From: Ectocarpus siliculosus
Taxonomy: Eukaryota > Sar > Phaeophyceae > Ectocarpales > Ectocarpaceae
Reading direction: 5' to 3'
Length of the DNA: 64,000 nucleotides
Assembly: GCA_000310025.1 (NCBI GenBank)
Contig: FN649743.1
Coordinates: 4,368,702-4,432,701, forward strand
Shown here: positions 1 to 64,000 of the stretch, in pieces
Numbering within the stretch: position 1 is the stretch's first letter
Layout: the number at the start of each line of letters is the position of its first letter
Made by a program: the position numbers and the translations under genes
The notes under the pieces: model-generated
The model's database searches: none
What the model was told of the DNA's origin: nothing
The model's input: only the letters and a program-made list of their open reading frames with translations

Positions 1-2352
1 ACGACCCCACTGGCGCTGCTGTACTGCGGTGACTTCGCTTTGAAGGCTCTAGAGACAGCCGCCCTACATTGTCAACCACAACTTTAGGCACAACCGTCGT
101 GTTATCCCAACAAACTATTTTTCTCGGACTGCGACTACATGTTGGACGAAAAATATACGCAGGCCACAGCGACTTCGCGAACTACGTGCCTTTTCTAGCG
201 CGCCTGGGAGAGAGTCAGGAGCAGGGGTGGGATGGTTACGCGATATGCGGCGCTTCTAAAAATGCGGGGCAATTTCGTTATTTCGTTGGACGTGGATCGC
301 GTCATCGCAGCCGTGATGCCCAGAATTATCTCTGTGTACTTTACACCAGCCCCAGGACTTACCACGGAGACTTAGGCAGTTCGTCACTATGGCTGCGCCG
401 GTGGTAGACAGCTCACTTTTCCCCGGCTGCTGCCCTGGTGTGTAGCTCTGCGTTGCCGTGCGCCGTGCTGCCATGGGTTTGGGAACGCGGCCCGCAGATG
501 GCGGCGAACCCAATCCAGCTTGTGGGTGGGTGTGGGTGGGTGTATGTATGCGGCTCGCGTGCCCCCCCCAGGCGGGCTTTGTGCTGGTGCTGTTCCTTGA
601 GCCAAATGCCCACGTTACACAAGGGGTGCGAATAAGCAAAGGTGAGGGGCCAACGCGCACACTCAACCGCGTCATTCGTTCTAGGGTGTGAGAGCAGGCG
701 ATCCCGGGAATCGAAGAGAGCAAGAGAGACAGTGCAGCTTGTGCGAGGTATCTCTGCTTCTAGGTACATACAGACGTTTCATTGAAAATGACCTGTCTGC
801 GGGCACACCGACATACATCGTCCCGAAAACACAAGCACGGTCACACACACACACAGGATGCAGCTTGTGACTACGAGAAGATATAGCAGTACCCCCGCAC
901 CCGGGCAGCTGGCCCTTTCCTCGATTTCCGAAAGCTTCCCTCTCCCTAGATGAAGACACTTACAATCTTTCCCTTGTTCTCTCTGGGGTCTTGGCAAGCA
1001 CGCGGACCAAGGTTCTCGTCGTGTCGGATATTTGTTCTGAGTTCTGAGAACTGCGGCTATGCATGCATGCATGCATACAGGTCGCTGTCCGTGAACATCA
1101 CGCACACAACCGTGACGAGAGCAGCCAGGGTATGCATTGCTGCCTGCGCAAGCCTCCAAAGTTCAGATGCGGTGTCTTGGTATCGATGTACTTTTCCAGT
1201 AGTCTAGGGTCGAACATGTTCGCACAGTTACTTGCGTGCTTTTTTTTTAAAACCACGGGTCGATGGTTGTTGTCCTTTCGTCTCGTGGTTGCGCGATTTC
1301 ATTGTTTTTTTTAAAATAATTGTTTTCATGCGGGCAAGACACCGGAAGAGGCAGAGAGATGGCAGCCCCCCCCAGAGCGACTTTCAAAGCTCGATTGCTC
1401 CACAACCAAGCTTGTGCCAACACCAAGATTATTGAGGGCTCGCCGTCGACGTACCGGGCTCTTTCCCCACCCCCATCGAGCTTTTTAGAAAGTACCCTAT
1501 AGTCTCACAGAAAGACCACCCGTTCGAGACAAAATCGAGCTTTTTGAAAGTCGTTCCAGGGGGGGGAAGCCATCTCTCCGCCCCTTACGGTACCCTAACC
1601 CTCGTGTGCCTCTCTGGAGAGAAGAATATACATACATACGCTGTTCGACAACACACGATTTAACCCCCCCGTTCCCGCGCTCCAAACTTACTGCTGTCGC
1701 GATCAGGCGGTGTGGCCGATACCGTTCTGTGAAGCCGCGGTTTCCTCCGCCCCATTTTCCCGCCTTCGAGGATAACAAGACCAGGCCAGGGGCGGGGGGG
1801 GGGGCGAGAGATGACTTGCTGCCCATGCGCGAAGAATTTTCCTGATGGGCTGGAGAGGGTTGCCGGGGACCCCACGTGAGACATGCTTCACGCTAGCGCC
1901 GTGCTGTTGTTCTTGGGGCTTTACCTCCGCCGTGCCGTTGTTTTGTCGGTCTGGTTTGGGGAATTTTGGCGTCTACAGGGGAACGGTCAGCGTGCTAACA
2001 CGAACCGGAGGTTGTCCAAATATGTGGCAGGGTTGCTCATGACTCGCGACCCATGTGTGTTCGTACATCAAAACATAGATGGTCGTTCGATATCTCGCGG
2101 CTGAGCGTTGGACAAAGGCGTTCGTTGGCAACTGCTGCCACTAGTTGTCGATGGTGTACACAGCAGTTGTTTGGGAGACAAAGTAGCGGTGCTGCATGCA
2201 CCAGGCACGAGAAAGTCGCAGTGTAAGGGTTGTGTTAACACCTGGTACTACACGCCACGCCAAATGTGCCGCGTTCTCCACACAACACGCCTCCCGACAA
2301 GCTTGCTGGGACCGTGTCCGCCGCGTACCCAAATGCCATTTTTCTGTTGCAG
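1..2352. other. No supported gene; spacer or 5' part of the DHHC gene
   Basis: No open frame here resembles a known protein or joins cleanly to the first supported exon of the DHHC gene at 2353. That exon begins in mid-codon, so at least one upstream coding exon must exist and probably lies in this stretch. Short simple repeats are visible: a CA run near 843-860, a GCAT run near 1060-1076, and homopolymer C and T tracts. Confidence 0.5.
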
Positions 2353-5300
2353 GTTCTACTGCGGCCCGAGACGGGTAGGCAACACCATCCTCCTGTGCGG
2401 GACCAAGGAAGGCCGCTTCCCACAGCACTGCCTGGTGAGCCGAGCAGCTTTTTCGCTCCATTCCAGCGGACCGCTTTCGTGCGATTAACAAGTTGATGAG
2501 GAAATAGAACAGGGAGGGGGTACGCAGACCCTACGTTCCTAACCCCTAACCCTAACCCAACTTCCCCCAGTTCATTCTTTGTTCAGCATGGTTATTTTAT
2601 CGAAAAACACCCGAGAAGGCTACTGGTTCCAGCCCCTATAGCCAAATGCGGCAGGAGCAATCTGTGTCTACAGTACATTTAGGATGGTGGGACCTCCAGC
2701 GTTGCAATAACCATGTTCTCGGTTTTACAGGGTCCTGGTCGATCAGGACTGCTGTTTGTGCCGGGTGCTTGCCTATCTAGAGGACGGTGGTTTGTTTTGC
2801 GCCACCTTTGGTTTCGTCTGCTGGGTAGCTCTCCGCGTGATTTGGAGACTGTTGGACCCGTTATCGCGCTGGCAAGCTTCACCGTCGTATGCGTGGTGTC
2901 AGCGTAAACGAGATGCCAAGCAGTATCGTGCGGTATTCCGTGGCTTTTTGAGATGCGGAAAATATCTCTCCGAAACGACGGGAAGATACCCGTAATTGTG
3001 GCGTTTTTTCCGCCGCCCCCTCTGGTAGAGAGCCGTTCCGAACGTCATATTGCCATCCGTTCCAGCACTGGTTACCAATGCTGTCGGGGACGACGCTGCT
3101 GCTGCGGCCGAGCGATCGAACACTGGTGGTGGGGGGGTGTACTCATAGTCGTGCATGCCGCAGTCGTTAGACCATTGACCTCGCATCCCTACAAAGCCGG
3201 GACGGAGCACGCCGGGTTCTCACCGGACCAGGCTCTCACGCCACCAAGCGCGAAGCCCCGTGAGGTATTCGGCGAGTCGCCCGGACGGTGCGCTGCATCA
3301 TGCTAAGGGTGTTCGGCATCTTGTGCTAACAGTGGTGGGGGGGCGGTGGGCGTCTTTGGCGAATTGGATACCCCATGACTCACACGTGCTGTTGCTGGTG
3401 GGCGTGTTGATGGCTATAGTAGTCGCTCCCGCCGCTTGATCCTGGAAGCGTGAAGGCTACCCCCCATCATAGAACTGAACGTGCCAACATTTTTTTCTCT
3501 TTTTTGTCCTTGCGTCGTTTGGTGGTTGCAGGTGGGCCCGAACTGGATGTGCATGCTGGCAACCTATGGCCTCGTCCTTACTCCAACCCTCGCGCTCCTA
3601 ATTCTCGTGTAAGCACAATTCTAGTAGCTTGGTGCCTCTCCTGGGTATGTAGATGTTTTCTGTTGTGACCACGAAGCGCCTCCGCGTCAGCTCGGGTGAA
3701 AGAAGGACGTAGAAGCAGAGACAGGGGGGGTGTTTCGTTGTCAACATAGCAGCACCACCTGGGGCCGTGCCTGCAGGGCGACCGCTTGGCGTTCATGTAT
3801 TGCTACCGCTGTTGGTAGAATCCCAGCTGGTGAGAGAAGTGTATGGGTATCTCCGTGCCTCTCGCTTCCGAACGGGAGATCAACCCACGTCGATTCTTGA
3901 GTTTGTTGTGGGGGATGTCTGTCGCTGTTAATGTTTGTTTGAACCATGTGATGGCATTTATCATTCCACGGTTATCGTGTCTCCTTTCCTCCCGCCGAAC
4001 ACAACCACGGTCACCGTTCGCTCGGCGTCTTCCCCGCGCCCGCGAAAAAAAACTTGGTGGAACCCACGGTAAAATGCACTTTTTTTTTAGTTTTTTCAAG
4101 TCACGGTAATTATGTCTCCTTTCTTTGTGTCTCTCCCACATTTTACCGTCCGCTCGGGGTCCTCCATGCGAAGAACCGGGGCGGAGTACTGGGTGGCGAG
4201 CTTTATCGTTTGCATCACGGGGTCCGCGTTGCTTCTGGCCTTCTCGATGACGGCGTGCAGCGACCCGGGCATCGTCTACCGTCCCGCGGAGAGGAGAATA
4301 CCCCCGCCGGCGGCGGTGGGCGGCGAGAGTGGGGGGGGCGGCGGGGAAGCGGCCGTGGAGGACGCTGCCCTGCCGCCTATGGCCATGGAGGAGGGCGGCG
4401 TCCTTTGCGGTGAGGCTCGGGTTGTCGCAGCGGTATGTGATGTGTGTCGAATCCTGGCGGCACAGCGGTATGTAGACAACACAGAAGTGACTGCCTCCCC
4501 CCCTGCACGACGGCAAGTGTATCACACACGAAGCGCTGTGTGCGGCGCGCCTGTTTTGTACGAGCGTGCATAGATCGCCGTTGCTCCTCCCGTAGTCTCT
4601 GTCGTTGGATTCCGAACGTCTCTGGTGTATTTGTTAAGCGAAGCGGACACGACTCCGAGTGGCGTCGCTGATTGAGAAGTCTTGGCTCTGGCGGTCACGA
4701 CTGTTTTTGGCAGCTAGCTCTCATGACAGATCTGCGGCAAACGGAAGGGACAGCGCCCTAACTCCCCCCAACGAGGCATCACTATTTTGTTTTTGTTCAC
4801 GCACAAGCGAAAACACGTGGACAATAATTTTCTCTCCTTCTAGCCACACACACAATGGATATGGAAATCGGATTAGGCTGCACTGGCTAGGCGCCAGATG
4901 CGCATACTCTCGGATGCTCTCCCAACTCCGATTATTTTTTCTTTGTTTTTTCGCCTTCCCTGATACTTTGCTCGATGCGCTGTCGGCTGTCGTGATGGGA
5001 TGCGCACGGTAACAGCGGGTATGAAGTACAATCGCTCTTCAACCGAAGCCCTGTGCATACCTACCTGAAGTCGTTGGCCGCCCGCCCTCACAGCAGTCTC
5101 TGTTTTTTTGTTGAACTCTGCCTCGAATCGGAACGCGAACCAACACTGCCGCACGTCCAGGTCGGTGCGACGTCAAGCGGCCGGCGGGGGCAATCCATTG
5201 CAACGAGTGCAACGTCTGCGTCACCAAGGTGCGCCTACGTGTAGCTAAGCATTCAGCCTAATGCAAATAGGGCTGGCTTCCCCATCGACCACCGTCATCG

Positions 5301-6551
5301 TTTGTGGCTCCTTTTGCGTGTTTTTGTTGTGTTCGTGTGCGGTTTGTTTCCTTGTGTATTTTGGGACGGCTCGCGGAGAAATGGCACGCACCCGAGCGCC
5401 ATGAAAGGGGCAGGCATGCTGGGCCAGACTTTGAGCTCTAGGTTGCTGGTTCTCTGAGAGGGGAAGGGAACGAGGGCCTCCTCTTCCTACTCCTCCTCCT
5501 GGTCGTCACGGCATTCTCCCCTGGATTTTCATCCGATCGCTCGGGCAAGCTTTGCTGACTCGGGACGCTGCTCTTGAACCGTGTAGACCATAAATGTCTC
5601 AGCGTTATGTTGCTCCCCCCCCCCGGCCCGCCTTCCGTAGCTAGTGGCCCTCCGTCATAGCCCCATGGTCTCCAATCCCGTGGGTCGCTTACTCTGGGGG
5701 TGTACGTGTTTTTCCCGTCAGTTGGCAAGCGTTTCCGCGATTTTTCCATCCCTTTCCCACATCCCCATTCATATTCCTTTCGTTACGTTTCCTTACCGCG
5801 TTGTGACTCCCGCCCCGTCTTTCGTTCCGCATTTCCTGCTTGCGGTTTTTTGCGTCCCTTGTGCGTTGTCCGCGGCATTTTGTTTTGGCTTCGGTGGAGA
5901 GAAGTTCGACCACCACTGCCCATGGACAGGAAAGGTGACAAACAGGCTGTTTTGTTATCGCTGACGTTTGTCGAGCTGTTTCCTGCGTAACTACCATTTG
6001 TCACCACCGCAGATGGCATTGTTGGCGCTGTTTTTTTTGCTGGAGTCGTGCGTGGTGTTTTCATCGATTGCTCGTGCTCGTGCTCGTGCTCGTGCGTCCG
6101 TTCGTCCGCCTATTGTTTTCAACCGTGGAACAAACCACGTGTCTCCCGTGAAGGCTTTTTGTTTTTTCTCTTTGCGCGCCCGGCTCCCCATTTGCCGGGT
6201 GGTTCATCTCTCTCTCTCACACTCTCTCTCCTTCCGCCCCTCCCGCCGTTTACGTGGCTTCTTATCTCTTATCTTTTGCTTCGGCCCATCACTCCTTTCC
6301 AGTGCATCGGAGAGAAGAACATTAGATTTTTCTATCTCTTCCTTGGGTGCCTCTCTTTGCACGTGTTTGTGGTTGGCGCGCTCGCCCTGATGCCATCGGT
6401 CAAGCAGGCGCTGTGAGGAATTGACGGGGGTGCGTGTTTGGGAGAGGGAGCGTTCGTTTTTTCTTCTTTTCTTTTTTTTCCGGGCGTGTGTAGCTGCGGT
6501 GAACGTATGTTGTCTTTAATTCTTGTCGTCATGGCCCCTTTCTTTAGCTAG
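2353..6551 (+). CDS. DHHC-type protein S-acyltransferase (palmitoyltransferase), 5' incomplete
   Basis: Predicted integral-membrane enzyme that transfers palmitoyl groups to protein cysteines. Phase-consistent exons: 2353-2374 (RFYCGPRR), 3532-3608 (first membrane span after VGPNWMCM), 4174-4409 (second span ending SDPGIVYR, then a Gly/Glu-rich linker), 5161-5228 (cysteine-rich zinc region), 5905-5934 (FDHHCPWTGK), 6303-6412 (CIGEKN and third span), and a possible last exon 6494-6551. Joined, the exons give the family pattern CxxC, HCxxC, then DHHC followed by CIGxxN. The DHHC catalytic tetrapeptide sits alone in a 30-base microexon, and another exon is 22 bases. The N-terminus is missing. 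The C-terminus is doubtful: the proposed last exon gives only a short fourth hydrophobic stretch and no TTxE motif, so either the true 3' exons lie further on or the protein is short. Family assignment is firm; both ends are not. Confidence 0.88.
2535..2570. repeat. Short interstitial telomere-like C-rich tract
   Basis: Two to three copies of a CCCTAA-type hexamer or heptamer lie in an intron of the DHHC gene. The tract is too short and too internal to be a chromosome end. A degenerate C-rich relative occurs at 61816-61850. Confidence 0.5.
3124..3335 (-). repeat. Dispersed repeat R1, inverted partial copy
   Basis: The reverse complement matches the 3' part of the R1 units at 39430-39870 and 46350-46790, including segments reading CACAAGATGCCGAACACCC and GCTCCGTCCCGGCTTTGTAG. 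It lies in the DHHC intron between the exons at 2353 and 3532. No coding capacity is recognised. Confidence 0.8.
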
Positions 6552-8440
6552 AGGACCCCGGAAGCAGGCAGCGATACGATGGTTTGTTGGTAGACTTGCT
6601 CCCTGTAGCCTATTCCTGTATTGAAGAGCATGTTGATGGTACTCTGATCATGTTTAATTGTTTTTCGGCTCTTGTGTTTGTTGTGGTGAAGGTGTTTGTC
6701 GTGTGTTTGTTTCTTTGTTTTTTGAGCCGGAGGGCCCTCTGAAGCAGGCAGCAATCTGCTTTGGGCTAGGGTTACTCTCGTGTCGTCCTTGTTGCCCTCT
6801 TGTGCTTTGCGGTATACGTAACGTTGATGCGGTGAGATCGCGGTTCCCCACCGGACCACCTCGGTTCGGACATGAAGCTGGGCGGCATGGCAGGTCAAGT
6901 CCGTCATTTTTCTGATTTCTCCCGGACTATGAGGGAAAGATGGAGTTTCAGGGATGAAGGGGTCGCACTTTTTTTTTCTCGGAGGTTGCGTTGCTTCCGA
7001 GACGCTTTCCGAAATTCCAGCGCTGTTATGGTATTTCCTTTACGGCACTGAAAAAATAGTTCTTGGGTATTTGTTTACCCCATGTTTGTGCACAACTGTT
7101 ATGTAGCGTCGCTGCGAGAGGTGAGTGTAGACCGACAGAGACCCTAACTTAGAGCGGCTCTTGCAGGTATTTCTACCGATTTTCCAAGGCCGTTTCTTTT
7201 TTTTTCCGCTCAGCTTCTCAAAGGGACCAAAATCTTTCTCGTAACCGAAATTGTGTTGTGTCATGCTGGCTGCAAGCTGCGTCGCGTAGCGCCGCCTGAG
7301 ATTCATAGCACCTTGTACACGCCAGTAAAATAATAGTTTCATTTCAGTGAAATAATAGTTTCATGATTTGTTTGTCAAAGCAGTGTAGCAGGCGATTTAT
7401 TTGTTGAAGCTGTGTAGAAGGAGAGAGGCCTGCACTGCTGTTGTTGATTAAGGCGTGGCGTCATCACGTGTTTTTAATTTTACCGCTTTGTTGGAGTGGT
7501 CCTTGGTCTGTTGCAACAGGTGTATTTTACTGCGTGCACCTCTTTTTTCTTGGTTTGAAGCAGCTTCTAAAGGCTGCTTGTATGTGTTTGCGGATGTCCC
7601 GTTGGATTTCGCTTCTCATTGCTGTCGTAGTGCTTGCTCCCGGGAGATTGAAATTGGAGAAGATTTGACTCTCGGAGCAAGAGCTCTTTTTAAGCGCGCG
7701 CGTGTGTGGCCCGTGTCTTAACGATGTTTCTGTCACCATGAAATTGTGTCCCCAGTAGGCATACCCGAAGAGACGAACAGAAGTCGAACAGGGTAGCATT
7801 CCCAGAGGGAGAACACGGCTCAGAAACGCACACTCTCGAGCTGTGTGTGCTGCGCGCATGTGGCGATACGATCGAGTTTAACGCTCCCGCGTTGCTGCAG
7901 TGTTGCTTTTCGTCGACCAACTCGCCTTGAGTCGACTCTTCAGCTGTGAAGTTAACTCTTTTTTCTACGCTACCTGGCTCCAGGCAGGCGTGCGTTGACT
8001 GCTTTGATGTCAAAGACCGCAAAACAATTAAGTCTGGAGCCCCTACCTAAGGATTCCAGTTCCTGTCTAAGAACTTTAGTTCCTGATGCGACTGACAAAC
8101 TCGTCATCATTTTTGGTTGGGAGTGGCGTTCCTTTTGATTGCCACACAAAGTCCAATCTTCACCGAGCGACGTTCTCGAGATTCCTCGGTACGATGTTCG
8201 AGCGGGTTGGATACAAGTCTAGCTGCTGCAAGCAGGCTTGAAAGGTTGGCGCCTGAGCAAAGTACCGGATTCCGAGAAAACCTCGCACCTCCTTCGGAAT
8301 GCAGAGGGTACCTTCGGCGGGAGGGGGCGACGCAGCACGCGGCACTACATACGTTACTTCTATCGCCCCCTGCGCAGCGCTGATGTTCTGTCACACACAG
8401 AGAGCGTTTCTGCCGGGCAGGAGTTGTATCTCCAATCCGC

Positions 8441-8545
8441 AGCCACACACACGGGTTGCTCTCCCTGAGGTCCCCTACCCACCTCTCCTGCGGTGCTCGC
8501 CTTCGATTATTAACGCGAGAACTGTGCAGCGCTCTCTTCCCTGAT
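8441..8545 (-). repeat. Dispersed repeat R2, inverted copy
   Basis: The reverse complement contains a module reading roughly GCACCGCAGGAGAGGTGGGT followed by AGGGGACCTCAGGGAGAG. The same module occurs on the plus strand at 59845-59935 and 60165-60262, with a fragment near 59280-59350. No coding capacity is recognised. Confidence 0.7.
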
Positions 8546-8924
8546 TATTACTTCGTATGGGGTTTACCAAGACATACGTCAATCGGTGTTTTGCGAATGG
8601 TCGGAACACCGATCCTCGTCTTCGAATGTGTGTCCCTGGTGTGTAGGATCGCACTGTGCCCCTCCACCAGGAGTTCCATTCTCTCCGTCAGGCTTCCTAC
8701 CGACCCCGATAACAGTGCGAGTCTGAATTCCTGCAATATTTTGCTGCGAAACACCGCTGCGAGCCTGTCCTGGGCTCGGGACCAACCCAGCGAGGCGCAC
8801 CCCCCCCCGGTGACTATTTTTCGCATATACTTTCAGAGATGGGGACATGGAAGCAGCATCAGTGTATTCGGAACCAATGAGACAGAACTCGCCCCATCCA
8901 ACAGCTACGCAACACGCACAACTC

Positions 8925-8975
8925 ACGGGGTCCCAGATCACGGCATTTAGAAGAACATTCTGTTTTCAACCGCAC
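8925..8975 (+). repeat. Dispersed repeat R4 terminus
   Basis: It contains a GGGTCCCAGATCACGGCATTTAGAA-like segment shared with 46805-46860 (same strand) and with 53262-53315 (opposite strand). Three copies with flanking similarity mark the end of a transposable element whose body I cannot delimit. Confidence 0.6.
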
Positions 8976-9089
8976 TGACACTGACACCTTTTAGTGGTCA
9001 GCCAGCTAGCGCGGTCGACGGTAGAAACAAAGGCACGCAGCCACGCAAGAAACCACGTAAGACCCTAGGCCGGGGTTTCGGAACGGACT

Positions 9090-12000
9090 TTACGTCTTCC
9101 ATCCACCCAACAAGAACCCTGTGGCTAGGAGGTACATCTCTCCGGAGCCGGAGCGGGAAGCGGGGGGCTTGACTACCTTCACCCTTTCGAACAGCCTCTC
9201 GGCCTCTTCCTTCACCTCCCGCTCGTCCCTCCCGGCGAAGAACTTTCCCAGGAACGTTCCTCCGCGCGCCAGCAGCCCTGTCCCTTCTCCCGCAATCCCC
9301 CCCCACTCATCTCTCCCTCCAACCGCGTGTTTGCGTGGTGAAGACATAGACGTTTCTGCAGCGGTACCGCCGATGCTCGATCCTCCCACGTTCGAAGACA
9401 AGGTTCCTACGGTAGTAGCCCCCAGCTCGTTTCCCTCCTCCCGTCGCATTCGCGCAACTTTCCCCCCGCCAGTAACATCTCCACCAAGACGAACAGCACC
9501 GCTCCCTTCTCCTCCGCCCAGCGGGTCGACGGAATGCTCCCCCCGCTCTCCCGCCCCGTTTCTCGGCGGCTCTCTCCGCCTCGACACCTCATCCCCTAGG
9601 CACGCCGCTAGGGCGTCAAGGACAAGCGCCGCGACCCTCGCTTGGTCCGTGTCTCGATCTCCGGAGAACGACGGTGCCATGTCCGACAGCACGACGCTGG
9701 CACGGGTCGGCGGCGGCGGGTCACGACGACGGGGGGGGGGTTGCTGCTGGGGACGTTTCCCTGTGGCGGCGGCGTCGCCATGGCGGTGATCAGCAGACGG
9801 TGGCGGTGGCAGCCCGTCGGAAGCGCTACTCTTCGCCGCCGCCGTCGCGGGGTCCCCGGTTCCGACCGCCAGGAACAAGTGTTCGAGGCTGTCCGTCGAG
9901 GGCTGCTCGGGCCGCGGGAGCAGCGTCCTAGAGGCCGACGTTCCCCGCAGAAGAAACGCCTCCTCCTCGTCAACGCCGTCGCCAACGCTATCATCGTCGA
10001 CGCTGTAACCGTCGCTGCTGCGAAGCTTCGTCTCGTCGCGACGAAGATCGGCTCGTTCTTCTCCGCTCTCCGCCGCCGTGGCCCCGGGTGGTTGCAGGGG
10101 TAACACCCGCTGCTCGTCCCGCTTCGGCCGCTCGTTTCCGGGCGCCGGCTGTAGCCGCTCCCTCGCCGACAATAGGCCAAAGATCCTCGACTCGACCTCT
10201 TCGTCACGAAAGTCTCCGCGGATCGCCTGACACGCATTTACCACATATTATTTCATTGCCGACGGGCGAAAGGGTGTCGCAAGAGGCTTGGTGTCGGTTG
10301 GTCGAAGGGCGGGTTTCCTTGTGTGCGTGGGTCGGCATTGCTGTCAAAGGGGAATGGTCACATGAGGTTGTAAGTTATCGTCATGCCCGGTGTTGTTTTG
10401 TGCACGTTCCACCGCGAAACCTTCCGGACGATCTCCAGTACGCAAATCAATGCAAATGTTGTTGATATGCCGATGGGCGGGGACGCGACAAACTCGGGGC
10501 GCGAAACAACGCTTTCAAGCTTCATCGCAAGAAAAAGTGCCCCATACACAAAAAAACGCCTCCTCGAAAGCACAACAGGCGGCAGTGCCCACGGTAGTCC
10601 TGCAACCTCAACAAAGCCCACGTACGACGGCAACCTTCAGAGAGCCCCCGTGTCAATCGATCTCTCCCTTACCTGCACCCCAGGCAAGTCCGCCTCCATG
10701 TCAAGTAAATCCACCGCCACCACCACCGCCCCCCTCCCACGCCCGCCTTTTCTCTCCGCCGCCTCGAGACGCCCCTCGGGAAGGGGCGGCGGGAGCGCCG
10801 GGGGCGCCCCCCCCCCCCTGCTGCCGCCCCCCCGACTGGCCGGCGCCCTGCTGAGGGGTGCGAGGTCCCCGCGCGTGAACGATGCGTGCGGCCACCATGG
10901 ACCAGCCGCCCGGAGCTGCTCCTAAATCTACCACTCTGAACAGCCCATGGGGTACGAAGGGACGGGGGAGGGGAAGTGTCGTGTGTATGGGGGGGTGGCG
11001 GAGCATGCACATGGGAATTTCTGGTTTGGGTGACAGAGACATCCTTTGCTTAGGCGCCTACTAGAGGCAAGCTGAACCTCACCCAAACGCCTTCGTGTTT
11101 TTGTTCTCTCTGCCAAATACAAACTTCGTTCTGCGCCCATTTCGCTAAAAAAAACTCAACAGTCCTGCCAGAGAGACGCGAAAACTCGTTATCGAGAAGG
11201 TGAAAGGATGGGGCGAATACTGATGTGGCGAGCTGCAAGTCTCCATCCTGAAAACGAAAACCTACCGCTCGCCTGAGAAATTCCGTACCCTCTCCCCTTC
11301 TATCGTGGGCTTTCAGCACGAAACATAACGAAGGTTCAACTTAGGTATCCACCCGGCCGCACAGCAAGCATCATCAACAGGCTTGGCAACAGCAACTCTA
11401 CCATTTCCAACACGGGGAAGGGAGAAGGCTCGGGTTTGTGCACGAAAGAAAAACGATATCACGTGCCATTTCGCACTTATACCGGCGTGTGTCAGGGTGA
11501 GGCTGTTGGGGGGGAGTTGCTCTCACTTACCGGTCTCCCGCCGATAGTACCCCGTGCCTGTCGTTGATCTCAACCAGCTTAAAGGCCGCGCGGGAGGGAG
11601 CGCCCGCTTCGATCGCCGCCGACACGTAAGGGTCCTGCGTCGACCCACGATTCACAGCTATTGTTGAAATTGGTCACCCGAAGCGCGCGAGCATTCTAGA
11701 GCACGGGTGAACAACAAAATAATATACCCTAAATTTGTCCACAGACACCCCTACGGGTGGGCAGCTATTTCCCCGGGATAGCTACCAAGTCAAGGATTTT
11801 CCGCGTGCCTACAGTACTGTCAACATCCATGAAGATGGACTACTCTATCGCGCAGATGCCGAAAGAACAGAGGAGCGCCGAAAAAGCACCTGTCCATACG
11901 GCAACGCTGGAAGTGACGCTTCCCAGCTCCCCTATACAACATCTCCGGACAACCAAAAAATCAGTTACCTTGAGGAGGGGTTGACCCACAGGTCAGACAA

Positions 12001-12412
12001 CGGAAAGAGAGCACCCGGCACGACCGAATGGGCAAGAGCGCGAGAAACACGACCCAAACCACATGAAACGGGCTAGAGGCACACGGTAGGGCAGCAGAGA
12101 AAATAAATAGTGGAGCATGTGCGCAACGGATACTAGAGGCATGGGCTCAAAACACGAGGGCGAGCCGAAACGGAAACTCGGTGCGACCGAAAGACGACGC
12201 CTCCAAAGGAAGGAGCGCAAACCTTGAGGTGGCGTCTCATCCAGAGCCCGGACGACCCCCCCTTGGTCGCCCGCCCAACCGCCGTCCCCCCCGCTCCGCT
12301 CTTGCCTGCTCCCGGTCGCCTTTGCCTTTGCTTGTGAGCAACTCCTCCTCCTCCTCCTCGGGCTTGGCCTCCGCCATTGGCGCTGGCCTTGTTGCTGCTT
12401 GATTTGGCCGAC
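9090..12412 (-). CDS. FtsJ/RrmJ-family rRNA 2'-O-methyltransferase (MRM2-like), 5' incomplete
   Basis: Predicted SAM-dependent ribose 2'-O-methyltransferase, probably of organellar large-subunit rRNA. Exons (minus strand): 12412-12223, ending GSSGLWMRRHLK; 11634-11531, DPYVSAAIEAG then SRAAFKLVEI; 10935-10673, SAM motif I VVDLGAAPGGWS, then VDLLDMEADLPGVQ; 10226-9090, starting AIRGDFRDEEV. The K-D-K-E catalytic tetrad is complete: K in RAAFKL, D in LSDMAPS, K in FLGKFF, E in SGEMYLLATGF. The last exon carries two long Pro/Ser/Arg/Gly-rich insertions, one before DMAP and one between DMAP and the second K, making the protein far longer than the roughly 200 residues of RrmJ. The first and last parts of the third exon are in different frames: the exon has one base more than phase allows and contains long C homopolymers, so a sequencing slip or hidden intron is likely. 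The extreme N-terminus is unresolved. Confidence 0.88.
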
Positions 12413-15400
12413 CTGACGAGCAACCGCAAAAAAAAAAGGGAGGCTCGACCGTTGCTCGGGAGAAGGTAGGGGCGGTGGGTTGTTTGCACAATACGTTGGG
12501 GCCCGGGGCTTGCTGTTGTGCAGGCATTGGTGCGCTGATGACGCCGTGAGAGTCATGACGCATTCTGCGTACCGCGCGAATTGTGTTTTTCTCCTCTCCC
12601 CCCGTAGCGATTCAAAGGCTGGTCTGCCCGTTTCTTGCGTCATATGGCCTCTGCTCCACGTACGTTGCGAATGATGCGGATAAGAGCATCGCAGCAAGTC
12701 CATCGGAACCACTTGGTACCGGTGTCATCGCACTGGGGTGTGATGACGCCGATACCGGTGCGGAAATCGAATTAAATCATTTGTTCTTGCTGGAACTACG
12801 CATCGTTTGATGCCACCGACACGTGCATAGACTCGCATCCTTACGGCACTCCTTCAAAAAAAGGACACCATTGCTACAGTTGAGCTTCGGGGGGAATTAA
12901 CCTTCGCTGGAATGTGGATGACTGCTGTAACATTTGTTGCACACATAAAAGTAGGACCAAGATGCGATCCGAGCGGAGGATCTTGCTGATGGTTGATCAG
13001 TAAGAACCACTACGGATGCGTCCCTCCTGACGCCACCTGCGGAGCTGGGGAATCCGAGACCCTCAGGCTTGGTCTCCCTCGCCCCTCGGGCGGCACTATC
13101 TTTCCTCTCTCTCTTCCGAGACCCCCCCCTTAGCTAAATCTCAACGAAGAAAACTGCCAGCCCCTTTGTAGTGGGTAAAGACTACTGCGATTCGGGCCTC
13201 CCCCTGACGAGGGAAGCCGGTGTCCTTATTGGCGTCGACGAAGAGATGCTGGAATCAAACTTAGATTGCAGTGCAGGTGTTGGGGCGTTTCAAAGATTTC
13301 GCCCAGGTCACTAATCTTGCGTGTACTGAGGGAACGAATGCTGCCATAGTACTACTAAGCCACAAGGCGTGATCCACTGCACTCAACTGCAAGAGCCAAC
13401 AAGGTTGCATCTTCAGAACGCCATGCATGGAAGCTTGACTTATCACACGTTCAGCCATACCTTCGGCTTCCAATGCAACGAACACTCAAGATTTCATGCC
13501 CAAGTCTACATGACATGACTCCTAGTGCAAAGTCTCAAAGTGGATAGTTTCCCACGTGAAAGCCACCAAAATCTTTTCCTCTCCCCAAGCTGCCATCCTC
13601 GGAGGAAACCTGAACGAACGCGCAATAGCTCGCGACAGCAGTACTTCTCTGCAAACCCCTTGTTGCCGCTTGGACAGGACTGTTGGACAAAAAACATAGC
13701 AGCAAACTAATCTCCCAGCCGAGCTCTTACTAGGGTTCACTTGTTGTGGACGTATGCTCTTCAATGAAATGCCCTCGGAGAGGTTCCCCGACCTCTTCGG
13801 CTCCGGGCGGAAGAGGCGGTGTTTTCGATCGATTCGTAATTGTTTTGACCCAGTCGAACAATCCATGAGACGCGTCCGCGGGCACAACGGTCCTGAAAGT
13901 TACTTGCAGCTACCAACCTAACACACCCGCCCTGGCAACCACCGACCCTCCTCAGTTGTTGACAACCCGGGTCTTGGAGACCGGGGAATCTCTCACCCGG
14001 AGAACCCCCGTGCGATGTGCAGGTCCAGTAGCGATATTGCTCGGGTGGTGGTGGTGGTTGCTGTAGCTGCTGTTGTTGTCGCCAGCCGACGGAGCCCCTT
14101 TCGACCTGGCAATGTTTAAAACAATTTAAGGAGGTCAAATTGTATTAACTCCCGACAGAGATTTGAACCCCAAAAACCATTGCTGTACCTCCCAGTAGAC
14201 TACTGCTGTAGGTTTGTGAGGTTACCCGTGACACAAATCAATAACCCAGCGAGACAGAACTCATCTTTCCACAAGCCTCTACAATGCAACAGCAGTAGTA
14301 TGGTGGGAGTGGGGCTAGCCACTATTCTAGTGTGATGGTATCAAAGTGTATGTGCCGTGGAGCTGAGACGATAGCGCATAGGTGGTGCAGGCGGCATAGA
14401 CGCGCTCATGTGTTCCCGCGCATGTACATACCGCCGTACCATTGGCTGTTCTGTACTGAATAAATGTGCCGACCATTCGTGCGGCACACAAGCGCGTTCG
14501 TGCAGCCAAGCAACGAGAGCTTACGTTGAGCTCTTTGCTGATATCAGGGCACACACCCTGTTCGATACACCGTGGTACGTAAGTAACCAATACCACTCGT
14601 ACCTCTCAGCAGCATCCTGTCTCCTGCACCAAAGCAGCAGTCGTGTTGCTTGCTTCGAGTTGCCGGTGAAGGAGATCGTGGTCCACAAAGCCTCCTTCGA
14701 TATCTATCTTCCCCCCAACGATAATCGGGGAAACAAATCCTAACTCTCTTCTTCAAATTCTCAGTCGCTGCCCCAGCGATGGTCCACTACCTTGTCTTGC
14801 TCTCTGAGGGAGATGAAGCTCCAAGGGCCGAGGATGGCGGAAACAGGGAGAGCGCCCTAACGCGGTGGAAATGTCTGGTTCGGATCGGCCCGAACGGAAA
14901 CATATTTAAAAACTGAACCGTCCGTAATATTTCACCTATTTAGCAACCCTACGAGCCCAACCCTACAGGCAAGCGGGTGAGCCGGCAAGGGGCGAGGGCC
15001 GACAAAGGCAGCCGCGAGGAGCGAGGGGCGAGGGGCGAATATCCAGCAGGACCAACCACTAGTCATTGGCTCCGAGCAGTGCTTCAAAATACGAGCTCAA
15101 ATTGGATGAACCAACGAACTACGGCAGTCCCGTGTGGATCGGTTGACCAGTTGACCATCGCCTCCCCGCCCTAGCCAACTACATGTACTCGTTCCAGCAA
15201 TTCGCATCGTCACACCGCACCTCTCTCCTTATTTGTCGATCTTGTTTCCCGCCCGGCTGTCGCTGTTTTGTACATGTACCTTACGTGAGGTCCGGGGGTA
15301 GGCGAGCGGGCGACCAGCAAGACTAGTCTACAGCTCCGAGATGCGTGCAGCGACGATCAACGGGAAGCGGCAGTAGTAGCAGCAGAAAGGTTGCTGACAG

Positions 15401-15756
15401 GGTCATCATCAGCAGGTGCTGGTCTTGGTGTGATGGTACCATCAACAACAAAGTACTTTCTGCTGTCAGACAACTACTGCTTAAAGCGTGCGATCTCAGC
15501 AACCCTGACATCACCACCGACTGACAGTTCATGGTTGTACAATATCCTGTTTTCGCATCTCTGTCCTCCTCTCTTGTTCTTACCCATCGCCTTTTGTCGT
15601 TGGTACTACACTATTCACCTTTCGTCCATGTGATTCATTATGGTTTTGAGAGTGTCGCGGCCTCGGATGCGGGCCAGACACAACCTGAAGAAATACAGCG
15701 CCGCGAGCAGGAAGACGCGGTTCCTACCCCAGCAACAACAGCGGCCGTGGTAGCGG
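12413..15756. other. Spacer with possible 5' end of the methyltransferase gene
   Basis: The methyltransferase start exon should lie just above 12412; a polypyrimidine tract at about 12425-12440 precedes the exon in minus-strand sense. Beyond that I see no supported coding exon. A diverged tRNA-like repeat lies at 14150-14262. A Gln/Pro-rich minus-strand open frame at 13761-14138 has plausible composition but no recognisable domain or boundary and is not called. Confidence 0.45.
14150..14262 (-). repeat. tRNA-derived SINE-like element, minus-strand copy
   Basis: The minus strand contains a box-B-like GGGGTTCAAATC and an upstream CGGGTAACCTCACAAACCTA that aligns with GGGTACCCTCACAGCCTACT of the element at 55285-55400. 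Acceptor and T-stem pairing are poor, so this is not a functional tRNA gene. Confidence 0.6.
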
Positions 15757-16311
15757 CTACAGCAGGCGGCGCAACAGTTTGACGTCATGGAGTTCGATGG
15801 GCGGCGGAATCAGCGAGGAGCTGTCCGCAAAGCTTCGATCCGGCCTCCCCTCCGCCAACGCGCCCGCCCGCACCTCCGCTGCAACCATGAGGCCGTCCGT
15901 AGGGAGCAGTTCCGACGGAAAACGAGGCAATCTAGGCGGGCGGGTGATCGGTTTGGTGACGGCAACAACGTCCAAGGTGGTCAGGGATACAGGGGATGCG
16001 TTGATGACGGTGGTGGAACCCCCAGGGGTCAGGTCAGGCGGGGGTACGAGAGGGTAAGGTAGCAGAGGGGGGAGGTGAAACAAGAAGTAGATGTCATTGA
16101 GGAATAGGTGTCTGTGTGCCTTTGTCAGCACACGCCGAAATGGAACGTGAGCGTCCCCTCTTGGCAAAAGCAGCGGTGTACATGTAGTCCTAGCAACAAC
16201 GGCCATTGCGCGGAGTTTTGATGGAAACGCGAGTTGGATGTTCATGCTGGTGTTCTTGGCGGTGGCAACAGCGCTGAGGTCGAATGTGAAGGGGTAGAGC
16301 GTGTTGCACTC
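15757..16311 (-). CDS. Gene Z: 3'-terminal exon of an unrecognised protein
   Basis: A single 555-base open exon begins after a plausible acceptor (minus strand ATGTAG, then GAGTGC) and ends with TAG. It encodes 184 residues starting ECNTLYPFTFDLSAVATAKN and including NTSMNIQLAFPSKLRAMAVV, a Pro-rich middle, and the C-terminus ELHDVKLLRRLL. The alternating polar/apolar start resembles a beta-sandwich of the LEA14/WHy kind, but I cannot support that. The phase is 0, and gene Y contains a possible phase-0 donor before its stop, so this exon could be the true end of gene Y. A minus-strand candidate upstream exon lies near 16360-16440. Function unknown. Confidence 0.5.
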   Translation of the reverse strand, partial: ECNTLYPFTFDLSAVATAKNTSMNIQLAFPSKLRAMAVVARTTCTPLLLPRGDAHVPFRRVLTKAHRHLFLNDIYFLFHLPPLLPYPLVPPPDLTPGGSTTVINASPVSLTTLDVVAVTKPITRPPRLPRFPSELLPTDGLMVAAEVRAGALAEGRPDRSFADSSSLIPPPIELHDVKLLRRLL

Positions 16312-16447
16312 CTACATGTCACCGGCCCATTTGGACATGTAAATACAACCACCTCTTCGTGTTGAAAATGTTGTAGCGTTGTTGTTTTCGCGATATTGGC
16401 TTCGATGTTTACTGTGCGCAGCGCGGGCTGTTGCTGGGTCCGCTTTT

Positions 16448-16870
16448 CGGAATTCGCGCCGCGTGGGATGCTTGCACGCTCGAGCAACCAAGTTACAGTA
16501 GTTCGGTGCTCACATTCTCTGAAGTTGTGGCGACGAGCGGAGGTAGCCTAGATTGTAATTTACACCCGATGAGATGTCGTCCTTTCACGCCCTTTCGTTG
16601 TCCAGAAAATTACAGATAATCCATCGAGTAGACTTCGCACAACGCAAGAGGAGAGATGACTCGCTCAAACATGGGTTCCTCCCCCCAGTCTTCACAACAT
16701 CAGTCTCACCCTAACTCTACACAGCATCAAAGTATACGCATCTTCCGAAATCATGCTGAGCAAGTGCTCATGGACGTGCTCCCTTCAGGTAGGACGGCCA
16801 TTTCATGTTGTACTGCCGTGTCTCCCCATCAACGGCGCTTCAACTATTTTATTCGGCCCATGGAGACAAT
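16448..16870 (+). repeat. Dispersed repeat R5, copy 1
   Basis: Diverged direct similarity to 29660-30040 is visible in several blocks: GCGTGGGATG followed by CGCTCGAG, a GTCGTCC block, GATGACTCGC, and CATCTTCC followed by a CAAGTGCTC/CAGGTGCTC block and a GGACGTGCTTCC-like block. A 112-codon open frame at 16656-16994 lies partly in the repeat and is not called a gene. Confidence 0.6.
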
Positions 16871-17293
16871 CCGCAATTACCAAACGTCGCTTGGAGTGAA
16901 AGTGAAGAGAGTTCCATCCCAACATGAAGCCTGGAGAGATATGTCGTTCATGAACCCTGAAAATGACGCAAGTCGGCTAAACAAAGAAAAATGATGAGAC
17001 TAGGCCAACCACGCGGAGGTAAAAGAGGGGCTTCCCGGCGTCGAAAGCGAACCAAATACACGTCTGCATGCCACACGTACGTGTAAGAATAGGAATTTTC
17101 TTCTGTCCTCAGCAGTACATCCACACGAAGCACCCTTCCTTGCCGACGAGAGCTCATTTTGTCGGGGGGGTTCGCAAGATAGATTCACACTCGTACACCG
17201 TTGTGAAAAAAGTTGGTCGAACAACACGGACGTGGCCCTCTATCGTATCCCGTGTTCCTGTCAAACAATATACCCCCTCGTGCACAAACGTAT

Positions 17294-20200
17294 TCATTTC
17301 CGCCGAAAATAGAACCACAGGAGTCTGCTGGTGAAGGAGATAACGGTCAGCTCCGCCCAGAAGCAGCTGGCGAAAACCTTCAGCAGCCACACGAGATCGC
17401 AGACACGGGCGCACAGCCCAGTGATCAGTTCAATAAAGACCACGACAAACAGCACGTAGAGAAGCCAATCCAACAGCTTCAGTGTCACCGCCACCATGAC
17501 AACCAGCACGACGACAAGCCAACCAAAGAGCTCCGCCGTCGCCGTCACCACGACAATCAGTAGGTAGAAGAGCCAATCCAACAGCTCCGCCGTCGCCGCC
17601 GGTAGACCGCAAACGAATGAGCTGAGCACCCGGACGAAAGCAGGGGCGGAGGACGTCAAAGACGGGAGGGCCAGCGGCATCACCCATTGCCCTGCGTACC
17701 ACACAGCCGTAAAGGCCCACGCCGAGAAGAGGGCCCTCCCTAACGAGCAGGGTTTCTCTTGAAGCTGATACACGGCGGCAAGACGTCGAAGAGCACACAA
17801 CGGAAGGTGGAGTTTTCGTCGCGAACGTGGGCATGCAAACGCTGCAGCGGGAGTTGGGAGGACGGCGTCGAGAGGCATCGGCAGCAGCGAAGCGCAGCCG
17901 ACATGCTGGATCTGGCTGTACAGCCCTGACGTACCGAATGGCAGGTGCTACGAAAACGTTCCGAAACCCAAAGCTTTGCCATTACGTGTAAACCAATTGG
18001 CAAATGAAGTGCTCTCCTGCAAGACCTTCGGGAAAGCATGCTTGGCAGTGCAGGTCGAGTTTCACAAAGTCCGTCCTTACCCCGGGCGTAGCCGATAGAA
18101 GTTTCAGACAAATCTGCAGCCTGTTGGCCGCCCTCGTTTGAAGCAAAGCATCGTTTCCAAGGTAAGTGGTGGCTTCGTTCCTGAAGTCGTCATCCTCCAA
18201 AGAATCAATGTATGACCTAATTATGTCCTGCAGAGAGAAAAGGTGCCCGCAGGTTTCTCATTGGTCAATTTGTTTTAGAGGACACTTCCTTTCGGTCGAA
18301 AATTCCATGGTTGACCGGTTGCGTCAGTCACGGTCATGATGTCATTGTTTCGGGGCGATTCAGCTACAAATTCGTGTAAGTGACGGATGGATTATTTGAT
18401 TACAGTATCATCAGTCATTCGCGGGCAGTGCTGACTGCACAATGGCTACATTCATTAGCGCCCCGGTCCAACGCATGTACGTCTCGCTGCACCGACCAAC
18501 CCCGCCCCTCTCGTAATATCATGATCGCATCTCCACGGCGGACGGACGGACTTTGAAAAACAAACTGGCACACACACACGCAGGGACAAATATTTACGGT
18601 AAACAATGGTCCCCAGGAAACACCAACACACGCTCAGTCTCTCTCTCACACGGATACCGGGCAAGGACTCTCTCTCGCGCTTTCATAAAACGTAAACCAA
18701 TAATTGTTGCCGTCAAGAACAGTCAGATAGTAACCGCGGCCACCATCACCGTGGTTGACGCTCGGGTGAAAAGCGAGAAATCTATATTGGTGGACAGGGG
18801 GTAATGCTCCTTAAGGCACAGCACCTTTATTATGTATAAGCTGTGGTACCTTGTCCCGACTCTTGATCTCCAACAATGTGGTGCCAAGGCAAGGCAACAG
18901 TGTAACCCAGGTGGTTTGGAACGCCTAGGCGTAGCGCGTACTCTGAACAACCGCTGTGTGTCCGAACAAATGTGTGCCTTCATGGGTTTCATGCGTAACG
19001 CACGTCAAACGATGAGGCACAACTACGTACCAATTCTGGTAAGGCGTTCGCTGTTGATATCGTTGTTTGAATCTAGACCTACATATTGGAATGCGGGGCT
19101 GTTGCAGGAGAATGGAACATTGAACCGACAATTGTGTGTGTACGGACCCTATCCGTTGCATCGGCGTAAAAGGGTGACGGGACCTACCGGCCTGGCGTTG
19201 AGGTTGAGGCTCCGGAACACACTAGGTGAGGGCGCGAGTCCGGTCGCAAAGTCGTTGACTCCCCTGCCGGAATGCCAAGGACGAGTGTGGACGGTGTCAG
19301 ATTCGCGGGGGGAACTGGCAACGGAACGGAGGGGGCGAAAGCAGGGAATCAACCCGGCTAGACGAAGGTTCGCAGGCTGTCCATCGTTGCTCATCAACAA
19401 GGCCAATGGGATATCCCAACCGGGGGGATGCAGTGTCCTGCACTCGAAGGAGGTACGACGCTGGACACGCGAGAAAAGTGCCAGAAATATGAATGGGACC
19501 TGGACTGAAAAATCAAACATCGACAGGTGTGTCTGTTGCACTTGGTTTGGCCTCCAGCCTCCAACTCCCACCCGAAAGGTGGTTCCGTGTGTCAAATGGA
19601 TCAGATTACGTCGTCATAAGAATGTGGGACGCGGAGGACACTCAGCATCGCAACCGGTACGCACGCCCTCGACGTTGCGGGGGCGACAAGCTGTCACGGC
19701 AGCGTTCCATCTTCTTCAAACCTGCAATAGCCGCCAGCAAAGACCATTGACTGGCATGTGCCAGGCAGCATGCGCTTGATGGACAGGCAGGGGGCTTCGA
19801 TGCTCTCCAGGGGATCCTTCTGCGAGGTCTTTGATGGAGGGGTTGGGTTGGGTACGGCACCACGCACGCATGTTTCGCGAGAAATTTCAACCACCATACC
19901 ACGTAAACTCCTCACCCGACGGTTTCGTCCGCAGGTCTGTGAGGCACCATCAAGTTTTTCAACTGTGCTCTTACGTTGAGATGGGCGGGGCTGGCTGTTG
20001 CAGAGTGCTCTCTCGAAGAACGTCTGTGCCAAGCGAAGCACAACAGAGACACATACAGGAAAGAGGGAGACCATCTACAGTGCCTCATCAAAATTAGTGC
20101 CGTTGCGGGTTGTTCCTGCTGCTCTTTGACATTGCTAGGCTCGTAACCTTCGGGGCGAAATAGATTATGGTCTACCTGCAGCTGGGCGTGGTGTATCTTT

Positions 20201-21384
20201 TGTTTGTTCTGGGGGTGCACGAAGTGCCTCGCTGCTCGGAACAACTCGCCCGCAACCTTCTCCCACCGGGATGATTTCGTGAATTCGAAGAACGCAACCC
20301 TTCCTCTTGGTTCCCCCGTGGAGGGTCCTTCTGGCTAAGAATATCATCCGTCGGCCAGGTACGTCCACAGATGGCATTTCTGGGCATCACGAGAGCACCA
20401 AACACGACCTGCGTTGCCCTACGGACTACGGGTCTCCCCCTGCCCCCGCGGGCACCAAAAGCACGCAAACAAAATTCGAAACAGAACTCATGAACATTCG
20501 TCTATATAGGCCCTGACACTACTGTAGCACTCCTACCGTTGATTCGTCGTAGCCGAGGTGAACCACGAATGCCTGTACATTGGCCGGGTTGACAATGGCT
20601 CTATCCAGAAGGATGGAGAGCGTCGAGGCGGTGCCGATGACCACCTGCGCTTGCACCTCTTCTTCCCAGTGGCTTCCGAGCGCCTTCAAAACCTGTCGTC
20701 ACCGCGTCCACCGCACGCGATTGTTGTCGGAGGGCAAGAACAGCAGCGCATATTCCGGCAACGGAGTGCGACCCATGCCCACAAACAAAATAATCAACCA
20801 ACGTGACAATGCCAAAGCGCTTGGAATCATGAGGAAGTGCGCCGTTCCTTGACGTACGTTCTGTACTCAAGCAGGTTAGCAACGAGCTACAAGTCCATCG
20901 TGTGTGATAGTGCCAACAATTTGAGACACCCACCGTGATAGTTGTGCCGGTAACGTCAGCGAACGTCTGGAAACGTGCAGAGAGATCAAACACGTCTTGT
21001 AAACTCCGCGCGACGAGCAAAACCTGGCACACAAGGAAGGAAAGGGCTCCGGATGGGTGCGCGCGGTTGTTGGGGGGGCACTTGAGCGAAAGGACGTAGC
21101 CAGCCAGGACAGCGGCGGTGGCAGAGGTGTCTCCTCTGTGAAACTGCCGTGCGCGTTCGCACTTGGGTACAACGTTCTTCTCCTTGAACGTGCTACCGTG
21201 TTCGGCCCGTGAGGAAACGCATTTCGTCGATTGGTCAACGCACCTGCGTGTAGTCGTCGCCAGGTTCAAGTCGAGAGAGTACCGAGAAAACTGCCGCCTT
21301 CAGGCTCGCGTTGGTGCCGTACGCCTGCCACAGCACGTTGCGGTGCAGCCCCACATGAAGAGCCAGCTTCATGTTCCCGCAAAG
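17294..21384 (-). CDS. Gene Y: large exon-rich protein of unknown family, C-terminal membrane domain
   Basis: Minus-strand exons with good splice sites: 21384-21244 (LCGNMKLALHVG to GDDYTQ), 21023-20934 (VLLVARSLQDVFDLSARF), 20692-20537 (VLKALGSHWEEE to HLGYDEST), 20334-20176 (PEGPSTGEPRGRVAFFEF to HHAQLQ), 19376-19188, 19098-19031, 18953-18850 (GCSEYALRLGVPNH), 18227-18081 (DIIRSYIDSLEDDDF to LSATPG), and 17947-17294 ending at TGA. The first four exons are phase 0 and join directly; 19376-18850 also join in phase, as do the last two. The joins 20176-19376 and 18850-18227 are unresolved and probably hold further short exons. The final exon encodes at least four hydrophobic spans, three in tandem 18-residue repeats. 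The start is missing: the gene may begin above 21384 or continue gene X. No family recognised. Confidence 0.6.
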
Positions 21385-21639
21385 CTGGTTCAAGCTTTTT
21401 AGAGGCGGTTGACGGAGGCAAGGGAACCGAGGAGAACAGTTGGGCGTCGGATCATCGCTTGTAATGCTATTGTATTAACTGGCTTCCGCCCAAGTTCGAC
21501 CGGTTCCCGGCACGATCTGACCGCTGCATGTCTCATCTCTTTGTTCTAGCATTATTTGTGCAAGCACTACATGTCATTGAGGCGTTTGGATTTTGGCTAT
21601 TCAAGCGTCTGAGGCACGTGAAGAAGACGTAGTATTGGG

Positions 21640-21905
21640 GTCATGCACGACACCAATCAACAGCAACCAAAGCGGCGACGACAATCCAACAAACATCCAC
21701 AGCAATTGCACCAGGACCGACAGAACGAACATCAACAAACAACGATGACAGCGACATCGATACCAACATCGACACTGACAACGACACCAACACCAACACC
21801 AACACCAGCAACGACGACGAGAACAACGACAACATTATCGACCGCAATGGCGACCACCCAAACGAGGAGGCTAACCCAAAGGAACGTAGACGTCGGGGGA
21901 GGACG
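21640..21905 (+). repeat. Low-complexity ACA/ACG-rich tract
   Basis: Dominated on the plus strand by AAC, GAC, ACA and CCA trinucleotides. It is open in several frames, reading as Thr/Gln-rich, Asp/Asn-rich or (antisense) Val/Ser-rich peptide. This fits a degenerate trinucleotide repeat better than a gene. Confidence 0.6.
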
Positions 21906-22214
21906 AGCATGAGGTATATCCTGCCGACCAAGTCGTCGCGGAGCTGCCAAACAAACAGGTGGCACGAGGGGAGTGAGGAAATTCGGTGTTTAGTGTAGCC
22001 CCGACGATGGTTGGAACGAGAGTGACTGGGGATCACCATCGTAGAACACACGTCCCTTTTTATCCTCGGAGTCAGCGCTTCCCAGAACTCGAGTCTTTAC
22101 GAACCACACGTGGGTTCGTACAAGACCCTTGGAGCGCAAGACAACTCTTTTGCACAATTTGCTCATGGTTTAAAAACCGAAATATTTGTTAAGAGTACAT
22201 CAGCGGTAAATAAT

Positions 22215-22430
22215 ATACCACATGGGTCCAGGTGATTGCCTATGCTCGATGGGGGGGGCGAACGAAGGCATTGGGGCTCGATCGCCGCTTCACGTTTCAC
22301 GAGAGCGATCCCAATATTCGCTAGAAAGGTTGACACAGACACGAAATACCACCGACTGTTGATTGTGGGAGTGAGTGACAGAATGCTGTCGTGCGACTCA
22401 TCCTTGTCTGGAACGTACACGTCTCTACAG
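22215..22430 (-). other. Candidate minus-strand exon between genes X and Y
   Basis: An open minus-strand frame reads DESHDSILSLTPTINSRWYF then VSVSTFLANIGIALVKREAA, with possible acceptors near 22445 and 22410 and a possible donor near 22220. If real it would link X and Y into one gene after a CAG/GTGCGC donor at 22561. The phase cannot be made to fit with certainty, so it is left outside both gene models. Confidence 0.3.
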
Positions 22431-22506
22431 CGAACTGTAGCCGATCTGTTAATGTTTGTTTCTCGTCTCGAACGTGTAGACGCAACAAACACCGGTGATT
22501 TTGCTG

Positions 22507-25500
22507 TTAGGGCCTATTGGTGATCGGACGTGGTCCAACGACACGTCGCCACTTGCGCACCTGAACGGTGTTGGGTTCTCCCCACTTGTCGTAGAGCTCG
22601 AAGATCCGGACAAGAATTCGAATCGGAAATGTCATGCGGTTGGTGCATACGAAGAAAAGCCCAGCTGCCGCCACGTACACCACCATCACCCAGGCCATCA
22701 ATCCCGCTGCAGCCGCAGCAACCCCCAAGGTCTTCCACGAGACTGATACCAGCTGAAAGGTGAGTGGCAGACGACTCCGAAACACGGTGACCCCGCGTGA
22801 AGCCCACACCACTGATGCGCTCCATCCATCTGTCTCAGCGATACGGTCAACGACCATCGCAACCAACCCTGCAGTGAACATGGCCGTCACCGCGCGGAAG
22901 GGGTGCCAACACGGTGGCTCCGCCCCGCGCCCTGGCGACCCCTTGTGGAAAATGGTGGAGTATACCCACGTACCCACGGCAACCATTCCGTTCGTGATGC
23001 TACTTATGACGTCAAGAGTATACGAGCGCATGTAGGCCCCGGAACCCAGCACGACCGACCAGCAGAAGACCTCCCTCCAGCCAGACACAAAATTCGCCGC
23101 AACTTGCTCTGACACCCACCACACCAGCCCCCCCAGGCAATCGACTACAACGATCTTCGCCACAACTGCCACCACCGCCGGGCGCATGGTGTGCCAGTGG
23201 TATGGCGTCGCCGCGCGTCCTTGCGGCAATCGACCCCGAACTCGGCACATCGCCAGCAAAGTCATAGAAACAATGTCTTTCGTGACCATCCTCATGACGC
23301 CGAGAAAGAGCGGCATCAACATGCCCACAACCACCCAGCGGTAGTCGTACCACCAAGCATTCCACTTAGCCATATCAGATTTTGACATCACTTTCATGTA
23401 TGGGCTGGACTCATCTATCGGCGTGATCTTCGACGTGGCCGCCAGGATCACCACCGAAAGAGACATCCACGTCTCCTCGACGATAGAGAGCCAGGTCAGT
23501 GAGTCCACCGCCCGTGCTCGCGACACTTGGTTCCGAACAACCGAGAACCCCCGCGTAAGCAACGAAGCCACCCAGTTCTTGATCCTGCTTGTGACGTCTG
23601 ACCGCAACATTCCGAACGCCGCCAATGCGACGTACGTGCGGATGCCCCCCGTCCAGGCGGATGTTGACCTCACCCAATCACGCTCTGACACCCACGACAC
23701 CAACGCCCTCGGGCCATCCACCATGGCGATCTTCACCACAAGCACCACTCGCCCCACACGGGAGGGGTGCCGGTACCTTGGGTCCGCCGCGCGCCCGTGC
23801 GGCACCCGACCACGAGCCAGCGACATCGCCAGCATGGCCACAGCAGCCACCTTCATCCCGACCCTGCTCTTGACGGTAAGAACCAACAGCAACAACCCGA
23901 CCACAGCAATGCCAAGGTGCTTGTATTCCACCCTGGACAACATGTCCGAGGCAGCAGAAGCGGGTGCTCCAGGCGCTGAATCGCCACGAACCCGAGGCTC
24001 ATCATGGGTTGCAACATGGCGCGCTCCGATCTGGCTTGAGGAGGAAGGGCGAGAAAGTCCGTTCGTCATGGCCTCTTCTTCGGGATGATCTCCCTTGGTA
24101 AATGCTTCGTCCTGGTTTGGGAGGCGCTGTGACTCCACTTCTGTGCCTTCTGGCCCGTCATCTTGTTCAGGACCCTTCTCAGCGGCCGCGTGTGGTGGTA
24201 GCACGACCGGTAGGTTCGGGCTGCTTCCACCGAGAGAGGGGGGGTGGGAGGGTGGTTGGTTTACTATCGACGGGACCTCGGCTTAGGTTGGACCAGAATC
24301 CGATTCAGATCTCATTCACACAGCATCAACCAGGAGCAAAGCGTCAGACGCGCTTGTTTGCTGCAGGCTGAGACTCAACTTGCCGCCACAGATATTTCCG
24401 AGACTTTGTATCTAACATCAGGACCACTCCCAGAGTTCAGGTTCCGTGTCACCTGTCGCCGTTGCCATCGACGATCGGGGCGATCTGTGCGGAAGCGGAC
24501 GCCAACACGTCACGTTGATCGCTGCCAGGAGACTTCACGACGAGCAAGTCACTGACGTCCTGCCCATCATCCTCGAAGCACAAGGTAGTCGATCCACCGA
24601 GCCTGGTTCAAAAGTGCAACCAACCATTGGCGGCATTTTGGGTATAAAACATTGTTGGTTGTGGCGGACGTCTTCTTCGCGAGCACCGACGCTTTCAAAA
24701 GCAATTTATGCCTGAGCGCCATGTTGACCAGACCGGACAAAACAACAGGACACCAGGGCTCCGGTGCTCAACTTCAACCGACGGCTGGCTGAGTGTATTA
24801 TTACCCACACGGACTGAAAGCTCACCCCCGTTTCGACTGAATGAACTGGTCGGTGTTGGGGCGCAAACGCCCACTAAACCCGGAAGGGCAGGAGGCGTGG
24901 ACTCGTTTAATTCTTGCTCTAACTGCTCGGCCATTGCCATCGCATGCGTGTCGATCCCCAGTTGAGAAACTACCATCACTCGGACTCTCCATACCTTTTT
25001 CCGCAAACAGAAACACATGTTTTTTCTTGTCCCTTTTCTTGGTGGTTTAGTTTGACCTTATATTTTAGCTGCTAAGCATATGCGGTCGGTCCCTTTCTAT
25101 CCTTCTCCATGCACATACCAGCAGGGGTTGGGGCTGGGGGCAACCTGCAGAGAGGGCACGGAAAGTAGAACCACACGCCTACGGCCATCGATACTTTGTA
25201 CTGAGAATCCGATCACCTCTGTAGTCACTAACTGCCAAGGTTGTCGATGTTCGGTGGGTTGGCTAACTGTGGCATTCCCCTGCTGGATTGGAATGTAGAT
25301 TCGGTCGAAAGCGCAGCACAGGATATCGGCGGCCACACTTCCCCGTGGATCAGCATTCGGTACCCTCTTTGCAATTCGCGCGCAGCCCGAAGGGGGGCAG
25401 GGGCTGCATGGAGGTGGCATGAGTCTTCTTCCTAGTCACCGGGAGCGGAAATTACTTGTCGCAATTGCGAGACAAAACACTGCATCGTTGCTGCGTATGG

Positions 25501-27479
25501 AGGTCTGCATTCGTTTTCTGATGCACCGGCGGAAATGCCTAGCGTGTAAAACAACGGCACTTGAACTCAAACGCAGCATCTCACCCCGCGACGTCTACAC
25601 TGCAGGGGGCGTCGTATTTCCCGCTGTGGTGGTTATCATCCGTTGCCATTCTGCCCTCGTGAAGTCCTTCATCAGCGTCGTCGTTGACAGCAGTATCTGC
25701 AGCGGTATCGGGCACCTGTTCCACCGAAATACCTACTGGGCTGTCGACATCCCGGACCTGTTGTTCGTGCAGGAGATTTTCAAGACAATGACGTTGGAAC
25801 ACAAAAAACAAGTCGATATCAATCAATCACTTGCGAACTCTGTTCCCGTATCACCCGGCTTAGAAGGCAGGCTCGATCGTGCTTGAAAAGGCTACAAATG
25901 CACCTCGGGCTGTTGGGGGCTTGATACAACGTTTGAATAGGGCGCACTTCGTACGTCAAGTCTACGCATGCAAACACGTGTGGTAGAAAGACACGCATGC
26001 GCGCGAGCCATTTGGAGAGAAACTGAAGTTAGGTGTTAAAGCCGGCGAAGGGAAAACAAGGTGTGATCACCTTCGAGTGGAAATTCTACCGGTGAAATAA
26101 TTTCCTCTCGGAGGTGATCACATTCTTCTAGAACGTCCACTCAAAGGTGACCGCATTCTTTCACTTGCTTCGCTGCACCGGCGTGTACAACGCACGTCGT
26201 GGTTTCTCATAGTGACCTTGTTGTAGCCCCCAACTGGTGCAATTGTCGGTTCGCGCAAAATCATCACCCTCTCCCGTCCCTACAGAAGCGGATCGGCTCC
26301 TGGCTACCGACCGCCCCCCTGACCATAATCGATAACTGAACTCTGATCAGGGGGCATGTCCATCCGCCGTGTATGCTGCCACTGATACGGACATAGTCCA
26401 ATGAGCTTACCTCATCTCGATTCTTACATTTGATGTGTCTTTCTCAGGAGAAAGGGGAAGGCATGCACCGGTCGCAAAAGGACGCCGAATCCTGGCGGGG
26501 GAGGGGATGACCCCGCGTAGCTAGAAACCCGTTCCGAGGGATGGATTCGGTCCCCTGCTCACCCGCCAGGACACGACGTCTAACTCAGACTGATGTACGT
26601 CTTCCCATTCTCCTGAAAATTGCGACGTCAAACCTAGTCTAATCATCGAGAAACGGTCGACTTCATTGGACTATTCCTCATGGTGATCGCCTCTGGCAGA
26701 GGGACATCGCCGCTTGTTGGCCAAGGGGGGCTGTGGGGGTACAGAGAGTACGGCGAGAACGTTGGCGATTGCTATCGTTCGGCATTTTTGGTGTTAGCGT
26801 ATGCTCGTTGTTAGGTGCTATGATTCGCATATTGCGATAGTCCACGAACTGTATGTAGGTTTACTGAACCACAGTTTACGCAGCTAATCAGTCGCCTCGT
26901 GGGTAAGATAAATGCCGTCGAACATGCTGGCACAGAGCGTACCCCGACTGATGTTAACTTGTTTTTAGCTGCTGCTGCCAGGATTCTACAACAACACCTG
27001 CTTGTGCTGCTGGTCTGTCGCCTCTTCCCCAACCGAACCGGTGGTGAGGGCAGGCTGTTGGCAGCGCCAACGACATACCAATATGCACGACTTGGATAGT
27101 GGAGTGAGTTGTGTGGTGGCGCCCGGAAAATTGCGACATAACTGTAACTGTCATGTAATATGTAATTCCGTCCGGCAACATCGCCCTCTGTATCTTTTCT
27201 CTTTCTTCGTCTTTGGCTCCCTCTCTCTGCCTCCCTCTCCTCCCTCTCCATCTACAGCAGTCTACCGGAATACACGATAGTGCCATACATACGCCCTTCC
27301 CTCTTAGACAAAAATGCACCTACCAGTGCGGCGCATTGCTGTGCTGACGCGGCGGCGTTCTCAGCAGCAGTAGCCACCGCCTCCCGAAGCGCAGACACGT
27401 CTTGCGCTTGAGCAAGGTTGCTCACTCCCATGTACTTCAGGACGACGAAAAGGGCGAAGAAACCACCAACACGAGTCAT
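22507..27479 (-). CDS. Gene X: secreted-pathway multi-pass membrane protein, family unknown
   Basis: Seven minus-strand exons join in phase from ATG at 27479 to TAA at 22507, giving about 880 residues: 27479-27324, 27054-26998, 25757-25585, 25364-25119, 24969-24826, 24602-24453, 24223-22507. Exon 1 begins MTRVGGFFALFVVLKYMGVS, a signal peptide, followed by an Ala-rich segment. Exons 2 to 6 encode an acidic, presumably lumenal or extracellular region. The 1.7-kb last exon starts with a Pro/Glu-rich stretch and then has at least eight hydrophobic spans. A block of about 75-95 residues recurs two to three times, marked by RGRVPHGRAADPRYRHP and RGRLPQGRAATPYHWHT, each followed by a Val/Ala-rich span and a VSWVSE or VWWVSE motif. 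An alternative donor at 22561 would extend the gene downstream toward Y. Exon phase agreement is good evidence of a real gene; function unknown. Confidence 0.65.
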
Positions 27480-28157
27480 TGGTCATTCGCAAGGCGAAAA
27501 AAACGCGCTGGGATCTTGTTTTCGGCGCTTGATGTCTATCTGCGTTCGGTGATGTAGGCGCTGGGTTCTCGGAGTCGATCTACATAGCCTTGGCTCTCGA
27601 TGACACCAAGAGAGCAGCAGGTCGTGCTAGAGAAGTGCGGACGAAATATGCTCTGCGAGCCGTTTCACATGTTTTCTTATTTACAAAGGAACGCCTTCTG
27701 GTAGGTAAGCAGCCCCCATCCCCTACCCGCATGCTTTGGAGAGCTTCCGCTCGTGGCGTCGCCAACGCGTCGACACGCTTCGTCGTGCTTGATCTGTAGT
27801 CTGCCCACTGCTATGCAGATCTATACACGCGCGTGTGTGATGAGACGCAGTCATAAGAAGCTGCTGCTGCTCGCGTGGCGCCTCCATTGCCGCCCTAGTC
27901 AGGATGAGCATTGGTTCGTTCCTCTGGTGCAGCAGTGCTGCTGGTTTTGACCTGGCGATGATGATGATGAGCCTTGCCGTTGTCACCGACAGCCACGCCG
28001 CACGTTGCTGCTGCTTCTTACACGAAATCATTCGGCCGTAGATTCCTCGCTCGAGATAGTCGGACAACTGCTCCCGACAGCAGCAGTAGTGCTGGCACGG
28101 CAGCGGAAGGGCTGCTGCTATCCCGAAAGAGAGGGTTCATGGGCGCCGTCAGGGCCA

Positions 28158-28372
28158 ACCGTAAGGTTGCGAGTCAGCGCACAGGGGTGCGAACGATCTT
28201 CAAAGCGTAATTTCTCCACAACCAGGAGGTTACCACTGTCGAATAGGGCGGTTTTGGAAATATCCCATCGAGACCTTTCCTGAGAAGAGTAGGTGCTCAC
28301 CCTCCTGGTTGTGGAGAAATTACGCTTTGAAAATCGATCGCACCCCTGTGCGCTGACTCGCAACCTTACGGT
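28158..28372. mobile_element. MITE-like element with 70-base terminal inverted repeats
   Basis: The left arm starting ACCGTAAGGTTGCGAGTCAG at 28158 and the right arm ending CTGACTCGCAACCTTACGGT at 28372 are almost perfect inverted repeats of about 70 bases, with only a few mismatches, around a unique core of about 75 bases. There is no coding capacity. This is the classic form of a non-autonomous DNA transposon; a target-site duplication is not clear. Confidence 0.85.
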
Positions 28373-29659
28373 ATTCCTACAATGCATCGCGGAAACCTCG
28401 TGTGTTTAGCCGGCCGTCGGCGAGCCGGCGGTGTCGGGATGGGAGGAATGGTTGACGACGAAATACATCGACAACAACACTGTTTTCGCGGTACCCCTTG
28501 AGGATGATGACGTCGTTGCTACTGGCGATGCGGTTGGAATTGGGGGCGGAGCAGTGGCGAACAGCAGGAACGCTTTCTCGTAAGTGCTTCGTCAGTGTGT
28601 GTGAGAAAACATGATTTGGTGTACAACGTACTGCATTGCGTGGTATAGATCTGAATCAAGGTTCGTTGCTGGTTCATGGTTCCTCGACGAGTCGTTCTGG
28701 CGGGAGGACGCGCAGGAGCAGCAGATCTGCTAGATCGCAGCAGCACAGCCACAGTTGCACAGCAGAACAACAACACAAGACGGCAAAGTGGATCGTGGAT
28801 CCGACTTGATCCGCCGCCGCGGGGGCTACGTGCCGAGAAAATGAGATAACGAGAGATCGGGACAATGGGATAGTCAAATATCTTGTCGGATCTTTTACTA
28901 CCGCTTGGCTATTAAACTCAACAGAGGTACACCTCACCGAAACCCTGCATGCTCAGTGGCAACCCGGCAGCCTTGAAAAGTACAGAGGAGGAAATGCCTG
29001 CTAAACTACAAGCGGTGTGTGTGCACATCGAAAGAGGCAACGAATCACGTGGAGGTCGGGGACGACTCATCACCAACGTGTAATTACAGTAGTCCTGAGG
29101 AAAATCACCCATGCTGTTCCACACGTCCATTGTACGGTAGTGCTATTCTCTTTGCTCGAAGTAGACGTTACAGTAGTGGTAGAGAGCGATGGAATATTGA
29201 GCGGTTTCTTTTGAAAAATCGCATTTATTGCTGTAGTCTATGGGTGTGCCGCGACATCCAACGGCCAGAGCGGGCAATGTTTATTGCGATCGAAAATGGT
29301 GGCGGGAATGGCAGAAACCGACTCGAGAGGTCAGATTACAGTATACCTTCGCGTAGGCCATCAGAAAACGGTACCAAGTGGGTTTGGTGCACCAGCGCAA
29401 AGTTCCGTGGCGGCAAAAGCAGCGGCGGTCCCAGCAAAATTGCAGTTGCGGCCATTTTGTCCTGGGTATGGATGGAGACGTTGTGTTGTGTTGGACGTTG
29501 GTGACAAATCGTGTTCTCGACGATGTCGACAGCGCTGACATGAAATGGGAAGAGACACCCGTTGCTCGAGGCAGTACGGCCGTTGTGTCACATACTATAC
29601 ACCGCCTCCGGGTAGTTGTGTTCCTCGCGGCGTCAGCCGTTGCCTGGCCAACCTGTCGG

Positions 29660-30040
29660 AAGTTCCATCGCGTGGGATGTTTGTTCGCTCGAGAGATCGA
29701 ATTATTTGTTCGGCTGGCTGTTCTCTCCAAAGCTCCCACGACTAATAGCGGGAGGTCGTCCCGCTTGTTTCCTCCCTTCCCTCTGCCACGTCGACAACTA
29801 AATTTCTCATGGTCCTTTTGGATTCCTTCGAACGATGCAAAGCAAGAGCGATGACTCGCCGAATCATGAGTGCATCTTCCAGTCTTGCTCACCATCAACG
29901 CATCTTCCAAAAACATGTTCCGCAACAGGTGCTCCTGGGCGTGCTTCCCCCATGAAGTACCACCAATTCATGCCGTACAGTGTTCACACGTTCCCCCCTC
30001 AGAAACGCTCTTCAACCATTTCATTGGCCTCAAGGCCGAG
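29660..30040 (+). repeat. Dispersed repeat R5, copy 2
   Basis: Diverged direct copy of the sequence at 16448-16870; shared blocks include CGCGTGGGATG, CGCTCGAG, GATGACTCGC and the CATCTTCC block. It ends about 30 bases from the COQ6 stop codon on the opposite strand. Confidence 0.6.
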
Positions 30041-30072
30041 CGCCCCCACCCCTGACGTCCGCGCGGATCTAC

Positions 30073-33000
30073 CTACATCCCTCCCATGGCGTGGCGTGCC
30101 AAGCGGCGCTTGAGCGGCCCCGCGGCGTTCAGAGCGCTCAGCCCGGCGCTTCTCGCGGCGGCGACGGCGCGGGCGTCCGAGCCGAACAGGCGGTGCAGCA
30201 CGTCTAACGCGCCCATCATCACCAACGCCTCCGTCTTGAGAAAATAAGGGGGGGGGCAGAGGGGGGGGCGAAGGGGCTGGTTAGCTGTCGATTTTCGGCG
30301 GCGCGGTGGAAGCACTGCTGGACAAGGAGCACTGGAGAAGCAGGAGGGGGAGGGCGCTTTGTTCTTGTTTCATCATTGGGGAGGAATTTTGTTCGCAAAC
30401 GTAGCTCTCAATCGCCAAATCACCCGAAGCGTCTAGCGGTGCAGCTACGAACTCGCGGCTTTGCTAGCAGTCCACCCTTGACACCGCACCTCATCCGAGG
30501 CGCACGACCCACAGAAATACGCCCAACATGTAGGCAAAAAAAAACGTTCTCGCTGCAAAAAAAAAAAATCAGGCCAAGTTGCTTCGTACCAAACCCTTCC
30601 TCCCATATTCGCAGCAAATCTCCAACTGTGTTACAAGAACGGTTGCGGCGACGAAGACAAGAGCGGTGGATTAACCCGAGGCTCCTTCCGCACCTTCCGT
30701 TCCTCCTCGTAACGCCCGAGCAACGTCTTGGACCCTACGTCTGTCCCTGACAAGCGCCCTTCCAGCACGGCGCGGGCGAGAGCGTCGGCGTCCGCAATGC
30801 CCAGGTTTAGCCCCTGTCCAGCCATGGGGTGCACCTGTGGTGTCCACACATCGGTGAAGGGGAGGGGCACTAGTGAAAACACATGGAAGTAGTTGGTAGA
30901 CTCGCAACCCTATAAAACCGGGACGGAGCGGCATGTTGGGTTGTCGCCGGCCCAGGCTACGCTTCACAAGGGTGGACCAGAAGGTCGAGGGGAGGGTGGT
31001 ACGTATGATAAAAGGGGCGAGGGATGCCTGCCCGTTCTTTGATGCAGCATCACATTCCGTGCGATGTCAAGACTTAGGGCACGCTTGAGCAAAACACCGT
31101 TGGCCAGAATGGCGGCATTTTCTTAGCGGGACCGGGGGTGGAGGGCTCAGGTCATGGCAACTGGGGCCAGCGGCTTGCGTGCAAGGCCGGTGAAATCTAG
31201 GATTGAGGCGTGTGTGTGTGCCTCCATACAGTGAAAATTGCGATCGTTAAAACGCCCGGCAAAGAATCGTGTAAAAAAACATTTCGCAGAAACACCAGGC
31301 CATTTGCACGAAGGAACAAATGGCAATACCGCAACGCAAACCAGGAAAACAACCAAGGCGACAACAACAACAACAACAACAACATTGACTACGCCGTTGA
31401 CAGCAACAGGAGCGTCAACAGCATAACCAGCAGCAACTAGAAAGCAACACCTCTAGACAAGGCGAGGGCTCTCACCGTGTGAGCCGCATCCCCAACCAGA
31501 GCCATCCGGTCACCGGTGTACTTGTGCGCCTGCCTCAAGGAGAGGTCAAACCCAAGTCGAGGCGTCACTACCTGGAAAAAGACAAAAAAAAAACAGCGCG
31601 AGAGAGAGAAAAAAGGGCATGGCCCACGGAAATGGATCCCGATGAGAAAAGAGAGGGGCACGGCTTGATTAAGGAAACTGATGGCTCGAAAAAAGAGCAC
31701 AGCATCAAACAACGGCACCAGAGAAGAGAACGGCGCACCACAAGAAAAGCACGTAGGAGAGGATAAGAGAGCCCGAGACGACAGTATTGCAACACGGCAG
31801 CTAGACTGCAACCCCACAACGAGCAAATACAAAACAAAAACACCAATTCTTGACAAGAATCAACTACACAGCAATGCCAGCGACTGTGACGACTAGACTA
31901 CGACGACGAAGACCTCTCACCTCAGTGGCTTCAGGCGGGGTACAAAACCCCCCTCTTCCTCCATCCCCTGCCCCCTCCTGCAGGCCGAGCGACAGTCCGG
32001 CCAGAGCCCCGGCGATGCCTTCCGCGCCCTTCGCGACCCCTTCCCCCAGGGCACTCGCTGTCGCGAACGGGAGCGCGGCAAGCGACGAAACGCCTCCGAA
32101 AAGCCCGTGCTCGCCAGCGAAAGGAGGAACCGTTCCGGAGAACGACGCGGGCTCTGCCGACGACGAGGGCGAGGTGCCGATGGTCGGGGGAAGCCTCAAC
32201 GCGTCGTTCACCTCCTTCACGAACTCCGTGGTAGACATCGACTGGAAGGCCGTCGTAGAAAGGATCGGGTAGGGACGGGGGGGGGTTACTATCGCGCTAG
32301 GCAGGCTGGGCAGTGCACAGACGAGGGGGTCTACCCTGTATCCGGCGGGGGTCATACGCCCTGCTCGGGTTGGTTGGCTTGAAGACAGCCAATGTGTGAC
32401 GTCAAGAACGTTCAGTAAAAACTCGCACGCGAAGGTGGTATGATCACAATCACAGAATCATGTGGACACCAAAAGGCAGAACTGCTGCTGGAGCAACAGG
32501 GGCTTCCGATGTCGTGAGGTTTTGCTTTTTCATTCGCAACCTTGTCGCGCTTCTCTCGCTCTAGCAGCAGCATCCCCCACGACGGGTATCGGGGGGGTCA
32601 TCGCTCACGCTACCAACGAGAGTAAACCCAAATTACAGGACGCTAGACGAACACCGGAGGAAGAAGGACGGTTTGAACAGCAGCAGTAGCAGCAGCAGCA
32701 GCAGCAAAATCATCGACAACAACAAAAGCAGCACGTCAGACAAGATGAAACGAGACGAGCAAGTCAAGGACGCCTCCCAACGCCTACCTTTAGGCTCTCT
32801 GCGTGTTCGGGTGTAGTCGACCACACTAGCGACGCCAGCTTTCCCCCCGGGAGGGGAAGCATCGCCAACGGCCCCCTCGACAGGTAGCGCTGAAACGCAA
32901 CCTCACCGTGGGACTCCGCCAGTTTCACCTGACGGGCAGTTTCGGGCGAAGAGCAACAGAAGGAAGCGTCACCCCGGGGGGGGGGGTTGAACTCCAACAG

Positions 33001-34459
33001 TTATCCGACAAAGCACCTGAAGAAGGCCATCCAAGAGCAGGACTGTAGACGAACGTTCGACAGATTTGCTGGTCCGAAGTTACCGAAGAAACAAGACAGT
33101 AACGCCGATGCACAACGCAAAGTACCACAACGCTGGACCAGTCTTGAATTGTTTGCACACGATTGCGCTCTCGCGGCCGTTGAACTAGGTACGCCTGCTT
33201 TCATCGAGTAGACCATCGTCCTCCAAACCCGAGCAGGCCACCACGACCTTGCACCCCAACCTCTCCCCGGCACCAATAAAAACTCTCCCACAGCATACCA
33301 TGTGTGCAATCAACAGTCATATCGGTGATGGATGGCCGTGCCGACTGATGAAAACCAACAGGTGAAGCTGCTGGCTGTGCGCACACAACAAGAAGGTGGT
33401 CCTCGTCCTCGCCAAGGGTTGTCCGTTTTTCATGCTTGGCGGCAGGCCTACCGCCGTAGCGACCAAGCCAAAACACACACCAATGCTCACCGTTGCGACC
33501 ACCGCCCGCTGGCCGTAGCCCCAGCCGAAAGAAGAGAGACCCATCATCTTGGCCACCTGGTTTTCGGGGGGATATGCGCACACCACACATAATCAGAACG
33601 ACGTTATTTTCTGCTTCTCACGGCTCGTTTCATTCTGACGTCGATGCCGACGCCGGGGTCGTTGGCGACAAGTTTATGCCTTCAAACTCTCAAGCTTGGT
33701 CGTTGGGTTGCACGAGGTGGTACGGCGCTTGCCTCGCGATTGAGGGCTGGTGTGGCGCTTGCCTAGAGAGGGAATCGAGTTGCGACTACCGATGCGTCGA
33801 CAGGAAGAAAACCGACACATGTGAAGTATCATGACATGCCACGTGAAAATAAAAAAGGGTGGTTGTGGGAATAACAAAAATAAAAGAAATACTAGCCCAC
33901 GGCTGAAAACGCAAAAAAAACAAACATGCGAATCTCCCTTTGTTGGATTATCCTTCGCCAACCTCCTTGTCTCACAAATATACGCGTGGCCGACAACCAC
34001 GCCTGTTTCTTGCCTTGGAGTCGCCGCCGTCTGCCGCCACCAGCAGCCGGCAGGTGGTGTCACTAGTCTCGCCGCTTGCCGTTTCGACGGTTACTGTCAA
34101 CGGTCCCGTAGCGCCCCCGGCCCCTACCGGGGGGAAGGTGACCCGTTTTACCTGGTCGCGGTAGCACCGGGAGAGAGAGGGGGGGGGGGGCGAGCAAACA
34201 ACGGGGCGGTGGGGATGGCGTAAGCGGTGGAACAACGCGTAGCGAGTGACTGTTGGTCTGGTGCGAGTAAGAGCGGAATGATCTTGGAGCTGGCCGGGGT
34301 TCGTAGATAGTAGCTTGGTTTTGCGCTTGGGTATCAAACGCTTGGTTAACAAGCGCGCACTCAAATCCCACTTGTGTGTTGGTTGTGTCTCTGCCTGCAT
34401 GCCTGCCCGTCTGCCTGTCTGTCTGCCTCTGTTTGTGTGTCTGCCTGTATCTCCGTCTG

Positions 34460-34504
<45 letters not shown>

Positions 34505-35906
34505 GCATCTCTCCCTGCCCCCTTGCGTGAGACGTACACATCCTTGGTTGCTCATTTCGTGACAACTAAAAACACTGCATTACTTCCTCTCGCCTGGGCA
34601 GGACACGTCAGCTCCGCCAACCCGTCAGCCTCGAGCTCCCGCACGCGCTCGAAGAGGGACGAGTGGATAACGCCGTGCTCCGATATGAAACCCAGAGCGG
34701 TCGTCTTTCCCCCTTTCCCCTCCCCGTCGAACCGCAGGTGCCCAGCTCCTCGGTCGTCCCAAACCTTTGCCGTTTCGGGTGCCGTTTCGGGTGCCGTTAC
34801 AGGTGTCAAAGAGTCTCAGGGTTGGGATGGAGATGTACCAGGAGTTGTTGGAAGGAAAAACAGAGTTGTGCGAGAATCGTTGCGATGCGTTTCGACGTCT
34901 CATCTCCAAGCTAATCGAATGAAACAGACTCTCACTTGCATAGAAGAGTTCAACACGTTGTTCGATTGGTGTATCACCTCGGATTATTGACGCTACAATT
35001 ACATTCCTGTAAATGTGTGAATGCTGTCGAAAAGCATATGGCACGCTAAACACACAAAACGCAAATATAACAGTGTGTGTATCTCGAAAAGGTTTCGTAG
35101 AGAGGTAGGTCAACGTTGCCTTTCTGGGGCGTCGCACATTCCTCTGAAATCCCCCCCTCGCCTTTTACGCACGGACGCTGACGTCGTTCTATTGGTCAAC
35201 CGGTTACACAGCGCTGTCGATGTCGACAAACTAAACACTTTAGCGACACACCCCTGAATTTTCGTCACAGAATTATGCACACACACACAAGGATATTCAT
35301 TTGGTCCGCCGGATTCCTAGAGCGCGCTCAACGCACTACAAACGAAAACCACACACACGGGTGGTCCATGCGCGTGTTTGTTTGGCGTGCTTCTCGCCAA
35401 GGGCTAGAGACGCTTGCTGGGCGACGTCCACTTCCCGGAGCTTGGCCCCACACCGCCTTTTACGCGCTGATGCCGACGAACTTGCATACAGCTCAGACAG
35501 ACGATGCTAACCAACACACACGCACAGACACGCACACACCTGCATACCCCCGAACGGCTGCGAGCGGCCCTTTAGCACCCCCCCTCCCTCGTCCCAAACC
35601 CCAAGCTTCCCAAGAATCTCCACGGACGAGGGCGCGAGAGAATAAACCCGGGGGTCCGGGGCACCCCTGGCCAAGGCGGCCTCCAGGGACGGCGGGGGCC
35701 GAGCCTCGATCAGTCCCACCGCTGGCCGCCGCCGCCTTCGCCGCCGGCCGACGTCATTGCCACCACCGTCATCCTTGCCCGTGCTGAGGGGAGGCAAACC
35801 GATCGTCGAGGGGGTGGTAGACGAGAGGTCTTTGGCGAGGCGACACGCCAGGGTGCAGCCTACGATGCCCCCGCCGACCACGAGCACGTCGTGGTCGTAC
35901 TCCCAC
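30073..35906 (-). CDS. COQ6: COQ6-like FAD-dependent ubiquinone biosynthesis monooxygenase, 5' incomplete
   Basis: Predicted mitochondrial flavoprotein hydroxylating the ubiquinone ring (C5 position in COQ6). Exons: 35906-35540, 34764-34594, 34151-34014, 33556-33491, 32928-32788, 32241-31921, 31571-31476, 30834-30694, 30234-30073; all phases agree, giving 533 residues plus an unseen N-terminus. Family signatures occur in order: dinucleotide-binding VLVVGGGIVG, GGMQVWD, LLVAADGGDSK (DG motif), GYGQRAVVATV, FQRYLSRGPLAMLPLPGG, LVWSTTPEHAESL, then GDAAHTVHPMAGQGLNLG (GD motif and FAD ribityl contact), and the C-terminal helix region. The 321-base exon 32241-31921 carries an Ala/Gly/Pro-rich insertion of about 80 residues after FVKEVNDALR. 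The second and third introns are best explained by GC donors at 34593 and 34013. An N-terminal targeting exon lies upstream of 35906 and was not identified. Confidence 0.93.
30885..30970 (-). repeat. R1 fragment in the last COQ6 introns
   Basis: A short diverged match to R1 around ACAAAGCCGGGACGGAGC (here ATAAAACCGGGACGGAGC), inverted relative to the 39-kb copy. It is positioned between COQ6 exons 31571-31476 and 30834-30694. Confidence 0.55.
34455..34505. repeat. (CTGT)n microsatellite in a COQ6 intron
   Basis: About eleven near-perfect CTGT units, flanked by degenerate CTGCCTGT sequence from 34388. The tract lies in the intron between exons 34764-34594 and 34151-34014. A CAA run at about 31365-31385 and a CAG run at about 32680-32706 lie in other COQ6 introns. 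Confidence 0.9.
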
Positions 35907-37827
35907 CTGGAGGATGCCAAGCAGGAGGCCGAAAGGGAGAGGAGTAAATCTCAACCTCATGGAACGATGGGTTTAACGCAACGCTACAGATTCATTACGG
36001 AGCACCACAACCCGCGCGAGCCTTGAGCTGAGCTGAGCTGAGCTGACAATGATAATCGTGCTTGCCTACATAGTTAGCGTCTAGCCTAGCCGGGCGTGTT
36101 CTATTTATAGGCAGTTTCACCGCCATGTTGGTCGAGACAGGGCCTAGGTACGGTAGCGATCCGGCCGATTTCACTGACACTATAGCGGGCAACCCGCATT
36201 ATTCAGAACATGAAACAACCGAATATTTCATTTGTGCCAGATTATTTCGATGGCATTACACAGGGGAACCGGCGTTATTCGACCGGCGTTATAGCGGAAC
36301 CATTCCACTGTATTCTAAGGAGGCGTAGGTTGCGGGTGATGCGCATCGCTCTCTTTCGTCTGCATGGTTTCGTCGGCGTTTTCGACTCACGGACGATGTG
36401 TTGTAGGATGCTACTACATGTAGTCCATAGTTTTGAGCATGTGTCATGCGCCGTTAGACTCGGCGTAAAGACCGACCAATCGCAATGCCCTCACTGATTT
36501 CACATATATGCTGCCGAATGAACAGTTCCGTTTTGACTTTGAAACGACGGGTTCCATGTAAGGAAAAACAAACACACGCGCAGAAAGACTACCCATTCGA
36601 GATACAAAATACAAAATACCCACCGCAGTCGAACGCGATGTGTTGGAGTCTCTTCTCTTCAGTGAGTGGAGGAAAACCTGGACTTATTTCTAGTCTTTTC
36701 CGTGTTCTTGGAGACTTACCTCGATTGTTCGCAGAGCAGCGACTATAAACGACTCAAGCACCGCCATATCCACGGCTGGTGCACATGCCAACCTGTCTGC
36801 TCTTGTGTACCTTGGTATTTTGTACTACTGTACTGTACCACACGCATGTACAGCAGTCTGCAGCAGTGCATAGCAAGCAAAGCTCTGGTGGGCCAACAGC
36901 AATCCATGCTGCCGCGCCGGTGATACTTCAACTATTCAAAAGGCACTCGGCCGTTGCATTGCAGTGCTCTCGAATTCCATCATGCATGCTTACCTCTGTC
37001 GCGGACAGCATACAGCAGTAAAACTACATACTCGTAGGAGTAGGAGTGCAAGCAGTGACTACCGACGTACAGCGGTTGACCGTACAGCAGTGGATTTGGG
37101 ATGAGACGATGGAGATGGCACACACTGAATGCTGTACCTGTAGACAAAATTGCTATGCATATATATAGAAATATGTCAACCCGGATCTCCAGGCAGTGGG
37201 CGTGGGTGCGCTATCCAGTCACCTCAACTACTGCTGTGCACGACAGTAAATGCGGACTCTCACCCGGCCGCCTTATCTCCCAGTCCTGCGGGAGCACTGG
37301 AAAATGCTCTGTGACTCCGGAGCCTCGTCATGTTCCTAGAAGCTGCAACCCGGGAATGCCTCCATGCCATACCGGAGCCCAGCATCTCTCCCTGGACGTC
37401 TAATCCTGTCGAAAATCTGTGTGGTCCTGTGTCTAATGTCCTGTGTCTACTACTGTACGACTCTCGGTTGTGCAGCAGGTGTTCAGGTTGTGCAGTGTGT
37501 GCTGCGCCCTGCCCACAGCAACAACATGTGAGCCCCCGGGCAGAGCCCAGTTGCGTCACCCCCATGTTCCGATTTATTGTCATCCTGTTCCTCCCTCTCG
37601 CGCATTTGTGTGCGATCTTTTGTCTACTGCTACCTCCCGACACCTTGCTCCAGCTTGGAGCTCCGCCACGCACGAGCCTCCAGCTATCGGTGAGGTACGA
37701 TTTCACGCATGGTGGTTGCGTAGATGCGAGGCGTTTGGGTGTGAGGCAACTGCAGCTTGCTGCAGAAGTGCAGTAAGCATGTGGTGCCTGTGAAAGGAAA
37801 AGGGAGATGGTTGAAGAATACTTTCAA

Positions 37828-37830
<3 letters not shown>

Positions 37831-37884
<54 letters not shown>
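37831..37884. repeat. (CTG)18 perfect trinucleotide repeat
   Basis: Eighteen uninterrupted CTG units followed by CCG CTG CTG CTT CTT. It is open in all frames (poly-Cys, poly-Leu, poly-Ala, and poly-Gln on the minus strand) but not part of a supported exon. A likely length-variable locus. Confidence 0.95.
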
Positions 37885-37886
<2 letters not shown>

Positions 37887-39429
37887 GCTGCTGCTTCTTC
37901 TGTATGGCCACACGCGAAGAGTCCAATGGTAGGCGGCGTGCGTACTTGTCACCCAGGCTTGTGTCCTGCCTCTGCCAGCAGGAGTAGATGCACGATACGG
38001 CCCTTCGAGCAACAGGAAGGAAAACCAGTCGCCCAGAAAGAATCTTATAGAGGCACGCGGCGGAATAGCCCTCACACACGAGTTCTCTTGTGCGGCCTAC
38101 ATAGACTATGATATTGTTGTAGCTGAACTTCCTTATTGTTCGCTGTCGAGGTTGTACTCATCTATGCATGCATCTGATGGTTTTTCCCTGCTGGCTGTGA
38201 GCCCCGCGTCGCTGAACGAGGCGTCTAGGTGATGCCAGGCGCTGCACAGCTCTTCCGTTCCCCGGGGATCGGAACATGATCGGACCATGACATCTTGCTG
38301 TTTAGAAAATCTCTCTCTCTGTGACGTACGAAGAGAAACCACAGCAGAACAGGAACGAAAGGACGGCAAACTCGCAAATTCAATTTGAGCTTCTCTCGCT
38401 CCATCTTTCTCTCGGAGCGGAGCTGGAGGCAATGGTTTGTGTCGTCCCCCCCCCCCCCAGAGTTCACACCGGTAGGCAAAGAATGTATCAGCGGTTCCTC
38501 TGCGGTGCTTTACCTGCAGAGTTGTGGAGGCATCTTGTATATCCAGCGTTGCATGTGCGGCGTGGGATACACTCGACTCCCGTTTCCTGCCCGAGAGACT
38601 TCGATCGACACTCGTCCGTGTGTGGTCTGCTAATTCGCGTTTTGGTTCAACGTAATATCGGCTTTTGCTCCTCTGCTGATGCTGTTTTCTTACTCGAGTT
38701 CGTTCCGCCTTGTGACGGATGTACTTGCTGGCATTTAGCACATATTTCTCATGTTATTCAATAATTCAAGGTAGTTGTGGTTTTGCTTTCAGAATGAAGT
38801 TGGAGTACGTCGTACCCCGAGCCGTGCCTCTGTTCACTCGATGAACGTTTTCTCCGATGTCTCTGATGGAGTATGCCCACATTTTCTTGTCGGGGGCATG
38901 CACGCTACAGCAGCATTCATTCATGCAAGCGGGGGAAACAGGGGTTCGGCGGTCCCTCTAAGTCCTTTCGTAGATGCACGACCTCGCTGCGGCGATGGAC
39001 GCGCCTGTGCACGTATTGCTGCCGGCCACCTCATTTATTGGTGACGCTGAATACGCACGATATCTTGCAACCATGAACGGCCCGAGAGCTGCGGCAAATG
39101 TGGCATTGGCATGTTTCCAGAAATACTATCTGCATGTTTCCATATGGAGAGTGAGCATAATTTTTGCCGCTCGCCACCAAGCGGTATACTGCATGCCGTA
39201 GATCGAGGTCATGGAACCGCACGGGCGAGGGAATAACAATCTAAGAGCACACGATGTGCACCGGACGACTCCCGCACCGGCCCTTTCTCAAAATAACAGC
39301 ACGTGAACCAGGCAACTGACACCTGCCCCCCCCCCCGGTGTTTGCCATCGGGATTGGGTTTTCGTCGCTTGGCAACGACGTTGTAAAACAAGCCAATTCA
39401 CTTCGTGAACTCGGCAACCAGGTTACCGT

Positions 39430-39870
39430 TTTTTTTTTTTCCCTCGTTTTTTTTTTGGCGGTAGCCATAATGGTGGTCGAGTAGATCATGTTGTGCGGGG
39501 TCGAGAAACCTCACTCCGCGCAACGGGGGATGATCGCACCACGTTGTGTTAAAATGGTCAAGCATCCTCGAGGCAGCTACACAGTGCTTACAACTGTCTC
39601 TGGAAGTGAAAGCACCAGAAAATAAATTAAGTCATACGTAGCTGTCATCCGTACGCAAGGAAGTAAGCACAAGATGCCGAACACCCTTAGCAGGATGCAG
39701 CTCACCCTTCATGCGACTCGCCAAATACCTCACGGCGCTTCGCGCTTGGTGATGTGAGAGCCTGGTCCGGTGAGAACCCGGCGTGCTCCGTCCCGGCTTT
39801 GTAGGGATGCGAGGTCAATGGCCAAACGACTACGGCATGCACGACTATGAGTACACCCCCCCTACCCCCC
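39430..39870 (+). repeat. Dispersed repeat R1, long copy
   Basis: Aligns along its length, in the same orientation, with 46350-46790: T-rich start, GGTCGAGTAGATCATG, GGAAGTGAAAGCACCAGAAA, AATAAATTAAGTCAT, CACAAGATGCCGA, GGTGATGTGAGAGCCTGGTC, ending in a C-rich tract. Shorter copies lie at 3124-3335 (-), 30885-30970 (-) and 44025-44110 (+). No coding capacity is recognised. Confidence 0.85.
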
Positions 39871-40019
39871 CCCTCGAATTACCTGACGTGGAAATCGGTA
39901 GGGCCCCAGACAGCCCCCCCACCAGCATTGGTGAGTGAGCGTGCGCGCTAAACGCACGCGCAGGCGGGGGCTTTGAAGATGATGTACCTTGTGTTCCTTG
40001 CGTTCCTCTACAAGTTGCA

Positions 40020-40119
40020 NNNNNNNNNNNNNNNNNNNNNNNNNNNNNNNNNNNNNNNNNNNNNNNNNNNNNNNNNNNNNNNNNNNNNNNNNNNNNNNNN
40101 NNNNNNNNNNNNNNNNNNN
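40020..40119. other. Assembly gap of exactly 100 N
   Basis: Exactly 100 N characters, the conventional placeholder for a scaffold gap of unknown size. The flanks contain the inverted repeat described at 39337-40213, which probably caused the break. Confidence 0.99.
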
Positions 40120-40909
40120 TAACCTGGTTGCCGAGTTCACGAAGTGAATTGGCTTGTTTTACAACGTCGTTGCCAAGCGACGAAAACCCAACCCCGATGG
40201 CAAACACCGAGGGGGGGGCGGGGGGGGCACTGCTTAAAAGATCCTTGCGAAGCTTTCGGCAGCATCGGCAAAAATGGAAGACGCGAAGCCATATGAAATG
40301 AAATGGGACAGGGCATGCCTTACTTTTCCCATTATCTCCGAGAGTAGACCTACCTGTGCGCTTCGTCTCTACCGCGGTGCATTAGGTCTGACATAGCCAA
40401 GTGGGTTGCCGTTTTTCCGCACGTTTGCTGACTCTTCATTAACGGCGTTGCCAATTTGCCGTCCACATTGGTTGGTTTGTTTTCTTCGGGGGGGAGGGCT
40501 GGGAGGCTAGACACGACCTTGTATCCTAGCGATGTTTCACAGCACTCGTCTAACCAAATTGGCTTGGCCGAGATCGGTCAGACTTGCCCCTTTGTTCCAG
40601 TCAAACATTTCCACTATACGCGCCTTCTTGTGCATCACGTTCCAAATATTAATGTTTTCCCCTGTGTCCTCCTTTTCCCCCATATGCGTGTCCTAGTCTC
40701 TCTACATTGCCTCACTCCCTCCAATGGCGGCGTCTCATCCTTTTCGACAACAAATGACCTCGACCTCCCAGCTCCGAAGCTGTCTTTCTCCCATTTCCCC
40801 GCCCAGCGATCACCCCCCCCCCCCCCCCCACCGCCTTTCTCCGCTGCTTGAAACGACCATGGTGGTTTCACACTACGCTGTGCCGCTGTCTTGTCCTAAC
40901 CCGTAAAGC

Positions 40910-42140
40910 ATGCGGTGGCGGGGTACGTCAGCGACGGTGCCGCTAGCGACGTTTCAGCTCCCGGGGAGCCCGCGGCCGCCGCCCCCGGGCGACAAGTCCA
41001 GGGCTCTCGCCGGCCTAGGCCTGTCCGCGTCCAAGGGCGGGGGAACTTTCTCCGGATCCTACCAACGGCTGCCGTCGTGGGGGGGCGACGACGAAGAGGT
41101 TGGCGGTGGCGGCGGCGGCGGCGGCGGCGGGAGCGATGGTGGCGACGTTCCTCGTTCGTTGTCCATCAACAGCGACGGCGGCGGGTTCGGGGCCGGTACT
41201 AGGTCGCTCTCGGTCAACAGCGATGCCGCGGCTACAGCTCGTTCGACGGAGCGTGAGTATGTATAGATCGGACGTTTACAGGGTAATTATCCGAGCATAT
41301 CGGTATGTATGGATGTATGGATGAGAGAAAAAACGTGAGTCTATCGAACGTTGAAAAAATCCGAGCGTACGGGCATATGTGGTGGATGCATGGGCGTATG
41401 GGCGAAAGAGAAAATTGTGAGTCTGTCGAATGTTTCCAAATATATCCAAGCGTAAAAGTACGTATTGGCGTGTGGGTGTATGGACGAAAGAGAAGAACGT
41501 GAGTCTATCGAACTTTACCAATAGAATCTAAGCTTACCGGTACGTATGGACGTATGTTGGATACATGTGAAGACGAAAGAGAAGGAGGCAAGACGGACAG
41601 GCGGATTGATCTTGGTTCGCGTACACGCTCACGCCACCCCCTGCCGGCCGCAATACGGTGGCGATGTCGCGACCTACCGTATTTTCTACTTCGCAGCAGC
41701 AGACCAACATCACGACGAAAATACCGGGCGCTGGCCCCTGACAGTCCGCAAATCGTACCCCCTTGGCTGGTATCAGAACCTACTCAGAACGTGAGCAGCA
41801 ACCCCGGCGCCTTAGGGCGACGCAGGCCTTTCCATGACGTCGTTTTCCTTTTCGTTTGTTTCGCCTGATGGCGGCAAGCAGTGGGTCCCGCCATCAAGCG
41901 CCGTGCCCCGGGGAAAACGAGCCGAGGCCTGGGAGCATCGGGGGGGAGGGGTTCCGGGGGGCACAGCTGGTTCCTCTCGGCCAAAGACCGGCAGGTCTTG
42001 AAGCGGCGGACTATCCTTTCCAGGATCACCCCGATCGTTCTCCTGTCGAGCTTCGTCGGAGACCTCGACCTCATCACCGACTGGACGTTCCTGAAGTATG
42101 GTTTGGCCGGGCAGGGGTAAGTGGCAGCAGCAGCAGCAAT

Positions 42141-42179
<39 letters not shown>

Positions 42180-45100
42180 AACGACGATGACCACAACTTG
42201 CAAGTGGGGGGGGTTACTCCTACTGTGTACTGCAATGTCCTGTACCATTTACGTCTGCAGTTTTTTTTTGTTTTTTTTGGCGCACGAAGAAATTTTCGGT
42301 GCAAATGTCTCGGAACACTATCGCCTGGAAAGTTGTCATGACGGGGCGATCCGATCCGCCTTCGATGTCAGCTACCCAAAGCACCTTGAACACACGGGTG
42401 CCCCATGGCTTCACCCACGAGTGTGCAAGGCGCTACAGAACGACCCCGCGCTCAAGAACCCAGGAGTTAAGACATTGAGCGAAAAAAAAGAAAACAAAAT
42501 TTTGAACTTGAGCTGCACCATTTGTGAGCTCGGTTAAGAACTGGCGACCATTCGTAGCATGCCCCGTAGGAACCAAGAACCCCTACACTTAAAACCTATA
42601 TTGCGGCCATTCGTAGCATGACCCTAGGAAAACAGTAAGAACCCACCCCAGCCTCAGCCAACACTATTAATAGCGAGTCTTAACTGCGGGCGCGTTCTGT
42701 TATTTCAGCGGAGGAGAGGCCATCCTTGGGCGGACGTTTGGTGCTCTCTGAGAAAACTTGCGGGGAGAATACAATGGTTGAAGGACGCCTGCAAAGGTGT
42801 GGTGCTTGGAAGCGTCGAGAAGAGTGGGGGGCGGGATTTTTTGTCGCTACATGCGCCTCGCGTTTTTTGGTTGTTTGGTGCAGGTTCTTGATCCGCAAGC
42901 TGGCGCTGTTCTTCGCGATCGTCGGGACTGTCATGTGGGCCCTATCCACGACCGAGTTCTCGCTCATGAGCAAGCTCAAGAACATGTGGAAGGTGCGGCA
43001 CAATTTGTTTCTCAATGTTTTTTTCCAACATCCAAAATCAAGTACCAGTATGATGAAATCTATGCTTGCGCCAGTTGCACATCAAGTTGGGCAATATTTT
43101 TACCCAGGCTGGAGGCATTGGTGTTCCCTCTCCAAAGTTCGCGAACCAAAGGGGCTGTCGTGCGAAAGGTTACAAGCAACCGCACGCACTTGCGTATGCT
43201 GCGCAAGGTTGTCCTCAAAATAGCGTTTTTCGGAGCCGTCTTGGACGACCGGCTTGCCACAGTGTCGTCGTCCCTCTTTGTTGTGCCATACTTTTGTCGT
43301 CGTGACCCCCCCCCCCCCCCTTTCCAATGCCTACATCCACCCAACCCCAGTTCGCTGAAAACCCCCAGCACCCCCACCTCAGGTACTGTAGCCCGTCTCT
43401 GTCCTCGTCCCTCAGCAAGCCCTAATTAAATAAGTACGCCCCCCCCCCCTATGAGCAGGGCAACCCCCTGAGCAGGCTCCAGCACGTGGGTCTCGGGTGG
43501 CAGCTCCTGGCCAACGTGTTCCTCGAGGACGTGCCACAGTTCATCATCACCGTCATCACCCGCCCCACCTCGGTCACCGGCGTGCTCAACCTCTGCGCTT
43601 CCGGCCTCTCCCTGTGCGCCAAGATCGTCCACGGCTACTCCAGCCAGAGGGCCCCCTCCCTGTCTACGCAATTCAAGATGATCGACCAGGACCCCGCCGT
43701 CACGCGGAACCTGTTCAAGCTCAGGTGAGGGAGGGGGGCGCCGTCGTTTGCGATGCGGGTATGTAACATAGTGCCCAATGGGATACGCACGCAGCACACC
43801 TTTTTATTTGCTGTTGCGGGGGGGGGGACTTCGCGTACCTACGATATCGTGAGTCCCATCGATGCCGTTCTGTCCTAATTCCATGTCGAACACAGAGCCA
43901 CACCTCCGTGGGCGAACGGCCCAAAAATGTTTCTCGTGGTTCACGCGTATCCTACGGGGAGAGATGCAAGGTCCATGTGGTGCCCCGCCCCCCCCAACCT
44001 CCCAGCTTGTGGTTCATCCTTGTGCAAAGCAGCCTGGACCAGTGAAAACCCGGCACATCGTTCCGTCCCGGCATTGTAGGGATGCGAGGTCAATGGTCTG
44101 ACGGCTGCGGCATGCGTTTACATAAGTAACCCCCCCCCCCCCATTTTCGCTGGTCTTCCTTTGGTACATGCTTTTGTATTATGGAGGACACCTCGTCATT
44201 CGTCTGTTGACTGTTTTTTTCCCGTCTGAACCCCTCCAGGGATGAGGCTAAGAAGAAGGCCAAGGCAGCGGAGAAACTGGTCTACCTCGCTTGGGCCAAC
44301 AGGTGAGTCGCCGGGGGCGGTTTTTTGCCGGACGGGGGGGGAGTTTTTGTTATCTCCGGTGTTTCGGGAGGTTGACGACGCAGGCACCGTCTCGTTCAAG
44401 TTGAGGAGGCGTGAATCTCGGTGGGGGCGACGGGGATGTGGTGAAGAAGCAATCCATGATGGTGTACCGTGGAGGGCGGGGGTCGTTGGACTCTCAGGCG
44501 CATCACAAGGCTGTCACACACGGACGGATGGAGAGAAAGGGCAAGGGCTCGTCAGGGGTCGGTCGATTTGGTCTTGCCGCGGAGGCACCTATCGCAGTGT
44601 GCCATGTGTCTCCTTCTAAGCGAGAGAGAGAGAGAAACACACACAGACAGTCAGACAGACAGACAGACAGGCAGAAAGACAGGCAGAAAGACAGGCAGAC
44701 AGACAGGCAGACAGGCAGACAGGCAGACAGACAGACAGGCAGACAGAGATAGAGGTAGAGGAGAGACAGACAGACAGACAGACCGAGACTCGGATACTGG
44801 TTTTCTGGCTTGCGATCCGGGAGCAATCGGACCAACAGATGCTTCGGGAAGAACAACAAGACATGGTAATTGAGGCTTACAGAGCGGGGGCGGGTACTCG
44901 AATGCTCTACGTGCGCGCAATACGGATCCAACCTAGATCTTTGAAGTCGATACCGCGGTGGCATCCGAGTGATCCGCCGTTCTTCTCCGGTTGTGTGCGC
45001 ACGTTTTTGTTTCAAGACAACCCCTTTGAATCCCAGCCCTGGGCACTGGTGGACACGTCGCCTCTTTTGGTCCTCCCTCCCTCCCCCGTGCCGCACGCGC

Positions 45101-48100
45101 TTTGGTCGAAATTCTGTCTTGGTTGTCTGGCTTTTCTTGGGGAGAAGACGTTTTTCCTACGGCGTTACGACAATGAAGTTCTATCTCCATGGTATGGGAG
45201 TTCTTTGGAAGTTTCCGGGTGTTCAGTGTTAGGACCGCGAATGCATCATCATTATCTCTTCGGGAACAAGCATTGCTGGCGGGGTCCGGGCGCCGACCCC
45301 GCCAGTAGGATGGTCCCCCTGCACGACACAGGCAGGTTTTCGCTCCACAAAACTAATCGTACAAGTATCGACATCGAAACCTACGACAAGCATCGTTACA
45401 CCGAACAACACCCGCAGCATCACCACAAGAACCAGATCCTCACTTCGGGACATCCACACGACAACACCCACCTGACCGATCGTCGTGCTTTTTTTTCGGC
45501 GTCCCTTTTTTGGTGTTGCGTTGTGGTTACGTCCTTGTGTCACCCCCTTGCTTCTGGTGTTGGCGTTTTTTTACCGTTGCAGGTGCTCGACCGGGGAGCA
45601 GAAGGCGGCGGCGGTGTTCCAGGTCCTCCAGATGGACCCCACCTTCGTGGGCGGAGACCTGGAGTACATGAGGGCCGATCTCTTCTCGGGATCAAGGCTT
45701 TACATCACGGCAAGCAGCCTCACTGGTAAGCGGAGGGGGGGGGGAGGTTTAGATCGCCGCATGCTAAAGGGGCCTTCGCATCACCGCATGCGGCCTCACA
45801 GGCAGACGGGGGGGGCTGTTTATCACTGCATGCAGCCTTACAGGTAGAGTGGGCTTTAGATCACCGCATGCGGCCTCACATGTAGGCCTTCGAATCACTG
45901 CATGCGGCCTTACAGGTAGAGGCGGCGGCTTTTGATCACCCCATGCGGCGTCACAGGTAGATTTTTTTTTTACATCGGTGCATCGCCTCACAAGCATAGG
46001 GGGGGGCTGTATATCACCGCATGCAATCTCACAGGGTAGAGGAGGGTAGAGGAGGGGGGAAACACACATTGAACCAAACTTTGTCACTTGAAAAGACATT
46101 TCAATTCATGTTGACTGTACCAACATGCTTCCGATATCGTGTTTTCCGACGCGTGGTATGTATGCGTGCCGATCAAGTCACCCGGCGTCATCCTGTGTCT
46201 TGTAATGCATGAAAACCCTTGAATATTTCCCGGTTCCACGCGATACTTCGGAGGCTGGCGCCATGCCTCGGCGGCCTGAATAACACTCTTCCGTGCATGC
46301 TCTTCGTCGACCCGCTTGAACGCGAGACCACCGTCACTATTGTTCCCCCCGGCCTCCGTTTTTTTTTTTTGCGGTAACCCTAATGGTAGTCGAGTAGATC
46401 ATGTTTTGCGGGGTCGAAAACCCTCACTCCGCACAAAGGGGATAATCACACCACGTTGTGTTAAGTTAGTCAAGCACCCTCGCGGCAGTTACACCGTGCT
46501 TGTAACTGTCTCTGGAAGTGAAAGCACCAGAAAATAAATTAAGTCATTCGCAGCTGTCCTCCGTAAGCAAGGAAGTAAGCACAAGATGCCGAGCACCCTT
46601 AGCAGGATTCAGCGCATCCTCCATGCGACTCGCCAAATACCTCACGGTGCTTCGCGCTTGGTGATGTGAGAGCCTGGTCCGGTGAAAAACCGGCGTGCTC
46701 CGTCCCGGCTTTGTGGGGGTGCGAGGTGAATGGTCCAACGACTACAGCTTGCACGGCTATGAGTACACCCCCCCCCCCATACACACACCTACCTTCGTGA
46801 CGTCCCCTCCCGGGGCCCCAGATCATGGCCTTTAGAAGAAGTCTCCGTTTTTTAGCCACGCTGAGGCTGTCGTCATTTCGTTGATCAGCAGAATAGCGCC
46901 TTCGGTACTAACGATACAGGCTCACGCAAACAACTGGTCGGCCAAATGTCAGCGTGTTGTTGTCGGCCGAACCTTGATATTCTGGTTCTAGCCCAACATC
47001 CCCTCGCTCCCATGAACGAACCTTCGTGATCATGCCTCGTTCGTTTGCAAACCCCGTCGCGCTCAGGGCCCATTCCGTCGCAGGTCGGCGACATGACCAT
47101 TCTGCGGGCGGTGGTCTTGTCCGGCAACCAACTGTCAGGTATGCACAACTTGTTTTTTTTATTGCGACCGTAAGTTGTCGCAGGAACCTCCTCCTTCTCC
47201 CGCGCAGCTTTGAAAGATTCGTCCTCCGTGACGCCCACGGGGCCTGTGTGGTGTACGTCCTCCGTTCAACTTCCCAATAGGGAACTGCTAATGCCATTGA
47301 AAACAAGATTTATCGTTTTTTCAGCAGATATGTTCGAAACGGTTCGAAGTGTTCGAGTGCGTTGCGGGGCTGCACCCGCGTGTGCTAACAAAACTCTGAT
47401 TCTCCTGTGTCCCTATCTCTGTGTTCCTGCGTCTGTCTATCTGTCTGTCTGTCTGTCTGTCTATCTATGTGCATGCTTGTGGCGTTGTGGCCTTCTCTCA
47501 CCCCCGTATGCTCCAAGGCTGCATCCCCACCGAACTCGGAAAGCTCGTCAACCTCAAGGAGCTAAATTTGAGTGAGAACACCCTCAGCGGTGAGTGCGTC
47601 CATCCCTTCGATCGGATACCGGCACGCTAAGCGTCCGCAAGAGCGTTGGCTGCGAAGCAACGGCTACTCCGAGCAAGTACTAGTACCGTATCTTGATCGA
47701 GCAATACTGATCTCTCCTTGCGACCCTGAACACTCTGTATCAAGTGTGTGTCGTAGGTCCGAAAAAGGAAATGCTCTCCAGTCTGCGAACCCCCTTGAGA
47801 GGCGACCGGCGGCGTGTCGAGAGCGGGCGGCAGGACCTTCTTGATCTCATATTCGGAGTAATACAAAGACAATGTTATCGTTTTGAGACCGTCAGGCTGC
47901 GGTCGCCTCGCGAGAAGCATCCTCAAGTGACCCCGAACGAGATGAGATAGATGACAACAAAGCGCCCCACTTGGTAGGGTAGTTGGGTGTTCACAGAGCC
48001 TCTTCGATTTTACGGTTTCTACGCCGTTGGTTCCAGTTTCGTTCAAGGAAAAACGTTTTCGCGGGTACACTTCGAAACGTCCTTGTCTCCGAGATGTAAT

Positions 48101-51100
48101 GCCTTCTTGTGCGTCTGGTACTGCGAACGGTTTGAGGCTGTAGGGCAGTCGTCATCCCCTGTGAGCCCCGCCCCTCTAAATGGCGACGGCGAACAGCGCG
48201 ACCAAGAGCGACGTAGCCATAACAGAGGGTCAAATCGGGACAAAAACACGCGAGCACGCTTTGTAATCCGCTGGCTCATCCGACAGGAGGGTTGCGGCAT
48301 GGATTGGACAACAGGGGTCGAGTCTTGCGAAAGGAGCAGTCACAACAGTACGATCGCGCATCAATCCTGCTGTCCCGGGACCATTCTTAAAGAAGCCTCT
48401 CTCCTTCGTCGCTTTGCTCCATCCGGCTCGTCACTAGCTTTGGCGCACACCTTCGTTCCCTGCAGTTCATTTTTATTCGTTCTGAACCTTTCACCCCACT
48501 TTGCTGCTGCTCTAATGGTTGCATTTTTTCCCGATATGTGCGTGTGTGTGTTGTTGGCGTATATTGCAGGTCCAATCCCTGTGGAGCTTACGAAACTCGG
48601 GGCGCTCATGGTCCTGAATCTGTCTACCAACGCTCTCACCGGTAAGCGAGTATTGTAGTTGCAGGCTTCCCTTTTTACTTTTGTTTTGGAAGCTGCTCCT
48701 GTTGTGTAGTCTTTTGCGGATTGTTCTCTCTGCGGTCGACGAAGGCTGGCCATCAGCCGCGTTGCTTTCGAAGGCCGACAGTTACGCTTTCCTCGATAAG
48801 GTTACCGCGGCCTTGTTTCGCGGGTTTTCCAACGACACGTGTTCGAGCGCACGTGCCCACCACCCAAAACTACGTCCTGTGGGAACGATTGCCCCGTCCT
48901 CTCGAGGACGGGCTGTCACTGATCTAACCGCGTAGGCACGCAAAACATGAGCACACCACGACCCCGAACTGCACAAAGAAATTCTTACTTCCTTCTTCCT
49001 TCGCCGCAGGGTCTATCCCGGCGGGACTGTCGGATCTGCAGCTGCTGACCACACTCATGCTCGCGAAGAACCGGCTTACCGGTGAGTGCAGGTTCCGCGC
49101 GGTGATATGGTGCCTGCCGTGGTGGAAAAGTCGTTGTTTGGGAGCGTTCGCTTGGGTGTGGTCGTGGTCGTGTGAACTTGCACGGGTAGTTAGGGTGTTG
49201 TGGAGAACCGGATGGGTGGTCCTTTTTGGTCGTCGGTTCCGGTCGACATCGTGTGGCAGCAGCTGCGCCCTACCGCGCGTTCGAGTCGACGCGTGAAGCG
49301 TTCACTCCATGGGTGGCAGCGCTTGACGGAGTTGATGCTGATCGACGTTGCCACCAAGGCCGATGTTTTCGCCTTTCGAAGAACGCGGCCCGGCATGATT
49401 GGAACGGACTGAGATGTCGAGGTTGGGGATTGTGTGAAGTGATGCCTACCGCTGCTCGGTGTTTTGGGGGTCTCGGCTGTGTTCGTTTTTTCCCGCTGGC
49501 TCTACGACATGAGCTGCAGAAAATGGGATACAACGCAAGGGACGAGACAGAGAGCGGAAACTACATACTTGTACCTCGCAATTCTCTCTCTACAAGGTCG
49601 AACATAGCACGATGGCTGAGCGCTCTGACGCGATGCGAGGATGGTGAACTACAGATCCATGCTGCTGATGTGTTTCTGTTCATTTGTTTTTCCTGCTTCC
49701 CCCAAAGGGGAAATCCCTTGCGAGCTGGGCGGTCTCCCGGCCCTTCAGAAACTGGACCTCAGCCAAAACCAGCTCACCGGTAAGCAGGATGGCGCCTCGC
49801 CTTTTTTGTTTTTTCTTTCGCCTGTACAGTAGGAACCTTGGGTGGCCATTGACGGATCCATGAAGACATATGTTATTTCCCGGTGGAATGTGTAGCCGCC
49901 GAAAAGGGTGAAGACGGGAAGTAGACCTGACGCCGGGATAGTGGTGACACAGCCGCACGACAAAACGGAGAGGTGTGCCTTCCGCTATAACCAACCGCTT
50001 GAGGGTCTCAACCGTTACACACTTGCTGCCTTGGGGCACAAAAGACGAGAATATCGTCTTTGTCGCTTGTTCTGCCGTCATCACACCTCGCCTCGAACCC
50101 CGTAGCCAACTCGTGGGCGAGGATAAATGTTTTTTCCCTTCTTTTTTCGTCTGCCTACGGCTACACAACCACGCCCGGAGCCCGCGGCTCCGTGGCTTGG
50201 TAGTCGATATAATCATTTTGCAGAGGACCCTTGTGGTTGTTGCCGTTGTTGCCGTCGTCGTTGTTGTCCTTGTCATTGCTGCAAAAAAAATGACAGCTTT
50301 TTTTGTGACGTTCGTTACCTTCAACCAACCTTGCGCCGTGGGTGTTGATCAGCCCTCACCTTGGAGACCGTTCAGAAGCCTTACGGGAAACGTAGACTTT
50401 TGTAGGGTGTGAGCCAGCCCCTCGTTGGCCACATAAGTCTCAAAAGAGTTGCCGATACACGACGAAGTCCCGTCACTGACTTTTTTTTTTCTCGTCTTCC
50501 TCCAAGGTCGGGGCGGGTTGTTTTCACCGCTCCTCACAACCTCTCCCGGACCCACCTCCGCCCAGCTACCTTCCCAGCTTGAACCCCAGCTGCATTCCCA
50601 GTGTCACCCTACCCCATGCTCTTGAAGGCTCCACATCCGTGACCCATGGCCGTCGCTGTCTCAAGTTAGCGAATTTTTCGACCTCTGCTGCGCTTTTCTT
50701 AGTTTACTCCGCATCCGTCATCTCGAACGAAGTCAGCTCCGCCTACCGGTAGGATTCTAACAATATATCGTGCTGGTGGAACTCCGCGCCTCCCCGCAGA
50801 GTTCGGGGTAAAATGTGGGGACAACGGTAGCCCACGACCGAACGATGATGGCATAAACCCTTGCTTGATTAACATGAACCGCCTTGCCCAATCTTCGGGG
50901 GGGGGGGGAGGGGGGCGCACTCGGACCTCCAACAGCATACCCCTCACAAACACCTATCCCGCTTGTCCCCAAAGTCTATCCGTAGTTGCTTTGTCGCTTC
51001 TAGATTGTCCCGCCCACCCAGTTCCCAACATGTTATTGAGTTCCTCAGTAGGTGGATGAAACACCCACTGCGTAGTCGCACACGGAGGACAACCTCTCAG

Positions 51101-52808
51101 GAAGACCGTATTGTAGTAGGCGCTCGGCTATTGGTTGTTGTTGGCGGTCACCTTGGTATGGTGTTGCACCCTGGAGAATGGGATGGATGTCTATCGCTCG
51201 GTCTTGGAGTGGAAAATGGTGAATTGATTGCTTATCGGAGAAAAAGGGGATGGCTAGTGCGCAGTCTTGCACTAAAAAAAGAGTGAAATCATGGCCAATT
51301 TTCGGAGAACGTGATGTATGTCTATCGCTCGGTCTTACAGTGGAAAATAGTGAAATGATGATCACATCTCGGAGAACGGGGTGGATGTCTATCGCTCAGT
51401 CTTACAGAAGAAAAAGAGTGAGATGCCCGTGTCTGCCATTTGTCGGATTTATGGTTGGCCAGGCCCCATCCCGGAAGAGCTTGGGGAGGGGCTCAGCAAC
51501 CTCCAATCGATGTCCGTCGGGAAGAACAAGCTCACAGGTAGGAGAGACTGTGAGACGGGAAATCTTTGGTGTCCATTGAAATCAGAGAGAACATCGCTGG
51601 GATGGCGTGCGGGGGATACGTAAGTTGTACAAACTCGTCTTTGTCCTCCGTGAGGCTGCTGCTGTAGTCGTGTGCTCTGGATGTTTTTGGTTGGTTCTTC
51701 CGGTGGAGGAACAACAAATTACTGTAGAAGGATTCTTCCTCCGTTCTTTCTTCTCTCCCTTCCGTTTTCTCTCCCTTCCCTTTTCTCTTCCTCCGTTTTT
51801 TTTTTCTCTTTTTTCCTTTTTCCTCCTTCTTTCTGACTGTTTCGTGCATTTCTCTCGCGTACTAACATAAGATACCACAGCCCCTGGACTGATTTGCAGC
51901 GCTCGATTACTCCTCGACCAAGAGGATGCCGAAGGCAAACGATATGTGTTCGGAAAGCTCTCGAACCGACGGTTCCAAATGCGCCGTTTTCGGCACCGTT
52001 ACTGTTTTCGTTGCCGAGTAATCAAGCTTTGAAAATCTGTCCAGGGGTCGTGATATCTTATGCAACTTACTGCATCGCTTTCAAAATGCTCCTTTCGCTC
52101 TCTACATCATTCCTTAATTCTTGTCTATGATCCCCGCCGCCCCCCCTCCATACCCTGCACCGCTTTGTCCTGTTGGCTTCTCTGTCGATTTCCGCACTTG
52201 TGTCTGCACCTGGCTGCCTTGAACCTTGTTTTTTTCGTTTGTTGCTCTGAACTGAACGACGTGTAGGCAGCGTCCCTGAGTCCCTGCGGAGTCTTTCCCA
52301 GCTCAAGTCACTGGTCGTTGCGAGCAACATGCTTACTGGTGAGGGTCACGGGTCATTCTGTCTGTCGCCAAGATCGGGCCGGAGCTGTTTGTATCTTTTA
52401 TCTTGACGAGCCAGAATACGTTGATTGTGGCCACCAAACACTCGGTTGTAGGGGAGTGCGCTGCGGCAGTGTTTGTTGCTTTCAGCCTGTGCATCGTTTC
52501 TTACGCATTTGATGGTGCCTTTGCGGGACGTTGTGGTACGTTGTGTTGCTTCAATGCTGCTAAACGTTTCTCGAAAGCGATTTGCCAACAGCACAGCACT
52601 CCCCACCGGCGGATACCCCCCTTTCTTTCTCGATGCTATCGTCAACGGCAATGCTACATAGTGGCATCACTATTGACTCGAGATAAATCCCACGGTGATT
52701 TTTGTGAGTTGTACGAATCATTGATGCTCGGAACTAGGTTTGTTTTTGTCTTTTCTCGGTCTTCTCCTGGTGCAGATCCCCATTCGCACAATGCTAATCT
52801 TTGTGGTG

Positions 52809-52868
<60 letters not shown>

Positions 52869-53058
52869 CGTACTGGTTTTCGATGGCATGGCAGGCGCGA
52901 AAGAGGCCGAGGCGGATCTCAAGCCCGACCTGCACCCCGAGTGCGTCACCGACTTCCTTCCTCAAGAAGAACCGGAAGAGGAGGAGGAAGAAGAAGAAGA
53001 AGAAGAAGAGCTTCCGGAGGAAGTCGAAGGCGAGCTGGAAACCGATCTCATGGTATAA
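40910..53058 (+). CDS. Polytopic membrane protein with seven exon-encoded leucine-rich repeats
   Basis: Fourteen exons in perfect phase give 609 residues: 40910-41252, 41882-42116, 42884-42992, 43459-43724, 44240-44302, 45583-45725, seven LRR exons (47067-47138, 47518-47589, 48570-48641, 49010-49081, 49708-49779, 51463-51537, 52267-52338) and 52895-53058. The N-terminus is Gly/Ser-rich without a signal peptide. Hydrophobic segments follow around TPIVLLSSFVGDLDLITDW, RKLALFFAIVGTVMWALS, and LANVFLEDVPQFIITVITRP with its neighbour; the D-x-x-TDW and EDVPQ motifs recall XK-related membrane proteins, a weak resemblance. The LRRs follow GxIPxxLxxLxxLxxLxLSxNxLT, the plant-receptor type. The last exon encodes an acidic tail with a Glu run. 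LRRs lie C-terminal to the membrane region, the reverse of plant LRR receptors, and are probably cytosolic unless topology inverts. No kinase, GTPase or NB-ARC domain is present. Possible role in recognition or scaffolding (inference). Confidence 0.87.
41251..41580 (+). repeat. Tandem ~82-base array starting at the exon 1 5' splice site
   Basis: Four units begin near 41251, 41332, 41414 and 41496. The first contains the real donor (GAGC/GTGAGTATG); the others begin AACGTGAGTC, ATTGTGAGTC and AACGTGAGTC and share a GTATGGACGAAAGAGAA-like end. Each unit therefore carries a consensus-like 5' splice site. Confidence 0.8.
42120..42190. repeat. AGC/AAC trinucleotide tract just inside intron 2 of the LRR gene
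   Basis: An interrupted (AGC)n tract, degenerating into AAC, lies immediately downstream of the donor at 42117. It is not coding in the exon frame. Confidence 0.8.
44025..44110 (+). repeat. R1 fragment in LRR gene intron 4
   Basis: Diverged match to R1: CCTGGACCAGTGAAAACCCG, then GTCCCGGCATTGTAGGGATG, then GAGGTCAATGGTCTGACGG. Same orientation as the 39-kb and 46-kb copies. Confidence 0.7.
44638..44790. repeat. (CAGA)n microsatellite in LRR gene intron 5
   Basis: Long imperfect CAGA/CAGG tetranucleotide array on the plus strand with a short interruption near 44750. It lies between exons 44240-44302 and 45583-45725. Confidence 0.9.
45704..46045 (+). repeat. Tandem array seeded from the exon 6 end and its 5' splice site
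   Basis: About eight to nine units of 27-45 bases start near 45704, 45753, 45780, 45822, 45860, 45894, 45935, 45974 and 46013. The first is the exon end itself (ATCACGGCAAGCAGCCTCACTG/GTAAGC). Later units read ATCACCGCATGCGGCCTCAC followed by AGGTAGA or similar, so most carry a G/GTAG donor-like site at the equivalent place. Confidence 0.85.
46350..46790 (+). repeat. Dispersed repeat R1, long copy in LRR gene intron 6
   Basis: Near full-length relative of 39430-39870 in the same orientation, sharing the T-run/GCGGTA start, the GGAAGTGAAAGCACCAGAAA segment and the C-run end. It lies between exon 45583-45725 and the first LRR exon at 47067. Confidence 0.85.
46805..46860 (+). repeat. R4 terminus next to R1
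   Basis: Contains GGGGCCCCAGATCATGGCCT, then TTAGAAGAA, matching 8925-8975 directly and 53262-53315 in inverse orientation. Confidence 0.65.
48865..48960 (+). repeat. Solo copy of retroelement tail R3 in an LRR intron
   Basis: Reads CTGTGGGAACGATTGCCCCG, TCCTCTCGAGGACG, GATCTAACCGC, AAAACATGAG. It matches the tails of the tandem retroelement copies at 57895-57995 and 58745-58835. Confidence 0.75.
51173..51437 (+). repeat. Tandem ~66-base array upstream of the sixth LRR exon
   Basis: Four units begin GGAGAATGGG, GGAGAAAAAG, GGAGAACGTG and GGAGAACGGG. Three contain GTCTATCGCTC and two of these continue to GTCTTACAG, an acceptor-like end. The last unit finishes about 25 bases before the true acceptor at 51462. 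Confidence 0.8.
51866..52062. mobile_element. MITE-like inverted-repeat element in an LRR intron
   Basis: Left arm CATAAGATACCACAGCCCCT continuing to GATTACTC, and right arm its approximate reverse complement ending CGTGATATCTTATG. The arms are about 47 bases at roughly 80-85 percent identity by eye, around a core of about 100 bases. No coding capacity. It lies between the sixth and seventh LRR exons. Confidence 0.75.
52807..52869. repeat. (TGCC)15 microsatellite 26 bases upstream of the last LRR-gene exon
   Basis: A perfect tetranucleotide run on the plus strand. It sits where the polypyrimidine tract/branch region of the final acceptor (52894) should be, so its length could affect splicing of the acidic-tail exon. 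Confidence 0.9.
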
Positions 53059-53261
53059 TCCGCATCAAAACGACTGAGCTGCATGCGGCCTACGTGAATG
53101 GATTCTCCGAGCTGGACGACTTCGAGATGGGCGTAGTACGATAGGTCGCTCCCGTGAACCACGGGCAGAAAGATTAGTGGTCACCGCCGAGCCAACGTGT
53201 GTGTCGTTGCTGTTAACATCGAAGGCTCAAACCAGCTGACCAAGGAAAATACGTCAGTCTG

Positions 53262-53315
53262 TGAGTGCGCTTGAAAACAGGTAAACGGTTCTAAAGGCCA
53301 TGATCTGGGGCCCCG
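53262..53315 (-). repeat. R4 terminus, inverted copy
   Basis: Contains TTCTAAAGGCCATGATCTGG then GGCCCC, the reverse complement of the 46805-46860 segment. Followed by a GT dinucleotide run at about 53325-53345. Confidence 0.6.
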
Positions 53316-55284
53316 TGAGGGGCCGTGTGTGTGTGTGCGTGTGTTTTGAGCCCATGCTCGTCTCCGGAATTGGTGCTTGTCTATTCCGTTTATTTTCAAT
53401 CCAACAAGCAAGTTCTACGCATTATTTTGGAACTCATGCATAGAGTCGATCGTTGTTGGGCTTGAAATGGAAGCGAGGAAAGAAAATGGCTTTCTTTGCG
53501 AACTAGGTCCTTGTGACGTCAGTTGACGTATTTTATTATGCTCAACAACTGTGGTTTCGAAGGCAGCTGGCATCCTTGGAACTGAAGCTGGCCTTTTTCT
53601 CGAGTGATGCTGATTCTCAGAAGTTCCGCAAGTGCACCAGAGACTTTAATATTTCGTCGTTGTTGTCGTGCGGGTCTTTCGGTCTCGTTTATTTTCTTTT
53701 GCTGCAGTGTTTGTCGTTTCTGTTTTTGTTGACGCCGTCTCTTTTTGGGCAACCAAGCCGGGCTCAATGGGTACTGTAGAATCCTTGAACGGCTTTTGCA
53801 ATGTTGCCGCTAAGCATCGCCAACGCGGAATTTATACAGCGATCGAAACAGTCCCCACAACGAACCATCAACCGCCAGACCATGAATGGTATGGTATGTT
53901 TCCATGGGTGGTACAATGGGAATATGGGGTTTTGTGTGGTATACGGTGTATGGGTTTATTTAGGTTGTGCGAGCCACCCCTGTCAGGCGTGGCGTCGCTC
54001 TGGAATGGGGCGGATATATGTGAGATGAGAGCGGGATGGAGGATTTTCGAGGAAGAGATTGGGACATCGTGTGCTGCAAAGGGTGATGTTGGCAACTATG
54101 TAAGCCAGTGTTGTCTCGAAAATGACACCTACCGCAATATCGGTACGTGTGTGTGCGTGCGAGGCCGTGGATTGAGTGTTTTCGTCTGTGGATTCGAGGG
54201 CGTAGATTGCTGTCCGTCGTACTCTATCCACGTTTGGTCCCTTCGCATGCGGTAGGTGTGGTTGGAAAGCGCGAAAGGCCCTGCTTTTAGTGATTTGTTG
54301 TAGTTGCGCCGTTCTCCCGTTGGCACGCATTGTATCGGGCAGCCGTTGGCGCTGTACGGGATCGCACCAGGGCGTGCATATTTCTTGCAGTCTGCGGGCA
54401 AACTGTGGTACGTAGTTCTTTCCAATCACGCCAGGCAACAGTTATGGTTGTCATTTATGTCTTGAGTTCTCCTCCGGTACACCTTACCCTACATGTAGAT
54501 ACTGTCCTCCCGCCATCGAGCTGTGTGCTCTTGGTCGTGGTGGTTCGGTTTGTGTTTCCCCTTGGGCATTCGGCTGGGGGAGATGTTCGTACTTATGCTT
54601 GATTTTCACCAAGCAGTTGTGTGAGGTGATCGCATGTACCATCGTGTTTGCGTTGTTTTCCTGATGCACCCGTTGTGAAATCCCTGGTCGGGGGTCCCGT
54701 TCGATGGGCGGGCTGGGAAGAATGGGTCTCCTGGGCTAGGACGGCAAGTAGTTTAGACCCTTCTGCGGAGTAAGAGAGCTCACACGAGAGAAACCGATTG
54801 CTTGCGTGTATCGTTGGAAGGAGTTGGTTTCGAACGATCCGGGTGACATACATCCTGTTTGTTGAGGAACCAACAAGGCGTCGTCATCCTCTGCTGTGAA
54901 AACCCATCATCATTGGGATTGACGCTGTCATACCCGAATGAATGGTCCTGCAAGTGCAATACGTGCCCATCGCCGACACTGATGATTCGTTAGATGTCTT
55001 GTTCTGCAATTCACAAATTCTCAGCGGCCCACCGATACAAGTGTGAGGGCATGATACAGCACTGTTGTTGCGTTCTTGACCCCATTTCGTGGAAGTCTCG
55101 AGGCGGCGAAAATTGTGTAGACTACCGTAGACTACGACTGTAGAGTGGTCTCTCTACATGCGGCAGGAGCAACTTCAGATATTCCATTTTTTGCTGAAGG
55201 TGTACCAATATTTACGTAGACTATCTCTGCGCACAAGGGTCCATTCCACTTGATCTCGTTTTTCATCACTGAACATAACCGGTC

Positions 55285-55400
55285 GCCCCGGTGATCTAGT
55301 GGGTACCCTCACAGCCTACTATGGGCCAGGTCGTGGGTTCGAGTCCTGGCAAAGTGAGTTCGTTTTCTCACTAAATAAATTCCGGTCTAAGTTGGAAGCG
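55285..55400 (+). repeat. tRNA-derived SINE-like element
   Basis: Has a box-A-like TGATCTAGTGGG and a perfect box B GGTTCGAGTCC about 50 bases later, followed by a CTCACTAAATAAATT tail. The presumed 5' and 3' ends do not pair as an acceptor stem, so it is not a working tRNA. Relatives: 14150-14262 (-) and, more weakly, 59138-59190 (+). A second tRNA-like fragment, GTTTAGTCTAATGG, begins at about 55417. Confidence 0.65.
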
Positions 55401-57171
55401 CCGTGCTGCAAAGCTCGTTTAGTCTAATGGTTTGATTTCGGCTTCTATACATCAACATCATTTCTGCCGGCTAGGAGCTTCCGTCCGTGATTCTGTGTAC
55501 AGGGGTCCTTGGGAAAGTATTTAGTTGTATCGCTGGTGCTCATGTCGTCCAGCACAATTTTCATGGTATGAGGCTAGACTACTGTACAACTGTGGTCGAC
55601 GATGTACATACTATTTTGGTCATCTCAACCTGATTGCTCAAAACTCCTTGGCCGCAAAATTTCTTCCAGGCATGGCAACGTGGCAGTCGCGCATGAAATC
55701 CTTGCCTAAAGCTTCAGTAGTCTACCCTGGTAGTCTGCACTACTCCGTACCTGTGTACAACCCTTTCTCAACCCTTTCTCCGAAGAGCTGAAGAGCGGTT
55801 CAGGCCCGACGTTTCGCTCAACTCGTCCTTTTCTTTTTGCTCACAGAGAGCGCAACCCATCCTCCTCCACATAAGAGTCCGGCGTCGTAGATTAGCGATG
55901 ATGAGGGGTGTTACACGTAGTGATGATGTGGTGTCCCATACCCAGGAAGCGCAGAAGATATTGTCTTAGCAGACTATTTTCGCAGCCCGTGGCTATCAGA
56001 TCCGCTCATCACACAGAGCAGAGCAGAGAGAAGATGATGAGCACGCGACGAAAGTTCCTCGAATTTTCCCGCGAGGGAGTAAACTCTGTGTGTGACTGTC
56101 ACGTGCTGACCAATGAAATCGTCTGAAACTGGCAAGCTCGTGCTCTCTCTTCTTCGCCTCGCGGCCCGCTTGCTCGCGGGGATGCATAGTATTGTTGCTT
56201 GGTGTCCATGTACGGCATCCGTGGGATGGAGGACTGGTTGACAAGAGGATAGCGGCGTACGCAACCTTTGCTCGCAGTCACGCGCACTGATTCGATACAG
56301 CAGACAGAGACGGGGGATCCAGCACAAACAGACGACAAGTTGCCCTCGCCGCCAACCTTCCAAGGTGTGTGTGTGGGGGATGCGGTTAGCGGCTCGCCTG
56401 AAAGGTGAGTGTTCCCTATCTTGCAACACCATCGACAGCCTTTCTTTGCGATGACAAGACATCGCACTTGGCTCACATGCTTGCACCAGGGAAGCTGAGA
56501 AGGAATTCGCGCTCATGCCCGTGCGCAATTCAAGAGCGGGGGTATATGTCACTCGCCTAAAACCAGCAACTAGCAGCGCGAGTTTTGGCAACGTCCGGAT
56601 GAACGCAACAAACACAAGCCACTCCCCGGCCAGGCAAACGACGTGTAGTAGGTCGAGCACACCAACACGGCAGGGCTGTTCTGTCGATGGAGGAGTATCC
56701 GCATGTGGCTCATGACCAAAGTCGGCGCGCCGAGCATGAGAATAATCTTGTAGGTCCACGGAAGAGAGAGGCCAAAAGAGTCAGCTCCTTCCTAGATTTC
56801 TGTCAAGTTCGGGATGATTTGGGGACGAAAAATTGTTTCATCACGCAGTATCGCCCCGGAAGTCGATTTCTTCAGTTGGTATCCTCGAACACCTAACATC
56901 AGTCAGTATACAGAACGCGCCACCACTTAAGAACCGCTTACTTAGCTTGAGGCTCGACGCTTAGACTATTGGTTACCTCCAACCGAGCACATGTTCTTAT
57001 TTTCCAAGTTCTTATTTGGAGCAGGTATCCACCTATGGTAAACGAGGTTCTTGTTCTTATTTCTATACCGATTGCCGTATGCAGAGGACACAGACAGGTC
57101 TTTCTGCGTGGATTTCATCACGAGACACTACTGCTGTAAGAGTACAATGTAGCCGTAAAATCGCCCCCTAG

Positions 57172-57995
57172 GTGGCAGTGCCGCATGTACGGTATGGGAG
57201 AGGAGAGGTTGCCGAGAAAGGCTTAGGAGGCGAAGTGGACAAACAAGAAGAATTGGTATACCAACCTACGGAGTGCGTTAATGTTGTAGATGACGCATGG
57301 AAGGGGGTCCAACTTGACAAAGGTGATACACTGGAGAGGGGAGGTCTAGAGAGGTTCAAGGAGAAGATATCTGTTGTTGCTTTGGCGAGAGAGAAGGACA
57401 GGATCAAACCAAAGAAACCAAGGACACGGAGGGTCTCGATGTGTACGGAATATCAAAGAAGGGATATATTTAAAGAATACCTACATGGAGGGCCAGTGGA
57501 TGCAGAGACAAAGCTGAAGGTCAAACCTAGGACTGGGGATGTTGGCCTTTGAGAACGTAGACGAAGATTGAGGAAGGTAGACGATGAAGACGACAAACCC
57601 AGGTGTGATTGCGGCTCCGAGGGCGAAGACCATCTTCATGTACTTGCGGAATGTCCGTGGTACAAGAAGGAGAGGGAAATTAACATGACTGAGCTAGCTG
57701 GGAAAAAAATTAGAAGAAAAAGTACAGAAAGAAAGACAATTGACGAATGTAAATAGCCAGGAGTAGACGGTAGCTGTACTGGGGCATAGGAAATGGGTTG
57801 AAAATAAGGCGGAAAGTGATACCGATGGGAAAACATGTTTGAGCGACCTTTTTGGCAACGTAGGAAGGAACGATTGGCCATCGGTGATCGAACCTGTGGG
57901 AACAATGCTCCGTCCTGTCGAGGACGCGTGGTCAACGGTCTAACCGCTAAGTAAGGCTGCCAAAACATGAGAGAGAGTACACCCCCCTTCGGATC
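57172..57995 (+). mobile_element. Degenerate non-LTR retroelement 3' end, copy 1
   Basis: The plus-strand frame encodes a Lys/Arg/Glu-rich segment, one in-frame TGA at 57550, then KPRCDCGSEGEDHLHVLAEC and PWYKKER. The CxCGxxEDxxHVLxxCPxY pattern is the zin-finger-like C-terminus found after reverse transcriptase in non-LTR elements (zf-RVT). No polymerase core motifs are present, so the copy is 5'-truncated and inactive. The non-coding tail R3 follows at 57895-57995 (GGGAACAATGCTCCGTCCTG, AAAACATGAGAGAGAGTAC). Confidence 0.75.
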
Positions 57996-58039
57996 CAACT
58001 CCTACGATCGGGAAGAGGCGTAAGTAGGTTAAAATGGCA

Positions 58040-58835
58040 GGTAGGCCGTATGTTGTACGATGTGGGAAAGGAGAGATTGCCGAGAGAAGCCTAGGAGGCG
58101 AAGTGGACAAACAAGAAAAATGGAGGTACCAACCCGGAGGGAGTGGATTAAGGTTGTAGACGGCGTAGGAAGAGTTCAAAATCGATTAGGTTGGTACATT
58201 GGAAACGAACGGTAGATCTAGAGGGGTTCGAGAACAAGAAATCAGCTTCTTTCGCCCAGAGAGAACACCATATAACAAAAGGATCCAAGGATAAGGAGGG
58301 TCTCCATGTGTACGGATGTTGAAAGAAGGTATATACCTACTACATGGACCAATGGATGCAGGGAGAAAGCCCAAGGTCAAATTTTGGAGTGGGGAAAACG
58401 GCCTTCGAGAACATTGACGAAGATTCAGGAAGGTAGACGATGAAGACGAGTTCAATGTGAATGCGACTCCGAGAGCGAAGACCGGGTTCATGTCGTTGCG
58501 AAACGTCCGTGTTGGGCGACAAGGACAGAGAAAGGTACATGACTGAGTTGGACATGTAGAAGAAAAGGTACAGGGAGGTGTTTGAGGCATGGAATAGCCA
58601 GGGAAAACGATGGTAGCTGTACTGGGGCATAGGAAGTGGGTTGAAAAGGCGGGAAGTGATATCGATATCGGGTAGATCGGCTAGGGAGAACATGGTTTGG
58701 CCACGTTTGACAAAGTATTTGGAAGTGGGAAGGAAGGATTGGCATCAGGGATCCTGTTGAAACATGGATGCGTCCTTTGGAAGACGTTGGTCAATTGTCC
58801 TACCGTTAAGGCATGGGAAACATGAGAGAGAGTAC
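58040..58835 (+). mobile_element. Degenerate non-LTR retroelement 3' end, copy 2 (tandem)
   Basis: A more decayed direct duplicate of 57172-57995. Shared blocks: AGCCTAGGAGGCGAAGTGGA near 58090 (TTAGGAGG... in copy 1), GAGGGTCTCCATGTGTACGG, GAAGGTAGACGATGAAGACG, and the tail AAACATGAGAGAGAGTAC at about 58809-58830. The frame is broken by several stops and indels. The two copies lie head-to-tail about 50 bases apart. Confidence 0.75.
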
Positions 58836-59137
58836 GTTTTCCCCCTCCGGGGGTACAAGATTTCTTCAGGGGGTCCTTTCTCCCCCCCCCCCCCCGCCTC
58901 GAATCAGAAACTGACTGCTGTTTGGGTCACCCCCAGCCTCCTGAGTTCTTATCTTGCAGCCGCCGCGTTTGGGGGCTCCGTTCTTATCTCTATGCGCATT
59001 GGTACACCGGGCGGGTTCTTGTTCATAATACAACGTCGGAACTGAGCATATGTTCTTATGGCCAAGTTCTTAGATTTTGGATTGTTTGAGGCTCAAGTTC
59101 TTAACTGCTAAGTTCTTAAGTGGTGGCGCGTTCTGTA

Positions 59138-59350
59138 ATAGTAGTGGCCAGAGTCAGGGGTTCGAATTCCGGCGTAAAAGGCGAGCTCTTCTTGAGCTCT
59201 TCTTGCAAATTGAGTTTTCTCTCGCCTGCGTTAGCGGCCTGGGTGGAAAGCGCTACCGTATACATAGTTCGTTGTGTACACAGAGAGAAGAGAGTGCTGC
59301 ATTCTTCTCGCATTAAAAATCGAAGGCAAGGCACCGCAGAAGGCAGCAGT
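59138..59350 (+). repeat. tRNA-like head joined to an R2 fragment
   Basis: AGGGGTTCGAATTCCGGC is a box-B-like sequence. About 120 bases later, ATTAAAAATCGAAGGCAAGG then CACCGCAG matches R2 at 60180-60210. A short ~16-base direct duplication (GAGCTCTTCTT) occurs at about 59183-59205. Confidence 0.55.
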
Positions 59351-59424
59351 GCTGACGACTTGGTCGAAAACGGTGGTCTCCATGTCGGGATACCATTTCT
59401 TGGAACATTCCTTGGGTAGGTGCA

Positions 59425-59665
59425 GACCTGCACGGCAACCTAGCTTTTCACCGTACGGCAACCTAGCTTTTCACCGTACAGCAACCTAGCCCTGACGGTG
59501 ACAGCAACTTAGCCCTTACCCCCTCCTGCGCCGCGGCTTAGCCTAAACGGGACAGTTGCAACCTAGCTTTTTCACGGTGCAGCAACCTAGCTTTTTCACC
59601 GTGCAGCAACCTAGCGTTGCCGCGGCTTGCCGCGGCCTAGGCTTGCTTGGTACAGTGACCTAGCA
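59425..59665 (+). repeat. GCAACCTAGC minisatellite
   Basis: The core GCAACCTAGC followed by TTTTTCACCGT or variants recurs about eight times, with GC-rich interruptions (GCCGCGGCTT). The best-conserved units are at 59440-59490 and 59550-59620. No coding capacity. Confidence 0.85.
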
Positions 59666-59844
59666 CTTTCCAATGCCATAGGTTTGGGTCGGGTCGGTTG
59701 GGTTGGGGTGAGGGTTATATCCTAGCTTTGAGACGTGGTAAAAATAGCACAGCAGTTTATCCATCGGGGTACTGTGGCCCTGGTGGTGTAGCCACGAAGT
59801 GTCCCATGGAAAATTCCCGTCAACCGTTGCTTTTGACCAAGTCG

Positions 59845-60262
59845 TAAGCACCCCTCGCAGGAGGGGTGGATAGGGGACCTCAGGGAGAGGGACCCTTCTG
59901 TGTGACCACGGATAGGAGTAAACGGCACAGGTGCTGTGAGCGCTGATTTGAAGTGAAGACATTTAAATATAAATAAATAAATATGTAATGCCTCCCAGAG
60001 GGTAACTGCTGTGTGCAGGCAGACGAATATGCGGCCTGTTGATACTGCTGTGTAGTAGTGGTAAGGAAATTGTGATGCCTGCGTCGTTCACGGGGAACCC
60101 ATGTGAGGCGGACAAGGTATTTCGACAGAGTTGTCTCAGATTCTATACATATCCTTTTTGGCTACATGCACAGTTCTCGCGATAGAAATCCGAAGGCAAG
60201 CACCGCAGGAGGGATGGGTAGGGGCTTCAGGAGGAAGAAACCCTTCTGTGTGACCGCGGACT
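59845..60262 (+). repeat. Two R2 copies
   Basis: The module GCAGGAGGGGTGGATAGGGG, ACCTCAGGGAGAG, ACCCTTCTGTGTGACCACGG occurs at about 59858-59915. A diverged version with the same CCCTTCTGTGTGACCGCGG end occurs at about 60197-60260. The inverted relative is at 8441-8545. Confidence 0.75.
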
Positions 60263-60874
60263 GGATCTCCTACCTGACAGAAATGCTGTCATGTGGTGAT
60301 GAAAACAGTAATAATAAGGGTACTGAATAATGTATCGTCAAGGAAGGGAATTGAACACTCGACCACGTATGCATTTCCTCCTGAGCAGCAACAATGGGTT
60401 TGTCCCTTACCCATGTATGTCCAAGCGATATAGGGTGAGAAACATCGTTTGTTTGCGTACATGACAAAGACGGTGATGTCGAAGCACATACCAATACTCA
60501 GTAGGCAAGGAGACTTGGAGGTCGCCATAAGTAAGAACACCGCGCTTCGGACGCCAGTGTTGTTTTCTCATCGTGAAAATGATCAGCCGGAATCCTAGAG
60601 TCAAAATATTTTGCAAAAGCAACCAGACAAACTGGTCTTGTGTTTTATCCCTGCGAAGAGTCACAGGACTCAGCAACAACAGCGCAATGCTTTTCTCTCG
60701 TACAAACGGAGACCGCCCAACCAAACACGATAGTCTACACAGCGTTCAATGCGCAAGGCACCGACGACCGTGATGTACACTCCGACATCCCGCCGAAACG
60801 ATTGCAAGTTTCGCGAGTGCATACCCTCAGCTTTCAGCATTTTTTGCCTTTTTTTCTTGCTTGCATCAGATGAT

Positions 60875-63800
60875 ATGATGACGATAATGGGAGATCGCAA
60901 GGCGATTACGCCGCCCCCCTGCGTCATGCCGAGAACGGCGAACACGGCAAGTGCTTCGAGGAAAGGCGGTGGTGTCGTCGTCCGGGTGTCAGCAACCGTC
61001 AAGGCCGGGAGCCTCTTTCTTTTGTTGCTGCTTGCTGGGTGGACATTTCCTGGTGAGAGAAAAACACTTCAAAGGCTGTTGCTGTGATCGGAAGACATGT
61101 TTCAGGGATAAATTTCTTGTGTACAAACGCCAGCACCTCACATGTCCTGTTGCGGCATTTTCTTTAACCCTAGAGTCTAGTGTCCTGTTGCGGCATTTTC
61201 TTTAACCCTAGAGTCTAGACACCTAGAGAGAAAACCGATAGATGATCTGTCGATCACAGATAATGTTGTTGTGTGTCGGGAGGGGTTCGGTCGCCCCGAG
61301 ATTTCGCGCCCGGCAGAACCACCACAATGGAATGTTTTAATGACGACGACGACGACGACAGACAGACAGGCAACAGCGTTAACCCTGAGAAACGGGTAGC
61401 CAATCCGCAGAACGTGCTCTTGTTTGATCGGAAACGGGGCGAGAAACGAAGAAGAAGCAGGGAAGTTTGTGCGCATGAGCCGTATGTGCGCTTTGAACGA
61501 TGCTGCTGGACGAAGCGAGCTACTATAGTGTCTGTTAACGGGGTTGACCGCGGGCATCCTGTCGCGCCGTCCTACCGCCCTCGTGACCTAACAGGACCTC
61601 TCTGACTTTTTCTTCTCCCCCCTCCGATATTGCGATGCGGCGCATGGCTTGATAGGTTAGACCACATGCCCGGCGAACCGTGTTCCATTTTTGATAATGT
61701 CATGCCCAAGGTCGGAGTCGGTACAACATCCACCCAGCTCATCCCCACGTTGGGACCGCCTTCGGGAGGACATTTCATTTATCTCCGAAATAGAGAGGGA
61801 ATTTCGTATCCCTCACCCTAACCCCAACCCCCAACCCCCAACCCCCTACTAAAAGCAATCTAGTTTTCCTCGCGAAGAGGCTACTTCAATGTTGACCCCC
61901 CCAAAAATGGCATTTGTTCACGCAGCCACAGCTGCGATCCAACCGTACACGTTGGAGGTCAGAACGCGCAACGCGACCAACGCCGGATCGCTCGACGAGG
62001 TCCACCTGTCCTTCTGCGATGGGGGTGGAGACGACTGCGTCATGGGGCCGGAGAACGTGTACAACTCCATGGCGGAGCTGGCAGAGATCGGGACACGGGC
62101 CACCTTTGAGATACCGCTCGCATACGAACCTACGGCCATGTCAATCAGCATAGTCGGGATTGACGCGTGGTGAGGGGTGCTTCCTCTGAGCCCAAGATTG
62201 TTGTGCCGGTTCGCCTTCGTTGGTTGCGGTTTGTGTGGCGGTGTGTGGGATGGATGTATTGTTTGTTTTTTTGTTGATTTCGATGAAGGCATCCAGCCGC
62301 TTCGCCCGCTGTCGCTCGGGCGTGCTCAGACCTTCATACCGTATCGTATTCCACAATAGATGCCACACCCGCAAAAGATACCGTCCCACTGACCACACAC
62401 GCTGACAAACGTTTCACGGCTCAACATGACTTCAAAGCGTTATAGTACTCTCAGATGGTGGGGTCACCGACGACACCCCCTTCCCCACAGAAAAACATCC
62501 CGACGACAATATGTTCCTGAAACAAACGTCGTGTACGGTACACGGTGGGTCGAAGTAGTACTGTGGGGTAACATCAGCATGACATCGAGCAAACCTGCAG
62601 CTTTGATGAGCGGTAATTCGTCAGGGTTGGGGATAATAGTTGGGTGGGGTCGATGTGACTTGTGACACCTCACGTCATCTCTGCTTCACTTACACATGGC
62701 CTTCGAACTCGGTCGTCTTCGCGTAACAGCTAGATCCAGCTTCGCCGGCGTGGCCCGTCTTTTCCCCTCCTGACAGGTGCTTCGACGAGGCCATTTGGAA
62801 CGGCGGGACAAACCTTCTCGGTAGCGGGGCCAGGGTCTACCTCGATGGAGACTTGGGAGAGAAAGGCTGCAATTACGGTGTACACTTTGACACTGGCTGG
62901 TGAGTGAATGCTTCCCACGGTGGCAGTAATAACCCGCGTTTAGTCTTTAGTCGTAGGGACAGGGTTACATCGAGGAACAGACGGGCATTCCCTGTAGCGA
63001 GGCTTCTGTGGTGTAGCGTTCTGTTTTTGCTTCGCCAACAAGCTTAGCTCCGCACCGCACTTGTGCAGCGCGCTGCTGTTGTTGGCATCCCTCAGCATCC
63101 TCTCAAGGCCTACCTCTGTCAGCACACACAGCATCCTCTCATGGCCTACCTCTGTCGGTACGCACGATTCTCAGGTTCTACCCCTGCCAAAGCAGGTGGC
63201 GGTTCTTCAACCTGCCAGGGTCAGGTGAGTAGTAGCTAAGAACCCCCAGAGAACGAAGGGGTTGGGCATCAGAAGAATCAGCGAGAGGAATGTCGCGGGG
63301 TGATGCAACGAAAGAGAGCGTTTGGTGGAACATGGAAGTTAAACGGAACGGTTTGAACCCGTGGCATGGACGGGGACATGAAGAACCGGCAGCGGGGGAG
63401 GGGTGGAATCACGATCGGAGGAAACCAGGGGGGGACGGATACAGGTAGGGATGAGGCAAAAGGCATCATCCTATCGTTTCTGCGTGTGCAGACTCCTATT
63501 CAGCGACTGCTTGTCAAGCACGACCTATGGTTTGGTTGTCTTCTTTCTCCCCTGTTTTCACCTCCTCTCCTCACGGGTGACTGCGGTGCCTCTAGACGAA
63601 AAGCCCATCGCGCTTCACGCAAGCATGTGCGTCGCGTGTTTTTCCGGCACCCACCCCTTGATCCTCTTCGCAGACCCTCCGCAAGATGCACGCATGTCGG
63701 CGACCATGCATGCAACTACAGCAAAAGCTCTCTATTAACCCTCGACCTCCCCCCGCTGCCGCAGACGACTACGAGTACGAGATCAAGGTAAAACCGTGCG

Positions 63801-64000
63801 ATAGCGCAACGCCTAGCGGGTCAGCATCGCTGTCGCAGCAGGAGGAGGAGGCGGCGGCGGTGAGGGAGTCATCGGCATCAACCAAAATCCTGGCCTCGCT
63901 CTGCTCGGAGTCCGAGTGCGACGAAACCGCTGGAGAAGTCGTAAATGTCACCCTGGCGGCGGAACCGGCACAAGGCGGCGGCGGCGGCGGAGGAACATCC
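60875..64000 (+). CDS. Secreted or membrane-anchored protein, possible PLAT/LH2-like domain, 3' incomplete
   Basis: Phase-consistent exons: 60875-61052, 61926-62169, 62777-62899, 63196-63224, and 63765 to beyond the window end. Exon 1 ends in a hydrophobic stretch GSLFLLLLLAGWTFP, a signal peptide or signal anchor behind a long basic N-region (start chosen at the first of two adjacent ATGs; the frame stays open upstream). The second exon gives YTLEVRTRNATNAGSLDEVH and later ATFEIPLAYEPTAMSISIVG, ending IDAW; the third continues CFDEAIWNGG to VHFDTGW, the 29-base fourth gives WRFFNLPGS, the fifth DDYEYEIKVKPCDS then a Glu/Ser-rich tail. The opening strand, the inner IPL...SI strand and the DAWCFD turn are arranged as in PLAT/LH2 beta-sandwiches, which bind lipid or partner proteins; this is a tentative reading. 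Six cysteines suit a lumenal or extracellular location. Confidence 0.7.
61143..61218 (+). repeat. Perfect 38-base tandem duplication in an intron
   Basis: Two identical copies (61143-61180, 61181-61218) of a unit starting TGTCCTGTTGCGGC and ending AACCCTAGAGTCTAG lie in the first intron of the secreted-protein gene. Perfect identity suggests a recent event or an assembly artefact. Confidence 0.9.

Follow-up and report, generated by a model that had tools for sequence, protein, structure and literature searches.

The window, a stretch of 64,000 nucleotides from Ectocarpus siliculosus, carries a nuclear gene of a family with three members found in this genome, which probably encodes a membrane-tethered sensor. 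In the protein, an N-terminal domain of roughly four helices would be joined by a linker to a C-terminal solenoid of seven leucine-rich repeats (LRRs) that most likely lies in the cytosol. The family is best described as joining a known LRR cassette to a membrane domain that fits no classified family; the same arrangement is known from a channel that is apparently unrelated.

Gene structure and paralogues

Rebuilding the locus from the sequence gave 14 exons on the plus strand at 40910-53058, with sizes of 343, 235, 109, 266, 63, 143, 72, 72, 72, 72, 72, 75, 72 and 164 nt in order. This is the same model as the one proposed by an earlier, sequence-only reading of the locus, which had reported 609 residues without a phase conflict. 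All 13 introns are GT-AG, no join conflicts in phase, and splicing yields an open frame of 609 codons that ends with the stop at 53058 (Table 1).

The genome (189 Mb, 492 contigs) was searched with the membrane part of the protein. The eight matches comprise five in the window gene itself, two paralogues on C13 (C13a and C13b) and one at chance level (C5:1683334, E 2.3). Searches with each paralogue returned the same three genes and one extra match each on C458 and C489, with E values of 9.8 and 0.27, which were likewise rejected as chance. In both paralogues the membrane domain is followed downstream by 72-nt phase-1 LRR exons, in the same order as in the window gene. The gene had been regarded as an unusual chimera; by these searches it is one of three with the same domain order, and more distant members could escape detection. 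The claim that a membrane part and then plant-type LRRs belong to one gene is borne out by the joins of the model and by the two paralogues. The number of repeats varies between members: seven in the window gene, six in C13a, and eight in C13b plus a ninth LRR exon of 81 nt counted by eye.

Table 1. Features of the window gene and its paralogues (window positions unless a contig is named)
Feature	Position	Strand	Basis or remark
Assembly gap of 100 N, inside or adjoining the candidate first exon	40020..40119		Sequence
Probable true first exon, MMYLVFLAFLYKL..., cut by the assembly gap	39979..40019	+	First ATG after in-frame stop 39949
Exon 1 of the sequence-only reading: low-complexity Gly/Ser-rich N-terminal region	40910..41252	+	Open frame, GT donor
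Exon 2: basic stretch and putative TM1	41882..42116	+	Rebuilt model, paralogue alignment, codon-position identity
Motif DLDLITDW (D[LI]D[LV]x[TA]DW), putative TM1	42061..42084	+	D, D, D and W invariant in 3/3
Exon 3: putative TM2	42884..42992	+	Rebuilt model, paralogue alignment, hydropathy
Exon 4: putative TM3 and TM4	43459..43724	+	51% amino acid identity with C13a over 89 codons
Motif FLEDVPQF (ED[VIL]PQ), putative TM3	43517..43541	+	E, D, P and Q invariant in 3/3
Exon 5: basic linker, least conserved	44240..44302	+	29% amino acid identity over 21 codons
Exon 6: linker leading into the LRRs	45583..45725	+	C13a-conserved FQV.Q.DP.F..G.L.Y.R..L
LRR exon 1, 72 nt, phase 1	47067..47138	+	Rebuilt model, exon finder
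LRR exon 2, 72 nt	47518..47589	+	Rebuilt model, exon finder
LRR exon 3, 72 nt	48570..48641	+	Rebuilt model, exon finder
LRR exon 4, 72 nt	49010..49081	+	Rebuilt model, exon finder
LRR exon 5, 72 nt	49708..49779	+	Rebuilt model, exon finder
LRR exon 6, 75 nt	51463..51537	+	Rebuilt model, exon finder
LRR exon 7, 72 nt, GSVP	52267..52338	+	Rebuilt model, exon finder
Terminal exon with a cap-like LHPEC motif, a poly-Glu tail and the stop	52895..53058	+	Rebuilt model
Paralogue C13a	C13:3080181-3080897	Same as own LRR exons	44% identity, then 6 LRR exons
Paralogue C13b	C13:3044093-3044638	Same as own LRR exons	31% identity, then 8 LRR exons (finder)

The paralogues also bear on the splicing of the window gene. 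The membrane region of C13a and C13b is a single uninterrupted exon in each, and window exons 2-6 align along it, which supports joins 2 to 6. Judged by eye, the step from the membrane exon of C13a to its first LRR exon requires a GC-AG intron. Behind the final LRR exon, C13a ends in LFPNCEI... and a stop, similar by eye to the LHPEC exon of the window gene; no tail exon was found downstream in C13b. Identity at codon positions 1, 2 and 3 between the window gene (C18) and C13a is 0.54, 0.70 and 0.46 over 230 codons, a good fit to coding constraint. The corresponding values for C13b (0.45, 0.51 and 0.41 over 221 codons) fit it weakly. Within the C13a comparison, exon 5 alone is weaker (0.52, 0.48 and 0.38 over 21 codons). 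At the level of sequence comparison, the window locus is confirmed as a real split gene.

The sequence-only reading let the gene begin with its exon 1 at 40910; a likelier first exon starts at 39979. The frame of exon 1 has an in-frame stop at 40904, an AG ends just before 40909, and no counterpart of the exon was seen in C13a or C13b; we think that it may instead serve inside the gene as an internal exon, or as an alternative start. Both paralogues begin with MLRL[AL]YLA[CF]LY at their first in-frame ATG, and the start at 39979, MMYLVFLAFLYKL, matches a paralogue start in 7 of 11 residues (6 of 11 at the next best place in the window). A start pattern built from the window gene and C13b matches only those two starts in the genome, by construction, and five places in the reversed control, so that it is not rare enough to prove anything alone. 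Unlikely by chance is rather the placement of the candidate, on the correct strand and 931 bases upstream of the formerly proposed first exon, which is suggestive, not proof. The N-terminus of the window gene is thus probably incomplete, the candidate first exon running into the N's at 40020-40119. The surroundings of the gap are repetitive. A dispersed repeat of about 420 bases has copies at 39442-39862, upstream of the gap, and at 46353-46774 (90% identical), and an inverted pair of 99 bases (39327-39425 and 40120-40218, 98%) has its second arm directly after the gap.

LRR exons as one-repeat cassettes

The seven LRR exons of the window gene all run from phase 1 to phase 1, six of them with 72 nt and one with 75 nt. 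An exon finder seeded with 19 repeats (6 from the window gene, 7 from C13b and 6 from C13a) recovered all seven on the correct strand. Six of the seven were seeds, so their recovery is by construction, and the evidence lies in the false-positive rate: none in 294 kb of reversed sequence and one in total over 50 dinucleotide shuffles of the window. The earlier description of seven GxIP repeats is right in number, with six repeats beginning xIP and one SVP. Taken singly, the six 72-nt LRRs of the window gene reach at best 39 to 61% identity with any other LRR of the family, so recent exon copying is not seen. Repeats of this kind are common in the genome, since a search with the window LRRs gave at least 42 matches among 150 scored candidates. 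Because each LRR exon is a one-repeat, 72-nt, phase-1 cassette, the LRR number could be altered by exon gain, loss or skipping with the membrane part retained.

In the spliced protein, Pfam families LRR_1 (71.8 bits) and LRR_8 (72.6 bits) score above the curated cut-off, and no other Pfam domain was matched, neither a kinase nor a ROC-COR tandem. The scan lists LRR families only, in agreement with the earlier statement that kinase, ROCO and NB-ARC modules are absent. In the PDB, the best matches of the window LRRs are ectodomains of plant LRR receptors, FLS2 and MIK2 first, with GSO1. The window protein therefore shares its LRR sequence type with plant LRR receptor kinases and receptor-like proteins but differs from them in the lack of a kinase match, in its several putative helices and in the N-terminal position of the membrane part.

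The closest parallel in exon structure is with the LRR-ROCO genes of brown algae, as described in the relevant passages of PMC11378527. There, each LRR is a 72-bp exon in which nucleotides 3-71 encode 23 residues, a phase named phase 2 by those authors; brown-algal ROCOs are said to occur solely in the order LRR-ROC-COR, LRRs and nothing else make up most of 15 further LRR-exon sequences of S. japonica, and the LRR-ROCO genes are proposed as candidate immune receptors. The window LRR exons share the 72-nt length and the split codon (PMC11378527), whereas ROC and COR are absent from the Pfam scan of the spliced protein. A search of the genome for the COR domain gave one match, at 35.5 bits against a cut-off of 35.3.

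The membrane domain and XK-related proteins

Two motifs mark the membrane domain (Table 1). Degenerate patterns built from the three members, D[h]D[h][h]xDW and hhhED[h]PQ[h], match these members by construction, so the result is the absence of further matches: nothing else was found in 189 Mb, and reversed controls gave 0. At E<=10 the domain has no Pfam match in the three members save BAGE in one of them (E 2.5), which was rejected as chance-level. A PDB search with the family profile gave seven matches at E<=10, the best to parvalbumin (0.024), all judged to be chance; a single membrane sequence gave none.

Hydropathy suggests about four putative helices before the LRRs of the window protein. 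The peaks are modest, helices 3 and 4 overlap, and the threshold used is missed by helix 1 in C13a and by helix 3 in C13b. The membrane region had been called polytopic; hydropathy peaks are indeed present, but they are the sole basis of that description and do not separate the spans cleanly. Basic (K/R) against acidic (D/E) residues of the window protein number 11:1 in the 40 residues before TM1, 1:2 between TM1 and TM2, 4:1 between TM2 and TM3 and 12:6 over the 60 residues that follow the final helix. This pattern most likely places both termini inside, with cytosolic LRRs, rather than the outward LRRs implied by the earlier label 'receptor-like'. The picture is less clear for the paralogues, which both carry a net acidic flank behind the final helix, and together with the modest, overlapping or sub-threshold peaks this keeps helix number and topology from being firm.

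The motifs invite comparison with XK-related (XKR) proteins. In the portions of PMC8298096 that deal with the fold, XKR9 has four helices per half, an acidic cluster on TM1 and TM3 that is conserved in the family, a kink in TM3 at a PQL motif that is also conserved, and loops that are short on the outer side and longer on the inner. The window domain similarly has acidic residues in putative helix 1 and an acidic residue before x-PQ in putative helix 3. XKR proteins, however, consist of two four-helix halves, while the window domain corresponds by hydropathy to about one, and a second half is not seen.

Loci with Pfam-level XK-related domains occur elsewhere in the same genome. A search with PF09815 gave 17 matches, and five loci (C477, C476, C30, C8 and C16) lie above the cut-off, alone or with their neighbours; the 14 control genomes gave 0, but the one control named in these searches is an archaeon, so the set may say little about eukaryotes. 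All three long frames scanned (C477, C476 and C8) match PF09815, with a best E of 8e-16. At all of these loci but C30, LRR exons of 72 nt precede the XK domain on its own strand (6 at C477, 4 at C476, 12 at C8 and 6 at C16), the twelve at C8 possibly belonging to several genes. None were found in 20 kb at C30, nor at four of the five weaker loci (C28, C30b, C361 and C206; the fifth is C6). By eye, the XK exon of C477, C476, C8 and C16 starts with part of an LRR (L018, L019, L021, L024). The genome thus appears to combine this type of LRR cassette with XKR domains as well, there with the LRRs first, whereas the window gene has its LRRs last. A PDB search with an XKR profile of three sequences gave one match, the XK-related protein 7p14 (E 0.088), and one with a single algal XKR sequence gave none at E<=1. 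In viral contigs, pattern searches covering both the membrane-first and the XKR family matched 75 and 53 stretches, none of which was confirmed as a relative. We found no description of an LRR-XKR family or a membrane-first LRR family in the open-access literature searched, where the sole paper combining XK-related proteins, an alga and LRRs is a review on efferocytosis.

Two of these regions have features of their own. C8:1155001-1175000 (L032, L033) holds 12 minus-strand and 4 plus-strand LRR exon matches in 20 kb, several of them near-alike, perhaps a recently duplicated array. At C28:803225-804892 on the minus strand (L038), a long frame contains weak PF09815 matches below the cut-off (E 0.005 and 3.7); by eye it also has a stretch rich in proline and an earlier hydrophobic span.

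Given these parallels, the membrane domain of the window family could be a diverged N-terminal half of an XKR scramblase that moves lipids between leaflets when the LRRs bind. The acidic residues of helix 1 and the ED.PQ of helix 3 parallel the acidic cluster and PQL kink described for XKR9 (PMC8298096), and Pfam-level XK-related loci of this genome carry the same type of LRR exon upstream, with part of an LRR at the head of their XK exon by eye. Formal comparisons do not show this homology. PF09815 matches none of the three members at E<=10 (program filters remove most matches above about 0.1), and the members are not among the matches listed in the genome search at that threshold (12 candidates scored). 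Comparison of the window family with XKR by hhalign (alignments of 3 and 3 sequences) gave a probability of 0.3. HMM scores of the three members are 4.5, -1.1 and -1.3 bits, values reached by 8 of 819, 549 of 900 and 495 of 857 scored hydropathy-preserving shuffles (1000 made for each). In the other direction the real score was reached by 63 of 878, 42 of 866, 139 of 850 and 148 of 858 shuffles. The profile alignment scored 24.25. Among 1000 permutations of each kind, 18 class-preserving and 24 free ones scored at least as high, and the controls gave 24.08 (reversed profile) and 20.67 (other XKR half). As none of these tests is convincing, the domain is not filed as XKR. The resemblance of EDVPQ and D-x-x-TDW to XK-related proteins, pointed out before, is good at the level of motifs but not convincing in the Pfam, hhalign, HMM and profile tests. 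With no second XKR half seen in the window protein either, the scramblase explanation is tentative and somewhat unlikely.

Channel, anchor and sensor

LRRC8 proteins, the volume-regulated anion channels of vertebrates, have a Pannexin-like membrane domain. In the architectural account of PMC9130832, these channels have four N-terminal helices, structured outer loops, an intracellular linker and C-terminal LRRs, and the N-terminal helix of LRRC8D enters the pore. The window gene shares the order of helices, linker and C-terminal LRRs, four being an interpretation of hydropathy. It had been stated that no described family is known with this combination; the order is in fact that of the animal LRRC8 channels, the kind of family that the earlier reading had named as evidence against its own proposal, yet the membrane domain is unmatched in Pfam. 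An LRRC8-like ion or osmolyte channel, with a multi-subunit pore formed by the four-helix domain and gated by cytosolic LRRs, would explain the shared order (PMC9130832) and the hydrophobic stretch that recurs at the starts of the proteins, comparable to the pore-entering helix of LRRC8D (PMC9130832). Such a channel is nevertheless unlikely. The membrane domain has no detectable sequence relation to LRRC8, matching no Pfam family and having no LRRC8 entry among the seven PDB profile matches at E<=10, and on account of the former the gene is not filed as LRRC8. Only 18 residues separate the first two hydropathy peaks of the window protein, a short first loop that leaves no room for the outer loops of LRRC8, and its plant-type repeats and one-repeat exons differ as well.

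The membrane part might instead be a mere anchor, with the LRRs acting as adaptor or scaffold for some other protein, for example a ROCO GTPase. This would suit the lack of a catalytic domain in the Pfam scan of the spliced protein, and the acidic tail and basic linker are suited to protein contacts. We consider it doubtful, since the acidic residues of the putative helices are invariant in all three members, which exceeds what an anchor needs. That the membrane and LRR exons are two genes, or that the locus is a pseudogene, is very improbable: the model is predicted from genomic sequence and has an assembly gap and repeats beside its 5' end, but the same order on the same strand recurs at three loci, the joined frame has no stop and codon positions are biased.

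For the membrane-tethered sensor that we favour, we infer a simple sequence of events. The LRR solenoid would bind a protein or other ligand; on binding, the membrane domain would change its assembly or its state and relay the signal, acting as pore, lipid pathway or scaffold. It is conceivable, if decidedly improbable, that two families separately joined the ROCO-type LRR cassette to acidic, PQ-kinked membrane modules and that both are LRR-gated lipid scramblases. If so, they would form a receptor class that exposes surface lipids on ligand recognition and stands apart from signalling by kinases, NB-ARC or ROCO proteins.

Little is known of the immune receptors of brown algae, which are multicellular; in the part of PMC3268121 concerned with receptors, only 2 LRR receptor kinases are counted in Ectocarpus. 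The genes described here would represent a second use of the ROCO-type LRR exon, with multi-helix membrane domains and in two opposite orders. If expressed, they would widen the set of candidate receptors and point to a signal that the membrane domain itself passes on.

Elsewhere in the window, all on the minus strand, a reading frame at 9090-10247 matches an FtsJ-like methyltransferase (E 7e-16), and an uninterrupted hydrophobic frame of 591 codons at 22507-24282, without a Pfam match, shows about three similar segments by eye. Putative exons of an FAD-dependent monooxygenase lie at about 30000-36000, with a GGGIVG-type motif near 35880 (by eye).
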